Source: Halomonas campaniensis (GTDB lineage Bacteria > Pseudomonadota > Gammaproteobacteria > Pseudomonadales > Halomonadaceae). From it: DNA of 64,000 nt. The notes beneath the pieces were generated by a model. It was not told where the DNA came from, made no database searches, and worked only from the letters and a program-made list of their open reading frames with translations. A program made the translations under genes and the position numbers. Of the stretch, positions 1 to 64,000 are shown piece by piece (position 1 is the stretch's first letter; each line of letters starts with the position of its first letter). The stretch covers positions 1-64,000 of the forward strand of contig NZ_JACHZF010000006.1 of NCBI RefSeq assembly GCF_014193375.1, in the 5' to 3' direction.

Positions 1-16
1 AGGTTAGTTCGTTCAT
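1..16 (-). CDS. possible start of a gene running off the left edge
   Basis: On the minus strand an ATG at 16-14 follows a strong GGAGG (positions 26-22) with five bases between them, and the frame reads Met-Asn-Glu-Leu-Thr before the window ends. Only five codons are visible, so no function can be given. It lies just beyond the integrase remnant and could belong to a mobile element to the left. The good ribosome site is the only support. Confidence 0.3.
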
Positions 17-38
17 GGCGTCCTCCAATGATCAGAGG

Positions 39-179
39 TCACCAGTGTGGCCGGCGCCAGTCAGTTCTAGAAGATGGGGTTGCTGGAGCGCTTACGAAAG
101 TCTTGGCAGTAGTCGGCCAGCCTGTCTTGCGGATGACGGCTTTCCAGCTACCAGAAGGGGTCTTAACAATGGTGGCCAT
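39..179 (-). pseudogene. 5' remnant of a tyrosine-type integrase gene
   Basis: The minus-strand ATG at 179-177 has a GGAG ribosome site six bases upstream and opens a 46-codon frame ending in TGA at 41-39. The first 28 residues (MATIVKTPSGSWKAVIRK, then TGWPTTAKTF) match the N-terminal arm-binding segment typical of phage/island tyrosine recombinases, where a run like RTKRDAEDWA normally follows. Here the similarity stops after KTF and the frame closes, so the gene is a truncated or scrambled remnant. It begins about 98 bp beyond the CCA end of tRNA-Ile2, the usual place for an island integrase. This points to a past integration at this tRNA. The family call is from memory of the motif. Confidence 0.6.
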
Positions 180-276
180 GAAAATCTCCAGGGGGCTGAA
201 GGATCGGCACTGTACCGAAACTGTACCCTTGGACCATGGGACTCACCAGCAAGAATTGCTAACTAGCTGATTTTAA

Positions 277-353
<77 letters not shown>

Positions 354-498
354 TTTCAAGGAAGGTGCGGCAGAGCGCCGGCGTATGATAGCGAATGGCG
401 ATGAAGGTGGCCATAGCCCTCGCGCCGCTCGCGCCTCCATGGCACCTTCTCCCTCCGCCGTGGTCTTCCTTGGGCCCGCCCCTTCTGGAGATCCGCCG

Positions 499-1164
499 GT
501 GCCACTTCGTTCGCTTGCCCGCTCTCTTTTCCGCTCTCTTTTCCGCTCTCTTTTCCGCTCTCTTTTCCGGACCTCCGCCCTGAGCGCTGGCCTGGTCGCC
601 CTGCTGGCTGCACTCCTGGCTGCCCTTCCGGCAGCGGCCGCCGCCTGGGAGCTGGACCCGGCCCAGTCACGGGTCGCCGCCACCGTGGTGCAGATCGCCC
701 CCGAGGGCCCCATTCCCCGCCAGCACGAGGTGCGCCGGCTGACCGGCGCCGCCGAGGCGGACGGCACCCTGGTGCTGCCGCTGCGGCTGGCCCAGAGTGA
801 CGTCATCGAGCGCATGGGGCCGCTGCCGCCCTGGCTCTCGGGCTTCACCGAGCGCCCCATGGCCACCCTCACCACCCGCTTCCCGCCGGCGCGCCTGGAG
901 CGGCTGGCCGTGGGCGAGTCGCTGGTGGAGGTGCTCACGCTCTCGGTGCAGACCGGCAACAGCACCCGAACGGAGCCCCTGGCGGTGCGCTTCACCCGGG
1001 AGTCATCTGCGCGTGTGCGGGTCACCAACGCCGAGCGGGTGGCCCTGGACGGCCGCGAGCTGATGGCCGACCCCACCCTGCGCTCGGTGATGCTGCTGCT
1101 CGGCTACGAGCAGATCGGCGACGAGGTACCGGTGAGCCTGGATGCGGTGCTGGTCAGGCGCTGA
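499..1164 (+). CDS. YceI-like secreted protein
   Basis: Translation from GTG 499 gives 221 residues: a long Arg-rich n-region, a hydrophobic stretch ending in AALPAAAAA, and a mature part opening WELDPAQSRVAATV, which recalls the YceI lipocalin-like fold thought to bind isoprenoid-type lipids in the periplasm. GTG 499 is chosen because GGAG (486-489) sits nine bases upstream. In-frame ATGs at 385 and 439 would give a much longer leader without a clear ribosome site. The n-region contains four exact copies of a 12-bp unit (521-568), so copy number would change the leader by four residues without breaking the frame. The gene ends 2 bp before the stop of the convergent permease gene. The YceI assignment rests on the start motif and size. 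Confidence 0.6.
   Translation: MPLRSLARSLFRSLFRSLFRSLFRTSALSAGLVALLAALLAALPAAAAAWELDPAQSRVAATVVQIAPEGPIPRQHEVRRLTGAAEADGTLVLPLRLAQSDVIERMGPLPPWLSGFTERPMATLTTRFPPARLERLAVGESLVEVLTLSVQTGNSTRTEPLAVRFTRESSARVRVTNAERVALDGRELMADPTLRSVMLLLGYEQIGDEVPVSLDAVLVRR
521..568 (+). repeat. four exact 12-bp tandem repeats inside the leader of the YceI-like gene
   Basis: The unit GCTCTCTTTTCC occurs four times head to tail. It is in frame and encodes repeated Ser-Leu-Phe-Arg. As a 12-bp unit, slippage adds or removes four residues without a frameshift. It lies upstream of the hydrophobic core of the signal peptide. Confidence 0.95.
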
Positions 1165-1166
1165 GG

Positions 1167-2138
1167 TCAGGGTGGCACCGAGCCGCGGCCGGGAATCAGC
1201 CGGCCCGGCACCCAGCGCAGGAAGGCCACCATGCCGAAGAGCTCCACCAGCGACTGGAAGACGATCACCACCACGGCGGCCTGCCAGGCCTCGGGCAGCG
1301 CCAGGGCGATAGGCAGGACCACGAAGGAGTTGCGGGTACCGAAGCTGAAGGTGAGCGTCCTGGCCGCCGGGGGCGTCAGCCCGAAGGCGCGCCCCAGGCT
1401 TCGGCCCAGCAGCGCGGCCAGCAGCAGGTAGGCCACGAAGAGTGGCAGCACCTGCAGCAGTACCCCGCTGACCCCTTCCATGCCGGCGACCTGGGTGGCC
1501 GCGATGACCAGCAGCACCGCGGCGAGCAGCGGCACCGGCAACCAGCCCAGCCCCGCCACCAGGCGACGGGCCCCGGGGCGGTGCCTGGCCAGGCATTCGG
1601 TCAGCCAGGCCGCTGCCAGCGGGGCGAGGATCAGGCCGGCGAAGGCGGAGAGCAGCGGCCCGCTGATGGCGACCCGGGCCCAGTCGGCCCCCAGGAAGAG
1701 CCAAAGGTAGGCCGGAAGGGTCACCAGCTGGAGCACCAGCAGCAGCGGCGTGGCGGCGATGGCGCGCCCGGCGTCACCGCGTCCCAGGTGGGTGAAGCTG
1801 ATGAACCAGTCGGTGCAGGGCACCAGCAGCACCAGCAGCACCCCGACCTGGACGGCGGGCGCCAGGGGCAGCAGGACCACCAGGCTTCCCACCGCCAGGG
1901 GCAGGATCAGGAAGTTGCCGAGCACCAGCGCCGTGGCGAAGCGCCAGTCCTGCGCCGCCAGGCCGAGCCGGCCCAACGGCACCTGGGTGAAGGTAGCGTA
2001 GAGCAGCAGGCCGAGCAGCGGCCAGAGCCCCCCTTCCAGAAGCCCGGCGGCCTCGGGGCGACTCAGCCCCAGGCCGAGTCCGGCCAGGATTGCCGCCAGG
2101 TAGACCCAGACCTGATGGCGCTCCAGCGCCTCATGCAC
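1167..2138 (-). CDS. Acr3/bile-acid-symporter type permease (arsenic resistance-like)
   Basis: This 323-residue protein is nearly all hydrophobic, with about ten membrane segments, and belongs to the BASS/Acr3 fold. The segment LLVPCTDWFISFTHLGRGD recalls the Acr3 signature around the cysteine needed for arsenite transport, and FSFGTRNSFVVLPIALALP matches the second conserved half. Homologues are usually annotated as arsenic resistance protein, but no arsR, arsC or arsH lies nearby, so the true solute is unknown. The ATG at 2138 lies inside the end of the upstream ABC exporter gene (8-bp overlap), so the two are probably translated together. Confidence 0.7.
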   Translation of the reverse strand: MHEALERHQVWVYLAAILAGLGLGLSRPEAAGLLEGGLWPLLGLLLYATFTQVPLGRLGLAAQDWRFATALVLGNFLILPLAVGSLVVLLPLAPAVQVGVLLVLLVPCTDWFISFTHLGRGDAGRAIAATPLLLVLQLVTLPAYLWLFLGADWARVAISGPLLSAFAGLILAPLAAAWLTECLARHRPGARRLVAGLGWLPVPLLAAVLLVIAATQVAGMEGVSGVLLQVLPLFVAYLLLAALLGRSLGRAFGLTPPAARTLTFSFGTRNSFVVLPIALALPEAWQAAVVVIVFQSLVELFGMVAFLRWVPGRLIPGRGSVPP

Positions 2139-3966
2139 GGGTGGCGTCGCCCTCGGCGAGGTCCGCCGTCAGCGCCCCGGTCTGCACCCGCCACTGGGCG
2201 GCGTAGCGGCCGTCGGTCTCGAGCAGCGTCTCGTGGCTGCCGCGCTCCACCACCCGGCCGCCCTCGATCACCACGATCTCGTCGGCGTGGACGATGGTGG
2301 AGAGGCGGTGGGCGATCATGATCACGGTTCGGCCGTGACCGATGCGCCGCAGGGAGCGCTGGATGGCGGCCTCGGTCTCGTTGTCCACGGCGCTGGTGGC
2401 CTCGTCCAGCACCAGGATGGGCGGGTCCTTGAGCAGCGCCCGGGCCAGCGACAGCCGCTGGCGCTGGCCGCCAGAGAGGCGAATGCCCCGCTCCCCCACC
2501 GGGGTGTCGAGCCCCCGGGGCAGCGCCTGGATAAACGCCCAGGCCTCGGCGGTGCGTGCCGCCTCGATGATCTCGGCTTCCGCGGCGTCCGGCTTCCCGT
2601 AGGCGATGTTGTCGCGAACGCTGCCCTCGAACAGGTAGACGTCCTGGCTGACCAGGCCGATGGCGCCGCGCAATGAGGCGAGGCTCACCCCGTCGATGGG
2701 CTGGCCGTCGATACGCACCCGCCCGGCGCTGGGGTCGTAGAAGCGCAGCAGCAGCTTGATCAGGGTCGACTTGCCGGAGCCGGTGGCGCCCACCAGCGCC
2801 AGCGTATTACCGGCCGGCACCCGGAGGCTGACGTCATCCACCCCCACCTCGCTCGCCGCATAGCGAAAGCTCACCCCCTCGAAGCTCACCTCGCCGCGCA
2901 GCGGCTCGGCCAGCGGCGTGGTGGCATTGTCGCGCACGGTGATGGGCACCGCCAGCAGGTCGAGGATGCGCCGGGTGCTGGCCATGGCACGTTCGAACAA
3001 GTCGATCACCTCGGCCAGGCCCGTCAGCGGCCAGAGCAGGCGCTGGGTGAGGAACACCAGCACCCCGTAGGCGCCCACGTTGAGGTCGCCGCGCAGGGCG
3101 AGCATGCCGCCCACGGTGAAGGTGGCCAGGAAGCCGGCGAGGATCGCCATGCGGATCACCGGGATAAAGGCCGAGCTGACCCGGATCGCCCGGCGGTTGG
3201 CCTCCACGTAGGCCTCGCTCACCTCGCGCAGCCGCGCCGCCTCCCGGGCCTCGCTGGTGAAGCTCTTGATGGTGGCGATGCCGGCCAGGTTGTTGGAGAG
3301 CCGGCTGGCGAGATCCCCCACCTTCTCGCGCACGTCGGCGTACAGCGGCCCCGCCTTGCGCTGGAAGAAGAAGGCGCCCCAGATGATCAGCGGGATCGGC
3401 GTGAAGGCGAGCAGCGCGATCAGCGGCGAGATGACGAAGAACACCGCCCCCACCGCCACCACGGTGACCCCCACCTGGATCAGCGAGTTGGCGCCACCGT
3501 CCAGGAAGCGCTCCAACTGGTTGACGTCGTCGTTCATGGTGGCGACCAGCTGCCCCGAGCTCTTCGACTCGAAGTAGGCCATGTCGAGGCGCTGGGCGTG
3601 CTCGTAGGTGTCCAGGCGCATGTCGGCCTGGAGCCGCTGGGCCAGGTTGCGCCACAGGATCTTGTAGAGGTATTCGAAGATCGATTCGCCGGCCCAGATG
3701 AAGAAGGTGAGCACGGCCAGCATCAGGATCTGTTCCTGCGCCGACTCGAAGCCCAGCCGCGCCACGAAGCTGCGCTCCTGGTTCACCACCACGTCGATGG
3801 CCACGCCGATCAGGATCTCCGGGGCGATATCGAAGAGCTTATTGATGATCGAGCAGCTGGTGGCGGCGATGATCCGCCGGCGATAGCCGCGGGCATAGCG
3901 CAGCAGGCGCACCAGCGCCTGGAAGCTGTTGGGCGAGGCGGTAGAGGGTGAGGCAGGGGTCGTCAT
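2131..3966 (-). CDS. ABC exporter, fused membrane and ATPase domains (MsbA-like)
   Basis: This 611-residue half-transporter has an N-terminal six-helix membrane domain (about 20-330) and a C-terminal ATPase. The nucleotide site shows Walker A GATGSGKST, Q-loop SQDVYLF, signature LSGGQRQRLSLARA, Walker B ILVLDEATSAVD and the H-loop His in IAHRLST. It should work as a homodimer pumping a lipid or hydrophobic compound outward; the substrate cannot be read from sequence. It is first in a two-gene unit with the overlapping Acr3-like permease. The leader region toward the TonB receptor gene (3967-4161) separates divergent promoters. Confidence 0.85.
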   Translation of the reverse strand: MTTPASPSTASPNSFQALVRLLRYARGYRRRIIAATSCSIINKLFDIAPEILIGVAIDVVVNQERSFVARLGFESAQEQILMLAVLTFFIWAGESIFEYLYKILWRNLAQRLQADMRLDTYEHAQRLDMAYFESKSSGQLVATMNDDVNQLERFLDGGANSLIQVGVTVVAVGAVFFVISPLIALLAFTPIPLIIWGAFFFQRKAGPLYADVREKVGDLASRLSNNLAGIATIKSFTSEAREAARLREVSEAYVEANRRAIRVSSAFIPVIRMAILAGFLATFTVGGMLALRGDLNVGAYGVLVFLTQRLLWPLTGLAEVIDLFERAMASTRRILDLLAVPITVRDNATTPLAEPLRGEVSFEGVSFRYAASEVGVDDVSLRVPAGNTLALVGATGSGKSTLIKLLLRFYDPSAGRVRIDGQPIDGVSLASLRGAIGLVSQDVYLFEGSVRDNIAYGKPDAAEAEIIEAARTAEAWAFIQALPRGLDTPVGERGIRLSGGQRQRLSLARALLKDPPILVLDEATSAVDNETEAAIQRSLRRIGHGRTVIMIAHRLSTIVHADEIVVIEGGRVVERGSHETLLETDGRYAAQWRVQTGALTADLAEGDATRA

Positions 3967-4129
3967 GGGGATTCCTTGTGCTCAGCTCGCGAAGCATAGC
4001 CGAGGGCGCCCGCCCCCGGCCAATGTCCCCGGCGGCCGGGAGGAGCCGCGGTGTTGCAGGTTCGGCAACGCGTTGTTGCGTGCCCGGGGCTGTTCGGCGG
4101 GGAACTCGGCGGCCTAGAATCCTCGCCGC

Positions 4130-4149
4130 AACTGAGAATCAGACTCATT
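4130..4149 (+). promoter_or_regulatory. candidate Fur box upstream of the TonB receptor
   Basis: The complement reads AATGAGTCTGATTCTCAGTT, close to the classical iron box AATGAGAATGATTCTCATT (two central changes and one added base). It ends 12 bp before the receptor start codon and would overlap the transcript start or leader, a position suited to repression by Fe-Fur. Confidence 0.55.
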
Positions 4150-4161
4150 CAAGAGGATAAC

Positions 4162-6339
4162 ATGTCGCCTGCTCGCCAGCCCCGCCCCGCTCATCCCCTT
4201 CGGCCAAACGCCCTGGCCAGCGCCGTCGCCCTGGCCGCCGTTGCCACCCTCCCCGCCTGCCCCCCCGCGGCCCAGGCCGAGGAGAGCTCGCGCCTGGACA
4301 ATATCGTGGTCACCGCGGCCGGCTTCGAGCAGGCCATGGCCGAGGCGCCGGCCAGCATCGCGGTGGTCACCCGGGAGGCGCTGGAGCAGAAGCGGGTCAG
4401 CAGCATTGCCGATGCCCTGCGCGACGTGGAGGGCGTCGACGTGGGCGGTCAGGTGGGCAAGACCGGCGGGCGCAACATCAGCATCCGCGGGATGCCCAGC
4501 GACTACACCCTGATCCTGATCGACGGACGCCGCCAGAACACCGCCGGCAGCGTGACGCCCAACGGCTTCGGCGAGACCGCCACCAGCTTCTTCCCGCCGG
4601 TCTCGGCCATCGAGCGCATCGAGGTGATCCGCGGCCCGATGTCGACCCTCTACGGCTCCGACGCCATGGGCGGGGTGATCAATATCATCACCCGCAAGGT
4701 TGGCGACGAGTGGAGCGGGTCGGTACAGGCCGAAGGCACCTTCAACGAGCACGAGGCCTTCGGCGACAGCCGCGAGACCAGCGTCTATGCCACCGGCCCG
4801 CTGATCGAGGAGACCCTGGGGCTGCAGGTTCGCGGGCGTCTCTTCGAGCGCGATGCCTCGAACCTCACCTATACCGAGGCGGATGGCACCGAGGTGCCGG
4901 TCAGCCAGCGCGGCCCAAGCCCCGTCGAGGGGGAACTCTACAGCCTGGGGGCCAGGCTGACCCTGACCCCCGGCGAGGATCACGAGCTGTGGCTCGACGT
5001 CGAGACCAGCCGGCAACGCTTCGACAACGACGACTGCCAGCTGGGCACCCTGGACGGCCGTGATCGCACCTGCGCGCCCGACCCGGGTGTCGCCAACGGC
5101 TATGCCGACGAGCTGCGCTTCGAGCGGGACCAGGTCGCCATCGGCCATACCGGGCGCTTCGCCGCGGGCACCCTGGAATCGAGCCTGATGCGCAATACCA
5201 CCGAGACCACGGGACGCACCATCCCCGGCACCCTGAGGCAGCCCTATGCCGGCTTCCCCGGCATCGTGGGCGGCGATGATCGCGAGCTCGAGACCACCAA
5301 CACCGTGCTCGACAGCAAGTTCACCCTGCCCCTGGGCGACCATATGGCGACGATCGGCGGCCAGTGGATGGACTCGGCGCTCACCGACGGCCTCGCCACC
5401 GAGGCATTCTCGCAGACCACCTGGGCCCTGTTCGCCGAGGACGAGTGGTGGCTGGCCGAGGACTGGGCGCTGACCCTGGGCGGCCGCTATGACCACCACG
5501 ACGCCTTCGGCAGCCAGTTCAGCCCGCGCGGCTACCTGGTGTGGAGCGCCAGCGACGACTGGACCCTGAAGGGCGGCGTCAGCCGCGGCTACAAGACGCC
5601 GTCGCTCAACGACCTGCACGACGGCATCAACGGGGTGACCGGCCAGGGCACCATCCTGACCATCGGCAACCCCGACCTGAAACCGGAAACCAGCACCAGC
5701 AGCGAGCTCGGCGCCCAGTACGACAACGGCGGGGGCTTCATGGCCAGCGCGACGCTGTTCCACAACCGCTTCGACGACAAGATCGCCGCCGGCCCGGACA
5801 TCGTGGTGAGCGGCGACCCGCGGATTCCCGACGGCGTCTACGCCCAGGACATCAACATCGACGAGGCCGAGACCCGGGGCCTCGAGCTCGCCACCCGCAT
5901 CTCTCTGTCGGAGCGTGTCAACCTGAGCGCCAACTACACCTGGACCGACAGCGAACAGAAGAGCGGCGCCCAGCGAGGCGAGCCGCTGACCGACACCCCG
6001 GAGCACGCCGTCAACGGCACCCTGCGCTGGCAGGCCACGGACCGCCTCAGCACCTGGCTCGCCGGCGAGTACCGCAGCGAGCGCTATCGCGACCGCGAGC
6101 GGGTGCGCGGCGCGGCGTCCTACGCCGACCTGGGCGACTTCTCCTCCTATGCACTGTTCCATCTGGGCGGCAGCTATCGGGTCACCGACGCCTTCACGGT
6201 CAGCGCCACGCTCCAGAACCTGTTCGACAAGGATTTCGTCGACTACCGCGCCTACGATGGGGGCGCCAGCTACGGGAACGTCTACGCCAACAGCGAGGAG
6301 GGCCGTCGGCTGTGGCTCTCCGCCCGCTACGCGTTCTGA
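4162..6339 (+). CDS. TonB-dependent outer-membrane receptor, ferric-siderophore (FepA/CirA-like) type
   Basis: The 725-residue product has a signal peptide ending near AAQA, a TonB box-like segment DNIVVTA, a plug domain (about 45-170) with NISIRGMPSDYTLILIDGRR and IERIEVIRGPMSTLYGSDAM, and a long beta-barrel ending in the terminal Phe of LSARYAF. The plug and the disulfide-type loop around DDCQLGTLDGRDRTC fit catecholate-siderophore or colicin receptors such as FepA, IrgA or CirA. ATG 4162 is chosen because AGAGGA sits five bases upstream and a signal peptide follows at once; an upstream in-frame ATG at 4051 would precede the Fur box. Uptake needs TonB-ExbBD, not seen here. The exact siderophore is unknown. 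Confidence 0.85.
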   Translation: MSPARQPRPAHPLRPNALASAVALAAVATLPACPPAAQAEESSRLDNIVVTAAGFEQAMAEAPASIAVVTREALEQKRVSSIADALRDVEGVDVGGQVGKTGGRNISIRGMPSDYTLILIDGRRQNTAGSVTPNGFGETATSFFPPVSAIERIEVIRGPMSTLYGSDAMGGVINIITRKVGDEWSGSVQAEGTFNEHEAFGDSRETSVYATGPLIEETLGLQVRGRLFERDASNLTYTEADGTEVPVSQRGPSPVEGELYSLGARLTLTPGEDHELWLDVETSRQRFDNDDCQLGTLDGRDRTCAPDPGVANGYADELRFERDQVAIGHTGRFAAGTLESSLMRNTTETTGRTIPGTLRQPYAGFPGIVGGDDRELETTNTVLDSKFTLPLGDHMATIGGQWMDSALTDGLATEAFSQTTWALFAEDEWWLAEDWALTLGGRYDHHDAFGSQFSPRGYLVWSASDDWTLKGGVSRGYKTPSLNDLHDGINGVTGQGTILTIGNPDLKPETSTSSELGAQYDNGGGFMASATLFHNRFDDKIAAGPDIVVSGDPRIPDGVYAQDINIDEAETRGLELATRISLSERVNLSANYTWTDSEQKSGAQRGEPLTDTPEHAVNGTLRWQATDRLSTWLAGEYRSERYRDRERVRGAASYADLGDFSSYALFHLGGSYRVTDAFTVSATLQNLFDKDFVDYRAYDGGASYGNVYANSEEGRRLWLSARYAF

Positions 6340-6445
6340 GCCTGGCGCCGTCGCCCAACGGCCCCGTTCGTTCCCGCGCCTTCGCTCCGACACCGCACCG
6401 CCGGGGCGTTTGCCTGCCGAGGAAGTCATGAGGCTCGGCGACAAA

Positions 6446-6479
6446 TGCCAATGATTTTCATCCGCATGATTGGCTGGCA
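6446..6479. promoter_or_regulatory. imperfect palindrome upstream of a LysR gene
   Basis: TGCCAATGAT (6446-6455) faces ATGATTGGCTGGCA (6466-6479). The arms CCAATGAT and ATGATTGG are inverted with one mismatch, and TGCCA/TGGCA frame them. It lies 38 bp before the likely start of the LysR gene and could be its own operator or a second iron-type box. Confidence 0.35.
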
Positions 6480-6517
6480 TACTGCCGAGCCAAGGACACC
6501 TGCCAACGGTCGCTGCC

Positions 6518-7432
6518 ATGCACGACTTCGACGAACTCAACGCCTTCGCTGCCGTCATGGAATCGCGCAGCCTGACCCGCAGCGCCCGCGAGCTGGGGCT
6601 GGCCAAGTCGACCCTGAGCCGGCGCATCAGCCAGCTGGAGGGCCGGCTGGGGCAGCCGCTGCTGCGTCGCCAGGCCAACCGGCTGATTCCCACCGATGCC
6701 GGCCTGGTGTTCCATGACTACTGCCGGGACCTGCTGGCCCTGGCGGAGCGCAGCCGGGCGGCCCTGGAGGCGCTGCGCGAGGACGTCAGCGGCGAACTCA
6801 CCCTCGAGGCGCACTGCGCCCTGGCGCGCTGCTGGCTGGCGCCGGTGGTCACCGATTTCATGACGCAACACCCGGACGTGGCGCTGACCCTGCGCACGCG
6901 CGAGACCCTGCCCGAGTCGCCGGACAGCCATGGCGTGCATGTCTGGCTGGGGGCGGCACCGGACATCGGGCTGCGCCAGGAGCCACTGGGCGCCCTCACC
7001 CGTGGCCTCTATGCCCACCCCGACTACCTGGCACGCCATGGCTCGCCCCGACACCCCCGGGAGCTGGCCCACCACGCCTGGATCGACCTGCTGGGCAACA
7101 GCCGGGGGGGGTTGAGGCTTAGCCATCCCGAGGCGGGCGGCTTCGACTTCCAGCCCCCCCGCTCGCGGCTGCGCGTCGACCTGCCGGTGCTGCACCTGGA
7201 CGCCATCGCCCGCGGCCAGGGGCTCGGCGTCCTGCCCCACTGGCTCGCCGAGCGACGCGAGGCGGCCCATCCCGGCCAGCTGGTCCGCTGCCTGCCCGAG
7301 TGGCAGCCCGCGCCGCTCCCGGTCACCCTGCTCTACGCCTTCGGCCACCAGCCGCGGCGGGTCACCGCCCTGCTCGACTGCCTGCGCCGGGCGGTTCCCG
7401 AGGCGTGGCGGGTGCCGGCCCGGGCTGCCTGA
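6518..7432 (+). CDS. LysR-family transcriptional regulator
   Basis: The 304-residue protein starts with the winged helix typical of LysR proteins (DFDELNAFAAVMESRSLTRS through LAKSTLSRRISQLEGRLGQP, residues 3-50) and continues with a shortened co-inducer-binding domain. ATG 6518 aligns with the family N-terminus; an in-frame ATG at 6470 lies within the candidate operator and would add 16 residues. It precedes an AEC permease gene on the same strand by 71 bp, so the permease or the upstream TonB receptor are possible targets. The effector is unknown. Confidence 0.85.
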   Translation: MHDFDELNAFAAVMESRSLTRSARELGLAKSTLSRRISQLEGRLGQPLLRRQANRLIPTDAGLVFHDYCRDLLALAERSRAALEALREDVSGELTLEAHCALARCWLAPVVTDFMTQHPDVALTLRTRETLPESPDSHGVHVWLGAAPDIGLRQEPLGALTRGLYAHPDYLARHGSPRHPRELAHHAWIDLLGNSRGGLRLSHPEAGGFDFQPPRSRLRVDLPVLHLDAIARGQGLGVLPHWLAERREAAHPGQLVRCLPEWQPAPLPVTLLYAFGHQPRRVTALLDCLRRAVPEAWRVPARAA

Positions 7433-7503
7433 GCCCCCTGGCGCTTGCCAGCCTGTCCGTCAATTCAGGACAATGGCGCGCCGCGTCCCACAAGGAAGAC
7501 CCG

Positions 7504-8379
7504 ATGATCGCCGAACTCTTCGCCGTGATGGCGCCAGTACTGGCCGGCGCCGGCCTGGGCTATACCTGGATCCGCCTGGGCCATCCCTACCCGGTGGAGT
7601 TCGTCACCCGGCTGGTCTTCAACATCGGTACGCCGGCGCTGGTGCTCGCCTCGCTCTCCGGCGCCGACATCGACGCCGGCAGCTTCGGCCGTACCATGCT
7701 GGCCACCGCCCTGGTGATCACGCTGATGGCCGGCATGGCCTTCGTGCTGGCCCGGCTGCTGCGCCGCGACTGGCGGGTACTGCTGGCCCCCACCATGTAC
7801 CCCAACACCGGCAACATGGGCCTGCCGGTGGTGCTCTACGCCTTCGGCAGCGCCGGCTTCGTGTTCGGTATCACGGTGATGGTCACCGTCTCGCTGTTCC
7901 AGTTCACCGTGGGCTCGATCATGGCCAGCCGGGGCAACCCGCTGAAGACCCTGGTGAAGACGCCCACGGTCTACGCCATCCTCATCTCGCTGGCGCTGCT
8001 GCTCACCGACACCGACCTGCCGCTGTGGCTCGACAACAGCGTCGACCTGATCTCCGGCTTCACGGTGCCGCTGATGCTGATCACCCTGGGGGTCTCGCTG
8101 GCCAGCATCCAGGTGAGAAGCCTGAAGTCCGGCATCGGCTTCAGCCTGCTGCGCATTCCCCTGGCCGCCGGGATAGCCTGGGGCATCGGCACCCTGCTGG
8201 CCCTGCCGCCGATGGCACTGAGCATCCTGGTGCTGCAGATGAGCATGCCGGTGGCGGTGTTCAACTACCTGTTCGCCCAGAAGGCCGGTCGCGAGCCGGA
8301 GTACACCGCCAGCCTGGTGTTCTGCTCCACGCTGCTCTCGCTGGTCTACCTGCCGATCCTGCTGGCCGTGCTGATGTAG
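7504..8379 (+). CDS. AEC-family (auxin efflux carrier-like) permease
   Basis: This 291-residue integral membrane protein has about ten helices in two five-helix repeats. The first half has FNIGTPALVLASLSG and the middle APTMYPNTGNMGLPVVLYAFG, the Asn/Pro-rich crossover typical of AEC carriers; the C-terminal half carries MSMPVAVFNYLFAQK. Bacterial members move malate, malonate or other small carboxylates, but the substrate cannot be assigned. An AAGGAAG ribosome site precedes ATG 7504. A LysR gene lies just upstream on the same strand. Confidence 0.8.
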   Translation: MIAELFAVMAPVLAGAGLGYTWIRLGHPYPVEFVTRLVFNIGTPALVLASLSGADIDAGSFGRTMLATALVITLMAGMAFVLARLLRRDWRVLLAPTMYPNTGNMGLPVVLYAFGSAGFVFGITVMVTVSLFQFTVGSIMASRGNPLKTLVKTPTVYAILISLALLLTDTDLPLWLDNSVDLISGFTVPLMLITLGVSLASIQVRSLKSGIGFSLLRIPLAAGIAWGIGTLLALPPMALSILVLQMSMPVAVFNYLFAQKAGREPEYTASLVFCSTLLSLVYLPILLAVLM

Positions 8380-8474
8380 CCATCGGGAGACAGGGAACGC
8401 CCCGCCCCCCTCGGAGTCCCTAGCTGTTGCAAGGCCCATCGCGGGAACCCGATACCGACAAGGGGGAGAACGGA

Positions 8475-9641
8475 ATGCCTGCCAACCTCATGAGACTGCC
8501 CGCCGCGCTGCTGCTGGGCGGCCTGGTGGTCGGCGGCCAGGCGCTGGCCGCCGAGACCCTGCCCGAAATAACCGTCGAGCGGATCGAGACCGAGCACCAC
8601 GACCTGCGCCTGGAGCGCATCGCCTCCGGCCTGGAGCACCCCTGGGCGGTGGCCCCGCTGCCCGACGGTCGCTTCCTGGTCAGCGAGCGCCCCGGGCGCC
8701 TGGCGCTGATCGACACGGCCGGCGAGGTCACCCACCTCGACGGCGTGCCCGACGTCAGCGCCAACGGCCAGGGCGGCCTGCTCGACGTGGTGCTGCATCC
8801 CGGCTATGGCCAGGGGGATAGCGAGCACGACTGGCTCTACGTCACCTGGAGCCAGGCCGGCAACGGCGGCACCGCCACCACCCTCTCCCGGGCGCGGCTC
8901 GACGGCGATGCCCTGGTGGACGTGGAAACGCTCTTCGTCCAGGACCGCTTCTCCGCCCCCGGGCGCCACTACGGCTCGCGCCTCGCCTGGCTGCCCGACG
9001 GCACCCTGCTGATGAGCATCGGCGACCGCGGCCGCCAGCCGCCCCGCGCCCAGGATCGCGGCGACCACGCCGGCAGCGTGCTGCGCCTCACCGAGACCGG
9101 CGGGGTGCCGGACGACAACCCCTTCGTCGACGATGATGGCGCCCTGGACGCGCTCTACAGTCGCGGCAACCGCAACATCCAGGGCATGACCGTGGCCGCC
9201 GACGGCCGGGCCTGGGCCACCGAGCACGGCCCCCTGGGCGGTGACGAGCTCAACCTCATCGAGGCCGGCGAGAACTACGGCTGGCCGGAGGTGAGCCTGG
9301 GCGTTGACTACTCGACCCGCCGGCCCATCGGCGAGGCGTCGCTGCCCGGCATGCGCGATGCCGTCCATGTCTTCGACGACCGCTTCGCCCCCTCGGGGCT
9401 GGCGGAGGTGCAGAGCGAGCGCTTCCCCGCCTGGCAGGGCGACCTGCTGGCCGGCGGCCTGCGCAGCGAACTGCTCCGGCGCCTGACCCTCGACGGCGAC
9501 CGGGTGGTCGGCAACGAGGTGATCCTCGACGGCGAGATCGGCCGCATCCGCGATGTCCGCCAGGGCCGCGACGGCGCCCTCTACCTGCTCGACGACTCGC
9601 CCCGGGGCAGCCTCTACCGGCTGGTGCCCGCCGACGGATGA
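8475..9641 (+). CDS. soluble PQQ-dependent aldose (sorbosone-type) dehydrogenase
   Basis: The 388-residue product has a signal peptide (hydrophobic core AALLLGGLVVGGQALAA) and a six-bladed propeller of the GSDH/YliI family. Recognisable segments are LEHPWAVAPLPDGRFLVSER, HPGYGQGDSEHDWLYV, GSRLAWLPDGTLLMSIGDRG, YSRGNRNIQGM and WATEHGPLGGDELN, the last holding PQQ- and calcium-site residues in the family. It should oxidise aldoses in the periplasm and pass electrons to a quinone or cytochrome. ATG 8475 has GGGGGAG upstream and begins the signal peptide. Its stop overlaps the kinase start (ATGA, 9638-9641), so it is co-translated with a two-component system. PQQ could come from the pqq operon about 40 kb to the right. 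Confidence 0.85.
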   Translation: MPANLMRLPAALLLGGLVVGGQALAAETLPEITVERIETEHHDLRLERIASGLEHPWAVAPLPDGRFLVSERPGRLALIDTAGEVTHLDGVPDVSANGQGGLLDVVLHPGYGQGDSEHDWLYVTWSQAGNGGTATTLSRARLDGDALVDVETLFVQDRFSAPGRHYGSRLAWLPDGTLLMSIGDRGRQPPRAQDRGDHAGSVLRLTETGGVPDDNPFVDDDGALDALYSRGNRNIQGMTVAADGRAWATEHGPLGGDELNLIEAGENYGWPEVSLGVDYSTRRPIGEASLPGMRDAVHVFDDRFAPSGLAEVQSERFPAWQGDLLAGGLRSELLRRLTLDGDRVVGNEVILDGEIGRIRDVRQGRDGALYLLDDSPRGSLYRLVPADG

Positions 9642-11125
9642 GGCTGCGCAACACGATCATCCTGACCGTGCTGGTGCCGCTGTTCCTGATCCTGGTGGTC
9701 TTCAGCCTGGTGGCGATCAAGGCGCTGGAGGAGAACGTGCGCTCCAAGCTGCAGACCGAGGTGCAGATCATCACCCACGCCATCGGCACCTCGCTGGGGC
9801 ATGCCATGGCCGGCGCCTCCCCCGAGTCGATGCAGGAGACGCTGCACTCCGCCTTCTCCTTCCACCGCATCTACGGCGCCTACGTCTTCGCCCCCGATGG
9901 CGAGGAGATCTACGGCCTGGGGCTCGGCGAGGCGCTGTTCGAGCCCGAGGACATCCGCGCCGTGGTCGAGGCGGGCGAGCTGACCGGCGACTACCGCCAG
10001 CACGACGGCTGGACCTACTACTCGGCACTGATGCCCCTGACCACGCCGGAGGGCGAGGTTCGCGGGGTGCTGCAGGTCAACCGGCTCAACACCGGCATCG
10101 AGAACTACACCGGCTTCATCAGCCTGCTCGCCGGCGGGGTCTTCGTGATCGGCGCGGGGGGCATCGTGTTCAGCATCTGGTGGGGGTTCCGGCGCCATAT
10201 CGAGCGGCCGCTCAATCGCCTGCTGGAGGTGATGGCGCGGGTCGAGGGCGGCGACCGGCGCCAGCGCGCCGCGGTCGGCGGGCCCCAGGAGTACCGCCGC
10301 CTGGCCTCGGCCCTCAACGGCATGCTCGATGCCATGGCCGAGAAGGATGCCGACATCGAGACCCGCCGCCTCAACGAGATCGCCCTGGAGAAGCGGCTGC
10401 GCAAGTCCCACAAGCTGGCCGAGCTGGGCGTGCTGGCCGCCGGGGTGGCCCACGAGATCGGTGCGCCGCTGACCGTGATCAACGGCCAGGCCCAGCGCCT
10501 GGCGCGCCGCGAGGTGATCGGCGACGACGAGCGGACCCGCCTCGGCCGCATCCGCCGCGAGGTGGAACGCATCGTCGAGATCGTGCGCCAGCTGATGGAG
10601 CTGGGCCGGCGCCACAACGTCGAGAAGGAGTGGCTGGCCCTGGACGACCTGGCGGCCTCGGCCGTCGCGCTGGTCGAGGAGGCGCTGGAGCGTCGGGGCA
10701 TGCGCCTGGAGCTGGACCTGCCCGACCCGCCGCCCCGGCTGCTGGCCAACGGGCAGCAGCTGACCCAGGTGCTGACCAACCTGCTGGTCAACGCCACCCA
10801 GGCCGAGACGGTTCACCGGATCCGCCTGCGGGCCCGCCAGGAGGAGGACCGGCTGCACCTGTGGTTCGAGGATGACGGCCCCGGCATCGCCGAGGCCGAC
10901 AAGGCCCGGGTGTTCGACCCCTTCTTCACCACCAAGCCGGTGGGCCAGGGCAGCGGCCTCGGCCTCTCCATGGTCCACCGCATCATCAATGACCACGGCG
11001 GGACCATCGGCGTCTTCGACAGTGCGCTCGGCGGCGCCGGCTTCGAGATCGTCCTGCCCCTCGATGACCGCCTCCAGGACGAGACGGCATCCCACGACAC
11101 CGACCCGAGAGGACGCACCACGTGA
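9638..11125 (+). CDS. membrane sensor histidine kinase
   Basis: The 495-residue protein has two membrane helices (about 7-27 and 162-182) enclosing a periplasmic sensor of about 130 residues, then HAMP (about 183-240), dimerisation/phosphoacceptor and ATPase domains. The phosphorylated His is H272 in AAGVAHEIGAPLT, a variant of the usual HEINNPL. The N-box LLVNATQA, G1 DDGPGIAE, F-box FFTTK and G2 GSGLGLSM are present, so it should be active. It overlaps the sugar dehydrogenase upstream (ATGA) and the response-regulator gene downstream (GTGA, 11122-11125), which it presumably phosphorylates. The ligand is unknown; a sugar, an oxidised product or PQQ status are guesses from context. Confidence 0.9.
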   Translation: MRLRNTIILTVLVPLFLILVVFSLVAIKALEENVRSKLQTEVQIITHAIGTSLGHAMAGASPESMQETLHSAFSFHRIYGAYVFAPDGEEIYGLGLGEALFEPEDIRAVVEAGELTGDYRQHDGWTYYSALMPLTTPEGEVRGVLQVNRLNTGIENYTGFISLLAGGVFVIGAGGIVFSIWWGFRRHIERPLNRLLEVMARVEGGDRRQRAAVGGPQEYRRLASALNGMLDAMAEKDADIETRRLNEIALEKRLRKSHKLAELGVLAAGVAHEIGAPLTVINGQAQRLARREVIGDDERTRLGRIRREVERIVEIVRQLMELGRRHNVEKEWLALDDLAASAVALVEEALERRGMRLELDLPDPPPRLLANGQQLTQVLTNLLVNATQAETVHRIRLRARQEEDRLHLWFEDDGPGIAEADKARVFDPFFTTKPVGQGSGLGLSMVHRIINDHGGTIGVFDSALGGAGFEIVLPLDDRLQDETASHDTDPRGRTT

Positions 11126-12525
11126 CCCGGAAGGACCCCGCTCTCCCCTGCCCCATCCTGATCGTCGAGGACGACCCGGCCATCCTCGAGCTGCTCGAGG
11201 AGGAGCTCCAGGAGGCCGGCCATGACACCCTGGGCGTCGGCAGCGCCGAGGAGGCCATCGCCACCCTGAGCCACAGCGAGGTGGCGATGGTGATCAGCGA
11301 CGTCCGCCTGCCCGGCATGAGCGGCATGCAGCTGCTGGAGCAGTTGCGCGCCGAGGGTAGCACGGTGGGCTTCATCGTCATCACCGCCTTCGGCACCATC
11401 GACCAGGCCGTGGAGGCGCTGAAGATCGGCGCCGACGACTTCCTGACCAAGCCGCTGGACCTGGAGAACGTCCACGAGGCGGTCTATCGGGTGCGGGAGC
11501 ATCGCCGGCTGGCCGCGCGCTTCCAGCAGGCGTCGCCACCCGGCCACTTCCACGGGATCATCGGCGAGAGCGAGGCGATGCAGTCGCTGTTCCACGATGC
11601 GGCGCGCCTGGCCAGGAGCGATGCCCCGATCCTGGTGCTCGGCGAGAGCGGCACGGGCAAGGAGCTGCTGGCCCGGGCCATCCATGCCGAGAGCCCGCGG
11701 GCCGAGGGTCCCTTCGTGGCGATCAACTGCGCCAGCATCCCGGCCGAGCTGATGGAGAGCGAGTTCTTCGGCCACGTGAAGGGCGCCTTCACCGGCGCCA
11801 GCGACGCCCGCGACGGGCTCTTCCAGTCCGCCCGCGGCGGCAGCCTGTTCCTCGACGAGATCGGCGAGATGTCACCGGGGCTCCAGGCCAAGCTCTTGCG
11901 TGCCCTGCAGGAGAAGACGGTACGCCCGGTGGGGGCGGAACGCGAGGAGCCGGTGGACGTGCGGATCATCGCCGCCACCCACCGCGACCTGGAGCAGGAG
12001 ATCGAGGCCGGCAACTTCCGCAGCGACCTGTTCTACCGGCTGGAGACCTTCTCGCTGCGCATCCCGCCGCTGCGCGAGCGCGAAGGCGACCTCGAGCGGC
12101 TGGTCACCGCGCTGATCGACAAGCATGCCGGCGCCCAGGAGAAGCGCCTGGCGCGCATCGAGCCCGCCGCCCTCCAGGCGCTGCTGGCCTACCCCTACCC
12201 GGGCAACGTCCGCGAGCTGGAGAACGCCATCATGCGCGCGGTGACGCTGGCCGAGGCCGGCGAGATCCGCCATGCCGACCTGCCGGAGCGCATCCGCGGG
12301 CATGCGGCGGAGCGGCGACGCGACACCGGCGAGGCGCTGGCCGGCCAGCTGGTGGCCAGCGCCCCGGCCCAGGCCTGGCCGAGCCTCGAGGACGTGGAGA
12401 AGCGCTATATCCGCAAGGTGCTGGAGGCCACCGGCGGCAACAAGCGGCGCACCGCCGACATCCTGGGCATCGCCCGGCGCACCCTCTACCGCCGCCTCGA
12501 GGAGGGCGAGCCCGGCGAGCCGTGA
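11122..12525 (+). CDS. NtrC-type sigma-54-dependent response regulator
   Basis: The 467-residue protein has a receiver domain (about 11-125; phosphoacceptor D60 in VISDVRLPGMSG), a sigma-54 AAA+ domain with Walker A GESGTGKE, the sigma-54 contact loop GAFTGA, Walker B GGSLFLDEIGEM and the R-finger region, and a Fis-type helix-turn-helix at the end (NKRRTADILGIARRTLYRRL). The intact GAFTGA loop indicates a true sigma-54 activator. It starts with GTG inside the kinase stop codon. Targets cannot be seen; no clear sigma-54 promoter was found next to these genes. Confidence 0.92.
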   Translation: MTRKDPALPCPILIVEDDPAILELLEEELQEAGHDTLGVGSAEEAIATLSHSEVAMVISDVRLPGMSGMQLLEQLRAEGSTVGFIVITAFGTIDQAVEALKIGADDFLTKPLDLENVHEAVYRVREHRRLAARFQQASPPGHFHGIIGESEAMQSLFHDAARLARSDAPILVLGESGTGKELLARAIHAESPRAEGPFVAINCASIPAELMESEFFGHVKGAFTGASDARDGLFQSARGGSLFLDEIGEMSPGLQAKLLRALQEKTVRPVGAEREEPVDVRIIAATHRDLEQEIEAGNFRSDLFYRLETFSLRIPPLREREGDLERLVTALIDKHAGAQEKRLARIEPAALQALLAYPYPGNVRELENAIMRAVTLAEAGEIRHADLPERIRGHAAERRRDTGEALAGQLVASAPAQAWPSLEDVEKRYIRKVLEATGGNKRRTADILGIARRTLYRRLEEGEPGEP

Positions 12526-12532
12526 GGCCTCC

Positions 12533-12553
12533 GGTCTCGGGTCTCGGGTCTCG
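12533..12553 (+). repeat. three 7-bp tandem repeats
   Basis: GGTCTCG occurs three times in tandem just after the response-regulator stop codon. It is non-coding and has no evident function. Confidence 0.9.
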
Positions 12554-12582
12554 GAAGAAGGGCGCCATGGGCAGCCGCGCAG

Positions 12583-12611
12583 AAAAACGCCCTTGCCGTG
12601 GGGCAAGGGCG
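12583..12611 (-). terminator. Rho-independent terminator for the Ala/Pro/Asp-rich protein gene
   Basis: A perfect 10-bp stem, CGCCCTTGCC (12588-12597) and GGCAAGGGCG (12602-12611), with a 4-nt loop is followed on the minus strand by TTTTT. It lies about 110 bp past the stop of the minus-strand gene that ends at 12721. Confidence 0.85.
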
Positions 12612-12720
12612 GAAGGGGCGTCAAACGGCCGGCGAAGGCTGAGGGGGATAGCGGCGGGATCGCCGGCCGCGCCATGCGACGCCAGGGGAACATCAAGAAG
12701 CACCAACGCTCACCGGAAGC

Positions 12721-13086
12721 TTACCAGCTGCTGTCCTGGCCCTCGGGCTCCTCGTCGAGCATCGGGTCCTGGGACGGGTCGGTCTGGGTCTCGCCGCTGG
12801 GCATCGGCTCGGTGCCGCCGCCGAAGCCGGGCTCATCGGCCGGGGCGCCGGGTTCCGCCGGGCTGGCCGGATCGGCCGGGGCCGCGGGGTCGGCCATGGG
12901 GTCGCTGGCGGCAGGGTCTGCCGGCGCGGCCGGATCGGCCGGGGCCGCGGGGTCGCCCGGCTGGGTGGTGGCGGCCGGGTCCTGGGCCTGCGGGTCATGC
13001 ATGTCGGCAACGGCCAGCGGACCGGTCACGAGGCCAAAGGCCACGCCGAGAATGCCGAGTGCCTTGAGGGATTCCTGGGTCTTCAT
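12721..13086 (-). CDS. secreted Ala/Pro/Asp-rich low-complexity protein
   Basis: This 121-residue protein has a signal peptide (MKTQESLKALGILGVAFGLV to about residue 27). The rest is disordered-looking: residues 35-85 are mostly repeats of Asp-Pro-Ala-Ala-Pro-Ala, and the tail is acidic and ends DSSW. No domain is recognised. A good AGGTG ribosome site precedes ATG 13086, and a strong terminator follows the gene, so it looks like a real transcription unit. The repeat region includes two copies of a 28-bp sequence. It lies next to a lipoprotein of similarly skewed composition. Roles as a cell-envelope spacer or osmotic-stress protein are guesses. Confidence 0.65.
   Translation of the reverse strand: MKTQESLKALGILGVAFGLVTGPLAVADMHDPQAQDPAATTQPGDPAAPADPAAPADPAASDPMADPAAPADPASPAEPGAPADEPGFGGGTEPMPSGETQTDPSQDPMLDEEPEGQDSSW
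12865..12955. repeat. 28-bp direct repeat within the low-complexity gene
   Basis: An identical 28-bp segment starting GGCCGGATCGGCC occurs at 12865-12892 and 12928-12955, 63 bp apart and therefore in the same codon frame. It encodes repeated Asp-Pro-Ala-Ala-Pro-Ala-Asp-Pro-Ala and suggests growth of the protein by duplication. Confidence 0.9.
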
Positions 13087-13191
13087 CCTGCACCTCCATT
13101 TCGCGGGATATCGCGGTTGTCGCGAGTGATTGACCGCCGCCGATGGCGGTCGTGGACAAGAACGAGTCGGCTCATCGGTTGGGCGAGCCGG

Positions 13192-13524
13192 TCACAGGCT
13201 GCCGGCTTCCTCGTCCTCCATCATCGGTTCCTGATCGGCCATGGGGTCGTCCATCGGATCGTCGCCCATGCCGCCGCCTTCCATGCCGCCCTCATCCATC
13301 GGGGCCGACTCCATCGCGGGGTCCTGGTCCATGGCGGGGTCATCTCCCATCGGCGGCTCCTGGGCCGGCTCCTCCATCGGGGCCTGCTGCTCCATGGGGG
13401 GCGGCTCGTCGTCGTTGCCGCACCCGGCCAGCGCCAGGCTGCCCAGCGTCATCGCGGTGATTGCCGCCAGGGCGCTCAGTCGACGACGCCTGCCTTGACG
13501 ATGATTCAACGGGTCTTGGCTCAT
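13192..13524 (-). CDS. Met-rich acidic lipoprotein
   Basis: The 110-residue product has an Arg-rich n-region, a hydrophobic stretch and a lipobox LALAGC (Cys near residue 35), so it should be lipidated and exported. The mature part is very rich in Met, Asp, Glu, Pro and Gly, with units such as DDPMDDPMADQEPMM, and has no recognisable fold. ATG 13524 has GGAGGGAGA upstream; an ATG seven codons earlier lacks one. Met/acid-rich exported proteins can bind Cu(I) or other metals, but that is speculation here. It lies between another low-complexity secreted protein and the betaine transporter genes. Confidence 0.65.
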   Translation of the reverse strand: MSQDPLNHRQGRRRRLSALAAITAMTLGSLALAGCGNDDEPPPMEQQAPMEEPAQEPPMGDDPAMDQDPAMESAPMDEGGMEGGGMGDDPMDDPMADQEPMMEDEEAGSL

Positions 13525-13880
13525 TCGGGGTCTCCCTCCCTCCATGTGGTATCAACCAGTGACTGCAGGCGCCGTGCCATCCATGCCAAAATGAAAATAA
13601 GCAATTATATATCAATAGCTTGGGATCAACCCTCGGGCGCCCGCCGGCCCCCTGCGGGCCCGGCCGGGGGTGGTGAAAAATGGCACATGGGAACGCCCTG
13701 ACACACCCGGCGCCACCGGCGGCGGCCCGTCCGTTAAGTTGAATGATCATTCAAGAATCCGTAGGGTAGGTAACCTTTCGCACCCGTCAACGCTGCCGCC
13801 TGCCTGCCAGGCTGGTGCGGCAGCGCATCGCATACGACGCCTCCTGCGTCGCGCCAGGGGCTGACAGAAAGGCATCGCCA
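13525..13880. promoter_or_regulatory. divergent promoter region with a perfect 16-bp palindrome
   Basis: This 356-bp stretch holds no gene. It contains an AT-rich island (13588-13620, with ATTATATATCAATA) unlike its surroundings, probably a promoter for the lipoprotein gene or for proV. A perfect palindrome TTGAATGATCATTCAA (13739-13754) lies 126 bp before proV. Its TTGAA/TTCAA arms resemble operators of TetR-family regulators such as BetI (recalled, not checked). The palindrome is part of TTAAGTTGAA, a string that recurs 31 bp before proX. Confidence 0.55.
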
Positions 13881-15131
13881 ATGAACGAGAACCGAAACGT
13901 CAAGATTCGGGTTCGCAACCTGAGCAAGGTCTTCGGCAGCCACCCGAAGAAGGCGCTCGAACTGCGCAACCAGGGCCTCAAGCGCCCGGAGATCTTCGAG
14001 AAGACCGGCCAGACACTGGGCCTCTCCCACATCGACTTCGACGTCTACGAGGGGGAACTGCTGGTGATCATGGGCCTGTCGGGCTCGGGGAAGTCGACCC
14101 TGATCCGCTGCCTCAACCGGCTGATCGAACCGACCGAGGGGGAGATCGTCATCGACGGCGAGGACATCCCGACGCTCGACACCAAGGCGCTGCTCGAGTG
14201 CCGCCGCCGCCACTTCTCCATGGTGTTCCAGAACTTCGCCCTCTTCCCCCATCGCACCGTGCAGCAGAACGCCGAGTTCGGCCTGGAGATCCGCGGCGTT
14301 CCCACCGAGGAGCGCGGCGAGACCGCCCGCCATGCCCTGAAGCAGGTCGGCCTGGAGGGCTGGGAGGACGCCTACCCCAACCAGCTCTCCGGCGGCATGC
14401 AGCAGCGCGTCGGCCTGGCCCGGGCGCTGGCCAACGATGCCAGCGTGCTGCTGATGGACGAGGCCTTCTCGGCCCTGGATCCGCTGATCCGCGGCGACAT
14501 GCAGCAGGAGCTGCTCGAGCTGCAGAATCGCATGCAGAAGACCACCGTCTTCATCACCCACGACCTGGACGAGGCGCTGACCATCGGCGACCGCATCATC
14601 CTGCTCAAGGATGGCGAGATCGTGCAGATCGGCACCCCCGAGGAGATCCTCACCCGCCCCGCCGACGACTATGTCCGTCGCTTCATCGAGGGCGTCGACA
14701 AGTCCCGCATCCTCACCGCCGAGCACGCCATGCGTCCGGTGCGGGCCACCGCCCGGGAGGGCGACGGCCCGCGCACCGTGCTGCGCCGCATGCACGAGCA
14801 CAACCTGGACTCCATCTACGTCACCGGCCGTGACCGCCGCCTGCACGGGCTGCTCGAGGTGGACGCCGCCCAACAGGCCGCCCAGCAGGGGCAGGACACC
14901 ATCCGCGAGGCCATGACCCAGGACTTCCGCCGCGTGACGCCGGACGAGCCGATGCACAACCTCTTCGCGATGTTCAGCGAGAAGGGCTTTCCCATCGCGG
15001 TGGTGGACGACGACCAGCGGCTGCTGGGCGTAGTGGTCAAGGGCGCCGTCCTCGATGAGCTGGCCCAGGCCGCCGAAGCGGCCCCGACGGCAGACGCCGA
15101 CAACGACACCGCAGCGGCAGGAGAACAGTAA
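13881..15131 (+). CDS. proV: glycine betaine/proline ABC transporter, ATP-binding subunit (ProV/OpuAA type)
   Basis: The 416-residue ATPase carries the ProV-specific N-terminal extension (VRNLSKVFGSHPKKALEL), Walker A GLSGSGKST (65-73), signature LSGGMQQRVGLARAL, Walker B VLLMDEAFSALDP and an H-loop in FITHDLDEA. The last 130 residues form a CBS pair, which in OpuA-type ATPases senses ionic strength. It powers uptake of betaine-type compatible solutes. ATG 13881 aligns with the family. The stop codon overlaps the permease start (TAATG). The upstream palindrome may be the operator. Confidence 0.93.
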   Translation: MNENRNVKIRVRNLSKVFGSHPKKALELRNQGLKRPEIFEKTGQTLGLSHIDFDVYEGELLVIMGLSGSGKSTLIRCLNRLIEPTEGEIVIDGEDIPTLDTKALLECRRRHFSMVFQNFALFPHRTVQQNAEFGLEIRGVPTEERGETARHALKQVGLEGWEDAYPNQLSGGMQQRVGLARALANDASVLLMDEAFSALDPLIRGDMQQELLELQNRMQKTTVFITHDLDEALTIGDRIILLKDGEIVQIGTPEEILTRPADDYVRRFIEGVDKSRILTAEHAMRPVRATAREGDGPRTVLRRMHEHNLDSIYVTGRDRRLHGLLEVDAAQQAAQQGQDTIREAMTQDFRRVTPDEPMHNLFAMFSEKGFPIAVVDDDQRLLGVVVKGAVLDELAQAAEAAPTADADNDTAAAGEQ

Positions 15132-15970
15132 TGGCGATCGAATTTCCGCGCATTCCGCTGGGCCAGTGGATCGAGGGTGGCCTCGACTGGCTGACCAGCG
15201 AGTACTCCGTGGTGACCCGCGGCATCTCACGGGTCACCCAGACCGGTATCGACGGGCTCAACGACGCCCTGATGTGGCTGCCCGAGTGGGGCCTGATGGC
15301 GATCCTGGCCGCGATCTGCTGGAGGGTGGCCAACCTGCGCCTGGCCATCGGCGCCGTGGCTGGCCTGGCGGTGATCTGGAACCTTGGGCTGTGGAACCCG
15401 ATGATCGAGACCCTGACGCTGGTGGTGATCGCCACCCTGGTGGCGGTGACCATCGCCATCCCGGTGGGCATCGCCGCGGCGCTCTCCGAGCGGCTCTACC
15501 GCGGCATCATGCCGGTGCTCGACTTCATGCAGACCATGCCCGCCTTCGTCTACCTGATCCCGGCGATCCCGTTCTTCGGCATCGGCTCGGTGTCGGCGAT
15601 CTTCGCCACGGTGATCTTCTCCATGCCGCCGGCGATCCGCTTCACCACCCTGGGCATCCGCCAGGTGCCGGTGGAGCTGATCGAGGCCGCCGACGCCTAT
15701 GGCGCCACGCGCCGCCAGAAGCTGCTCAAGGTGCAGTTGCCGATGTCGCTGCCCACGGTGATGGCCGGCATCAACCAGACCATCATGCTGGCCCTCTCCA
15801 TGGTGGTGATCGCCGCCATGATCGGCGCCGATGGCCTGGGCAGCGAGGTGTGGCGGGCCATCCAGCGGCTGCGCCCGGGGGACGGCTTCGAGGCCGGCAT
15901 CGCCGTGGTGATCCTGGCCATGCTGCTCGACCGCCTGACCCAGTCACTCCGCAAGCAGCGCAAGTCCTGA
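15131..15970 (+). CDS. proW: glycine betaine/proline ABC transporter, permease (ProW type)
   Basis: The 279-residue membrane protein has an N-terminal soluble/amphipathic part and about six helices. The permease ATPase-contact loop is IEAADAYGATRRQKLLKVQLP (the EAA motif). MVVIAAMIGADGLGSEVWRA is the usual OpuAB/ProW C-terminal segment. It starts in the last base of proV and is followed after 77 bp by the binding-protein gene, giving a VWX order. Confidence 0.93.
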   Translation: MAIEFPRIPLGQWIEGGLDWLTSEYSVVTRGISRVTQTGIDGLNDALMWLPEWGLMAILAAICWRVANLRLAIGAVAGLAVIWNLGLWNPMIETLTLVVIATLVAVTIAIPVGIAAALSERLYRGIMPVLDFMQTMPAFVYLIPAIPFFGIGSVSAIFATVIFSMPPAIRFTTLGIRQVPVELIEAADAYGATRRQKLLKVQLPMSLPTVMAGINQTIMLALSMVVIAAMIGADGLGSEVWRAIQRLRPGDGFEAGIAVVILAMLLDRLTQSLRKQRKS

Positions 15971-16016
15971 GCGTTGAGCGCCGGCCTTGAAACCGCCGGT
16001 CGCCACCCTCAGGGTA

Positions 16017-16032
16017 TTAAGTTGAACATCAA
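16017..16032 (+). promoter_or_regulatory. short inverted repeat in the proX leader sharing a string with the proV operator
   Basis: TTAAGTTGAA (16017-16026) repeats the ten bases found at 13734-13743 beside the proV palindrome, and TTGA-ACA-TCAA (16022-16032) forms a small inverted repeat just before the proX ribosome site. It may be a half-site or leader element that lets proX be controlled separately. Confidence 0.35.
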
Positions 16033-16047
16033 GAGAAGGGGAACACG

Positions 16048-16920
16048 ATGAAGAAGCACCCGCTGAACCGTCGCATCCGTCTCGCCGGCCTGGCACTGGC
16101 CACCGGCGCCGCCCTCACCGCCGGCGCCGCCCAGGCGCAGGACAAGGGCACCGTTCACCTGGCCTACGTGGAGTGGTCCTCCGAGGTCGCCTCCACCAAC
16201 GTGGTCCGCGCCGTGCTCGAGCAGGCCGGCTACGAGGTCAACATGACATCGCTCTCCGCCGCCGCCATGTGGCAGGCCATGGGCAGCGGCGATGCCGACG
16301 CCATCGTGGCCGCCTGGCTGCCCACCACCCACGCCGACTACCTCGACCGCGTCAGCGACGACGTCGAGGACCTGGGCGTGAACCTGGACGGCACCAAGCT
16401 CGGCCTGGTGGTGCCCGCCTACAGCGACGTCGAGACCATCGCCGACCTCAATGACCATGCCGACGCCTTCAACGGCGAGATCATCGGCATCGACCCCGGC
16501 GCCGGCCTGATGAGCCTGACCGAGGAGGTCATCGACACCTATGACCTCGACCTGCGCCTGCGCAGCGGCAGCGGCGCCACCATGACCGCCGCCCTGGCCA
16601 GCGCCATCGACAACGAGGAGAACATCGTCGTCACCGGCTGGACGCCCCACTGGAAGTTCGCGCGCTTCGACCTCAAGTACCTCGAGGATCCGCAGGGCGT
16701 CTACGGCGGTGCCGAGCAGATCCACACCATCGTGCGCCAGGGCCTGGCCGACGACATGCCGGAGGCCCACGCCATCCTCGACGCCTTCGAGTGGACGCCG
16801 GAGCAGATGGGCGAGGTGATGCTGATGAACCAGGAAGAGGGCTCCGACCCCTACGAGAACGCCAAGCAGTGGGTCGAGGAGAACCAGGACATCGTGGCGT
16901 CCTGGCTCGGCGAGAGCTGA
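16048..16920 (+). CDS. proX: glycine betaine ABC transporter, substrate-binding protein
   Basis: The 290-residue precursor has a signal peptide cleaved near AAQAQD. The mature protein is of the OpuAC/ProX periplasmic type: VHLAYVEWSSEVASTNVVRA, WQAMGSGDADAIVAAWLPTT, IDPGAGLMSLTEEVIDTY and VVTGWTPHWKFARFDLKYLE. The scattered Trp and Tyr residues include those that form the aromatic cage for quaternary ammonium groups in the family. GAGAAGGGG supplies the ribosome site. A strong terminator follows, so it ends the operon. Choline, betaine or proline betaine cannot be told apart from sequence alone. Confidence 0.92.
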   Translation: MKKHPLNRRIRLAGLALATGAALTAGAAQAQDKGTVHLAYVEWSSEVASTNVVRAVLEQAGYEVNMTSLSAAAMWQAMGSGDADAIVAAWLPTTHADYLDRVSDDVEDLGVNLDGTKLGLVVPAYSDVETIADLNDHADAFNGEIIGIDPGAGLMSLTEEVIDTYDLDLRLRSGSGATMTAALASAIDNEENIVVTGWTPHWKFARFDLKYLEDPQGVYGGAEQIHTIVRQGLADDMPEAHAILDAFEWTPEQMGEVMLMNQEEGSDPYENAKQWVEENQDIVASWLGES

Positions 16921-16952
16921 GGTCCATAACGGCCCGCGCGGGCCGGTGAGCA

Positions 16953-16983
16953 GGGGGAGGCACTCTCGGGTGCCTCCCCCTTT
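16953..16983 (+). terminator. Rho-independent terminator after proX
   Basis: An 11-bp stem, GGGGGAGGCAC (16953-16963) and GTGCCTCCCCC (16970-16980), with a 6-nt loop is followed by TTT. A second perfect palindrome GGCCCGCGCGGGCC (16931-16944) lies between it and the stop codon. Confidence 0.8.
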
Positions 16984-17174
16984 GCGTGGTCCCGCCGCAC
17001 CCGATTGTGCCGCAGCGCCTGGCCGGGGTCGGGAATTCGCCTCCCGCACTCAAGCTGCGTACAATTATGGTACAAGTATCGTGAAGGGTCGTTGAATCCT
17101 CGCCCTGAAGTGGGACTACGCTTCAATACGCGACCTTTGCGCCGCATCATCGCAGCCAAGAGGGAAACGACGTC

Positions 17175-17600
17175 ATGTACAGCAAGATCATGGTGCCGAT
17201 CGACCTGGCACACATCCCGTTGATCGAGCCCACCCTGCAGACGGTGGCGGACCTGGCGCAGCACTACAACGCCGAAGTGTGCTACGTCGGGGTGACCGCC
17301 AATACCCCGGGCAGCGTGGCCCGCACTCCCCAGGAGTTCAGCCAGAAGCTCGAGGCCTTCGCCCAGGAGCGGGCCAAGGTCCATGGCCAGCCGGTCAGCA
17401 CCCACACCATCGTCAGTCCCGATCCCATCGCCGACCTCGATGACGACCTGATCCAGGCGATCAAGGACGTGGGTGCCGACCTGGTGGTCATGCCGACCCA
17501 TCCACCGAAGCATATCGACGTGATCATGCCGTCCCACGGCGGCAAGGTGGCCACCCACACCGACGTCTCGGTGTTCCTGGTGCGCCCGACCAAGGGGTAG
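17175..17600 (+). CDS. UspA-family universal stress protein
   Basis: The 141-residue protein has the Usp fold: MYSKIMVPIDLA at the start, a central HYNAEVCYVGV strand and VGADLVVMPTHPP near the end, finishing with the VSVFLVRP strand. The usual ATP-loop pattern G-x2-G-x9-G-S/T is not intact (SHGGKVATHTDVS), so ATP binding is uncertain. It is followed after 51 bp by a BCCT transporter gene. In Halomonas elongata a Usp (TeaD) is encoded with and regulates the ectoine transporter TeaABC, so control of the neighbouring carrier is a reasonable inference. An AT-rich stretch with TACAAT (17060-17065) lies upstream. Confidence 0.85.
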   Translation: MYSKIMVPIDLAHIPLIEPTLQTVADLAQHYNAEVCYVGVTANTPGSVARTPQEFSQKLEAFAQERAKVHGQPVSTHTIVSPDPIADLDDDLIQAIKDVGADLVVMPTHPPKHIDVIMPSHGGKVATHTDVSVFLVRPTKG

Positions 17601-17651
17601 ACCGACCACCCCGGATCCACATTACGACGCTACGCAAGGGAGAGAGCCACC

Positions 17652-19310
17652 ATGGCCAATGACGAGAACGCCAACGAGAAGCCAACGGCTTCCGAGGGCA
17701 TTCCCGCCCCGGAGGGGGCCGCCAACCTGATCGACACGGACTACGTGATCGGCCAGGACAACATCACCGCTTCCCCCCTGGGGATCGACGTGGACCTGCA
17801 CGGCAAGGTCTTCATGTTCTCCTCGATCGTGATCCTGCTGTTCGTGATCCTGACGCTGGCCCTGCAGGATCAGATGGAGCCGATCTTCAACAGCATGTTC
17901 AGCTTCCTCACCACCAACCTGGGGTGGGTGTTCTTGCTGGGCGCCAACGTCTTCGTGCTGCTGGCGCTGGTGCTGATCTTCACCCCCCTGGGCCGCGTGC
18001 GCATCGGCGGCGCCGACGCCACGCCGGACTTCGGCTACGCCGGCTGGTTCGCCATGCTGTTCGCCGCCGGCATGGGCATCGGCCTGATGTTCTACGGGGT
18101 GTCGGAGCCGCTGGGCCACTACGGCACCGCCCTGGGGGGGATCTCCCTGGGCGAGGATGGCCTGCGCACCGACTGGGCCCCGCTGGGCGGTGCCGAGGGT
18201 GACCAGGCCGGCGCCATCTCGCTGAGCATGGCCGCCACCATCTTCCACTGGGGCCTGCACCCCTGGGGCGCCTATGCCATCGTCGGCCTGTCGCTGGCGA
18301 TCTTCGCCTTCAACAAGGGCCTGCCGCTGACCATGCGCTCGATCTTCTACCCGATCCTGGGCGAGCGCGTGTGGGGCTGGCCGGGGCATGTGATCGACAT
18401 CCTGGCGGTGTTCGCCACCCTGTTCGGCCTGACCACCTCGCTGGGTATCGGCGCCACCCAGGCGGCCGGCGGCCTCAACTACCTGTTCGGCATTCCCTCG
18501 GGCGACGCCACCCTGGTGCTGCTGATCCTGGGTATCACCCTCGTGGCGCTGGGCTCGATCATGCTTGGCGTCGACAAGGGCGTTCAACGCCTGTCGCAGA
18601 TCAACATGAGCCTCGCCGCCCTGCTGCTGCTGTTCGTGATCCTGGTCGGCCCGACGCTGATGATCGCCACCGGGGTGGTCGAGAACCTGATCGGCTACGT
18701 GACGCACCTGCCGGCGCTCTCCATGCCCTTCGGGCGCGAGGACGCCAACTTCAGCCAGGGCTGGACGGCCTTCTACTGGGCCTGGTGGATCGCCTGGTCC
18801 CCCTTCGTCGGCATGTTCATCGCCCGGGTCAGCCGCGGTCGCACCGTGCGCGAGTTCCTGATCTCGGTGCTGTTGATCCCCACCCTGGCCTCGGTGGTGT
18901 GGATGACGGCCTTCGGCACCACCGCCATCGACCAGGTGATCAGTGACGGCATCACCGAGGTGCAGGATGCCGCCCTGGAGCTGCAGCTCTTCACCATGCT
19001 GGAGTACCTGCCGCTGACCGCCATCACCTCCTTCGTCGGCATCGTGCTGGTGGTGGTGTTCTTCATCACCTCGTCGGACTCCGGCTCGCTGGTGATCGAC
19101 TCCATCACCGCCGGCGGCAAGGTCGACGCTCCCAAGCCCCAGCGCGTGTTCTGGGCACTGATCGAAGGGGCCCTGGCCATCGCCCTGCTGCTGGGCGGCG
19201 GCCTCGCCGCCCTGCAGACGGCGGCGCTGACCACCGGCCTGCCCTTCACCCTGGTGCTGCTGGTGGGCTGCTACGCCATCATCAAGGGGCTGATGAGCGA
19301 ACCTCGCTGA
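17652..19310 (+). CDS. BCCT-family betaine/choline/ectoine carrier
   Basis: The 552-residue protein has twelve predicted membrane helices and all BCCT hallmarks: the unwound-helix motif GMGIGLMFYGVSEP, FHWGLHPWGAY, and the aromatic-box helix FYWAWWIAWSPFVGMFIARV followed by SRGRTVRE. The GMGIG form and intact Trp set fit a sodium-coupled glycine betaine or ectoine importer such as BetP, OpuD or EctP. The acidic 45-residue N-terminal tail is long. The C-terminal tail after the last helix is short, unlike osmosensing BetP. It follows usp closely and ends before a terminator. Confidence 0.92.
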   Translation: MANDENANEKPTASEGIPAPEGAANLIDTDYVIGQDNITASPLGIDVDLHGKVFMFSSIVILLFVILTLALQDQMEPIFNSMFSFLTTNLGWVFLLGANVFVLLALVLIFTPLGRVRIGGADATPDFGYAGWFAMLFAAGMGIGLMFYGVSEPLGHYGTALGGISLGEDGLRTDWAPLGGAEGDQAGAISLSMAATIFHWGLHPWGAYAIVGLSLAIFAFNKGLPLTMRSIFYPILGERVWGWPGHVIDILAVFATLFGLTTSLGIGATQAAGGLNYLFGIPSGDATLVLLILGITLVALGSIMLGVDKGVQRLSQINMSLAALLLLFVILVGPTLMIATGVVENLIGYVTHLPALSMPFGREDANFSQGWTAFYWAWWIAWSPFVGMFIARVSRGRTVREFLISVLLIPTLASVVWMTAFGTTAIDQVISDGITEVQDAALELQLFTMLEYLPLTAITSFVGIVLVVVFFITSSDSGSLVIDSITAGGKVDAPKPQRVFWALIEGALAIALLLGGGLAALQTAALTTGLPFTLVLLVGCYAIIKGLMSEPR

Positions 19311-19332
19311 TCCCGGCTCCTCGACGTTCCAC

Positions 19333-19363
19333 AAGGGCGGCCTGCGGGCCGCCCTTCCTGTTG
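19333..19363 (+). terminator. terminator after the BCCT gene
   Basis: A 9-bp stem, AAGGGCGGC (19333-19341) and GCCGCCCTT (19348-19356), is followed by CCTGTT. It sits between convergent genes and may also act on the minus strand. Confidence 0.7.
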
Positions 19364-19386
19364 GCGGACCGAACCGCCCGAAGGCC

Positions 19387-20109
19387 TCAGCTCCACAGCT
19401 CCCCGACCGGGGTGTCGGGCGAGTAGTGGGCGGCGATCTGGGCCTGCAGCAGCTCGGCGGTGGCCAGGGCATCGACCAGGGCATGGTGGCCCTGGTAGGG
19501 CGGCAGCCCGTAGCGCTCGCGGCTGTTGTGCAGGCGGATCGACACCGGGGGACGGCCCATCCAGCGGCGCAGCCGCGCCAGCACCGACTGGCGGTGGCGG
19601 CGCGCCTCCAGCGACATGGTGTCGATCACCGGAAAGCGCAACCCCTCACCCAGGCGGGCCTGCACCGCCGAGTCCAGGAAGGGCCGTTCGATCTGGCGGT
19701 AGTGCACCACCACCAGGCGGCCGGCCAGGGCCTCGAACAGCGCGGGCAGGATCGCCTCCAGGTCCGGGGCATGCTCCACCTCGGCGTGGGTGATGCGGTG
19801 CAGGGTCACCGACTGGCGATTCAGCGGGCGCGGCGGCCGCACCACCCAGTAGTGGCGGTCGGCCAGGCGGATGCGCGCCAGGCTGAAGGGCACCAGGCCG
19901 ATGCTGACGATGGCGTGCCGGCGCGGGTCCAGGCCGGTGGTCTCCATGTCCATGGCCACCAGCGGCACCTCGCCGATGGGCGTGTCCGGGGCCGGGCAGC
20001 CGGCGGCGAAGTAGCCCTCGAGAAGCGGATGCTGGACCCGTGTGGCCCGGTCGGCCAGGTACTCGGGCCAGGTGGGGACCTGGCGACGGCGGGGGGGAAG
20101 GACAAGCAT
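19387..20109 (-). CDS. DEDDh 3'-5' exonuclease (DnaQ-like)
   Basis: The 240-residue protein contains the three exonuclease motifs: ExoI VAMDMETTGLDP (catalytic Asp and Glu), ExoII around VVVHYRQIERPFLDSA, and ExoIII GHHALVDALATAELLQ with the His and Asp of the DEDDh class. It resembles the stand-alone epsilon-like proteins found next to DUF294/CBS proteins in many proteobacteria. It starts 3 bp after the stop of that neighbour, so the two form an operon. Its nucleic-acid substrate is unknown. Confidence 0.85.
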   Translation of the reverse strand: MLVLPPRRRQVPTWPEYLADRATRVQHPLLEGYFAAGCPAPDTPIGEVPLVAMDMETTGLDPRRHAIVSIGLVPFSLARIRLADRHYWVVRPPRPLNRQSVTLHRITHAEVEHAPDLEAILPALFEALAGRLVVVHYRQIERPFLDSAVQARLGEGLRFPVIDTMSLEARRHRQSVLARLRRWMGRPPVSIRLHNSRERYGLPPYQGHHALVDALATAELLQAQIAAHYSPDTPVGELWS

Positions 20110-20112
20110 GGG

Positions 20113-22026
20113 CTAGCCCGGCCGGGGCCGGCCCGCGGCCGGCATGGGGTAGCGGAACTTGAGGAACTTCTGGGCGTTGCTGAGCACCTGGAATGCATCC
20201 TTGAGGGTGTGCCGCTCGGCGTCGGAGACGTTCTCGGGCTCGATGTTGTTGTCCGGCGAGCGCTCGTGCTGCAGGTCGATCACCTGGTGGCGAATCCGCG
20301 CCATGGCCAGGAATTCCAGGGCATAGCGCAGCTTGTCACTCACCCCCGGCGCCAGCAGCTGGGTGCGGTCGATGTCGTCGAGCCGCTCGAAGCTGTTCTG
20401 GGCCCGGGAGCCACAGGCCAGGGCGTGCACCCGGATCAGGTCGGTCAGCGGCGCGGTGCCGCGGCGCTTGAGATTGATCGAGTTGTTGTGCTTTCCGTCC
20501 TTCTCCATCACGAAGGTGCGGAAGAACCCCAGCGGCGGCGTGCGGTTGAGCGCGTTGCGCCCCATGGCGGCCAGGAAGCGCGGACTCTGCGGGGCCTGCT
20601 CGGCCACCAGGTCCTGGAGCTGCTCAACGAAGCGGTTCTCGCCGTGCACGACGTCCAGGTCGAAGAAGATCGAGCTGTGCAGCAGCCGCTCCGGCGTGGG
20701 GTTGGCGATCCAGTCCCGGAAGTAGCCTTTCCACACCGAGAGCGGCTGCCGCCAGCGCGAGTTGGTGGCCATGATGTCGCCCGTGCAATAGGTGTAGCCA
20801 CAGGCATGCAGGCCGTCGCTGACGATCCTGGCCATCTCCAGGAAGTAGTCGTCGTGGCGGTCGGGATCGAAGTCGTCGGCCAGCACCAGGGCATTGTCCT
20901 GGTCGGTGACGATGGACTGCTCGTTGCGCGCCATGGAGCCCATGGCCATGAAGCAGTAGGCCACCGGCGGCGGCCCCAGCGCCTCCTCGGCGAGCTCCAG
21001 CAGGCGCCGGGTGAAGCTGCGGCCGATGGTGGAGAGGGCGCTGCCGATCATCCGCGAGTCGGCACCATCCTCCACCATGCGCACGAAGGCGGCGCGCACG
21101 TCCGGCGCCAGCTTGGCGAGGCCCTCGGTCGTGGACTGGTTGAAGATGTTGCTGACCAGGTAGAGGCTCGAGTGGGTCTCGTAGCGGATGATGTCGGAGA
21201 GGTGGACGATGCCCACCGGATGGCGGCGGTGCATCACCGGCAGGTGGTGGATGTTGTTGCGCAGCATGGTGAGCATCGCCTCGTGCACCGACTCGTCGGA
21301 CTGGATCGCCACCAGCCGGTCGCCCACGATCTCCCCCACCGGCGTCTCGGGGCCGCGCCCCTGGGCCACCAGGCGGCGGAAATCGCTGTCGGTGAGGATG
21401 CCACGCACCTGCCAGGCGCGCTCCTCGCTGTCGCGGAAGGTGTAGCGGGGGTTGTCGCCGGGCTCGTCCAGCACCAGCACCGCCGAGGCGCCGAAGTCGC
21501 CGACCAGGCGCGCGGCCTCCTGGACGCTGGTGGTCGCCTCCACCATCACCGGGTAGCGGGTCAGCAGCTTGCGCACCCGGGTGATCATCATGTCGTTCTG
21601 CTTCTTGTGCTGCTCCACCGCGGACTCGAGGCGCGGGCGCTCCAGCTCGACGAAGTCGGCGAAGTGCTCGTCCTCCTCGCAGAGCCGCTGGAACAGCGCC
21701 TCGGGGATGAAGTAGATCAGGGTGTCCTCGAGGGCCCGGGCGGGAAAGCGCACCCGGTGGTTACGCAGCAGGCTGAAGTGGCCGAAGATGTCGCCCTCGC
21801 CCAGGCGGTTGTAGAGGTCGCCGTTGCGGCGATAGACCTCCACCGCCCCGCTGCGGATGTAGCCCAGCTCGTGGATCTCCCGGTCGAGGAGCAGGATGTC
21901 GGTGCCTGCCTTGTAGTAGGCCACCTCCACCTCGCCGGCCACCGCATCGAGCAGGTCGTCGGAGATGCCATCGAAGGGCGGGAAGCGCCCCATGTGCTGG
22001 CGGATCTCCAGCAGTTCGACTTCCAT
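20113..22026 (-). CDS. cyclic-nucleotide-binding/CBS/DUF294 nucleotidyltransferase-like protein
   Basis: The 637-residue protein has an N-terminal cNMP-type domain (about 15-135), a CBS pair (about 150-280), a GlnD-like nucleotidyltransferase domain (about 300-440) and a DUF294 C-terminal helical domain (to about 625). The transferase signature is MGSMARNEQS followed by TDQDNALV, which keeps the metal-binding acidic pair. Relatives are predicted signal transducers, often near acetate or solute symporters. Its partner here is the exonuclease gene 3 bp downstream. What it modifies is unknown. Confidence 0.88.
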   Translation of the reverse strand: MEVELLEIRQHMGRFPPFDGISDDLLDAVAGEVEVAYYKAGTDILLLDREIHELGYIRSGAVEVYRRNGDLYNRLGEGDIFGHFSLLRNHRVRFPARALEDTLIYFIPEALFQRLCEEDEHFADFVELERPRLESAVEQHKKQNDMMITRVRKLLTRYPVMVEATTSVQEAARLVGDFGASAVLVLDEPGDNPRYTFRDSEERAWQVRGILTDSDFRRLVAQGRGPETPVGEIVGDRLVAIQSDESVHEAMLTMLRNNIHHLPVMHRRHPVGIVHLSDIIRYETHSSLYLVSNIFNQSTTEGLAKLAPDVRAAFVRMVEDGADSRMIGSALSTIGRSFTRRLLELAEEALGPPPVAYCFMAMGSMARNEQSIVTDQDNALVLADDFDPDRHDDYFLEMARIVSDGLHACGYTYCTGDIMATNSRWRQPLSVWKGYFRDWIANPTPERLLHSSIFFDLDVVHGENRFVEQLQDLVAEQAPQSPRFLAAMGRNALNRTPPLGFFRTFVMEKDGKHNNSINLKRRGTAPLTDLIRVHALACGSRAQNSFERLDDIDRTQLLAPGVSDKLRYALEFLAMARIRHQVIDLQHERSPDNNIEPENVSDAERHTLKDAFQVLSNAQKFLKFRYPMPAAGRPRPG

Positions 22027-22107
22027 GTGTCACGCTCCCGGCGTCAGGTGGCTCGCTGAGCCAAGTCTGGAAGCTCGCCGGGGCGCTGTAAAGCCGGCGC
22101 CCATGCG

Positions 22108-22134
22108 AAAACGGCCACCCCGAGGAGTGGCCGT
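22108..22134 (-). terminator. terminator of the DUF4168 gene
   Basis: On the minus strand an 8-bp stem ACGGCCAC/GTGGCCGT (22111-22134) is followed by TTTT. It lies 40 bp past the stop at 22175 and before the promoter region of the DUF294 gene. Confidence 0.7.
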
Positions 22135-22174
22135 TCGCGCTGCCGATGGGAGTCGGCGTCAGGGAGTGACCGTC

Positions 22175-22558
22175 TTACGACTGGGCCATCTCCTGGACGC
22201 GCTGCATCAGCTCGGGATCCTGCTGGATCGCCTGGCCGATGGCGTTGAAGGTATCCACGTCGAGGCCGCTGTCCTCGACCACCTCGACCATCCTGTCGTT
22301 GGCTTCCATGCGCACTTCCTGCTGGGAGGCTTCATCCTCGGCGGCGTGCAGGCGCTCGGTATACTCCTGGGAGATCACGGCGATCTCCTGGGAGGCATCG
22401 GCGAACTGCTGCAGCTGCTGATCGGAGAAGTCCTGGGCGGGAGCGGCAGCCTGCGGCTGTTCGGTGGCTGCGGCCGGGTCCTGCTGGGCGTGGGCGGCGG
22501 CGGACATCAGGCCGGCGCTGAGCAGGGCAGCCGAGAACAGTGCAGTCATCCGTTTCAT
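22175..22558 (-). CDS. secreted DUF4168 protein
   Basis: The 127-residue protein has a signal peptide ending AAAHAQ, a short Ala/Gln/Pro linker and one DUF4168 domain (about 42-127: DQQLQQFADASQEIAVISQE, then SGLDVDTFNAIGQAIQQDPE). The domain is helical, and its function in the periplasm is unknown. ATG 22558 is preceded by GGAGGT, which decides the start against an upstream in-frame ATG at 22678. It is monocistronic, with its own terminator. Confidence 0.85.
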   Translation of the reverse strand: MKRMTALFSAALLSAGLMSAAAHAQQDPAAATEQPQAAAPAQDFSDQQLQQFADASQEIAVISQEYTERLHAAEDEASQQEVRMEANDRMVEVVEDSGLDVDTFNAIGQAIQQDPELMQRVQEMAQS

Positions 22559-22867
22559 GAATACCTCCAGGGTGTTGCGTGTGTGTGACCAGTGTGACGA
22601 CCTCGGGCGCCCCGCGTTCAGAATTTTCGTGTAAAAGTTGGCAACGGAAGGCATCTCTTTCCTTACAGGCGTTGGCATCTTGCGACAGGGTAAGCCACCA
22701 CTCCGCCGCGAGGCCCGTCATGCCAGGCCCTGCCGGGTCAGCCACATGATGCAAACGCGATGCATTACGCTGCGAAGAAAGTGGCCCGTCCCGAGGGGGA
22801 CTTTGCGAAACCCGGCCGGCGCAGTATCGTCAGGGGCTCTCTGGAACCCCTGACCTGGACGTCTGCC
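22559..22867. other. gene-free spacer between divergent genes
   Basis: These 309 bp separate the DUF4168 gene and the EamA permease gene. They should hold both promoters. GTTGGCA occurs twice (near 22637 and 22672), but no convincing operator, RNA gene or small coding frame with a ribosome site was seen. Confidence 0.5.
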
Positions 22868-23800
22868 ATGCCTGCCACCCCCTCCTCCCGGATGGCCACC
22901 CTGTGGCTCGCCGCCATGCCGCTGCTGTTCGTGGCGCTGTGGAGCACCGGCTTCATCGGTGCCAAGTTCGGCCTGCCCTACGCCGAACCCTTCACCTTCC
23001 TGTTCATCCGCTTCGCCCTGACCCTGGCGCTGCTGGTGCCGCTGGCCCACTGGCTCTCGGGCGAGTGGCCGCGGGGCGCGCGGCTGTGGGGGCATATCGC
23101 CGTCTCCGGCCTGCTGGTGCATGGCGCCTACCTGGGCGGGGTCTTCTATGGCATCTACCTGGGCATGCCGGCGGGGCTCGCCTCGCTGCTGGTCGGCCTG
23201 CAGCCGCTGCTCACCGCCGCCCTGGCCGGCCCGCTGCTCGGGGAGCGGCTCTCGCTGGCGCAGTGGCTGGGGCTGGCGCTGGGGCTGGTGGGCATCACCC
23301 TGGTGCTGGGCAGCAAGCTGGACCCCGGCGAGGCGCTGTTCCAGGGCTTCGGCCTGGGCGCCCTGGCCGCGGTGAGCGTCGCGCTGGCGGGCATCTCCTG
23401 CGGCACCCTCTACCAGAAGCGCTACTGCACCGGCATGCCGCTGCTCTCCGGCACCGTGGTGCAGTACCTGGCCGCCGGGATCCTGCTGGGGATCGGTGCC
23501 CTGCTCTTCGAGGAGCGCAGCGTGGAGTGGACGCCCACCTTCCTGCTAACCCTGGGCTGGCTGGTGCTGGTGCTGTCGATCAGCGCCATCCTGCTGCTGA
23601 TGGCGCTGATCCGGCGGGGCGAGGCGTCCCGGGTGGCCAGCCTCTTCTACCTGGTGCCGCCGGTGACGGCGCTGCAGGCGTGGTGGCTGTTCGACGAGCG
23701 GCTGCCCCTGCCGGCGCTGGCCGGCATGGCCATCGCCATCGCCGGCGTGGTGCTGGTGGTCAGGGGGAAGCCGGCGACAGGCGGCAGGCCGCGTACTTGA
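22868..23800 (+). CDS. EamA/DMT-family transporter
   Basis: The 310-residue protein has ten membrane helices in two EamA repeats. LWSTGFIGAKFGLPYAEPFT at the start and LLVGLQPLLTAALAGPLLGE closing the first repeat are typical, and the second repeat has VTALQAWWLFDERLP. Members export amino acids or metabolites; the substrate is unknown. The start is uncertain: ATG 22868 fits the first helix, ATG 22892 is possible and neither has a strong ribosome site. Its last 41 bp overlap the end of the convergent formate dehydrogenase gene. Confidence 0.8.
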   Translation: MPATPSSRMATLWLAAMPLLFVALWSTGFIGAKFGLPYAEPFTFLFIRFALTLALLVPLAHWLSGEWPRGARLWGHIAVSGLLVHGAYLGGVFYGIYLGMPAGLASLLVGLQPLLTAALAGPLLGERLSLAQWLGLALGLVGITLVLGSKLDPGEALFQGFGLGALAAVSVALAGISCGTLYQKRYCTGMPLLSGTVVQYLAAGILLGIGALLFEERSVEWTPTFLLTLGWLVLVLSISAILLLMALIRRGEASRVASLFYLVPPVTALQAWWLFDERLPLPALAGMAIAIAGVVLVVRGKPATGGRPRT

Positions 23801-26738
23801 ACTCCGGGATCTTGCCGAAGGGGTCCAGGGCCGGGTTGGTCAGCAGGTTGGCCGCCGCTTCCACGTAGGCGAAGGGCACGAAGACCATGCCCTCGGGCAT
23901 GCCCGGGTCGACTCGCGCCGCCAGGGTGATCGCGCCGCGCCGGGTGGTGATGGTGATCGGCGTGCCAGGCGCCACGCCGAGCCGGTGCAGCTCCCCCGGC
24001 GACAGGCTGGCCGACGCCTCGGGCTCGAGCGCGTCGAGGACGCTGGCCCGCCGCGTCATGGCGCCGGTGTGCCAGTGCTCCAGCTGGCGCCCGGTGGTCA
24101 GCACCGTGGGGTAGTCGGCGTCGATCGGCTCGTCCGGCGGCAGCGGCCGGGTGGGCGAGAACGTCGCCCGGCCGCCAGCCCGGGGGAAGGCGTCGGAGAA
24201 CACCACGTCATCCCCCGGCGCATCGTCGGCCGGGCACGGGTAGGTCACCGAGCCCTCGCGCTCCAGGCGCTCCCAGGCGATATGGTCCAGGGAGTGCATG
24301 CCCTGTTTCATCTCGGCAAACACCTCGCGCGGGTGGGCGTAGTCCCAGGCCAGCCCCAGGCGCCGGGCGATCTCCTGGATGATCCACCAGTCGGGTTTCG
24401 CCTCCCCCGGCGGGGCCACGGCGGCCCGGCCCAGCTGCACCTGGCGGTTGGTGTTGGTCACCGTGCCGTCCTTCTCGGGCCAGGCGGTGGCCGGCAGGAT
24501 GACGTCGGCGAACTGGGCGGTCTCGGTGACGAACAGGTCCTGCACCACCAGGTGTTCCAGGGCGGCCAGCGCCTGGCGGGCGTGGTGGAGGTCCGGGTCG
24601 GACATCGCCGGGTTCTCGCCGAGGATGTACATCCCCTTGATGGTCCCGGCCAGGATGGCATCCATGATCTCCACCACGGTGAGCCCGGGCTCGGGGTCGA
24701 GCTCGGCGTTCCAGAGCTCCTCGAAGGCGGCACGCAGCTGGGCGTCGCCCACCGGCTGATAGTCGGGCAGCACCATGGGGATCAGGCCGGCATCGGAGGC
24801 GCCCTGGACGTTGTTCTGGCCGCGCAGCGGGTGCAGGCCGGTGCCGGGGCGGCCGGTCTGGCCGCAGGCCAGCGCCAGCGAGATCAGGCAGCGGGCGTTG
24901 TCGGTGCCGTGGACGTGCTGGGAGATGCCCATGCCCCAGAAGATCATCGCCCGCTCGGCGGTGGCGTAGGCGCGGGCGATCTCACGGATGGCCTCGGGGG
25001 ACACACCGCACAGTCCGCTCATCGCCTCCGGGGTCATGTCCGCCACGCTGGCCCTGAGCGCCTCGAAGCCCTCGGTGTGGGCGTCGATGTACGCCTGGTC
25101 GTAGAGCCCCTCGCTGACGATCACGTTGAGCATGGCGTTGTAGAGCGCCACGTCGCCGCCGGGGGTGAAGCGCACGCTGCGCCAGGCGTAGGCATCCAGC
25201 GCCTGGCCGCGGGGGTCGAGGATGATCAGCTTGGTGCCGTTTCTGGCCGCCTGCTTGAAGTAGGTGGCCGCCACCGGGTGGTTCACCGCCGGGTTGCAGC
25301 CGGTGAGGATCACCACGTCGGCCTCGAGGGCCTGCATGAATGACGCCGTCACCGCGCCGGAGCCCAGGCACTCCATCAGCGCCGCCACGGAACTGGCGTG
25401 GCAGAGCCGCGTGCAGTGGTCCACGTGGTTGGAGCCGAAACCTGTGCGCACCAGCTTCTGGAACAGCCAGGCCTCCTCGTTGGAGCACTTGGCGCTGCCG
25501 AAGCCGGCCAGGCCATCGGGACCCTGGGCCGCCTTGAGGTCGGCGAGCCCGCCCGCGGCGGCGTCCAGCGCCTCCTCCCAGCTCGCCTCGCGGAAATGGG
25601 TCAGCGGCCGGGCCGTATCGAAATCGGGGTCGAGCCCCTTGGGCACGCCCGGCCTGCGGATCAGTGGCTTGGTCAGCCGCGCCGGGTGGTTGGGGTAGTC
25701 GAAGCCGAAGCGCCCCTTGACGCAGAGCCGGTTCTGGTTCGACGGCCCGTCGCGGCCCTCGACGAAGAGAATGCGCCCAGGCCCCGGGGCTGTTCCGGCG
25801 ACAGGACTGCGGGGAGGCGCTACAAGTCCCTCCCTGGAGGCTACCTCGGCCATCCCTGGTCCTCGGACCTCCCCTTCGTCCTGCCCCCGGTGCTCCTCGA
25901 CGTGTGGTACGTCATCCTTCACATGGTAGGTAAGCTGGCAGCCCACCCCGCAGTAGGGGCAAACGGAGTCGACGGTGCGGTCGGCCACCGCCGAGTCGCC
26001 GCGGCCCGCCTCGTCCACCAGGGTGGCGGGCATCAGCGCCCCGGTGGGGCAGGCCTGGACGCACTCGCCGCAGGCCACGCAGGTACTCTCCCCCATGGGG
26101 TCGTCGAAATCGAAGACAATCTTCGCCGCCGCCCCGCGATGGGCCAGCCCGATGACGTCGTTGCCCTGCACCTCGCGGCAGGCACGCACGCAGAGGCCGC
26201 ACTCGATGCAGGCGTCGAGGTTGACGCTCATCGCCGGGTGGCTGGCGTCCTGCCCCCCGGCATGGGGGAGCTCGGCCGAGCGTTCGGCGACATGGTGAAC
26301 CGTGGGCGCCGCCCGTTCCGCGCGGGCGGGCAGGCGTGCCTGCACAGCGGTGGCGTCGATGGCCAGGGCGTCGGCCATGGCCCAGAAGTGGCTGGAACGG
26401 TCGGGGCCCGCCTCTCGTGCCGGCTGGTCGGCGAGCAGCAGCGCCATGACGCCCTCGCGCGCCTCCCGGGCACGCTCGGAGCTGGCACTCCTCACCACCA
26501 TCCCGGGAGCCGCCTCGCGGATGCAGCTCGCCGCCAGCACTCGCTCGCCCTCGATCTCGACCATGCAGGCCCGGCAGTTGCCGTCGGCCCGGTAGCCGGG
26601 GGCGTCCTTGAAGCAGAGGTGCGGGATGGTCTCGCCGGCGCGCCGGGCCACCTGCCAGAGGGTCTCGCCGGGAAAGGCGCTGATCTCAGCGCCATCCAGG
26701 GTCAGGGTAAAGCTCTCGTTCACGCTCGGGTCGCTCAT
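23760..26738 (-). CDS. fdsA: NAD-linked formate dehydrogenase, molybdenum (alpha) subunit
   Basis: The 992-residue protein follows FdsA/FdhF architecture. It has a NuoG-like [2Fe-2S] domain (about 8-90; Cys 42, 55, 58, 72), two [4Fe-4S] ferredoxin motifs (CIECGLCVRAC at 177 and CVACGECVQAC at 220), then the Mo-bisPGD catalytic domain whose own [4Fe-4S] cluster uses Cys 260, 263, 267 and 339. The Mo ligand is Cys446 in HCTRLCHASS, with the catalytic His next to it, so it is a Cys and not a Sec enzyme. It oxidises formate to CO2 and passes electrons to the FMN/NAD subunit encoded 10 bp upstream. Residues 277-322 are an extra segment absent from my recollection of the family; it comes from an inverted-repeat insert and separates Cys267 from Cys339. 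Confidence 0.9.
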   Translation of the reverse strand: MSDPSVNESFTLTLDGAEISAFPGETLWQVARRAGETIPHLCFKDAPGYRADGNCRACMVEIEGERVLAASCIREAAPGMVVRSASSERAREAREGVMALLLADQPAREAGPDRSSHFWAMADALAIDATAVQARLPARAERAAPTVHHVAERSAELPHAGGQDASHPAMSVNLDACIECGLCVRACREVQGNDVIGLAHRGAAAKIVFDFDDPMGESTCVACGECVQACPTGALMPATLVDEAGRGDSAVADRTVDSVCPYCGVGCQLTYHVKDDVPHVEEHRGQDEGEVRGPGMAEVASREGLVAPPRSPVAGTAPGPGRILFVEGRDGPSNQNRLCVKGRFGFDYPNHPARLTKPLIRRPGVPKGLDPDFDTARPLTHFREASWEEALDAAAGGLADLKAAQGPDGLAGFGSAKCSNEEAWLFQKLVRTGFGSNHVDHCTRLCHASSVAALMECLGSGAVTASFMQALEADVVILTGCNPAVNHPVAATYFKQAARNGTKLIILDPRGQALDAYAWRSVRFTPGGDVALYNAMLNVIVSEGLYDQAYIDAHTEGFEALRASVADMTPEAMSGLCGVSPEAIREIARAYATAERAMIFWGMGISQHVHGTDNARCLISLALACGQTGRPGTGLHPLRGQNNVQGASDAGLIPMVLPDYQPVGDAQLRAAFEELWNAELDPEPGLTVVEIMDAILAGTIKGMYILGENPAMSDPDLHHARQALAALEHLVVQDLFVTETAQFADVILPATAWPEKDGTVTNTNRQVQLGRAAVAPPGEAKPDWWIIQEIARRLGLAWDYAHPREVFAEMKQGMHSLDHIAWERLEREGSVTYPCPADDAPGDDVVFSDAFPRAGGRATFSPTRPLPPDEPIDADYPTVLTTGRQLEHWHTGAMTRRASVLDALEPEASASLSPGELHRLGVAPGTPITITTRRGAITLAARVDPGMPEGMVFVPFAYVEAAANLLTNPALDPFGKIPEFKYAACRLSPASP
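25773..25910. mobile_element. 138-bp in-frame insert with inverted repeats (MITE/REP-like) inside fdsA
   Basis: The insert splits the conserved YHVKDD - ILFVEGRDG join of FdsA. Its core has imperfect inverted ends at 25795-25817 and 25868-25890: CCGG-CAGGAC-GGGGAGG against CCTCCCC-GTCCTG-CCGG, each block separated by three unmatched bases, so 17 of 23 positions pair. The inside holds smaller palindromic bits (CTCCCTGGAG; GGCCATCCCTGGTCC). It encodes no protein on its own. Its make-up resembles dispersed palindromic repeats I associate with Halomonas genomes, which is unverified. Its length (46 codons, no stop) keeps fdsA open. Confidence 0.65.
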
Positions 26739-26748
26739 CTCTGCCTCC

Positions 26749-28467
26749 CTACCCCTTCACGATCAGGTTCTGGGCCGCGAGCTCGTCGCGGAAGTCCCGA
26801 AGCAGGCTCAGCACCGGGTTGGGGGCCGCCTGGCCCAGGCCGCAGATGGAGGCATCCATCATCACCCGGGAGAGCCGCTCGAGCTGCTCGACATCCCAGG
26901 CGTCGCGCTCCAGCAGGGTCAGCATCTTCTCGGTGCCGACCCGGCACGGTGTGCACTGGCCGCAGGATTCGTCGGCGAAGAAGGCCAGCAGGTTGGTGGC
27001 CACCGCACGCAGGTCATCCTGGTCCGAAAGCACTATCACGGCGGCGGAGCCGATAAAGCAGCCCGCCTCCTGAAGGGTATCGAAGTCCAGCGGAATATCG
27101 GCCTTGCTGGCCGGCAGGATCCCCCCGGAGGCGCCCCCCGGCAGGTAGCCGGCGAGGCGGTGACCCTCCTGCATGCCGCCGCCATACTCTTGCAGCAACT
27201 CGTTCAGGGTGATCCCGGCCGGGGCCAGGTGCACCCCGGGGCGCTTGACCCGGCCGGAGAGCGAGAAGCTGCGTAGCCCGCGGCGGCCATGGCGGCCCTG
27301 GTCGGCGAACCAGTCGGCGCCCTTCTCGTGGATCAGCGGGATCCAGTAGACGGTTTCCACGTTGTTGACCAGGGTGGGACGGTCGAAGAGCCCCTTCTGG
27401 GCGACGAAGGGCGGGCGGTGGCGGGGCTTGCCGGGCTTGCCCTCCAGGGACTCGATCAGCGCCGACTCCTCGCCGCAGATGTAGGCGCCGGCGCCACGAC
27501 GCAGGATCACGAAGTCCGGCGCGACCAGGCCCGCGGCGACCAGCTCATCGATGGCCTCGCACAGCACCCGATGCAGGCCGGGATACTCGTCGCGAAGGTA
27601 GATATAGAGCGCGCAGGCCTCCACCGCCCAGGCACTGATCAGGGCCCCCTCCAGGAAGCGGTGCGGCTCGCGCTCCAGGTAATGGCGGTCCTTGAAGGTG
27701 CCGGGCTCGCCCTCGTCGGCGTTGATCACCGCATAGCGCGGGCCGGGCTCGGCGCGCACCGCCTGCCACTTGCGGTAGGTGGGAAACCCCGCCCCGCCAA
27801 GGCCCCTCAGCCCCGAACGCTCGAGTTCGTCGATCAGCGCCTCGACGCTCACCTCACCGTCGCGACACGCGGCCAGCAGGCGGTAGCCGCCGGCGCCGCG
27901 GTAATCGGCCAGGCGCTGCCAGAGGATCGCCTCGGGATGGAAGTGGCCGGTATCCACCACCGCCTCCACGCCCTCGGCGGTGGCGAAGAGCACGTGGTGG
28001 TGGCCCACCTCCGCCACCGGCGCGGTGTCGCAGCGCCCCATGCAGGGGGCGCGCACCACGCGCACCGTCTCGGGGGCGAAGCCGGCCGCGAGGCGTTCGC
28101 GCAGGGCTTCGGCGCCTGCCAGCTGGCAGGAGAGCGAATCGCAGACCCGCACCGTGACCTCCGGCGGCGGCGACTGGTCGTCGTGGACCACGTCGAAGTG
28201 GGCGTAGAAGGTGGCCGTCTCGTAGACCGTCGCCATGGGCAGGGCCATGTAGGCGGCCAGCGCCCGCAGTTCCGCCAGGGAGAGGTGGCCATGGGCATCC
28301 TGGAGGGCGTGCAGGTGCTCGATGAGCCGGTCCCGCTGTCGCAGGCCCGGGTCGGCGCGCTCGTCGCCCAGCAGCATGCGCAGGGCCGCCAGCGCCACCG
28401 GCGGCAGGTCGCGTCCGCGCGGCTTGCCGCGGAAGGGACGCTTGGGATTGACGATCGATTCTGTCAT
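26749..28467 (-). CDS. fdsB: formate dehydrogenase beta subunit with fused NuoE-like domain
   Basis: The 572-residue protein joins a NuoE/FdsG-like thioredoxin-fold [2Fe-2S] domain (about 20-165; cysteines in VCDSLSCQLAG and APCMGRCDTAP) to a NuoF/FdsB-like domain. The latter has the FMN/NADH site GLGGAGFPTYRKW and NADEGEPGTFKDRHYLE, a SLBB segment, and the [4Fe-4S] motif ESCGQCTPCRVGTEKM. It should take electrons from the alpha subunit and reduce NAD+. In many bacteria FdsG and FdsB are separate genes; here they are one polypeptide. It is first in a two-gene unit with fdsA; no fdhD or fdsC/D gene lies within the window. Confidence 0.9.
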   Translation of the reverse strand: MTESIVNPKRPFRGKPRGRDLPPVALAALRMLLGDERADPGLRQRDRLIEHLHALQDAHGHLSLAELRALAAYMALPMATVYETATFYAHFDVVHDDQSPPPEVTVRVCDSLSCQLAGAEALRERLAAGFAPETVRVVRAPCMGRCDTAPVAEVGHHHVLFATAEGVEAVVDTGHFHPEAILWQRLADYRGAGGYRLLAACRDGEVSVEALIDELERSGLRGLGGAGFPTYRKWQAVRAEPGPRYAVINADEGEPGTFKDRHYLEREPHRFLEGALISAWAVEACALYIYLRDEYPGLHRVLCEAIDELVAAGLVAPDFVILRRGAGAYICGEESALIESLEGKPGKPRHRPPFVAQKGLFDRPTLVNNVETVYWIPLIHEKGADWFADQGRHGRRGLRSFSLSGRVKRPGVHLAPAGITLNELLQEYGGGMQEGHRLAGYLPGGASGGILPASKADIPLDFDTLQEAGCFIGSAAVIVLSDQDDLRAVATNLLAFFADESCGQCTPCRVGTEKMLTLLERDAWDVEQLERLSRVMMDASICGLGQAAPNPVLSLLRDFRDELAAQNLIVKG

Positions 28468-28626
28468 GGCGGGCTCGTTGTAATGCTTGTGAGGTGGCGC
28501 GATGTCGACAGCTTGCCGGCCCTTGGCGGGCGACGACGGCCATCATCGGCATGGTGTCACCCGCCCGACATCAGGACAATGGCTGGGCAACGGGCCGGTG
28601 AGCGAATGGATACGAGGATGTCGCGC

Positions 28627-29025
28627 TCAGCACAACTCGCCGTCAACGGTTTCCTGCATGACAGCATAGGCCACCATCTCGACGAGCATCTCCTCCCGGG
28701 CGAATCCCGAGACGATGATCGCCGCGCGATTGGGGTAAGGCGCGCTGACGTACTCGGCATAGAGGCGATTGACCGTGGCCAGGTCCTCGCGACGGGTCAC
28801 GTAGATCAGCACCTGGGTCAGGTTGGCCATGCTGCCGCCGGCACACGCCAGGGTGTGACGGAGGTTCTCCAGGGTCTGGCGGGCCTGGGCCTCGATCCCG
28901 CCGTCGACGACGGCCCCGTCGGCGCCGATGGGGATCTGGGCGGTGAAGAGGATGCCATTGCCGATGACGGCCCACTCCAGCGGGGCCTTGGCGGCATAGA
29001 GGTCGGTGGCGACGGGTTGGATCAT
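28627..29025 (-). CDS. RidA-family protein (enamine/imine deaminase-like)
   Basis: The 132-residue protein has the YjgF/RidA fold: VIGNGILFTAQIPI, TLENLRHTLACAGGSMANLT and YPNRAAIIVSGFAREEMLVE. The usual catalytic Arg of RidA lies in an R-x-A motif near the end (here NRAAIIVS), so hydrolysis of reactive enamines or imines is plausible. It is the last gene of a six-gene operon, 26 bp after the preceding stop, suggesting that the pathway makes an imine or enamine intermediate. Confidence 0.8.
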   Translation of the reverse strand: MIQPVATDLYAAKAPLEWAVIGNGILFTAQIPIGADGAVVDGGIEAQARQTLENLRHTLACAGGSMANLTQVLIYVTRREDLATVNRLYAEYVSAPYPNRAAIIVSGFAREEMLVEMVAYAVMQETVDGELC

Positions 29026-29051
29026 GGAAGCGTCTCGTGAGGATGAAGGGA

Positions 29052-29819
29052 TCAATCGTTGTCGTGGTCGCCGGCACCGGCACCGCCCCGGGAGGCGTCG
29101 CTGGACTCCACCAGGATGCGGTGCGCCAGAGTCTTGAGGCGCGCCCAGATGGCATCGTCCACCTCGATGCCTTCCTTGAGGGCCAGCTGTCGACAGGCCA
29201 GCAGCTCCGACTCGGGATGATGGGCCAGCAGGTCGAGGTCGTGGTCGGCGCCCAGGGAGGGCAGCAGCTCCACGTGGTTGGCCATCACCAGGGTGATGCC
29301 GTCGTTGGGCTCGTTCTCCTCGGGCACGTCGCGCACCGAGTAGACGCGCACCTCCGGCGTGGCATGGCCCGCGCGGAAGGCCACCACCTGCTCGGTGAGG
29401 GGCATCTGGGCATTGCGCCAGAAGGCGGTGATGTTCATGCCACGCCCGGCCAGCCGCGATAGGTAGCCCATGATCAGCTGGCGATTGTGACAACGGCGTA
29501 TCTTGACCACCGAGAGACCACGGGCACGCGCCTTGGCAAAGCCGAGCTCGGTGGCCAGGCTGATGCTTCGCAGCACGCTGTGGCCCTGCCCGTCGAGCAC
29601 CGCCAGGTCACCATCCTGGTAGATCAGCCGCGGCCGTGCCTCGGGATCCTCCTCGAGGAGGTAGTCCAGGCCCCGGTTGAGCTGCTCGACGCCGTGCAGG
29701 CCGTGACACTGCATCCAGGCGACCATGTCGGCGGCATCGGCGGCATCCCCGTCTTCGAAGCCGATCCCGCTGAAGGCCTTGCGGCACAGGCCCTGGAGTT
29801 CGTTGTAGGAGACGATCAT
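29052..29819 (-). CDS. unknown protein, DUF3726-like
   Basis: The 255-residue soluble protein opens MIVSYNELQGLCRKAFSGIG and contains LGFAKARARGLSVVKIRRCH. The start resembles DUF3726 proteins, and the middle faintly recalls the Ldh_2-type (malate/lactate, NADP-binding) dehydrogenase fold. Neither similarity is strong enough to assign a reaction. The last 20 residues are Gly/Asp-rich. It overlaps the upstream 586-residue protein gene by ATGA (29816-29819), so the pair is co-translated and may form a complex. Confidence 0.55.
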   Translation of the reverse strand: MIVSYNELQGLCRKAFSGIGFEDGDAADAADMVAWMQCHGLHGVEQLNRGLDYLLEEDPEARPRLIYQDGDLAVLDGQGHSVLRSISLATELGFAKARARGLSVVKIRRCHNRQLIMGYLSRLAGRGMNITAFWRNAQMPLTEQVVAFRAGHATPEVRVYSVRDVPEENEPNDGITLVMANHVELLPSLGADHDLDLLAHHPESELLACRQLALKEGIEVDDAIWARLKTLAHRILVESSDASRGGAGAGDHDND

Positions 29820-31576
29820 TGTGCTGCCACTCCCGTACGCCCGTGGATGGAACCGGCTTCCCCCGCCCGTGCGGGCTCGAGGGGGAAGCTCCAGTCGTCA
29901 AAGTCGGCGAGGTCCTGCGGCTCGGCATTGAGCTCCTCGACCAGCGGCGCGCCCTGGAAGAGGGTGATCCGCACCCAACGGTCCGACTTGGGGTCGAAGC
30001 GACTGGCCCCGAAGAAGGAGAGCTTGGTGCGCAGCAGATGCATCGGCTTCATGTCGCGATGCCAGAGGTTGGCGTGGATATCGCCGTAGGGCTCCCTGAC
30101 CAGGGTCTGGATGCGGCGCACCACCTCCTTGTGGCGGGGATGCTCGAGCAGGAAGTCGACCACCGTGGCCCGCGGATGACGCTCGAGGAAGTCACATAGT
30201 GCCTGGTGGGTACGCGCCACGCGCGGGCCGATGGCAATGGGCATCTCCTTCTCGGCGCCGGGCTCGGCATGGCGCACCCCCAGCCTCGGCTCCTCCTTCT
30301 CGGCGGAGCGATACCAGAACCAGTAGGCGCCCTCGCGGCTCGCGTAGTCATGGGCCAGCGCCCAGCCATAGTGGGTCTCGATCAGCTGACGCAGGCGCAT
30401 CAGCGGCATGTCAGGCTCCAGGTCGAGGTTCTCCGCCACCCCCATCCGGTCCTCCAGGGCGTCGACCTGGTCCGGATAGAGCTCGATCAGCAGGGTGTTG
30501 ATCAGCTCCTGGGCCTCCAGCGGCAGGGTGCGGGCGCTCCACTCCACCAGCTGCTGCCAGATATCGGCCTCCAGCGGCACGCTGGCAAGCCAGGTCAGCA
30601 CGTCGGGCAGCGCGGCGACCGTGGCCGCATTGCGCTCGGCCTGTTCGGCGTCCTCGGTGACGGTCTCATCGAGATGCTGCATGGCACGGCGGGTCAGCGC
30701 GATCAGACGCTCGCGCTCGGCCTCCTCCGGTGCCTGACGCAGGGCCAGGGTCAGGGCCGTCTCGCGCTGGGTGACCCACTGGGCAATCAGCTGCGGATGG
30801 TTGATCAGGAAGGGCGCCATGCCGAGCCCGGTGGAGTTGCCGATCCCCAGGTAGCGCCGCAGTTCAGTGGCCAGGCGACAGGCGGTGTCCGGTGAACGAC
30901 AGGCCGCGAGGTGCTCGACCTGCTCGATGGAGAAGTGCCGCAGCAGGTAGACGCCGGCCATCTGCGCCGAGAAGGGCCGCCGGAAGTCGGGGTTGTCCAG
31001 CAGGCGGGCGAAGTCGGCGATACCGAACTTGCCGTTGCCGTAGACCGCCGTGGTCCGGTAGAGGTAGCCGACCCGGGTCAGCCAGGCGGGATCGGGCTGC
31101 TCGCCGCGGGCCAGGGCCTCGGCGAAGTGGGCGAAGTTGCGCAGGCTCTTGTTGGCCCGCGACAGCACCAGCACCCTGGGATGCTGACGCCCCGCTTCCT
31201 GTAGCGGCACGTTGGCGGCCATCTGCGCCAGCAGGCTGTCATCGACGTCGCCCTCCACCAGGCCGAAGGTCACGTCCCAGGCCTCGGCGATGACCCGGTC
31301 GGAGCGGCGTGCGTCGTCCAGCGGCTGGGCGAACATCACGCCGTGGTAGCGGCCATGGGGCGTCTGCAGCCGGTAGATGGCCGTGCCATGGCCCTCGGCA
31401 TCCAGGTCGAAGCGCACCCGGCTGACCTGCCAGCGCTGCCGGGCCATCTGACGCACCAGGCTACGCACGAAGCTCAGCCGGGTGGCATGCAGGCTGCCGA
31501 GCCGCTCGAGCCGCATCACCTCATCGGCGGAACGCAGGCCGAGCGGTGCCGCCGAGACGAGATCCGCACTAGTCAT
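29816..31576 (-). CDS. unknown 586-residue protein of the catabolic operon
   Basis: I do not recognise this protein. It is soluble, acidic and Arg-rich, without signal peptide or membrane helices. The first 200 residues form an alpha/beta part (HGRYHGVMFAQPLDDARRSD; RVLVLSRANKSLRNFAHFAE). The middle is helical (about 200-420), and a C-terminal block carries His/Trp-rich segments (HANLWHRDMKP, about 501-511; LRTKLSFFGASRFDPKSDRW). It starts inside the end of the BCCT gene (8-bp overlap) and its stop overlaps the next gene, so it is made with them. An enzyme acting on the imported compound, or a structural partner of the DUF3726-like protein, are both possible. Confidence 0.6.
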   Translation of the reverse strand: MTSADLVSAAPLGLRSADEVMRLERLGSLHATRLSFVRSLVRQMARQRWQVSRVRFDLDAEGHGTAIYRLQTPHGRYHGVMFAQPLDDARRSDRVIAEAWDVTFGLVEGDVDDSLLAQMAANVPLQEAGRQHPRVLVLSRANKSLRNFAHFAEALARGEQPDPAWLTRVGYLYRTTAVYGNGKFGIADFARLLDNPDFRRPFSAQMAGVYLLRHFSIEQVEHLAACRSPDTACRLATELRRYLGIGNSTGLGMAPFLINHPQLIAQWVTQRETALTLALRQAPEEAERERLIALTRRAMQHLDETVTEDAEQAERNAATVAALPDVLTWLASVPLEADIWQQLVEWSARTLPLEAQELINTLLIELYPDQVDALEDRMGVAENLDLEPDMPLMRLRQLIETHYGWALAHDYASREGAYWFWYRSAEKEEPRLGVRHAEPGAEKEMPIAIGPRVARTHQALCDFLERHPRATVVDFLLEHPRHKEVVRRIQTLVREPYGDIHANLWHRDMKPMHLLRTKLSFFGASRFDPKSDRWVRITLFQGAPLVEELNAEPQDLADFDDWSFPLEPARAGEAGSIHGRTGVAAQ

Positions 31577-33158
31577 TGACGATCACCTTGGGCCGGGTGG
31601 TGAGGCCCTGCTGACGCGCCATGGCATAGGCGGCCTGGGGGCCAGCCCACAGCGACGGAAGCAGCACCAGCGAGACCGGAATCGCGGTGATCACGATGAA
31701 CTGCTGCAGCACGCCGATCTGTCCCGAGCCCATGTAGAGCAGGATGGCCGCCATCAGCGACATGGCCACGCCCCAGAAGACACGCACCCCGACATGGGGA
31801 CGGTCGTGACCGGTGCAGACCACGGCGATGGCATAGCTCATGGAGTCGCCGGTAGTGGCGACAAAGATCGTGGTCAGCAGCAGGATGGCCAGTGCCATGA
31901 GCATGCCACCCGGCAACGCCTGGGCCACGGTCAGGGTCGCCACGTCGAACTGGAAGTTGTTCAGGGCCTCGGTCAGTTCGATCGCGCCGGTCAGCTGGAA
32001 ATGGATCCCCGAACCGCCGAGCAGGGTAAACCACACCGTCGTGGCAATGGGGGCCATGACCGCCACGGCGAGGATCATCTGGCGGATGGTGCGGCCTCGC
32101 GAGATGCGCGCCACGAAGATCGCCATCAGCGGGCCATAGCCGATGAACCAGGCGAAGAAGAATACCGTCCACCACTGCATCCACCAGGCCGGGGCGGTTT
32201 CCGAGGTCATGGTGGCCATGGCCAGGAAGGAGCTCACGTACTCGCCGAAGCCCTGGAGGTAGGCATTGGTCAGGAAGAGGGTGGGGCCGAAAATGAAAAT
32301 GATGGCCGCAATGGCCAGCGCCAGGAAGACATTGAACCGGCTGAGCAGCTGGATGCCGCGGTGGATACCGGTCGCCGCGGAGGTGACATAGAGGGCACCC
32401 AGCACGATCAGGATCACCAGCTGGGTGCCATAGCCCTCGGCGACGCCGACCAGCTCATGCAGCCCGAAGCTGACCTGGGTCGCCAGGAAGCCGATCGGCC
32501 CCACGGTGCCCGCCACCACGGCGATCACGCAGCAGGCATCGACCACCCCACCGAGCCAGCCGCTCATCACGCGCTGCCCGAAGACCGGATAGAGCAGGGT
32601 CCGCGGCTGCAGCGGCAGGCCCTTGTCGTAGTGGGAGTGGGCAAGCACCACGGCGGTCAGCGAGCCCAGCACGGCCCAGGCCAGAAAGCCCCAGTGCATG
32701 AACGACTGCGCCAGCGCGCCGGCGACGGCCTGCACGGTTCCCGGCTCGCTGTCGAAGGCCGGCGGCGTGACCACGAAATGGTAGACCGGCTCACCGGCAG
32801 CGAAGAAGACGCCGCCCCCGGCCAGCAAGGTACACATGATGATCGACAGCCACTTGAAGGTACTCAGCTCCGGCGTGTCGAGACCGCCGACCTTGGCACT
32901 GGCCGCCGGCGACACGGCCAGGCCCATGGCAATGAAGAAGGTCAGCAGCAGCAGCAGCTGGAAGTAGGAGCCGAGGATGGCGGCGGTCCAGGCGAAGCCG
33001 TCACCGATGGCAGAGGCGACACCCTCCACGTCGATGATCGACAGCACGACGAACAGCACGACGAAACCGACACTGAGCCCCAGGACGACGGGGTCGCCGA
33101 AGCGGTTGATGAGGCCGGTACTCGGCCTTTCCGAGGTATGGTTGTCAGGCGTACTCAT
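31569..33158 (-). CDS. divergent BCCT-family transporter
   Basis: The 529-residue protein is a clear BCCT carrier (twelve helices; VARISRGRTIRQ after helix 8; ATTGDSMSYAIAVV near helix 10), but key sites differ from betaine carriers. The GMGIG motif is replaced by AGGGVFFAAGEP (about 113-123), and the aromatic-box helix reads WWTVFFFAWFIGYGPLMAIF (about 329-348), losing two of the usual tryptophans. A different substrate is therefore likely. ATG 33158 has AAGGA upstream; an in-frame ATG at 33224 would run into the preceding gene. It sits in an operon with degradation enzymes, which argues for import of a nutrient rather than an osmolyte. Confidence 0.88.
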   Translation of the reverse strand: MSTPDNHTSERPSTGLINRFGDPVVLGLSVGFVVLFVVLSIIDVEGVASAIGDGFAWTAAILGSYFQLLLLLTFFIAMGLAVSPAASAKVGGLDTPELSTFKWLSIIMCTLLAGGGVFFAAGEPVYHFVVTPPAFDSEPGTVQAVAGALAQSFMHWGFLAWAVLGSLTAVVLAHSHYDKGLPLQPRTLLYPVFGQRVMSGWLGGVVDACCVIAVVAGTVGPIGFLATQVSFGLHELVGVAEGYGTQLVILIVLGALYVTSAATGIHRGIQLLSRFNVFLALAIAAIIFIFGPTLFLTNAYLQGFGEYVSSFLAMATMTSETAPAWWMQWWTVFFFAWFIGYGPLMAIFVARISRGRTIRQMILAVAVMAPIATTVWFTLLGGSGIHFQLTGAIELTEALNNFQFDVATLTVAQALPGGMLMALAILLLTTIFVATTGDSMSYAIAVVCTGHDRPHVGVRVFWGVAMSLMAAILLYMGSGQIGVLQQFIVITAIPVSLVLLPSLWAGPQAAYAMARQQGLTTRPKVIVND

Positions 33159-33198
33159 GATGTTTTCCTTGTTATTGGAGGAACCGTCAGGTGGAGTC

Positions 33199-34191
33199 TC
33201 AGCCGGCGACAGGCGACGCGGCACGTTCCAGCAGTGCCAGCCAGTTACGGCCCATGATGCGTTCGATCTCGGTGTCGTCGAAGCCGCGCTGACGCAGCCC
33301 GTCGATCAGGTTGGGGAAGTCCCGGCTGTCGCGCAGCCAGGGCAGCGGGCGCGGCCAGCCGGCGTTGCTGGCACTCCCCTCGCCGTAGTCCATCTCCTTG
33401 GACCAGCGTCCGTTGCGCATCCATTCCAGCACCGAGACGGGCTGCGCCTGGCAGAGGTCGGTGCCCAGGCCCACATGGTCGATGCCCATCAGGTCAACGG
33501 TCCGCGCGATCATCTCGCAGTAGGCCTCGAGGGTGCAGTCCGGGCCATCCTTGAGGTGGAAGGGGTAGGCCGAGAAGCCCAGCAGGCCATCGCACTCAGC
33601 GATCGCCGCAAGCACGCGGTTGGACTTGTTGCGCTTGGCCGGGTGGAAGAACTCGGGATTGGCGTGGGAGATGATCACCGGGCGTTCGGAGAGCTCGATG
33701 GCCTCCAGCGTGGAGCGCTCGGCACTGTGGGACATGTCGATGACCATGCCGACCCGGTTCATCTCGCGAATCACCTGCCGACCGAAGCGGGTGATGCCGC
33801 TGTCCTCGCTCTCGTAGCAGCCACAGGCCAGCAGGCTCTGGTTATTGTAGGTCAGCTGCATGATCAGCAGGCCCAGTCGACGCATCACCGCCACCATGTC
33901 GATGTCGTCCTCGATGGGCGAACAGTTCTGGGAACCGAGGAAGACACCCACCTTGCCGGCGGCGCGGGCACGCTCGATGTCACCCGGCTCCAGTACCGGC
34001 ATGATCAGGTCGTGATGCTGCTCGAAGCGGCGGTTCCATTCGCCGAGCCGGGAGAGGGTCTCGCGGGTGTTCTCGTGATAGACCAGCGTCGCATGCACCG
34101 CATCGAGGCCGCCCTCGCGCATCTGCTGGAAGATCTCCCTGGACCAGTTCGAGTACTGCAGGCCGTCGACGGTCAGTATTTGCTTGGACAT
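33199..34191 (-). CDS. M19 (renal dipeptidase)-family protein lacking the HxD zinc pair
   Basis: The 330-residue protein has the M19 TIM-barrel pattern: GVFLGSQNCSPIEDD, LTYNNQSLLACGCYE, MNRVGMVIDMSHSAERSTLE, VIISHANPEFFHPAKRN and HVGLGTDLCQ. The two later zinc-site histidines (DMSH, SHAN) are kept, but the N-terminal HxD is replaced by LQY in TVDGLQYSNW. This resembles the subgroup I recall beside dimethylglycine/betaine genes in Pseudomonas (PA5396-like), so an ordinary dipeptidase role is doubtful. It starts 10 bp after the aldehyde dehydrogenase stop and precedes the BCCT gene by 40 bp. Confidence 0.8.
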   Translation of the reverse strand: MSKQILTVDGLQYSNWSREIFQQMREGGLDAVHATLVYHENTRETLSRLGEWNRRFEQHHDLIMPVLEPGDIERARAAGKVGVFLGSQNCSPIEDDIDMVAVMRRLGLLIMQLTYNNQSLLACGCYESEDSGITRFGRQVIREMNRVGMVIDMSHSAERSTLEAIELSERPVIISHANPEFFHPAKRNKSNRVLAAIAECDGLLGFSAYPFHLKDGPDCTLEAYCEMIARTVDLMGIDHVGLGTDLCQAQPVSVLEWMRNGRWSKEMDYGEGSASNAGWPRPLPWLRDSRDFPNLIDGLRQRGFDDTEIERIMGRNWLALLERAASPVAG

Positions 34192-34201
34192 GGAGCGCTC
34201 C

Positions 34202-35641
34202 TCAAGCCTTGACGTAGCAGGTCTTGACCACGGTGTAGAACTCGCGGGCATAGCGACCCTGCTCGCGGGGACCGAAGCTCGAGTCCTTGCGCCCCCCGAA
34301 CGGCACGTGGTAATCGGTGCCGGCGGTGGCCAGGTTGACCATCACGCAGCCGGTCTCGGCGCGGGCCTTGAAGGCGTTGGCCAGTTTCAGGGAGTCGGTG
34401 ATGATGCCGGCGGTCAGCCCGAAATTGGTGTCGTTGAGGGTCTCGATGGCCTCCTCGGCATCCGCGACCCTGATCACGCAGGCGATGGGGCCGAAGACCT
34501 CCTCGCGGTTGATCGCCATATCGTTGGTGGTGTCGGTGAACAGGGTCGGCGCCATGTAGTAGCCCGGGGTCTCTCGCTCGAGACGCTCGCCCCCATAGGC
34601 CAGCATGGCGCCCTGCTCGCGGGCCCGCTCGATCCAGGCCAGGTTGGATTCGAGCTGGCGGGCATCCGCCACCGGGCCGATCTGCACGCCCTGTGCCAGG
34701 GCATGGCCCACCGTCGCCCGGTCCAGCCGGGCGATGAGCTTCTCGACGAAGGTGTCGTGGACCGCCTCGGTGACGATCAGCCGCGAGGAGGCCGTGCACT
34801 TCTGCCCGGTGCCGGAATAGGCGCCGGCGAAGGCTGCCTCCACGGCGAGGTCGAGGTCGGCATCGTCGGCCACGATCAGCGCGTTCTTGGAGCCCATCTC
34901 CAGCTGGCACTTCACCAGGTTGCCGGCGGTGGCGGCCGCCACGCGCCGTCCCACCTCCAGTGAGCCGGTGAAGCTCAGGGCATGGATGTCGGGGCTCGAG
35001 ATCAGGGCATCGCCGACGCTGCCGCCGGGACCCATCAGCAGGTTGAAGGTGCCGGGGGGCAGCGCCTGGCGGCTGATGATCTCGGTCAGCGCCCAGGCAC
35101 TGGCCGGCACCAGGTTGGCCGGCTTGAACACCACCGCATTGCCGAAGGCCAGCGCCGGGGCGATCTTCCATACCGCCGTGGCCATGGGGAAGTTCCAGGG
35201 GCTGATCACGCCCACCACCCCGACCGGCTCGCGGCGGGTCTCGATCTCGACGCCGGGGCGCACGGAGTCCACCCGCTCGTCGAGCTGGCGCAGCACCTCG
35301 GCGGCGTAGTAGTGAAAGAACTGTGCCGAGCGGTAGACCTCGCCCACCCCCTCGGCCAGCGGCTTGCCCTCCTCGCGGGAGAGCAGGTGGCCCAGCTCGT
35401 CCTTGCGGGCGACCAGCTCGTCGCCGATGGCCATCAGCAGGGCATAGCGCTGCTCCAGGCCGCTCCTGGCCCACTCGCGCTGCCCCTGCCGGGCCGCGAC
35501 GACGGCCTCGCCGACCTGGGCGACGCTGGCCTGGGCGTAGTGGCCGATCAGGTCATTGGTGTCCGAGGGGTTGTGGTTGGCGATGGCGCTCTCGCCCTCG
35601 CGCCACTGGCCGGCAATGAAAAGCGGATGGGACTGGGACAT
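34202..35641 (-). CDS. NAD(P)-dependent aldehyde dehydrogenase (ketoglutarate-semialdehyde dehydrogenase-like)
   Basis: The 479-residue enzyme has the full ALDH core: VISPWNFPMATAVWKIAPAL, FTGSLEVGRRV, the general-base Glu in LEMGSKNALIVADDADLDLA and the catalytic Cys in GTGQKCTASSRLIV. The C-terminal segment MVNLATAGTDYHVPFGGRKD resembles the alpha-ketoglutaric semialdehyde dehydrogenase (YcbD-like) group, which uses succinate-, glutarate- or ketoglutarate-type semialdehydes. ATG 35641 has AGGAGGT. It is first in the operon and diverges from a LysR gene. The substrate is inferred only from subfamily resemblance. Confidence 0.85.
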   Translation of the reverse strand: MSQSHPLFIAGQWREGESAIANHNPSDTNDLIGHYAQASVAQVGEAVVAARQGQREWARSGLEQRYALLMAIGDELVARKDELGHLLSREEGKPLAEGVGEVYRSAQFFHYYAAEVLRQLDERVDSVRPGVEIETRREPVGVVGVISPWNFPMATAVWKIAPALAFGNAVVFKPANLVPASAWALTEIISRQALPPGTFNLLMGPGGSVGDALISSPDIHALSFTGSLEVGRRVAAATAGNLVKCQLEMGSKNALIVADDADLDLAVEAAFAGAYSGTGQKCTASSRLIVTEAVHDTFVEKLIARLDRATVGHALAQGVQIGPVADARQLESNLAWIERAREQGAMLAYGGERLERETPGYYMAPTLFTDTTNDMAINREEVFGPIACVIRVADAEEAIETLNDTNFGLTAGIITDSLKLANAFKARAETGCVMVNLATAGTDYHVPFGGRKDSSFGPREQGRYAREFYTVVKTCYVKA

Positions 35642-35692
35642 GGGATACCTCCTGGATAGCGTTGACGCCATCCTAGGAGAGCCACCAAGATA

Positions 35693-35729
35693 AGGATAAT
35701 CAATAAATTCGATGAAATAATCAGGATAA
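35693..35729. promoter_or_regulatory. direct repeats in the divergent ALDH/LysR promoter region
   Basis: AGGATAA occurs at 35693-35699 and 35723-35729, exactly 30 bp (about three helical turns) apart, around an AT-rich centre. The spacer between the start codons is only 94 bp. The second copy also serves as the LysR ribosome site. It is a candidate binding region for the divergent LysR protein. Confidence 0.4.
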
Positions 35730-35735
35730 CTTACC

Positions 35736-36641
35736 ATGCTGCCCGAACTTAAGCTCCAGCCGCTGCGCTGCGTGCTGGCCATCGCCGACCAGGGCGGCTT
35801 CCACGCCGCGGCCAGGCACCTGCATCGCAGCCAGCCGGCGATCTCCATGGCGGTGCGCGACCTCGAGGAGCGCCTCGGACAGCCCATCTTCGAGAAGGGC
35901 AACGGCAAGGCCGCGCTGACGCCCTTCGGGCAGTGGTGCCTGCCGCGCTTTCGCGAACTGGTCGCCCACCACGACCGGGTCAGCCGCGACGCCCTGGCCA
36001 TGGCCAGCCACCAGGCCGGGCGTGTCGACATCGCCACGGTGCCCTCGGTGGCCAGCCGCCTGATGCCCGGTATCCTGGCGAGCTTCGTGATCGACTACCC
36101 GGGCATCGAGATCAACCTGCAGGATGGCCACTCCGAGCTGGTGAGCCAGAGGGTGCTGAGCGGAGAAGTGGAGCTGGGCATCACCAGCCTCTGGCAGGCC
36201 GAGGAGGGGCTCGACTTCATCCCGCTGCTGCACGACGAGATCGGCGTGGTATGCCGGGACGACCATCCCCTGGCCGGGCGCGACCGCCTGCACTGGCGCG
36301 AGCTGGCCGGACACGCCCTGATCCGCAACGGTACCTCGCGGCTGCTCGAGGGCTCACCCGCCGCCGAACTCCTCGAGCACAGTGCCCTGTACATCTCCAA
36401 CATGATTTCGCTGACCGCCATGCTCGAGGCGGGCATCGGCATCACGACCCTGCCGCGCCTGGCCTTCCAGGAGGAGCATGTTCGGCTGCGCTTCGTGCCG
36501 CTGGCGGAGCCCCGGCTGGAGCGCCGAATCGGGCTGATCTGCCGGGCCGGCGTCAGCCTGTCGCCGGCGGCAGCCGCAATGCGACACCATGTGATGGAGA
36601 ATCTGGAGGAACAGGTGGGGCTTCAAAGCCGCTCGAGATAG
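35736..36641 (+). CDS. LysR-family regulator, divergent from the catabolic operon
   Basis: The 301-residue protein has a LysR winged helix (LQPLRCVLAIADQGGFHAAA, then SQPAISMAVRDLEERLGQPI) and a full effector domain (TVPSVASRLMPGILASFVID; LLHDEIGVVCRDDHPLAGRD). It resembles the CysB/GltC-like LysR proteins that sense small metabolites. Divergent orientation with a 94-bp gap from the ALDH gene makes it the likely activator of the six-gene operon. Its last 19 bp overlap the end of the convergent mtgA gene. Confidence 0.88.
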   Translation: MLPELKLQPLRCVLAIADQGGFHAAARHLHRSQPAISMAVRDLEERLGQPIFEKGNGKAALTPFGQWCLPRFRELVAHHDRVSRDALAMASHQAGRVDIATVPSVASRLMPGILASFVIDYPGIEINLQDGHSELVSQRVLSGEVELGITSLWQAEEGLDFIPLLHDEIGVVCRDDHPLAGRDRLHWRELAGHALIRNGTSRLLEGSPAAELLEHSALYISNMISLTAMLEAGIGITTLPRLAFQEEHVRLRFVPLAEPRLERRIGLICRAGVSLSPAAAAMRHHVMENLEEQVGLQSRSR

Positions 36642-37360
36642 GCCGGCCCACCGAGGTTGTTCATCTGCTGGCGGATCCAGGCGCTGCGCCGCTCCACGTG
36701 GGCGCTGGGCCGGGCCGCATCCCAGCCCCGCGGATTGGGCAGAATGGCCGCCAGGCGGCTGGCCTGGGCGGCGCTGAGCTGGCCCGCCGAGACGCCGAAG
36801 TAGTTCTGGGCCGCGGCTTCCAGGCCGAACACGCCGCTGTCCCACTCGGCGATGTTGAGGTAGACCTCGAGGATGCGCTGCTTGGGCCACAGGCTCTCGA
36901 TCAGCAGGGTGAACCACGCCTCCAGTCCCTTGCGCAGCCAGCTGCGGCCGGTCCACAGGAAGAGGTTCTTGGCGGTCTGCTGGCTGAGGGTGCTGGCCCC
37001 GCGCAGTCTCCCCCCGGCCCGGTTGGACTCCCACGCGCGGCGCATCTCCACCAGGTCGAAGCCACGGTGCTCGGGGAAGCGCTGGTCCTCGGCGGCGATC
37101 ACCGCCAGCTTGGCATGGTCGGACAGCGCCTCCCAGGGTTGCCAGCGGTGCCGGAGCTCGATGGGCTCCCGGGCGACCCAGGACTGCACCTTGCGCTCCA
37201 CCATCACCATGGAGCCGAACACCGGCGCCTGGCGGAACAGCAGCACCAGCAGCACCGAGAGCACCACGAAGCCCAGCAGCGCCCGCCACGCCCAGCGCCA
37301 CAGCCGGCGTCCCCAGGCCCTGATCATCCCGCGTCCCACTATCGCTCGACCCACTGTCAC
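36623..37360 (-). CDS. mtgA: monofunctional peptidoglycan glycosyltransferase
   Basis: The 245-residue protein has one N-terminal membrane helix (about 26-44) and a GT51 domain. The catalytic motif is AAEDQRFPEHRGFD, followed by GGRLRGASTLSQQTAKNLFL and RILEVYLNIAEWDSGVFGLE. There is no transpeptidase domain, so it is MtgA-type and polymerises lipid II glycan strands at the inner membrane. A second ATG at 37327 is possible. It is unrelated in function to its neighbours. Confidence 0.93.
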   Translation of the reverse strand: MTVGRAIVGRGMIRAWGRRLWRWAWRALLGFVVLSVLLVLLFRQAPVFGSMVMVERKVQSWVAREPIELRHRWQPWEALSDHAKLAVIAAEDQRFPEHRGFDLVEMRRAWESNRAGGRLRGASTLSQQTAKNLFLWTGRSWLRKGLEAWFTLLIESLWPKQRILEVYLNIAEWDSGVFGLEAAAQNYFGVSAGQLSAAQASRLAAILPNPRGWDAARPSAHVERRSAWIRQQMNNLGGPAYLERL

Positions 37361-37447
37361 TCGCCCCCGCCAACCCGACGCCAGGCGGCCAGTATACGGG
37401 CTCGTTCGGCGGCAAGGGAGGCAAGCGAGCGGTGCATCCTCAACGCG

Positions 37448-38305
37448 CTAGCGTTGCCTGTGCAGCCGTTCGGCGTGATAGCGCAGGTGGTCCTCGATGA
37501 AGGTGGCGATGAAGAAGTAGCTGTGGTCATAGCCGGGCTGGCGACGCAGGGTCAGCGGATGGTCGTGCTCGGCACACACCGCCTCGAGCCGTTCGGGCCT
37601 GAGCTGCTCCTCGAGGAAGTCGTCGGCCTCGCCCTGGTCGATGAACAGCGGCTGGCTGGAGGCGCCGCGGGCCACCAGCTCGCAGGCGTCATACTGGGTC
37701 CACTTCCCCCGATCCTCGCCCAGGTAGCCGGTGAAGGCCTTCTGGCCCCAGGGGCACTCCGTGGGATTGACGATGGGCGCGAAGGCCGACACCGAGCGGT
37801 AGTGGCCGGGCCGGCGCAGGGCCATCACCAGGGCACCGTGGCCGCCCATGGAGTGACCGCTGATCGACTCGCGGCCGTTCACCGGGAAGTGCTGGCGTAC
37901 CACCGAGGGCAGCTCCTCGGTGACGTAGTCGTACATGCGATAGTGCGTCTTCCAGGGCGCCTGGGTGGCGTTGACGTAGAAGCCGGCGCCGGAGCCGAAG
38001 TCATAGCTGTCATGCTCGCCGGGCAGGTCGGTGCCCCGCGGGCTGGTATCGGGGCAGACGATGGCGATCCCCAGCTCCGCGGCGATGCGGTGGGCACCGG
38101 CCTTCTGCATGAAGTTCTCGTCGGTGCAGGTCAGCCCGGAGAGCCACCAGAGCATCGGCACCCGCTCGGTCTCGGCCTGGGGCGGCAGGTAGATGGCGAA
38201 GACCATCTCGCAGTCCAGCGCCCGGGAACGGTGACGGTAGCGCTTGTGCCAGCCGCCGAAGCTCTTGTTGGCCGATACCAGCTCCAGGTTCTCGGTCATG
38301 GTCAT
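37448..38305 (-). CDS. fghA: S-formylglutathione hydrolase
   Basis: The 285-residue alpha/beta hydrolase matches the esterase D/FghA family over its full length. The oxyanion segment is LWWLSGLTCTDENF, the nucleophile Ser lies in GHSMGGHGAL, the acid in IDQGEADDFLE and the His in GYDHSYFFIATFIEDH. It hydrolyses S-formylglutathione to formate and glutathione, the step after the dehydrogenase encoded 75 bp upstream. AGGAGA precedes ATG 38305. The formate would go to the Fds-type enzyme about 9 kb away. Confidence 0.95.
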   Translation of the reverse strand: MTMTENLELVSANKSFGGWHKRYRHRSRALDCEMVFAIYLPPQAETERVPMLWWLSGLTCTDENFMQKAGAHRIAAELGIAIVCPDTSPRGTDLPGEHDSYDFGSGAGFYVNATQAPWKTHYRMYDYVTEELPSVVRQHFPVNGRESISGHSMGGHGALVMALRRPGHYRSVSAFAPIVNPTECPWGQKAFTGYLGEDRGKWTQYDACELVARGASSQPLFIDQGEADDFLEEQLRPERLEAVCAEHDHPLTLRRQPGYDHSYFFIATFIEDHLRYHAERLHRQR

Positions 38306-38380
38306 GGATCATTCTCCTGGAGACCGGGGCGACCCGGCCTCCGTCTGACGGCGAAGGGAAAGGCGCGTGTCACTCGCGAC

Positions 38381-39599
<1,219 letters not shown>

Positions 39600-39617
39600 C
39601 TTCCTCACGAGGTGGCC

Positions 39618-40565
39618 ATGCAACGCTGGGACAGGGTCGAGGCATTCGTCGAAGTGGTGCGCCTGGGTACCTTTGCCGCCGCCGCTCGGCAGCTGAAGGT
39701 ATCCAACTCCCATGTCAGCCGCCTGGTCAGCCAGCTGGAGGCCCAGCTGGGGACCACCCTGCTCTATCGCACCACCCGCCAGATTCGGCTGACCGATGCC
39801 GGATCCCTCTACTACGAGCACTGCCACCACCTGTTCGACGGACTGCGAGATGCCGAGGCCGCCATCAACGACCTGCAGGCGCAGCCCCGCGGCGTCCTCA
39901 AGCTGACCTCGGCCACCACCTTCGGCGAGCGCTTCGTGGCCCCGCTGATCAATGACTTCATGAGGCTCAATCCGCAGCTCGAGGTGCGCTTCCATTTCAC
40001 CAACCGCCAGGTGGATATCATCAACGAGGGCTACGACATTGCCATTCGCATGGGCACCCTGAAGGACTCGACGCTGATCGCTCGGCGGCTCTGCGAGCGC
40101 CACGAGTATGTCGTCGGCTCGCCGAACTACTTCGCCCGGGTGCCGGTGCCGCACACCCTCTCGGAGCTCTCCCGGCACCGCTGCCTGGTCGGCTCCCGGG
40201 ACCACTGGCGCTTCGACATGCACGGCGTGCGGCGCGAGGTGCGCGTCGAGGGCCCCTGGGAGGGCAACTCCGGCCCCGCCCTGCTCGACGCCGCCCTCAA
40301 GGGGCTGGGGCTGGCCCAGCTCCCCGACTACTACGTGGACCCCTACCTCGCCAGCGGCGAGCTGATCTCGGTGCTCGACGCCTACCGCCATGACGACACC
40401 GCGGTATGGGCCGTCTATCCTCGCCATCGCCACCGCTCGCCCAAGGTCTACCAGTTCATCGACTACCTGGTCGAGCACATCGAGGAGCTGCTGCCGGTGC
40501 GCCGAAGCGCCAGGCTTGACTCCCCGACGACCAACACGGTGGAAAAATCCGGCAAGGTGCCATAG
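39618..40565 (+). CDS. LysR-family regulator next to frmA
   Basis: The 315-residue protein has a LysR winged helix (RWDRVEAFVEVVRLGTFAAA; SNSHVSRLVSQLEAQLGTTL) and a CrgA-like effector domain (VDIINEGYDIAIRMGTLKDS; LARRL-type core). ATG 39618 has GAGG five bases upstream; a GTG two codons earlier is possible. It diverges from frmA-fghA and precedes a Cys-motif protein and a cytochrome c on the same strand, so it may sense formaldehyde or alcohol metabolism. The C-terminal 25 residues are polar and poorly conserved in type. Confidence 0.88.
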   Translation: MQRWDRVEAFVEVVRLGTFAAAARQLKVSNSHVSRLVSQLEAQLGTTLLYRTTRQIRLTDAGSLYYEHCHHLFDGLRDAEAAINDLQAQPRGVLKLTSATTFGERFVAPLINDFMRLNPQLEVRFHFTNRQVDIINEGYDIAIRMGTLKDSTLIARRLCERHEYVVGSPNYFARVPVPHTLSELSRHRCLVGSRDHWRFDMHGVRREVRVEGPWEGNSGPALLDAALKGLGLAQLPDYYVDPYLASGELISVLDAYRHDDTAVWAVYPRHRHRSPKVYQFIDYLVEHIEELLPVRRSARLDSPTTNTVEKSGKVP

Positions 40566-40610
40566 CTTGAAAGGGTAACGAAACTGGAGCTTTCACTCTC
40601 CGAGGTCCTG

Positions 40611-40976
40611 ATGAAGCGCATCCTCTTCCCGTCGGGCGGTGCCCGCTCCGCCGCCCTTCCCCTGCTGGCCCTCTCGCTGCTCGTGAGCTCCCTGGCCGTG
40701 GCCAACGACTATCCGACGGAGAGCCGGGTCGACTACGTGCTGGGCTGCATGGCCGCCAACGGCAACACCTACCTGACCATGCAGAAGTGCTCATGCAGCA
40801 TCGACGTCATTGCCGAGCACCTCAGCCACGAAGCGTATGAACAGGTCGCCACGGTGATGAGCATGCAGGACCAACGAGGCGAGCTGGGCGTGCTGTTCCG
40901 TACCGAGCGCGGCATGCAGGACCAGGTACAGGCCCTGCATCAGGCCCAGGCCGATGCCAACCTGCGCTGTTTCTGA
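40611..40976 (+). CDS. small exported Cys-motif protein of the alcohol-oxidation region
   Basis: The 121-residue precursor has a signal peptide ending SLAVAND. The mature part has VLGCMAANGNTYLTMQKCSC followed by SID, giving cysteines in a C-x15-C-x-C pattern, and a last cysteine two residues from the end. I associate such proteins with PQQ alcohol dehydrogenase or methylotrophy clusters but cannot name a family. There is no CxxCH, so it does not carry covalent haem. The cysteines could form disulfides or bind metal. GAGGT precedes ATG 40611, and the cytochrome gene begins 6 bp after its stop. Confidence 0.7.
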   Translation: MKRILFPSGGARSAALPLLALSLLVSSLAVANDYPTESRVDYVLGCMAANGNTYLTMQKCSCSIDVIAEHLSHEAYEQVATVMSMQDQRGELGVLFRTERGMQDQVQALHQAQADANLRCF

Positions 40977-40982
40977 CGCCCC

Positions 40983-41393
40983 GTGGCACGCCTCCTGCCC
41001 CCATCCCAGCGTCGACTCCTGACGGGCATCGCCCTCTCGGCGGCCCTGGTCGCGCCCCCTGCGGCGGCCGATGACGCCGACCGCATCCAGGGGGAGCGGC
41101 TGTTTCGCAGCCAGTGCGTGGGCTGCCACAGCCTGGCCCCCGGCGTGCATATTGCCGGCCCCAGCCTGAACGGCCTGATCGGTCGTCCGGCCGGGAGCCT
41201 TCCGGGCTTCGGCTACTCGGCTACCCTGGAGGCCGCCGACTTCGACTGGAACGCCGAGACCCTGGATGCCTTCCTCGCCGCCCCGGCGGAGTTCCTGCCT
41301 GGCAACCGCATGGTGCTGTGGGGGCTCGCCGAGCGGCCCCGCCGGCAGATCATCCGCTACCTCGAGGCCCTTGCGGCCGACGCCGAGCCCTGA
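40983..41393 (+). CDS. periplasmic class I c-type cytochrome
   Basis: The 136-residue precursor starts at GTG 40983, with a signal peptide ending PPAAADD. The haem site is CVGCH in FRSQCVGCHSLAPGVHIAGP, and the region GPSLNGLIGRPAGSLPGFGY is like mitochondrial-type cytochrome c/c2. The distal Met is probably in PGNRMVLWG. It should shuttle electrons, possibly between the XoxF cytochrome and the terminal oxidase. It is coupled to the upstream Cys-motif gene (6-bp gap) and convergent with the ABC permease of the xox operon. Confidence 0.88.
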   Translation: MARLLPPSQRRLLTGIALSAALVAPPAAADDADRIQGERLFRSQCVGCHSLAPGVHIAGPSLNGLIGRPAGSLPGFGYSATLEAADFDWNAETLDAFLAAPAEFLPGNRMVLWGLAERPRRQIIRYLEALAADAEP

Positions 41394-41408
41394 GCCCCCG
41401 TCTCGCGT

Positions 41409-42215
41409 TCAGTCCCCGCCGCCCTTGCGCGCCATCAGCCCGCGGGAGGGGTTGTAGCCGAGGATCGCCAGCGCCAGCAGCACCAGGGTCACCGCCACGC
41501 TGATCAGGATCGCCTCCGGATTGACGCGCTCGTAAAGGGCGAAGCGGATCATCTCCACGGCATGGGTGAAGGGATTGAAGGCGGCGATCTGGTAGACCAG
41601 GTGGCTGCCTTCGCGAAGTCGCCACAGCGGGTAGAGGGCCGACGAGAGGAAGAACATCGGGAAGATCACGAAGTTCATGACCCCCGCAAAGTTCTCCAGC
41701 TGGCGCACGAAGGTGGAGAGCAGCAGCCCCAGGGCCCCGACCATGAAGCCGGTGACCAGCAGCGCCGGCAGGACCCACAGGTAACCCATCGGCGGCGCCT
41801 GGATGCCGTACCACCAGGCGATGGCCAGGAAGACGTAGACCTGCACTGCCGAGACCAGGGTGCTGGCCAGCAGCTTGCAGACCAGCAGGTACCAGCGCGG
41901 GAAGGGGCTGACCAGCAGCACCCGCATGCTGCCCATCTCCCGGTCGTAGACCATGGAGAGCGAGCTCTGCATGCCGTTGAACAGCTGGATCATGCCTACC
42001 AGCCCCGGCACGATGTAGACCTCGTAGAGGATGTAGGTCTGGTAGGGCTCGGTCATGGCCACGCCCAGCGCCATGCGGAAGCCGGCGGCGAACACGAACA
42101 GCCAGACCAGCGGCCGAACCAGGGCGGCCAGGAAGCGGCTGCGCTGGTGCAGGAAGCGCAGTAGCTCGCGCCCCACCACGCCGCGCAGGCAGTGCAGCCA
42201 TGGCATCAGTCGCAT
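41409..42215 (-). CDS. ABC-2 type permease of the PQQ-alcohol-dehydrogenase ABC system (PedC-like)
   Basis: The 268-residue protein has six membrane helices of the ABC-2 family, with MVYDREMGSMRVLLVSPFPR as the usual cytoplasmic loop. It matches the group named alcohol ABC transporter permease (PedC-like) that accompanies PQQ alcohol dehydrogenases. It overlaps the ATPase gene by 10 bp and is last in the eight-gene xox operon. What the system moves is not established; a cofactor, metal or metallophore are possible. Confidence 0.85.
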   Translation of the reverse strand: MRLMPWLHCLRGVVGRELLRFLHQRSRFLAALVRPLVWLFVFAAGFRMALGVAMTEPYQTYILYEVYIVPGLVGMIQLFNGMQSSLSMVYDREMGSMRVLLVSPFPRWYLLVCKLLASTLVSAVQVYVFLAIAWWYGIQAPPMGYLWVLPALLVTGFMVGALGLLLSTFVRQLENFAGVMNFVIFPMFFLSSALYPLWRLREGSHLVYQIAAFNPFTHAVEMIRFALYERVNPEAILISVAVTLVLLALAILGYNPSRGLMARKGGGD

Positions 42216-42973
42216 GGCGCCTCCTCGCCGACCAGGCGGTCGAAGGCCTCGCCCAGGGTGGCGACGCCGAGCCGTGCGGTGAGCGTGGCGGATGTGCCGT
42301 CGGCCAGCAGTCGCCCGCGGTGCAGCACCAGCACCCGATCCCCCGGGCGCACCTCGTCGATCAGGTGGGTGGCCCAGAGCACCGCCACGCCCTCCTCGGC
42401 GCAGAGCCGATGGGCGTGCTCGACCAGGTCGCGCCGCGAGGCCACGTCGAGCCCCACGGTGGGCTCGTCGAGCAGCAGCAGCCGCGGCTCGTGGAGCAGC
42501 CCCCGGGCAATCTCCACCCGGCGGCGCTGGCCGCCGGAGAGCCGGCGCACCCGGGTTCGCCGGCGATCGGCGAGGCCCACCCGGGCCAGCTGGGCCTCGG
42601 CCCGGCGGCGCGCCTCGCCGGGGCCCATGCCGTGCAGGGCGGCATGGTAGGCGAGGTTCTGGGCCACGCTGAGATCCAGATCCAGGGTCGGCTGCTGGAA
42701 GACCACGCCGATGCGCGCGTGGGCCTTGACCGCCTGGCGTCTCACGTCGAAGCCGCCGATGCGGATCTCGCCCTGGCGCCGATCATGCAGCCGGGTGATC
42801 AGCGAGAAGAGCGTGGTCTTGCCGGCCCCGTTGGGGCCCAGCAGCACGACGAACTCCCCGGCCGCGATGGCCAGGGAGATCGCCTCCAGCACCGGCCGGC
42901 CGCCATAGGCGAAGCTCAGGTCCTGGACCTCGAGGGCAGGTGCATCCCCATCCCTGGTGGGCGAATCCTTCAC
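42206..42973 (-). CDS. ABC ATPase of the PQQ-alcohol-dehydrogenase ABC system
   Basis: The 255-residue ATPase has Walker A GPNGAGKTT, signature LSGGQRRRVEIARGLL, Walker B LLLLDEPTVGLD and the H-loop His in WATHLIDEV. It is of the drug/polysaccharide-export (ABC-2) class and would pair with the permease gene overlapping its end. Its start overlaps the propeller-protein stop by ATGA (42970-42973). Homologues form the ATP-binding group found in PQQ-dependent catabolism clusters. Confidence 0.88.
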   Translation of the reverse strand: MKDSPTRDGDAPALEVQDLSFAYGGRPVLEAISLAIAAGEFVVLLGPNGAGKTTLFSLITRLHDRRQGEIRIGGFDVRRQAVKAHARIGVVFQQPTLDLDLSVAQNLAYHAALHGMGPGEARRRAEAQLARVGLADRRRTRVRRLSGGQRRRVEIARGLLHEPRLLLLDEPTVGLDVASRRDLVEHAHRLCAEEGVAVLWATHLIDEVRPGDRVLVLHRGRLLADGTSATLTARLGVATLGEAFDRLVGEEAPCD

Positions 42974-43977
42974 GGTTCGACGATCACCCCCCAGGGGAAG
43001 CGCCCCACCGGGATCGAGCGGGTCGCCCGCAGGCCATCGACCTCGATCACGGTGACGTCGCCGCTCACCCCGTTGGTGGTATAGAGGCGGCTCTCGTCAC
43101 CGTTGAGGGCCAGGTGCCAGACCCGCTGCCCGACCAGGATGGTATCGAGCACCTCGTAGGTCTGCTGGTCCACCACCGCCACCCGGTTGGAGGGCCCCAG
43201 GGCCACGAAGGCGTAGCGCCCGTCGGAGGTCAGGGCAACCCCCACCGCCTGGACCGTCTCCCGGGGTACCCCCGGCACGTCGAAGCGGATGGTGTGCTTG
43301 ACGTCGAAGGTCTCCTGCATGTCGAGGATCGACACCGTGCCGGCGATCTCCGCCGAGACCCAGGCCTCTCGACCGTCGTGGGTGAACTCGACGTGGCGCG
43401 GCCGCGCCCCCACCAGGCGATGGTGGACCGCCTCCATGCGCTCGGCATCGATGATATGCGCCATGTTGGAGGTCTCGGTGGTGGAGACCAGCCAGCGACC
43501 GTCGGGGCTGATGCCGAGCCCCTCGGGCTCGACCCCCACGGGGATCTCGGTGACCAGGGTCCGGGACTCGTAGTCGAGCACCGAGACGATGTTGTCATCC
43601 TCGTTCGAGACATAGATGTAGGGGCGGTTGGGATCCACCCGAATCACCTCGGGATCGTCGCCGGAGGCCTGGCTGCGCACCACCCGGAGGCTCTCCAGGT
43701 CGATCATGTCGATGGACTCGTCGTCACCCACCGCGACGAACAGTTCGCTGCCGTCGCTGGAGAAGGCCATGGAGCGCGGCCGGCGGCCGACAGGGATGGT
43801 CTCCACCACCTCGAGGCTCTCGCCGTCGATGACCGAAATGGTGTTGTCCTTCTCATTGGAGACAAAGATGCGTTCCGCCTGGGCCGCCAGCGGCAGTGCC
43901 AGCAAGCCGCCCAGGGTCAGCCCGAGCAGGCCATGTCGGGAAGCGGAGAACCAGCCCCGCGGAGTCAGAAGCGACAT
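42970..43977 (-). CDS. periplasmic YVTN-type beta-propeller protein, PQQ-catabolism-associated
   Basis: The 335-residue precursor has a signal peptide ending PLAAQAE and then seven repeats like RIFVSNEKDNTISVIDGESL and YIYVSNEDDNIVSVLDYES, the YVTN/NHL-like blade pattern. Such proteins accompany PQQ alcohol dehydrogenase ABC systems. A scaffolding, cofactor-delivery or substrate-binding role is possible but unproven. Its start lies within the last 13 bp of the upstream binding-protein gene. Confidence 0.88.
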   Translation of the reverse strand: MSLLTPRGWFSASRHGLLGLTLGGLLALPLAAQAERIFVSNEKDNTISVIDGESLEVVETIPVGRRPRSMAFSSDGSELFVAVGDDESIDMIDLESLRVVRSQASGDDPEVIRVDPNRPYIYVSNEDDNIVSVLDYESRTLVTEIPVGVEPEGLGISPDGRWLVSTTETSNMAHIIDAERMEAVHHRLVGARPRHVEFTHDGREAWVSAEIAGTVSILDMQETFDVKHTIRFDVPGVPRETVQAVGVALTSDGRYAFVALGPSNRVAVVDQQTYEVLDTILVGQRVWHLALNGDESRLYTTNGVSGDVTVIEVDGLRATRSIPVGRFPWGVIVEP

Positions 43978-45176
43978 TGTGATTCCCCCTCATCGGCGCC
44001 GAGTGCATCGAGTGGTGTACGAGGATGCAGGTAGCCCTCCTGGGGCGAGACCGACGCCACCATGCGCGGGCCGGTGATCAGGATCGGCTGGCGAAGCTGG
44101 TGGTTCCAGGTGCGGTAGCTGACCGGGAGCCCGAGGTAGCCGGCAAGCTCGAACTCCTCGCCGAGCATGTACTCGAGCACGACCTCCCGCTCGGCGGAGC
44201 CGGTGCGCGCCGCCGCCTCCCCCAGCGACCGCACGGCGAGCCAGGCGCCGAAGTCGCGCGGCGTCATCCAGCGGTCGGCCAGCTTCTCGAAGCGCCGCTG
44301 CAGCTGTACCGCGCCCCAGGACTCGTGGGCGCGGTACCAGGCGGTGGCGATCAGTCCCTGGGTCCCCACCACCGGGCGTGGCTCCCAGGTCTGGTAGGGA
44401 AAGTACTCGCCGAAGTAGTCGGTCTCGTCGGCGACCACCAGGACGTCGTGGTCCGGGAAGTCCTGCACGAACACCGGGATCTCCCGCTGGATGGCATGGA
44501 AGCCCCCCTCGGCGCGACGCGCCATGGGGTCGTGGGGCCACATCCTGTCGCCGACGATGCGATGACCGTAGCGCTCGGCCGCGGCGCGCAGCGTCTCGGC
44601 GAGCCGGCGATCCTCGTCGGTGTTGCCGTAGACCAGCGCCCAGCGCTCCCACTGCTTGTAGCCGAGGAACTGGGCCAGCGCATCGGCCAGCATCCGCCGG
44701 CTCGGCGTGGTGTGATAGAGGTTGGGGTGGCAGGCCTCCCCGCGCAGGGCGTCATCCGGCGCCCAGGCGTTGAACACCACCCGGTCGCCCAGGGCCGGAT
44801 GCCCCATCACTGCCTGCAGCGCATCAAAGGGCAGCCCGCTGATGATCCAGTCGACTCCCTCGTCGATGAGCTGCTCCAGCGCCTCACCGACGTCGTCTCC
44901 CAGCGCCACCTCGGCCTCGTGCAGCACGAACTCCTGACCGAGAAACTGTGCCGTGGCGTTGTTGTCGTTGATGCCGAGCCGGGCCCCCTGGCGGCCCTCG
45001 TCGTCGAGAACCGGGTCGAGCACCGAGAGCGGCTCCCGGTCGTCCGGCCGTTCCATGCCCAGGTAGCCCAGGGTCAGGGTGTCGGGGGTGTCGGCAGGCA
45101 GCGCCACCGACCAGCCCAGGCCGATGACGATCCCTCCCACCGCCAGCCAGCGGGGGGGGAGTGGCAAGGTTGTCAT
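43965..45176 (-). CDS. periplasmic ABC substrate-binding protein, PQQ-alcohol-dehydrogenase type
   Basis: The 403-residue precursor has an N-terminal membrane/signal segment (about 10-27) and a type I periplasmic-binding fold with LTLGYLGMERPDDREPLSVL, GARLGINDNNATAQFLGQEF and DHDVLVVADETDYFGEYFPY. It fits the group of ABC binding proteins restricted to PQQ alcohol dehydrogenase loci. Such binding proteins normally serve importers, whereas the permease here is ABC-2 type; this mismatch is typical of these loci and unexplained. It overlaps the propeller gene by 13 bp. Confidence 0.85.
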   Translation of the reverse strand: MTTLPLPPRWLAVGGIVIGLGWSVALPADTPDTLTLGYLGMERPDDREPLSVLDPVLDDEGRQGARLGINDNNATAQFLGQEFVLHEAEVALGDDVGEALEQLIDEGVDWIISGLPFDALQAVMGHPALGDRVVFNAWAPDDALRGEACHPNLYHTTPSRRMLADALAQFLGYKQWERWALVYGNTDEDRRLAETLRAAAERYGHRIVGDRMWPHDPMARRAEGGFHAIQREIPVFVQDFPDHDVLVVADETDYFGEYFPYQTWEPRPVVGTQGLIATAWYRAHESWGAVQLQRRFEKLADRWMTPRDFGAWLAVRSLGEAAARTGSAEREVVLEYMLGEEFELAGYLGLPVSYRTWNHQLRQPILITGPRMVASVSPQEGYLHPRTPLDALGADEGESQCRF

Positions 45177-45250
45177 GCAGGCTCCTCAGGCAGCTCGATG
45201 CCGCCGCTGTCGTGGTCTTGTCGTTGTTATCACGTGCCCGCGCACCGCTG

Positions 45251-45904
45251 CTAGGGCATCCGCTCCATGATCACTCGCACCATCCGGCCGAGTCGTTCCT
45301 CCAGCAGGTAGGGCTGCTCGCACATGGCCGGCAGCGCCTGCTGGCGCTTCTGGAAGGTGCGCTGCTCCCAGAACAGCCCTTCCGAGAGTCGCTCGATGTC
45401 CGCCGGATCCGCCGCGTCGTCGGCGCGCAGCGCCTCCAGGTCATCGACCATGCCAGAGATGGTGTCGAGCCTCGCCATCTGGGCCCGGGCCGCCTGGCGG
45501 GTAGCCGCGATGGCCCGGCCGCGCTGGCGGTCGGTGAGCTCGAACAGCCCGGCGAACAGCAGCGTCAGCCGCGCTTCTGCCTCGTCATCATCCACCGAGG
45601 CAACGAAGTCGCGCACCCGCGTCAGCGCCTGCTCCTCGGGGGTGTCGCGAGCCGTGGCAAAGCGCGCCACGCGACCGACCTCCTCGTCCTCCCACCAGCG
45701 CTGCTCCAGCTCGTCCAGCGAGGGGCCAGTCCAGATGGTGCCCCAGGCAAGCTCCGGAATCAGGCGCTGGACGCACGGCCAGTCGGGAGGACCGGCCGCC
45801 GCACGCTGTGCCTCGACTGGCGTTCCGGAGAGCAGCAGTCCGGTGGCGAGCGCCAGGGCCAGCAGCGAGGACATGGCACCCGCCGGAAACCGCGCGGGGC
45901 TCAT
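45251..45904 (-). CDS. unknown exported helical protein of the xox operon
   Basis: The 217-residue precursor has a signal peptide ending TPVEAQR and a mature, largely helical acidic protein. Only two mature cysteines are visible (PPDWPCVQRLIPELAWG and PAMCEQPYLLEER), which could form a disulfide. No family is recognised. It overlaps the upstream xoxJ-like gene by ATGA and precedes the binding-protein gene by 74 bp, so it is fully embedded in the operon and should act in the periplasm with XoxF or the ABC system. Confidence 0.65.
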   Translation of the reverse strand: MSPARFPAGAMSSLLALALATGLLLSGTPVEAQRAAAGPPDWPCVQRLIPELAWGTIWTGPSLDELEQRWWEDEEVGRVARFATARDTPEEQALTRVRDFVASVDDDEAEARLTLLFAGLFELTDRQRGRAIAATRQAARAQMARLDTISGMVDDLEALRADDAADPADIERLSEGLFWEQRTFQKRQQALPAMCEQPYLLEERLGRMVRVIMERMP

Positions 45905-46743
45905 GACTCATCTCCCGCGCCGGGCGACAGCAGTCGACCGCGGCGGTCGAGCAGGGGCACTCCATACTCCGCGAGGATGGCGTGGATCTCGTCCTGGCGG
46001 CGGTCGATGAAGTCGTTGATCCAGTCCTTCCAGTGGGGCTCGCCGCGGCGGATCCCCATGGTGATGCGGTAGTCCAGATGCGCACCCGAGTCGTCATCGA
46101 CCAGGGGAATGACCCGGAGCGGTGGTTCCTGACGGGCAGCGTAGTACCCCGCCAGCGGCCCCCACAGCACGGCTCCCTCGGTGCGGCCGGACATGACATC
46201 CTCGATGGCGTCGCGCACCGGGGCACGGACCCGGGTATCGACCATCAGGGGATAGCCCTGGAGGGTGGCGCCGGTACGGCGCAGGGGCACCAGGGGGGGC
46301 GTCTCGGTCACCACGCCGATACGTCGCCCCTGCAGCAACGGGTCCGTCAGGCTTTCGACCCGGAGGTCGGAATCCTCGGGCACCACCAGGGAGTAGACGG
46401 AGCGATAGACCTCGTTGGAGTTCTGCACGAACTCATAGCCGGCCACGGCACCGATCATGACGTCGCAGACCCTCAGCTCCAGGGTGTTGCGCACGAATCC
46501 CATCACCTGAGGGGACCAGACATAGGCCAGGGGTACGCCCAGGTCCTCGGCCATCAGCTCGGCGATACGGTTCTCGAAGCCCTCGCCCGCCTCGTTGCTG
46601 AAGGGCAGGTTGTTGCCATCGGCACAGACTCGCAGCGCCTCGCGCGCCTGGCGCTCCGGCAGGTCGGCCACCGCCGGCACAGAGGCACCGCCGAGAAGCA
46701 GCGCGACCAGCAGCGGCCAGCGTCGCAGAAATGTTCCACCCAT
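45901..46743 (-). CDS. xoxJ: XoxJ/MxaJ-like periplasmic binding protein
   Basis: The 280-residue precursor has a signal peptide ending VPAVAD and a family-3 solute-binding fold: LRVCADGNNLPFSNEAGEGF, LELRVCDVMIGAVAGYEFVQ and GRTEGAVLWGPLAGYYAARQ. This is the quinoprotein dehydrogenase-associated binding-protein group to which MxaJ and XoxJ belong. XoxJ is thought to help activate or mature XoxF in the periplasm rather than serve a transporter. It lies 51 bp after the cytochrome stop, in the order xoxF-xoxG-xoxJ. Confidence 0.85.
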   Translation of the reverse strand: MGGTFLRRWPLLVALLLGGASVPAVADLPERQAREALRVCADGNNLPFSNEAGEGFENRIAELMAEDLGVPLAYVWSPQVMGFVRNTLELRVCDVMIGAVAGYEFVQNSNEVYRSVYSLVVPEDSDLRVESLTDPLLQGRRIGVVTETPPLVPLRRTGATLQGYPLMVDTRVRAPVRDAIEDVMSGRTEGAVLWGPLAGYYAARQEPPLRVIPLVDDDSGAHLDYRITMGIRRGEPHWKDWINDFIDRRQDEIHAILAEYGVPLLDRRGRLLSPGAGDES

Positions 46744-46794
46744 GCGTCCTCCGGGTCCGGATAGGAAAACCAGGCCAGGCGCTAGCCCTCGTCC

Positions 46795-47274
46795 CTAGTC
46801 ATCTTGGTTGCCATCACCGCTTTCCGCCTCATCCTGCATCGACTCGATGATCTGGGGACGGCCTCGACCCAGCCCCCCCTCGCCGCGAGCCAGCATGTAA
46901 CTGAAGATGTAGGGGATATTGCGCATCACGTAGGGGTCGTCAGCGAAGGAGGGCATCACCTGGCCCGGCTGCACCTCACGCCCCGCCGCCACGGTGCCGG
47001 CAAAATCGGCCCAGCCGCGGCGCTCTGCGGCGCGGATCAGGCTGGGCGCGAAGGATGAGCCGAGCCCATCCGGACCATGACAGGCCATGCAGGCCCGGGT
47101 GTAGACGATGTAGCCTTCATAGGTGTTGGGGTCGACCTTGCCGTCCTCGACCACGTAGTCGCCTGGTCGATAGGGCGCTTCCCCCAGTTCCTGCGCCGCC
47201 GTGGCGGGGACAAGCAGCAGGCCCAGCAGGGCGACAGCCAGGGCAGGCCAGTAAGTGCGCTGGAATACCATCAT
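46795..47274 (-). CDS. xoxG: cytochrome c, electron acceptor of XoxF (XoxG-like)
   Basis: The 159-residue precursor has a signal peptide ending PATAAQE. The haem motif is CMACH in RACMACHGPDGLGSSFAPSL, and the axial Met is probably in VMPSFADDPY. The DYVVEDGKVDPNTYEGYIVY segment ahead of the haem and the position after xoxF fit the cytochrome cL/XoxG group, which takes electrons from the reduced quinone. ATG 47274 has AAGGA upstream (an adjacent ATG at 47271 cannot be excluded). The acidic tail is short. Confidence 0.85.
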   Translation of the reverse strand: MMVFQRTYWPALAVALLGLLLVPATAAQELGEAPYRPGDYVVEDGKVDPNTYEGYIVYTRACMACHGPDGLGSSFAPSLIRAAERRGWADFAGTVAAGREVQPGQVMPSFADDPYVMRNIPYIFSYMLARGEGGLGRGRPQIIESMQDEAESGDGNQDD

Positions 47275-47377
47275 GCAATCGGTCCTTATCGGGGCACCGG
47301 GGCGGTGCCCCGGAGTCGGATAGGTCGACGGGGCATGGCACTTCGTCCATGCCCCGCCGGGGAGCATCAAGCCGGTC

Positions 47378-49201
47378 TCAATCTGGCAGGGCGAAGACCG
47401 TCAGCACCCCGCCCAGCTTGGTGTAGTCACCCAGGGTCGCGAAGGCGCTAACTGCCCCCAGGCCCTCCTCGGGATCCTCGAGCCCCGCCGCCAGGCCGAT
47501 CCCGGCCCAGCCGCCGACCCCGGAGAGCACTCCGACGTACTGCTTGCCCTCGTGCATGAAGGTGTTGATGTTGCCGATGATGCCGGAGGGGGTCTTGAAG
47601 CGCCACAGCTCCTCGCCGGTCTCGATATCCACCGCCTTCACGTGCCCCTCGAGGGTGCCGTAGAAGGCCAGGTCGCCGGCCGTGGCCAGGGCACCGCTCC
47701 ACACCGCAAAGCGCTCGTCGACCTCCCAGACCACCTCACCGGCCACCGGATCCCAGGCGATGAAGCTGCCCAGTCGGCCTTCCATCTCGCCGTTCTGCGT
47801 CGGCGCCGGCATCATGGTGAGCGTCGCCCCCACATAGGGCTGGCCCGCCACGTAGTCGGTCTCGTAGGGCTCGTAGTTCATGCAGATCCGGTTGATCCCG
47901 GCGTAGAGGAGCCCGGTCTTCGGCGAATAGGCGCTGGGCTGCATGTTCTTGGCGCCCATGGCGGTAGGACAGATGTCGGTGGTGTTGACGTTCACCCCCT
48001 GGCGGTAGGTGCTGTAGGCCTCGTTGACGTTGGGACGGCCGGTCTCCAGGTCGTAGCTGTCGGCCCAGTTGGTCTCGGGGGCAAACTTCTCGGCCACCAG
48101 CAGCTCACCGGTCTCGCGGTCCAGCAGGAAGCCGAAGCCGGTGCGATCGATGATCGCCAGCCCCTTGCGCTGCTCGCCGTTGAATTCGACGTCGATCAAC
48201 TGGTTCTCGTTGACCCCGTCATAGTCCCATTCGTCGAAGGGCACCTTCTGGTAGACCCACTTGGTCGAGCCGTCGTTGGGATCACGGGCGAACACGGTGA
48301 TCGCCCACTTGTTGTCTGCCGGCTCGCCATCCTTGGTGCGCTGGTCCGGGTTCCAGGTGCCCGGGTTGCCGGTGCCGTAGTAGATCAGGTCGAGGTCGGG
48401 GTCATAGGTAACCCAGCCCCAGGGGGCACCGCCGCCGCGCTCCCACTCGCCCTCGGGCCAGGTGCTCACCCCGAGATCGGCCTCGCCGATGGGCTCGCCC
48501 AGCATCAGGGTGGTGTCGGGATCGATCAGCACCTCGTCATCCGGGCCGGTGGAGTAGCCGCGCCAGGCCATCTCCCCGGTCTCGACATCATAGGCCGTGA
48601 GGTGGCCACGGATGCCGAACTCGCCGCCACTGATGCCGACGATGACCTTGTCATGGACCACCAGGGGCGACATGGTATTGGTCTCGCCGACGGTATGATC
48701 GCCATTGCTGACATCCCAGAGCAGCTCACCGGTCTCGGCATCCAGCGCGATCAGGGTGTTGTCGGACTGGCCGAGGAACAGCCGCCCGTCGGCATAGGCC
48801 AGGCCACGGTTGACGGTATCGCAACACATCACCGGGATGACCCGGGAGTCCTGGTCGGGTTCGTAGCTCCAGATGACTCGCCCCTCGTCCTCCAGGTCCA
48901 GGGCGAACACCTTGTTGGGGAACGGCGTATGGATATAGAGGCGTCCGTCGCCGACATAGAGGGGCCCGCCCTCGTGGCCGCGCAGGACGCCGGTGGAGAA
49001 CTGCCAGACCGAGCGCAGCTCATTCACGTTGTCGCGGTTGATCTGGTCGAGCTGGCTGTAGCGATTGCCCTGGTAGTTGCCTAGCTGGGTGGGCCAGTAT
49101 TCGGGGTTGTCCTGCAGTTCAAGCAGGTTCTGGTTGGCATGGGCAGCGGCTGCCGAGAGCATTCCCGCGGCCACTGCCGTGCTGAGGACTTTACGAAGCA
49201 T
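47378..49201 (-). CDS. xoxF: lanthanide-dependent PQQ methanol dehydrogenase
   Basis: The 607-residue precursor (signal peptide to about residue 22) is an eight-bladed quinoprotein closely matching XoxF over its whole length, e.g. STGVLRGHEGGPLYVGDGRL, VIPVMCCDTVNRGLAYADG and the end GGVLTVFALPD. The vicinal disulfide is Cys126-Cys127. The catalytic base is Asp326 in DEWDYDGVNE; Asp328 two residues on is the extra ligand that marks lanthanide-type enzymes, where calcium-type MxaF has Ala. Other likely metal ligands are Glu194 (GGEFG) and Asn279 (GTGNPG). It oxidises methanol (and often ethanol or formaldehyde) in the periplasm. ATG 49201 has GGAGAC. It heads the eight-gene operon and diverges from pqqA. 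No mxaF/mxaI is in the window. Confidence 0.93.
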   Translation of the reverse strand: MLRKVLSTAVAAGMLSAAAAHANQNLLELQDNPEYWPTQLGNYQGNRYSQLDQINRDNVNELRSVWQFSTGVLRGHEGGPLYVGDGRLYIHTPFPNKVFALDLEDEGRVIWSYEPDQDSRVIPVMCCDTVNRGLAYADGRLFLGQSDNTLIALDAETGELLWDVSNGDHTVGETNTMSPLVVHDKVIVGISGGEFGIRGHLTAYDVETGEMAWRGYSTGPDDEVLIDPDTTLMLGEPIGEADLGVSTWPEGEWERGGGAPWGWVTYDPDLDLIYYGTGNPGTWNPDQRTKDGEPADNKWAITVFARDPNDGSTKWVYQKVPFDEWDYDGVNENQLIDVEFNGEQRKGLAIIDRTGFGFLLDRETGELLVAEKFAPETNWADSYDLETGRPNVNEAYSTYRQGVNVNTTDICPTAMGAKNMQPSAYSPKTGLLYAGINRICMNYEPYETDYVAGQPYVGATLTMMPAPTQNGEMEGRLGSFIAWDPVAGEVVWEVDERFAVWSGALATAGDLAFYGTLEGHVKAVDIETGEELWRFKTPSGIIGNINTFMHEGKQYVGVLSGVGGWAGIGLAAGLEDPEEGLGAVSAFATLGDYTKLGGVLTVFALPD

Positions 49202-49553
49202 GGCGTGTCTCCGAAATCGCGCTGAAAGGTGGCCAAGGTTGGGCACACCCGTTGTTTTGGTTGTCCTGATTCAGGCGTTGACAAGAGAAGGTCTAGCACA
49301 TCTTTCGTCGCCGCCTGCCCTGCCCGGAGGAATTACGCCCCCATTCGGTGCAAAAGACTTTTGCCTCTCAGCAATAAAGCCACCTCATCCCTGCTGGGGC
49401 GCCTGGTGACGGAGCATCGACGGCTCGGGGACGCGGTGTCAGCTCTCCTCCCGGCAGTCTTCGACCTTGGTCGCAAGGCAGATCTCGCCGGGCATGCTTC
49501 AATGAGGGGTGGAGGACAACAAGACCCCATCTGCCACGCGAGGAGGACCCCCC
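49202..49553. promoter_or_regulatory. divergent xoxF/pqqA promoter region with a 7-1-7 palindrome
   Basis: These 352 bp contain no further gene. GCAAAAG-A-CTTTTGC (49350-49364) is a perfect 7-1-7 inverted repeat, placed roughly midway, which could serve both operons. TTGACA (49278-49283) on the plus strand is a possible -35 box but has no good -10 partner. The end carries the strong pqqA ribosome site GAGGAGG. Confidence 0.5.
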
Positions 49554-49625
49554 ATGTGGACCAAGCCTGCCTATCAGGATCTACGCCTCGGCTTCGAGGT
49601 GACGCTGTACATTTCCAATCGCTGA
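49554..49625 (+). CDS. pqqA: PQQ precursor peptide PqqA
   Basis: A 23-residue peptide, [20 protein letters not shown] then SNR, preceded by AGGAGG. It matches PqqA: Glu15 and Tyr19 in E-V-T-L-Y are the two residues that are cross-linked by PqqE and become PQQ. It is first in the pqq operon and is followed by a stem-loop with a T-run before pqqB. Confidence 0.95.
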
Positions 49626-49651
49626 CCTTCATCGGAAGGTGCTACCGACAC

Positions 49652-49688
49652 GGCTGACGTCGCCCCAGGGTGCGTCGGCCTTTTCTTT
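49652..49688 (+). terminator. attenuator-like stem-loop between pqqA and pqqB
   Basis: GGCTGACG (49652-49659) pairs with CGTCGGCC (49673-49680) through one G-T pair, and TTTTCTTT follows at once. It would stop a share of transcripts after pqqA, giving more precursor peptide than enzymes. Confidence 0.75.
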
Positions 49689-49729
49689 GCGCCTGCGCCG
49701 GCAGGCCGACCCGGACCGGGGAGAGTGAC

Positions 49730-50659
49730 ATGCAGGTATTGGTGCTTGGCGCCGCGGCGGGGGGCGGCTTTCCGCAGTGGAACTGCAACTGTCGCCTCTG
49801 TCTCGGCGTGCGCCGCGGGGAGCTCGCCGCCAGGCCGCGCACCCAGTCCTCGATTGCCATCAGCAGCGACGGTGAGCGCTGGCTGCTCTGCAATGCCTCT
49901 CCCGACATCCGCACCCAGCTGGCGGCGAACCCTGAACTTCACCCCCGGAAGGTGCCTCGGGACAGCGGCGTCGCCGCCGTCCTGCTGGTCGATGGCCAGA
50001 TCGACCACGTCACCGGGCTGCTGTCGTTGCGCGAGGGGTGCCCGCTCGACGTCTGGTGCACGCCCAACGTCCATCAGGACCTGAGCAGCGGCTTCCCGCT
50101 CTTCCCGATGCTAGAGCACTGGCAGGGCGGCCTGGCCTGGCAGTCCATCGGGATCGACGAGGCTCACCTGGAGGCCACCTTCGAGGTGCCGGCCTGCCCG
50201 GGGCTGAGCTTCACCGCCGTGTCCCTGACCAGCAATGCCCCGCCCTACTCGCCGCGGCGAGGAGCGCCCACGCCGGGCGACAACATCGGCCTGCTGATCG
50301 AGGACAGGCGCCAGGGGACGCGACTCTTCTATGCCCCGGGCCTCGGCCAGCTGGACGACCGGGTGCGAGGCTACCTGGCCCGGGCCGACTGCGTGCTGGT
50401 GGATGGCACCCTGTGGCACGACGACGAGCTGATCCGGGCCGGCGTCGGGCAGGCGACCGGGCGAGACATGGGCCATCTGGCACTGGCCGGCGAGGATGGG
50501 CTGCTGGAGGAGCTCGGTGCCCTGCCGGCGGCGACCCGCCGGGTTCTTATCCATATCAACAACACCAACCCGATTCTCGATGAGCGCTCCGAGGAGCATG
50601 CCACCCTGACCGCGGCAGGCATCGAGGTGGCCCACGACGGCATGCGCCTGAAGGTGTGA
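49730..50659 (+). CDS. pqqB: PQQ biosynthesis protein PqqB
   Basis: The 309-residue metallo-beta-lactamase-fold protein begins [20 protein letters not shown], the PqqB signature, with CRLC next to it, and carries [20 protein letters not shown] and [13 protein letters not shown]. It is thought to hydroxylate the Glu-Tyr intermediate using Fe(II). ATG 49730 has GGGAGAG upstream; an in-frame ATG at 49670 lies inside the stem-loop and is rejected. It is followed by pqqC after 73 bp. Confidence 0.96.
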
Positions 50660-50732
50660 ACCCTCGGGTCATTCCCGCCGTCTCACGCAGCAAGGGGCCT
50701 GGCCCGATCAGGCCCATCAGAAGGAGTCCCGC

Positions 50733-51506
50733 ATGACTCGCATCGCGTCGACGTCAGCCCAGGAAGAGGCCATGAGCCCGCCTGACTTCCGCGAGGCCCT
50801 GATGGCCAAGGGCGCCTACTACCACATCCACCACCCCTATCAGGTCGACATGGCCGAGGGACGCGCCACCCCGGAACAGATCCGCGGCTGGGTGGCCAAC
50901 CGCTTCTATTACCAGATCAACATCCCCCAGAAGGACGCCGCCCTGCTGGCCAACTGCCCGGATGCCGCCTTCCGCCGCCGCTGGATCCAGCGCCTGCTCG
51001 ACCACGATGGCCATGACGCCGACGGCGGCGGCATCGAGGCCTGGCTGACCCTGGGCGAGGCCGTAGGACTCTCCCGCGACGAGCTCTGGTCCCAGGAGCA
51101 TGTCCTGCCGGGAGTGCGCTTCGCGGTGGATGCCTACGTCAACTTCGTGCGCCGCGCGGACTGGCGCGAGGCAGCGATCTCCTCGCTCACCGAGCTCTTT
51201 GCCCCGGAGGCCCACCGCAGTCGCCTGGCGACCTGGCCGACCCACTATCCCTGGATCGACGCGGCCGGCTACGGCTACTTCCGCAAGCGGCTCACCGAGG
51301 CGCGACGGGACGTGGAACACGGGCTCGAGGTGGCCCTGGCCGTCTGTACCACCCGGGTGGCCCAGGATCGTGCCCTGGAGATCCTGCAGTTCAAGCTCGA
51401 CGTGCTGTGGTCGATGCTCGATGCCATGACCCTGGCCTACCAGCTCGGCCGACCGCCCTACCACACCGTCACCGACCAGCGGGTCTACCATCGGGGGGTG
51501 TCGTGA
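50733..51506 (+). CDS. pqqC: pyrroloquinoline-quinone synthase PqqC
   Basis: The 257-residue helical-bundle oxidase has the PqqC pattern: [60 protein letters not shown] and [13 protein letters not shown]. It catalyses the final ring closure and eight-electron oxidation to PQQ with oxygen. The first 13 residues are a non-conserved lead, and ATG 50772 is an alternative start. The stop overlaps pqqD by TGATG. Confidence 0.96.
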
Positions 51507-51793
51507 TGGCGGCCGCGATACGCGGGACCAGTGTCTGCCGCCTGCGCCCGGGCTGGCGCCTGCAGTGGGAAGAGGCCCAGCAGCGCCATGTGCTGCTCTA
51601 TCCCGAGGGCATGGTGCAGCTCAACGACACCGCCGGCGCCATCCTCGGCGAGCTCGACGGCCAGCGCGATGTGGAGGCCGTGATCGGCCTCCTCGAGGCA
51701 CGCTATCCCGAGGCACCGGCAGGGGCCATCGGCCAGGACGTCCACGACTTCCTCGTCGAGGCCGCACAACAGGGATGGATCCAGCATGACTGA
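51506..51793 (+). CDS. pqqD: PqqA-binding chaperone PqqD
   Basis: The 95-residue protein is a RiPP recognition element: [40 protein letters not shown] and [19 protein letters not shown]. It binds PqqA and presents it to PqqE. ATG 51506 overlaps the pqqC stop by one base, and its own end overlaps pqqE by 8 bp, so pqqC, D and E are translationally coupled. Confidence 0.94.
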
Positions 51794-52937
51794 CCGCTCC
51801 GATACCGCCGCCATCAACGCCCACAGCGGGGCGCCGCTGTGGCTGCTCGCCGAGCTCACCTACCGCTGCCCCCTGCAGTGTGCCTACTGCTCCAACCCGC
51901 TGGATTTCGCAGGTGTAAGGGAGGAGCTGTCCACCGAGGAGTGGCTCGACCTCCTGGCCCAGGCCCGCGAGATGGGCGCCGTGCAGCTGGGCTTCTCCGG
52001 GGGGGAGCCCCTGGTGCGCCAGGACCTGGAGCAGCTGGTGGCCGAGGCCCGCCGGCTCGGTTTCTATACCAACCTGATCACCTCGGCCCAGGGCCTCGAC
52101 GAGGCACGCATCGCCGCCCTGCGCGATGCCGGGCTCGACCATATCCAGATCAGCCTGCAGGCCTCCGACCCCGACGTGGCCGCGGCGGTGGCCGGCTCCC
52201 CCAAGGCGCATGCCAGGAAGCTGGCCATGGCCCGGGCGGTGAAGGCCGCCGGCTACCCCATGGTGCTCAACGTGGTGCTGCACCGCCATAACATCGACCA
52301 GCTCGATGCCATCATCGCCCTGTGCGACGAGCTCGGGGCCGATGCCGTGGAACTGGCCAACTGCCAGCTCTACGGCTGGGCCCATCTCAATCGGGCGGGG
52401 CTGCTGCCGAGCCGCGAGCAGCTCGAGGCCGCGGAGGCGACCACCGTCCGCTGGCGGGAGCGGCTCGCCGAGAAGGGCCGTGCCATGGACCTGCTGTTCG
52501 TGGTGCCCGACTACTACAACGATCGACCCAAGGCCTGCATGGGGGGCTGGGGCTCGATCTTCATGACCGTGGCCCCGGACGGGGCCGTCCTGCCCTGCCA
52601 CAGTGCCAGGTTGCTGCCGATGACCTTTCCCAGCGTCCGCGACAGGCCGCTGCGCGAGATCTGGTACGACAGCGAGGCCTTCAACCGCTACCGCGGCGAT
52701 GCCTGGATGCAGGAACCCTGCCGAAGCTGCGACGAGCGCCATCGCGACGTCGGCGGCTGTCGCTGCCAGGCCTACCTGCTGACCGGCGATCCTGCCGCCA
52801 CCGACCCGGTCTGCTCGCTCTCCCCTGATCACCACCTGATAGAGGCGGCCCGCCGTGAGGCCGAAGGTGGCGTCGGCACGGTCGGGGAACTGATACCGCG
52901 CAACGTCCACGAGTCGCGGGTCTTCTGCCGCTCATGA
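51786..52937 (+). CDS. pqqE: radical SAM PqqA peptide cyclase PqqE
   Basis: The 383-residue enzyme has the radical SAM motif C28-x3-C32-x2-C35 in [15 protein letters not shown], the SAM-binding [10 protein letters not shown], and a C-terminal SPASM domain with auxiliary Fe-S cysteines ([36 protein letters not shown]). It links the Glu and Tyr side chains of PqqA. The stop overlaps pqqF by ATGA (52934-52937). Confidence 0.96.
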
Positions 52938-55486
52938 ACGAGGCGGTGTCGGCCGATGATCCGGAGGAGGCCCTGCTGGAGGCGGGATTGCCCCCCGGCA
53001 GTCGCTGCGCCATTCGCCGCCTGTCCAACGGCCTGAGGATAGTGGCGGCGGAGGTTACCGAGGCCCGGCAGCTGCGCCTGGTGGGCGCGGTGAGCGTCGG
53101 CTATCTCGACGAGCCTGCCGACTGCCGAGGGCTCGCCCACCTGCTCGAGCACGGGCTCTTCCTCGGCTCCGCCCGCGCCCCCGCCGAGGGCGAGTTCGCC
53201 GCCTGGATCGGCGAGCAGGGTGGCCGCTACAACGCCCACACCGACGAGAGCGTCACCGACGTCCATCTCCACCTGCCGCCGGAGGCCGCCGACGAGGGGC
53301 TGCAGCGACTCATCGACCTGCTCGGCCAACCGCGCCTCGACGCCGAACGCCTCGCCCGGGAGGTTGCCGTCCTCGACGCGGAGTTTCGGGCGCGGCTGGC
53401 CGACCCGGCCCTGCATCGCCTCGCCGCCCTGGGTCGGTTCTTCCGCCCCGACCACCCTGCCCGGCTCTGTCATGCCGGTCACCGCGGCACCCTCGGCGGC
53501 ACACCCCGGGCGCTCGCGGCCAGGCTTGCCGCCTTCCATCGTCGCCACTATCGCAGCGAACGGATGGCTCTGGCGATGCTGGGCCCGCTGCCCCTGGAGG
53601 AGCAGCTCGCCCTGCTGGCGCGCCACGGCGCCCGGCTGCCTTCGGGAGGCGGCGCCCAGCCCCCCCGCGTCTGGCGCTGGCGCGACCCCGCCGCGCTGGC
53701 CTGGTGCCCACCGACGCCACCGCCTCCCGATGGCGGCACGCTGCTGGAGCTGATCTGGCCGCTTCCCGACGCCGTCGCCCGAGCCGGACAGCGCCAGCTC
53801 ACCGCCCTGGCGGCGCGACTGGCCGATGGCCAGCTGGCGGCCCGGCTGCAGGCCACCACCAAGCTGCAGGACCTCGCCGTCGACCTGGCCCCCGAGGGTA
53901 CCGGCGCCGCCCTGGCCATGCGCCTGTCGCTGGAGGCGCCGGTGCCCGACCTGGCGGCCCTGCTGGCGGTGTGCCGGCAGGCGCCGGGGCACGCCCTCGA
54001 GGAGCGGCTACCGCCACCTGCCCCGACGCCCATCGACCTGGATGCCTGGCCGCGTCGCCGGGCGTGCCGGCTCGCCACCGATCCCGCCTCGCCAGCCGAC
54101 GCCACGCCACTGGCCCCCTGGCTTGCCGGTGACCGATGCCGCGTCCTGTGGCGATGCGCCCCGGACGCAAGTGACTCCTGGTCGACCCTGGATGAGACGG
54201 GGACCCACTGGGGCCCGCTCGCCTTGCCTGTCGAGTCTCCCGGGTCCAGCTCGCCGGGGCACCTTCCCCCACCCCTGCCGCTCTCCCCCGGGCCAGCACC
54301 CGAACCACCGCCGGCCGGGAGGGCCAGCCCGGGATGCCTTCGCCGCGACACCCGCCTCACGCTCTGGTGGGGCGGGCCGGCCTGGCCGCTCCCCACAGGC
54401 GACGCCACCTGGTGCCTGGGCTGGGCCGCCGACCCGAGCGGCCACGAGGAGCGGCTCAGGCGCTGGCATCGACGCACCCTCGCGCTGCGCCAGGCCGCCG
54501 CCGCCCAGGGGCTCAGCCTGGACCTGGCCTCGGATGCCGATGGCGACTGGCTCATGGCCCGGGGCAATCCCCGACGGATCGTCTCCCTGGTGGCGCAAGC
54601 GCTGGCCGCCTGGTCGACGGAACCCGGCGATCATCACGAGGACGCACCGGCGCAGGGTCTGCTCGCCAGGGCCCTGCTGCAACAGCTGGAGACCGGGCCT
54701 GCCGTCGGCGAGCCCGCCCCGCACCTGCTCGGCTGGGCCAGCGGCGAGCTTTGCCCCCGGGAAGTCGTGCAGGACGCGGAGCGTTTCGCCGACCTCCTGG
54801 CGGCGCCGGCCGGCACTACCCAGGCGGCGGCCGCCAGGGTGGAGGCGGATGGCGAGTCCTGGCTGCCCCCTCAGGGCGAGGAGCGTGCGGTGATGCTGGA
54901 GGTGAGGGGCGCCGACGCCAGTCCACGCAGCCGCTGGGTGCTCAAGCTGCTGGCCGCCTGCCACGACGCCGCCTTCCATCATGAGATGCGCCAGCGCCAT
55001 GGCTTCGGCTATGTGGCGGCGGTACGCTATCGCGAGGCCGCGGGCTGGCCCAGGCTCGGCTATGTGGTGCAGTCCCCCTGGGCCAGCGTGACCGAGCTGC
55101 GGCGGGCGATCGAGGACTTCCTCGTCCGGCGCAGCGAGACACTGGCTCGGCCGGACGCGACCGAACTGGCGCGCCTCAAGCGTGGCATGCTGGCTCGATA
55201 CGGGGTGCCCGAGACCCACCGGGAAGCCATCGAGCGCATCTGGCAGGTCCTGCGGCGGCACCGCGGCCCCGACGAACCGGAGGGCTGGCTAGCCCCCTGG
55301 GAAGCGGAGCTGACGGTGCTGGCAGGGCTCGGCGTCGACGACCTGGCCCTGCAGGCCCGCGCCCTGGCGGACGCCGCCCTTCCCCGCCACTGGTGGTACC
55401 ACACGCCCCCCTCCCCGCCATTGCCTGACAGGAACGCACTAGTGTTCCCTAGGGACAATCCCCCCTCGCGGCGCCACCTAGACTGA
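52934..55486 (+). CDS. pqqF: M16-family peptidase PqqF
   Basis: The 850-residue protein is an insulinase-type protease. The inverted zinc motif HxxEH is HLLEH in [13 protein letters not shown] (about 70-74), with the downstream Glu region in [18 protein letters not shown]. PqqF is considered to trim the modified PqqA. Between the two halves lies a long Pro/Ser/Gly-rich linker (about 430-465), unusual for the family and probably flexible. The C-terminal M16 half lacks the zinc motif, as normal. It closes the pqq operon. Confidence 0.88.
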
Positions 55487-55554
55487 CAGCAGTGCACGCC
55501 CCAGTTCCCTGGAGCCAATGCGATAACAACAATGGCCACACGAGGTGAACGACC

Positions 55555-56286
55555 ATGCTGACACGACTGAGTCTGAACGAGGAGCGCAAGCCCATGAGCC
55601 TGATGGATACCCTGAAGCGCTGGTTCGGGGGGCAGAGCGCACCCTCCACCGCAGCCAGCCAGCCCCGGGACACCTCGGCGGCTCCCTCCGTCGCAGCGAG
55701 CACCCCGGCAACACCGAACGCCAGCGTCCGGATTCACCCCGCGGTGGATGGCGGCCTGAAGGCCGGCAGCGACAGCTTCAGCGGCGGCACCCTGCATTGC
55801 CACTGCGCGAGCGACCGGGTCGAGGTCAGCGTCACCTCCCAGTGCGCCCACAATCACGTGTGCGGCTGTACCAAGTGCTGGAAGCCGGAGGGTGCCCTCT
55901 TCTCCATGGTGGCCGTGGTTCCCCGCGACAGCCTCAGCGTCACGGCCCATGAGGAGAAGCTGGAGATCGTCGATCCCTCGGCCACCATCCAGCGGCACGC
56001 CTGCAAGGCGTGCGGGGTTCACATGTTCGGCCGCATCGAGAATACCGACCACCCCTTCCACGGACTGGACTTCATCCATACCGAGCTCTCCGACGATGAC
56101 GGCTGGGCCGCACCGGAGTTTGCGGCCTTCGTGTCATCGATCATCGAGTCCGGTGCCAACCCGGAGAACATGGACAAGGTGCGTGGCAGGCTGAAGGAGA
56201 TGAAGCTGGAACCCTATGACTGCCTCTCGCCGCCCCTGATGGATGCCATTGCCATCCATACGGCCAAGGCCAAGGGCATCCTCTAG
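55555..56286 (+). CDS. gfa: S-(hydroxymethyl)glutathione synthase (Gfa) with an N-terminal extension
   Basis: The 243-residue protein contains a full Gfa zinc domain from about residue 58 onward: [52 protein letters not shown] and [14 protein letters not shown] hold the zinc-binding cysteines. It speeds capture of formaldehyde by glutathione, the step before frmA. Gfa proteins are usually about 190 residues; here about 55 extra residues precede the domain, with a short hydrophobic/basic helix ([13 protein letters not shown]) and an Ala/Pro/Ser linker. AGGTGA supports ATG 55555; ATG 55594 would keep most of the extension. It follows pqqF by 68 bp. Confidence 0.92.
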
Positions 56287-56318
56287 TACAGGCCGAAGCA
56301 TGACAGGTCCTACACGAC

Positions 56319-56342
56319 GAAGGCGCCCCAGGGGGCGCCTTC
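56319..56342. terminator. stem-loop between convergent gfa and livM
   Basis: GAAGGCGCCCC and GGGGCGCCTTC form an almost perfect hairpin with a minimal loop. There is no strong T-run on either side, so it may be a weak two-way terminator or an RNA-stabilising stem. Confidence 0.5.
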
Positions 56343-56380
56343 ACCGTTTGGCATACCGGAATCGCCAGCGAGCGGTCCGC

Positions 56381-57370
56381 CTACTTGAAGTTCTTGCGGT
56401 AGGACTTGAGGATCTCGCCAACGATGCCACTGCGGAAGCTCAGCACGCAGATCACGAAGATCACCCCGAGGATCGGTCCCACCCAGTTGCCCAGCGGCGA
56501 CTGGGCCAGCAGGTGCTGCAGGCTGACCACGATGCCGGCCCCCACCACCGGACCGAACAGGGTGCCCACTCCGCCCAGCAGGGTCATCAGGATCACCTCG
56601 CCGGACATGTGCCAGTGGGCGTCGGTCAGCGAGGCGAGCTGGAACACCACCGTCTTGGTGGAGCCGGCAAGGCCGGCCAGGCCCGCGGAGAGCACGAAGG
56701 CCACCCACTTGTAGGCGTCGACGTTGTAGCCCAGCGAGACCGCCCGCGGCTCGTTCTCGCGGATCGCCTTGAGCACCTGGCCATAGGGCGAGTGCACGGC
56801 ACGCTGGATGATCGCGAAGCCGAACAGGAAGATGGCGAACACGAAGTAGTACATCGCCAGGTTGCTGCGCAGGCTGATCACGCCGAACAGGTCGCCCCGC
56901 GGCACCCCGTGCAGACCGTCCTCGCCGCCGGTGAAGGGCGACTGGACGAAGACGAAGAACACCAGCTGCGCCAGCGCCAGGGTCACCATGGCGAAGTAGA
57001 TGCCCTGGCGGCGAATCGACAGGGCGCCGAACACCGCGCCCAGCGCCACGGCGGCCAGGGTGCCGGCGAGGATGCCCAGCTCCGGCGTGAGCGCCGGGTG
57101 GCTCGACAGCAGGTAGCCGGTGACATAGCCGCCGATGGCCAGGAAGGCGGCGTGGCCGAAGGAGAGCAGCCCCGCATAGCCGAGCAGCAGGTTGAAGGCG
57201 CAGGCGAACAGCGCAAAGCACAGCACCTTCATCAGGAACACCGGGTAGGCCACGAACGGGGCCACCAGGCCGATGCCGATCAGCACCAGGTAGAAGACGT
57301 TGCGGCGCATGTCGGCACGGCGCTGGCGCTTCATGGACGGCGTCAGGGTCTGGGTCGCAGACATGGTCAT
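56381..57370 (-). CDS. livM: branched-chain amino acid-type ABC permease LivM
   Basis: The 329-residue membrane protein has about nine to ten helices and the LivM signature LLLGYAGLLSFGHAAFLAIG, with the ATPase-contact region IRENEPRAVSLGYNVDAYKW. It starts at ATG 57370 inside the livH stop (ATGA). It is the last gene of a livG-livF-binding protein-livH-livM order. The system may carry branched-chain amino acids, amides or urea; the binding protein decides. Confidence 0.9.
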   Translation of the reverse strand: MTMSATQTLTPSMKRQRRADMRRNVFYLVLIGIGLVAPFVAYPVFLMKVLCFALFACAFNLLLGYAGLLSFGHAAFLAIGGYVTGYLLSSHPALTPELGILAGTLAAVALGAVFGALSIRRQGIYFAMVTLALAQLVFFVFVQSPFTGGEDGLHGVPRGDLFGVISLRSNLAMYYFVFAIFLFGFAIIQRAVHSPYGQVLKAIRENEPRAVSLGYNVDAYKWVAFVLSAGLAGLAGSTKTVVFQLASLTDAHWHMSGEVILMTLLGGVGTLFGPVVGAGIVVSLQHLLAQSPLGNWVGPILGVIFVICVLSFRSGIVGEILKSYRKNFK

Positions 57371-58254
57371 GCCTCCTTGCCGAACAGGCCGGCGGGTCGG
57401 GTCAGCAGCACCAGGATCATCACCAGGAAGATCACGGTGTTGGCCGCCTCGGGATAGTACACCTTGGTCAGGCCCTCGATCAGGCCCATGCCCAGCCCGG
57501 TGAGCACGGCCCCCAGGATCGAGCCCATGCCGCCGATCACCACCACGGCGAAGACCACGATCAAGAGGTTGGAGCCCATGGTGGGCGATACCGGGTAGAG
57601 CGGTGCGGCCAGCACCCCGGCGAAGGCGGCCAGCGCCACGCCGAAGCCGTAGGTCAGGGTGATCAGCAGCGGCACGTTGACGCCGAAGGCCTGCATCAGC
57701 GCCGGGTTCTCGGTGCCGGCACGCAGGTAGGCGCCGAGCCGGGTGCGCTCGATCATGTACCAGGTGAAGAAGCACACCACGATGGCCGCCACCAACACCC
57801 AGGCACGGTAGGTGGGCAGGAACATGAAGCCCGTCTGGAAGCCGCCCTGCAGCGCCTCGGGAGTCGGGTAGCGAGCCCCGGAGACGCCGAAGAAGTTGAC
57901 CAGGGTCCCCTCGAAGATCAGCGCCAGGCCGAAGGTCAGCAGCAGGCCGTAGAGGTGATCCAGGTGGGCGATGCGCCGCAGCATGGTCCGCTCGAGCAGC
58001 ATGCCGAACAGGCCCACCACCAGCGGCGCGAGCAGCAGCGCCGCCCAGTAATTGATGCCCAGGTAGCGCATGCCCAGCAGGGTGGCGAAGGCCCCCAGCA
58101 TATACATGGCGCCGTGGGCGAAGTTGACGATCTTCAGCAGGCCGAAGATCACCGCCAGGCCCAGGCTCAGCAGGGCGTAGAAGGCGCCGTTGATCAGGCC
58201 CAGCAGCAGCTGCCCCATGAACACTGCCAGGGGCACCCCGAATATCATCGTCAT
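57367..58254 (-). CDS. livH: branched-chain amino acid-type ABC permease LivH
   Basis: The 295-residue protein has about eight helices and the LivH hallmarks LLLGLINGAFYALLSLGLAV, VNFAHGAMYMLGAF and VVIGGMGSILGAVLTGLGMG. It forms the membrane channel with LivM, whose gene overlaps its stop. The binding-protein gene lies 58 bp upstream. Confidence 0.9.
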   Translation of the reverse strand: MTMIFGVPLAVFMGQLLLGLINGAFYALLSLGLAVIFGLLKIVNFAHGAMYMLGAFATLLGMRYLGINYWAALLLAPLVVGLFGMLLERTMLRRIAHLDHLYGLLLTFGLALIFEGTLVNFFGVSGARYPTPEALQGGFQTGFMFLPTYRAWVLVAAIVVCFFTWYMIERTRLGAYLRAGTENPALMQAFGVNVPLLITLTYGFGVALAAFAGVLAAPLYPVSPTMGSNLLIVVFAVVVIGGMGSILGAVLTGLGMGLIEGLTKVYYPEAANTVIFLVMILVLLTRPAGLFGKEA

Positions 58255-58312
58255 GTCAGGAATCTCCCGTCAGAGGGGCGGCGGCCGCAGCCGCCGCCGG
58301 GTCGTGCACGCT

Positions 58313-59533
58313 TCAGTTCTGGACCAGCTGGCACTGGCTCTCGGAGAGCGGACGATAGGCCTCTTCGGCGGGAATGGTGGCGAGGATCTCGTAGAGGTCC
58401 CACTCATGCTCGGAGGCCTCCGGCGACTTCACCTCGGCCAGGAACATGTCGTGGACCATGCGGCCATCCTCGCGGACGCGACCGTTGCGTGAGAAGAAGT
58501 CGTTGATCGGCTTCTCGCCCAGGGCCGCACGCACCGCCACCGGATCGTCGGTGCCCAGTTCGGCCACGGTATCCAGGTAGTGCTTGGTGCTGGAGTAGAT
58601 GCCGGCCTGGACCATGGTCGGCATGCGCCCGACGCGCTCGTAGTAGCGCTCGGCCCACTCGCGGGCCTCCTCGTCCATGTTCCAGTACCAGCCGGTGGTC
58701 AGCAGCAGGCCCTGGGTGGTCTCCAGGCCCATGGCATAGACGTCATTCAGGAACACCAGCAGGCCGGCGAGCTGCTGCCCCGACTGGACCACGCCGAACT
58801 GGCTGGCGGTGTTGATGGCGTTGACGGTATCGGCGCCGGCATTGGCCAGGCCGATGATCTTGGCGCCCGAGCCCTGGGCCTGGAGGATGTAGGAGGAGAA
58901 GTCGTCGGTCGGGAACGGGTGACGCACGCCGCCCACCACCTCGCCGCCATTTTCCTCGACCACCCGGGTCACGTCGCCTTCCAGGGCGTGGCCGAAGGCG
59001 TAGTCGGCGGTCAGCATGAACCAGGTGTCGCCGCCCTGATCGACGATCGCCTTGGCGGTGCCGTTGGCCAGCGGATAGGTGTCATAGACCCAGTGGATAT
59101 GGTTCGGGGTGCAGTGCTCGTTGGTGATGCTGGAGGCAGCGGAGCCGGAGACGATGCCCAGGCCGTTGTTCTCCTCGATCACCCGGGTCGCGGCGATGGT
59201 CACCGACGAGGCCACCAGGCCGGCCACCAGGTCGACGTTGCGGGTATCGAACCACTCGCGCACGGTGTTGGCGCCCACGTCGGCGCTGTTGCGGTCGTCG
59301 GCGCTGAAGACCTCGATCGGCGCGCCGTTGATGCTGCCGCCGACGTCCTCGACCGCCATGCGCAGCGCCTCGAGGCCGCCCGGACCGGCCAGGTCACGAT
59401 AGGTGCCGGACATGTCGGCCAGGTAGCCGATACGGATCTCGCCGTCGCTCATCTCGGCCTGGGCGCCGGTGGCCATCAGGGTGGCCGCGGCCAGGGCGAT
59501 GCTGCTGGTGAGGGTCTTCTTGATGAAGGTCAT
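58313..59533 (-). CDS. periplasmic amino acid/amide-binding protein of the Liv-type system
   Basis: The 406-residue precursor has a signal peptide ending ATGAQAE and a type I periplasmic-binding fold (IRIGYLADMSGTYRDLAGPG; VDLVAGLVASSVTIAATRVI; WVYDTYPLANGTAKAIVDQG; AKIIGLANAGADTVNAINTA). Similar proteins are annotated as branched-chain amino acid or urea/amide receptors; the binding pocket does not settle which. A tight hairpin lies between the livF stop and its ribosome site and may raise its expression over the other subunits. Confidence 0.88.
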   Translation of the reverse strand: MTFIKKTLTSSIALAAATLMATGAQAEMSDGEIRIGYLADMSGTYRDLAGPGGLEALRMAVEDVGGSINGAPIEVFSADDRNSADVGANTVREWFDTRNVDLVAGLVASSVTIAATRVIEENNGLGIVSGSAASSITNEHCTPNHIHWVYDTYPLANGTAKAIVDQGGDTWFMLTADYAFGHALEGDVTRVVEENGGEVVGGVRHPFPTDDFSSYILQAQGSGAKIIGLANAGADTVNAINTASQFGVVQSGQQLAGLLVFLNDVYAMGLETTQGLLLTTGWYWNMDEEAREWAERYYERVGRMPTMVQAGIYSSTKHYLDTVAELGTDDPVAVRAALGEKPINDFFSRNGRVREDGRMVHDMFLAEVKSPEASEHEWDLYEILATIPAEEAYRPLSESQCQLVQN

Positions 59534-59545
59534 GTGGGTCTCCTC

Positions 59546-59560
59546 GCCCCGAAGCGGGGC
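59546..59560 (-). other. hairpin in the leader of the Liv binding-protein gene
   Basis: GCCCCG-AAG-CGGGGC (6-bp perfect stem, 3-nt loop) lies directly before the GAGGAG ribosome site and after an unstructured CAACAACAAC stretch. Without a T-run it is not a terminator; it could protect the downstream message from 3'-5' decay. Confidence 0.5.
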
Positions 59561-59604
59561 TCTTGTTGTTGTTGCCGGTAGTGAATCTGCGTGACCGAGC
59601 CGGC

Positions 59605-60351
59605 TCAGACGCCGAGCAGGGTGTGCAGGTGCTCGCGCTTGCTCGGCAGCTCGGCCGCCGAGATCTCCTCGACGATCAGGCCGTGGTCCATCACGAAGTG
59701 GCGGTCGGCCAGCGGGGCGGCGAAGCGGAAGTTCTGCTCCACCAGCACGATGGTCATGCCGCGTTCCTTGAGCTTGACCAGCACCTGGCCCAGCGCCTGG
59801 ACGATGACCGGTGCCAGCCCCTCGGTGATCTCGTCGAGCAGCAGCAGCCGCGCCCCGGTGCGCAGGATCCGCGCCATGGCCAGCATCTGCTGCTCGCCCC
59901 CGGAGAGCCGCGTGCCTTGGCTGCGCCGACGCTCGTAGAGGTTGGGGAACATCTCGTAGATCTCGTCGATGGACATCCCGCCGGAGCGCACCGTGGGCGG
60001 CAGCAGCAGGTTCTCTTCGACGTCGAGGCTGGCGAAGATCCCGCGCTCCTCGGGGCAGTAGCCGATCCCCAGCCGCGGGATACGGTGCGCCGGCATGCCC
60101 AGCGTCTCGGTGCCGTTGATCATGATCGAGCCGGTGCGCCGGCCGACCATGTTCATGATCGCCTTGAGGGTGGTGCTGCGCCCGGCGCCGTTGCGCCCCA
60201 GCAGCGTCACCAGCTCCCCGCGCTTCACGTCGAAGTCGACGCCGTGGAGGATGTGCGACTCGCCGTAGAAGGCGTGCAGGTCGCGCACGCGCAGCATCTC
60301 GGCGCCGTCGCGGTCCTGGTACTCCATCAGGCTCTCGGCTGGCTGGTTCAT
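59605..60351 (-). CDS. livF: Liv-type ABC ATPase LivF, with Arg in Walker A
   Basis: The 248-residue ATPase has the LivF pattern: YGESHILHGVDFDVKRGELV, YCPEERGIFASLDVEENLLL, signature LSGGEQQMLAMARIL, Walker B LLLLDEITEGLAP and the H-loop region VLVEQNFRFA. Its Walker A reads GRNGAGRST, with Arg58 in place of the phosphate-binding Lys (codon 60178-60180). This substitution occurs in some LivF proteins, and the partner LivG keeps Lys, so the pair may hydrolyse ATP at one site mainly. It overlaps livG by ATGA. Confidence 0.9.
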   Translation of the reverse strand: MNQPAESLMEYQDRDGAEMLRVRDLHAFYGESHILHGVDFDVKRGELVTLLGRNGAGRSTTLKAIMNMVGRRTGSIMINGTETLGMPAHRIPRLGIGYCPEERGIFASLDVEENLLLPPTVRSGGMSIDEIYEMFPNLYERRRSQGTRLSGGEQQMLAMARILRTGARLLLLDEITEGLAPVIVQALGQVLVKLKERGMTIVLVEQNFRFAAPLADRHFVMDHGLIVEEISAAELPSKREHLHTLLGV

Positions 60352-61121
60352 GCGCTGGCCTCCTCTTCCGCCGCTTCGCTGCCCATGTAGGCCTCCTTGA
60401 CCCGCGGGTCGGCGGAGACCGTGGCGTAGTCGCCCTCGGCCAGCACCGCGCCGCGGGCCAGCACGGTGATGCGGTCGCACAGCCGGCTGACCACGCTGAG
60501 GTTGTGCTCCACCATCAGCACGGTGCGCCCGCGGGCCACGCGGCGGATCAGCTCGACGATGCGGTCGACGTCCTCGGCGCCCATGCCCTGGGTCGGCTCG
60601 TCGAGCAGCATCATGGTGGGGTCCATGGCCAGGGTGGTGGCCACCTCCAGCGCCCGCTTGCGCCCGTAGGGCATCTCCACGGTGAGCACGTCGGCGTACT
60701 CGCGCAGCCCCACCTCCTCGAGCAGCTCGATGGCGCGGTCGTTGAGGTGGTCGAGGGTGCGCTCGGACTTCCAGAAGTGGAAGGAGGTGCCCATGGGACG
60801 CTGCAGCGCCACGCGCACGTTCTCCATGGCGGTCATGTGGCCGAACACCGCGGAGATCTGGAAGGAGCGCACCAGGCCCAGGCGGGCGATCTCGTTGGCC
60901 TTCATGCCGGTGATCGGCTTGCCGCGGTAGAGGATCTCGCCGCGGGTCGGCGGCAGGAACTTGGTGAGCAGGTTGAAGACCGTGGTCTTGCCCGCCCCGT
61001 TGGGGCCGATCAGGGCATGGATATGCCCCTCCTGGACCTGCAGGTTGACATCGTCCACGGCGGTGAAGCCGCGGAATTCCTTGGTCAACCCCCGAGTCTC
61101 GAGGATGAACTCCTGGGTCAT
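60348..61121 (-). CDS. livG: Liv-type ABC ATPase LivG
   Basis: The 257-residue ATPase has Walker A GPNGAGKTT, Q-loop RSFQISAVFGHMTAMENV, Walker B MMLLDEPTQGM and H-loop LMVEHNLSVVSRL. The signature is degenerate (MPYGRKRALEVATTLA), as usual for LivG. ATG 61121 has GAGAGGAC; an in-frame ATG at 61214 would add a Thr-rich tail coded by repeats and is rejected. It is first in the five-gene operon. Confidence 0.9.
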   Translation of the reverse strand: MTQEFILETRGLTKEFRGFTAVDDVNLQVQEGHIHALIGPNGAGKTTVFNLLTKFLPPTRGEILYRGKPITGMKANEIARLGLVRSFQISAVFGHMTAMENVRVALQRPMGTSFHFWKSERTLDHLNDRAIELLEEVGLREYADVLTVEMPYGRKRALEVATTLAMDPTMMLLDEPTQGMGAEDVDRIVELIRRVARGRTVLMVEHNLSVVSRLCDRITVLARGAVLAEGDYATVSADPRVKEAYMGSEAAEEEASA

Positions 61122-61532
61122 GTGACGTCCTCTCGGGATCACCATCGGGCGATCCGCCGTTGATGCGGTTGTCGTTGTTGTGTGCCGTTGTCGTTGTTCT
61201 GGCCATTCCGGCATCGGGAGCGGCAGGGGCGGCGCTGCGGTAGCAGGGCGACCCTCAGCACTTTACGTTAACGTAAGCTAGAGGACTCGGCGGCAGTCGG
61301 CAATAGGCGTGAGGGTCGAACTCGACCAATGGTGTAGAGCCCGAGTTTTCAGTAGTTTGCAAACAAAATCGCCCTGCCGAGGCAGGGCCTCCCACCCCGG
61401 CGCCCCATCGAATTGATGTGCAAGGCTTTTGACCGAGGCACCGCGGGACAGGCAGGACCGATCCAGCACGCCACCGGGGGTCGGAGGATGGGCAAGGCGT
61501 GGGCATGACGGTACAATGACATACGCTACTGA
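61122..61532. other. gene-free leader region of the liv operon
   Basis: These 411 bp separate livG and a plus-strand membrane-protein gene. GTTGTCGTTGTT occurs twice (61168-61179 and 61187-61198). A strong stem GCCCTGCC-GA-GGCAGGGC (61371-61388) is followed on the minus strand by GATTTTGTTT, so it looks like a terminator or attenuator in the liv leader, about 250 bp before livG. No small gene with a ribosome site was recognised. Confidence 0.5.
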
Positions 61533-62216
61533 ATGTCTCCATTGGAATCGCCGCCTCCCATGCCCCCCTACCTGCCGCCCGGCCACCCCTGGCCGATCAG
61601 CTTTCGTGCCACCTGCCTACGCGCCACGCTCTACATCCTGCTCATCGCCGCCCTGGCCCAGGGCGTCTACGTCGAGGCGCTGCACTTCCCCGAGGTGCGC
61701 TTCTCGGAGTCCGGCTTCACCGAGCTCGCCCAGACGGCCGTGCTGGCGCTCTCGACGCTGCTGCTGCTCTACGTGAGGGTCGGGCTGCGCGAACTGCCAC
61801 AGGTGAGCCTGCTGCTGCTTGCCTTCGTGGCGAGTTCCCTGGTCCGCGAGCAGGATGTCCATCTGGACACCTACGTCTTCGACGGCGCCTGGCAGTTGCT
61901 GGTGACGCTGATCATCCTGCCGATGCTCTTCCGGGTGATCCGTGAGCGCCAGCGCTTCGTGGAAGAGTTCGCCAGCTACGCCAACAGCTTCTCCTTCGGC
62001 TTGTTCGCCGCCGGCTTCCTGACCACCTACGTCTTCTCGCGCCTCTACGGCCGCAGTGCCCTGTGGGAGGCGATTCTCGCCGAACGCTATGTGCGCACCT
62101 TCAAGGATGCCGCCGAGGAGGTGGTGGAGCTGCTCGGCTATGCGCTGATCCTCATCGCCGTGATCGAGCTGACCCTGCTGGCCCGTCGCTGGGCCCTGGC
62201 CCGCCGCGCCGGCTGA
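61533..62216 (+). CDS. integral membrane protein of unknown function
   Basis: The protein has up to 227 residues with about six membrane helices ([95 protein letters not shown]). A conserved-looking loop reads [20 protein letters not shown]. No family is named with confidence. ATG 61560 ([11 protein letters not shown]) is an alternative start. It stands alone, followed by a two-way terminator before rpoD. Confidence 0.7.
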
Positions 62217-62255
62217 CGCGCGCCGGCGTCAATTCGCCGCCGCAACAAGGAAGAA

Positions 62256-62284
62256 AGCCCCCGCAGGCACTGCCTGCGGGGGCT
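62256..62284. terminator. strong two-way terminator between the membrane-protein gene and rpoD
   Basis: AGCCCCCGCAGGCA (62256-62269) and TGCCTGCGGGGGCT (62271-62284) are perfectly complementary. On the minus strand TTTCTT follows, serving rpoD; on the plus strand TGTCATTT follows. Confidence 0.85.
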
Positions 62285-62319
62285 TGTCATTTGCCGCGGC
62301 CCTGGGCCGACGGACGTGA

Positions 62320-64000
<1,681 letters not shown>

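Follow-up and report, generated by a model that had tools for sequence, protein, structure and literature searches.

The eight co-directional genes on the minus strand at 41409-49201 of the window (the whole 64,000-nucleotide stretch of Halomonas campaniensis DNA analysed here) probably constitute a self-contained operon for lanthanide import and lanthanide-dependent methanol oxidation in this Halomonadaceae bacterium. In order, they encode XoxF, a cytochrome c, XoxJ and an exported, unannotated protein (ORF4), then a type I binding protein and a beta-propeller, and last the ATPase and the ABC-2 permease of an ABC system. The original prediction of an eight-gene xoxF operon joined to a PQQ-associated ABC system was confirmed by the tight junctions and the NCBIfam matches (Table 1). 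From the coordinates, overlaps were found between XoxJ and ORF4 (4 bp), binding protein and propeller (13 bp), propeller and ATPase (4 bp), and ATPase and permease (10 bp). Curated NCBIfam cut-offs were passed by six of the eight proteins, including all four families of the ABC set. The TTG start of the cytochrome is the first possible one, and the ATG at 47274 is more likely. A promoter scan of the locus found none, an Rfam search of 36000-58000 gave no matches, and little weight is given to the terminator-like sites (5 observed vs 2.1 expected).

Table 1. Genes of the operon and its surroundings (window positions; profile scores in bits, curated cut-off in brackets)
Gene	Product	Position	Strand	Basis
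xoxF	lanthanide-type PQQ methanol dehydrogenase, 607 aa	47378..49201	-	TIGR03075 682 (480); E194, N279, D326, D328
xoxG-like	cytochrome c	46795..47370	-	CMACH haem motif; Cytochrome_CBB3 PF13442; TIGR03874 90, below cut-off (162)
xoxJ	family 3 periplasmic binding protein	45901..46743	-	TIGR03871 274 (212); nearest solved chain 6onp XoxJ
ORF4	LutG-type exported helical protein (predicted), 217 aa	45251..45904	-	homologues at other permease loci; no Pfam/NCBIfam family
lutA/pedA1-type	type I binding protein	43965..45176	-	TIGR03863 438 (414)
lutB/pedA2-type	YVTN beta-propeller	42970..43977	-	TIGR03866 439 (287)
lutE/pedB-type	ABC ATPase	42206..42973	-	TIGR03864 342 (302)
lutF/pedC-type	ABC-2 permease	41409..42215	-	TIGR03861 420 (241)
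cytX	cytochrome c550-like, convergent with permease	40983..41393	+	NF043008 47, below cut-off (240)
orfY	small exported Cys-rich protein	40611..40976	+	no Pfam/NCBIfam match; recurs at xox loci
pqqA	23-residue precursor peptide	49554..49625	+	translated; taken to be pqqA from the E..Y precursor pair
pqqB (presumed)	divergent from xoxF	49670..50659	+	gene order
pqqC		50733..51506	+	TIGR02111 357 (240)
pqqD (presumed)	first possible start overlaps pqqC	51407..51793	+	gene order
pqqE (presumed)		51786..52937	+	gene order
pqqF-like	peptidase	52934..55486	+	TIGR02110 183, below cut-off (320)
frmA-like (presumed)	glutathione-dependent formaldehyde dehydrogenase	38381..39550	-	sequence
fghA-like (presumed)	S-formylglutathione hydrolase	37448..38305	-	sequence
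fdh	NAD-type formate dehydrogenase, FdhA and fused NuoE/NuoF-like subunit	23760..28467	-	TIGR01591 684 (666); TIGR01959/TIGR01958 below cut-off

The window XoxF carried the lanthanide-type motif W325-D-Y-D328, and its nearest solved relatives were two Ln-dependent XoxF enzymes (6oc5 and 6dam). The four residues listed in Table 1, which we take to be ligand residues, were located by motif and by alignment to 6oc5; membership in XoxF was indicated by the second active-site Asp (DxD) and the Glu/Asn ligand positions. Of the adjoining partner genes, the XoxJ product exceeded its cut-off, and the cytochrome resembled XoxG below the TIGR03874 cut-off. In the genome of the window, one TIGR03075 match was detected with 3 of 6 candidates scored, and a search with the window XoxF also gave one match (E ≤ 1e-60, 7 of 7 candidates scored). 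Since a single dehydrogenase of the TIGR03075 family was detected, no calcium-type fallback was found, and this organism could allow lanthanide uptake and its insertion into the enzyme to be studied separately without a calcium backup.

The ABC set is the known LutABEF/PedA1A2BC lanthanide transporter, and not an unknown system: TIGR03863, TIGR03866, TIGR03864 and TIGR03861 occurred in one co-directional, closely spaced run, each over its curated cut-off. The same four families make up pedA1A2BC of Pseudomonas putida KT2440, which serves the ethanol-type enzyme PedH, whereas the window set adjoins XoxF. We surveyed 398 Pseudomonadota genomes for the TIGR03861 permease at the curated cut-off, which was preferred because at E ≤ 0.001 the profile matched 349 genomes (general ABC-2 background). 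Fifty-six genomes passed the cut-off, well separated in score from the others (334 vs 119 bits), and none of the 14 control genomes did. A TIGR03075 dehydrogenase was present in all 56 permease genomes. The lanthanide-type Asp was found in a PQQ dehydrogenase of 56/56 of them vs 11/38 of the classified permease-less dehydrogenase genomes, as counted at the 150 listed places used, with at most 3 candidates scored per genome, so that further dehydrogenases may be missed; two genomes for which no sequence was classified (G207 and G324) were left out of the 38. Among the listed places, the full WD[YF]DGxNE motif occurred in 7 of those 11. The ABC set thus tracks lanthanide-type enzymes, not PQQ, in agreement with the survey outcome that the original prediction had put forward as a check. 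Its refuting condition, a set unlinked to XoxF in most genomes, has to be applied with caution, as the set also serves PedH/ExaF-type enzymes. A TIGR03075 dehydrogenase of any type lay within 12 kb at 36/57 permease places and within 25 kb at 41/57 among the matches listed (at 11/57, these included none on the same contig).

The question of the transporter substrate is largely answered in print by published mutants of homologous genes. In P. putida, deletion of pedA1A2BC was reported to raise the La3+ requirement about 100-fold (PMC6839425). In Methylorubrum extorquens, the lutE and lutF mutants reportedly did not grow on methanol with La until suppressors arose, and loss of lutA or lutB slowed growth without abolishing it; La was retained in the periplasm of the lutA, lutE and lutF mutants, while cytoplasmic La was described in the wild type (PMC7391723). 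In these accounts, mutants of the homologous ABC genes failed or lagged in La-dependent growth (PMC7391723, PMC6839425). From the same mutants, we infer the direction of transport to be import (PMC6839425, PMC7391723).

The binding protein matched Peripla_BP_6 and the permease matched ABC2_membrane. The pairing of these two types, which the original prediction considered odd, is real but family-wide: a binding-protein match was found at 53/57 permease loci, by which a chance juxtaposition was rejected, and was absent at the other four surveyed (L069, L093, L108 and L114). The predicted type I fold of the binding protein (model pLDDT 82) resembled LivJ/AmiC/UrtA. Its family shared a C-terminal tail, [LM]Dx[LM]GxDxx[ED]xxC, in 53/53 survey sequences and 66/67 named sequences, and this tail is a candidate metal or docking site. 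No solved structure was found for the binding protein (single-sequence search) or the permease (profile search), so that lanthanide is a presumed ligand.

ABC-2 permeases are exporters for the most part, and the other family matches of the window permease included the exporters DrrB and NodJ. Together with the NCBIfam name "alcohol ABC transporter", this would fit a set that exports a chelator or a toxic aldehyde, with the binding protein as a periplasmic accessory. The authors of a study on strain RH AL1 likewise wrote that the ABC homologues "might have another function", having seen no cytoplasmic deposits (PMC8316094). However, P. putida mutants of the ABC set were reported to grow on phenylacetaldehyde and phenylacetate, and its authors argued that a dedicated binding protein marks importers (PMC6839425); with the periplasmic La of the M. 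extorquens mutants described above, export appears unlikely. A set that strips Ln from chelators at the expense of ATP and hands it over in the periplasm to the dehydrogenase, as a maturation complex with no net import, would suit the periplasmic location of the dehydrogenases and the slowed growth after lutA or lutB loss, and the M. extorquens authors left open the site of Ln release from the chelator (PMC7391723). The cytoplasmic La of the wild type and the periplasmic deposits of the ABC mutants in the same report nevertheless make this very unlikely. Transport of PQQ (export after synthesis or recapture) instead of metal, which could be imagined from the PQQ-associated NCBIfam names and from the divergent pqq genes beside xoxF in the window and on the opposite strand in 12/12 full-length named halomonad loci, was rejected as extremely improbable, because growth of pedA1A2BC mutants via the Ca/PQQ enzyme PedE was reported as unchanged (PMC6839425) and the permease was missing in 40/96 PQQ-dehydrogenase genomes. 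Of the substrates originally considered (lanthanide, a lanthanophore or PQQ), lanthanide, free or chelated, was thus retained and PQQ was not, as far as the published mutants go.

According to the preferred reading, namely lanthanide import joined to methanol oxidation, LutA/PedA1, LutB/PedA2, LutE/PedB and LutF/PedC would form a lanthanide ABC transporter that carries Ln3+, free or chelated, from the periplasm to the cytoplasm. XoxF with lanthanide and PQQ would oxidise methanol and pass the electrons to the cytochrome; XoxJ probably assists XoxF maturation, and ORF4, a putative periplasmic helical protein of the LutG type, may act together with the XoxF branch. With the importer genes in the same operon as the enzyme, supply and use would be co-expressed.

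The M. extorquens AM1 lut cluster (lutA-lutI with lanM) has all four transporter proteins of the window and, judged by position, a putative ORF4 counterpart in LutG; mutants in lutA, lutB, lutE, lutF or lutG were reported as impaired on methanol with La (PMC7391723). In AM1 the lut cluster is apart from xoxFGJ (locus tags 1740-1742 vs 1778-1787; PMC7391723), whereas the window has a single run; furthermore, no gene lay between propeller and ATPase, where AM1 has lutC/lutD. A complete AM1-type cluster with a LutH TonB receptor and LanM was not found in the genome of the window: a search with the receptor of locus L110 gave no close LutH, the best match reaching 27% over 133 of 846 residues; one with the EF-hand protein of L112 gave no convincing lanmodulin (E 0.04). 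This counts against the preferred reading in that it leaves outer-membrane lanthanide entry unexplained. Loci L110-L112 had the AM1 gene order with lanmodulin-type EF hands downstream (with a TonB receptor between in L110, the one locus checked), and their permeases grouped with that of Methylobacterium sp. J-076. Homologues of lutA, B, E, F and G were reported for Bradyrhizobium and Sinorhizobium (PMC12628762). In alphaproteobacterial lut-xox loci (Bradyrhizobium and others), we found the order binding protein, propeller, ATPase, permease, ORF4 and then xoxJ, some with xoxG and xoxF. There, ORF4 followed the permease and xoxJ was on the opposite strand, whereas in Halomonadaceae ORF4 lay between xoxJ and the binding protein with all eight genes co-directional.

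This fused xoxF-ORF4-permease order was constant in 26 of the 27 XoxF-bearing Halomonadaceae (151 surveyed). In these 26, whose XoxF was at least 83% identical to that of the window, the three genes were co-oriented and their spacing varied little (1523-1715 and 5091-5486 bp), and the arrangement is thus not due to chance. The exception (G511) was a halomonad with a 62% XoxF and without ORF4. Named strains carrying the operon include Litchfieldella anticariensis and Aidingimonas halophila (loci L221 and L225). The second permease of another halomonad (G383, C4) grouped, with support of 94, with seven family-f3 permeases of the same order as the window, apart from the xox-type halomonad clade; we take family f3 to be Pseudomonas. 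Among the 13 tree rows around it, ORF4 was found in G383 only, at its xox copy. No description of a fused importer-xoxF layout was found in the literature; the transporter itself is known, and what is new is the joined, conserved layout and the sparsely studied helper protein ORF4. For the unsettled matter of how rare-earth metals enter bacteria and reach their enzymes, these loci offer a single-operon system in salt-tolerant, non-model organisms.

Neither Pfam nor NCBIfam matched ORF4 at E ≤ 0.001, and a Pfam scan of 21 members gave weak matches alone, each in 1 or 2 members. WPC was invariant in the family, as was one further Cys, and ORF4 was modelled as a helical hairpin (pLDDT 88). In a search for fold relatives, nothing in the PDB reached E ≤ 0.001 (best 0.16); designed helical bundles were matched by profile with a best E of 6.7e-5, which was taken as coiled-coil noise. 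Homologues occurred at 29/57 surveyed permease loci, in 24 directly beside the permease; three of the other five were halomonad loci with ORF4 inside the operon, and two had it about 14-15 kb away. In the loci with lanmodulin-type EF hands and in the named Methylobacterium sp. J-076, the homologue came next after the lutF position. By the position of its homologues, ORF4 is a putative LutG-type protein, that of the window itself lying between xoxJ and the binding protein. Among permease-bearing genomes, ORF4 tracked XoxF (31/32), not PedH/ExaF (2/24), with XoxF type assigned by phmmer score against the window XoxF; these counts take as present a frame-broken XoxF in two pieces (G217, whose classified enzymes lacked the full WD[YF]DGxNE motif) and set against the link a genome whose sole enzymes were of the MxaF and ExaF types (G271). 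On a quick permease tree with flagged long branches, only 4 of 7 independent contrasts informed the link (sign test p 0.125), the second permease row of G383 being left out. ORF4 was not found in seven methanotroph genomes carrying the transporter. The co-occurrence counts suggest that ORF4 works with the XoxF branch and not with the transporter at large, and the survey separates the transporter core (LutABEF) from apparent XoxF-branch members (ORF4/LutG and possibly orfY). For this published but functionally blank gene a concrete hypothesis can be given, which we regard as possible but doubtful: ORF4/LutG would be a periplasmic, disulfide-held helical-hairpin family and a dedicated link between importer and XoxF, carrying Ln3+ or an Ln-LutA complex to XoxF/XoxJ; genomes with PedH/ExaF only would need none, and the Halomonadaceae operon would be its physical fusion form.

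Judging from the genes nearby, formaldehyde would be converted to CO2 via the glutathione pathway and formate dehydrogenase. No RuMP hexulose-phosphate synthase over cut-off was found in the genome of the window. Homologues of the frmA-like gene occurred near xox genes in other genomes, and those of the fghA-like gene adjoined lut genes in Bradyrhizobium loci. In Halomonadaceae, cytX was kept beside the operon, with a match in 14/14 named halomonad loci, and orfY was present in the same number (14/14) and in 43/80 named loci overall.

The original prediction of an eight-gene operon joining xoxF to an ABC system was confirmed in gene arrangement: the run occupies positions 41409-49201 of contig C6 (assembly of 77 contigs, 3.93 Mb), and all eight genes are co-directional on the minus strand. 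Curated NCBIfam cut-offs were exceeded by XoxF (TIGR03075), XoxJ (TIGR03871), the binding protein (TIGR03863), the propeller protein (TIGR03866), the ATPase (TIGR03864) and the permease (TIGR03861); the cytochrome showed a resemblance to TIGR03874 only, without passing its cut-off. ORF4, an exported 217-residue protein encoded between xoxJ and the binding-protein gene, had zero family matches in the NCBIfam and Pfam scans of the window proteins. XoxF contains E194, N279 and the lanthanide-type D326-x-D328, and its closest solved chains were two lanthanide-dependent XoxF structures; one enzyme of the TIGR03075 family was detected in this genome. Among the best 80 of at least 572 permease relatives, the top 14 were halomonads, the nearest named genomes being Halomonas ramblicola (95%), Halomonas sp. 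LBP4, H. heilongjiangensis and Billgrantia species. On the strength of these matches, the window was assigned to Halomonadaceae. The complete order xoxF-cytochrome-xoxJ-ORF4-binding protein-propeller-ATPase-permease was found in 12 of these 14 loci, with homologues of pqq genes beyond xoxF on the opposite strand in the same 12, and contig ends truncate the remaining two, L215 and L224. In the halomonad locus, a known system thus occurs in a fused layout that is real and conserved, with one helper protein of interest. No published description of this operon was found in a literature search that mostly covered papers outside subscription, and the mentions of xoxF and Halomonas in PMC11166783 were in unrelated contexts.

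The ABC set is the transporter named LutABEF in Methylorubrum extorquens and PedA1A2BC in Pseudomonas putida. In P. putida, a strain without pedA1A2BC is described (PMC6839425): a strain without pedA1A2BC required ~100-fold more La3+ for PedH-dependent growth, while growth supported by the calcium enzyme PedE was unchanged and growth on oxidised intermediates was intact. In M. extorquens, as described in PMC7391723, lutE and lutF mutants did not grow on methanol with La before suppressors appeared, lutA, lutB and lutG mutants grew poorly, and periplasmic La deposits were observed in lutA, lutE and lutF mutants. A 2026 review (PMC12997753) treats PedA1A2BC as the lanthanide transporter, and explains its absence from P. 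aeruginosa PAO1 by the lack of a rare-earth-dependent dehydrogenase there.

The proposed survey of whether the ABC set tracks with lanthanide-type rather than calcium-type dehydrogenases was performed on 398 evenly drawn Pseudomonadota genomes, and upheld the former. The permease family was detected above its cut-off at 57 places in 56 genomes, and scores fell across a gap from 334 to 119 bits. TIGR03075 dehydrogenases (E <= 1e-60) were found in 96 genomes, including all 56 with the permease, and the residue at the lanthanide-Asp column was read in 150 dehydrogenase sequences from the listed regions. In raw counts that ignore kinship, at least one Asp-type enzyme was present in 56/56 permease-bearing and 11/38 permease-less genomes, the latter excluding G207 and G324, from which no sequence was classified; the complete WD[YF]DGxNE motif was present in 55/56 and 7/38, and calcium-type residues (Thr, Ser or Ala) in 21/56 and 27/38, respectively. 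The set therefore follows lanthanide-type enzymes, and neither PQQ nor calcium-type enzymes. This survey widens a 2019 statement (PMC6839425) that homologues occur in all strains then known with Ln-dependent enzymes. Counter to this trend, seven genomes (G223, G229, G249, G250, G294, G338 and G360) have WD[YF]DGxNE without a LutF/PedC permease over the cut-off; these genomes either make no use of lanthanide or acquire it by other means, and may have another uptake route. As for physical linkage, a TIGR03075 dehydrogenase of any type lay no more than 12 kb from the permease in 36 of the 57 places, a number that rose to 41 at 25 kb; in 11 places, the contig of the permease had none listed. The contiguous eight-gene order was confined among survey places to the halomonad xox loci of G000, G314 and G383 (contig C25). 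At L244 (Rhodospirillaceae bacterium SYSU D60014), matches to xoxF, xoxG and xoxJ are followed, after a gap, by binding protein-propeller-ATPase-permease-ORF4 and then pqq genes; this alphaproteobacterial layout, with nearly all genes on one strand, resembles the halomonad one.

An ORF4 profile built from 21 homologues matched 32 of the 398 genomes, every one within the 56 permease-bearing genomes. ORF4 was inside the fetched stretch at 29 of the 57 permease loci: directly adjoining the permease on the same strand at 24, inside the operon at the 3 halomonad loci, and ~14-15 kb away in G299 and G325; it was elsewhere in the genome in G004, G059 and G187. A XoxF-type enzyme was present in 31/32 ORF4-bearing genomes (the exception was G271; G217, with a broken frame, was counted as having XoxF) versus 2/24 ORF4-less genomes (G070 and G246), giving a Fisher's p value of 3e-12 with descent ignored; on the tree, just 4 of 7 contrasts carried information, and these agreed in direction (sign test, p = 0.125). 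The G217 XoxF occupies two frames (two adjacent matches, C1:2767971-2769768) ~10 kb from the permease, due to a frame break or assembly error. ORF4 matches were obtained in Methylocapsa, Methylobacterium and Halomonas genomes, and none in the seven transporter-bearing methanotroph genomes (loci L228, L229, L233, L236, L238, L259 and L287). At L110-L112, whose permeases group with Methylobacterium sp. J-076, lanmodulin-type EF hands are encoded downstream of ORF4, with a TonB receptor between them at L110, matching the order lutF-lutG-lutH-lanM of strain AM1 reported in PMC7391723. LutF and LutG homologues have adjacent locus tags in strain RH AL1, according to PMC8316094. Because of this gene order and these tags, ORF4 was assigned as putatively LutG-type. 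Relatives were found on 116 plasmid records, mostly Sinorhizobium, and the labels shown read "hypothetical protein". Two elements are invariant in the ORF4 family, a WPC close to the mature start and another Cys towards the end; AlphaFold models the protein as a long helical hairpin (pLDDT 88), without a significant match in the PDB.

Among 151 Halomonadaceae genomes, the permease was found (E <= 1e-60) in 31 and exceeded the cut-off in 30. A XoxF sharing at least 83% identity with that of the window was found in 26, and the same 26 carry ORF4; xoxF, ORF4 and the permease were co-directional in all 26, with spacings of 1523-1715 and 5091-5486 bp. One of these, G507, has a short permease match with an internal TGA. 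In a 27th genome (G511), XoxF (62% identity) lies on the strand opposite its permease, without ORF4. Seven of the 26 have a second permease and a second dehydrogenase (40-42% identity to the window XoxF), with ORF4 in single copy. In the permease tree, the only second copy included (G383, contig C4) clustered with seven family-f3 permeases (support 94), and the xox-type halomonad permeases formed one clade adjoining mostly methanotroph sequences (support 80).

The binding protein is modelled (pLDDT 82) with a type I periplasmic binding fold that resembles LivJ, AmiC and UrtA. The acidic C-terminal tail of the family, [LM]Dx[LM]GxDxx[ED]xxC, was conserved in 53/53 survey sequences, a set that takes in Ped-type loci, and in 66/67 named ones. 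This tail is a candidate site for metal or for docking; model confidence is low there (mean pLDDT 48 for residues 381-390 and 74 for 391-400).

With the LutH-position receptor of L110 as query, no close LutH homologue was found in this genome: the sole match was the TonB receptor near the contig start (27% over 133/846 residues). There was also no convincing match to lanmodulin in this genome. These searches thus leave the outer-membrane step unaccounted for, as it likewise is in P. putida according to its authors (PMC6839425).

Features of the window around the xoxF operon
Feature	Position	Strand	Basis or remark
MsbA-like ABC gene	2131-3966		Adjoins the TonB receptor
TonB receptor, catechol-siderophore-receptor-like	4051-6339	+	NF010012, 613 bits, below cut-off
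NAD-type formate dehydrogenase	23760-28467	-	
frmA/fghA-like genes	37448-39550		
orfY	40611-40976	+	Small exported protein without family
ORF4	45251-45904	-	
pqqA	49554-49625		Translated
pqqC			Confirmed by profile match
pqqF			Profile match below cut-off only
GFA-domain protein (glutathione-dependent formaldehyde-activating type)	55555-56286	+	Directly downstream of pqqF-like gene

The pqq genes are upstream of xoxF and divergent from it; those presumed to be pqqB, pqqD and pqqE were named from gene order. The formate dehydrogenase and frmA/fghA-like genes would carry methanol oxidation through to CO2, and, because no hexulose-phosphate synthase matched over the cut-off in this genome, use of methanol for energy only is plausible from gene content. 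A cytochrome c550-like gene converges on the permease gene, with ends 15 bp apart (41393-41409), and the terminator scan listed no site between them. OrfY, with the pattern YPT..R..YV..GCM..NG....CSCS.D, recurred at 13 of the 57 survey loci, every one with XoxF/XoxJ-type matches, and at 43 of the 80 named loci (those of the best permease relatives), where 40 had matches of this kind; the others were L247 and the two contig-end loci, L215 and L224. OrfY might have its counterpart among the uncharacterised orfs in the xox cluster of AM1.
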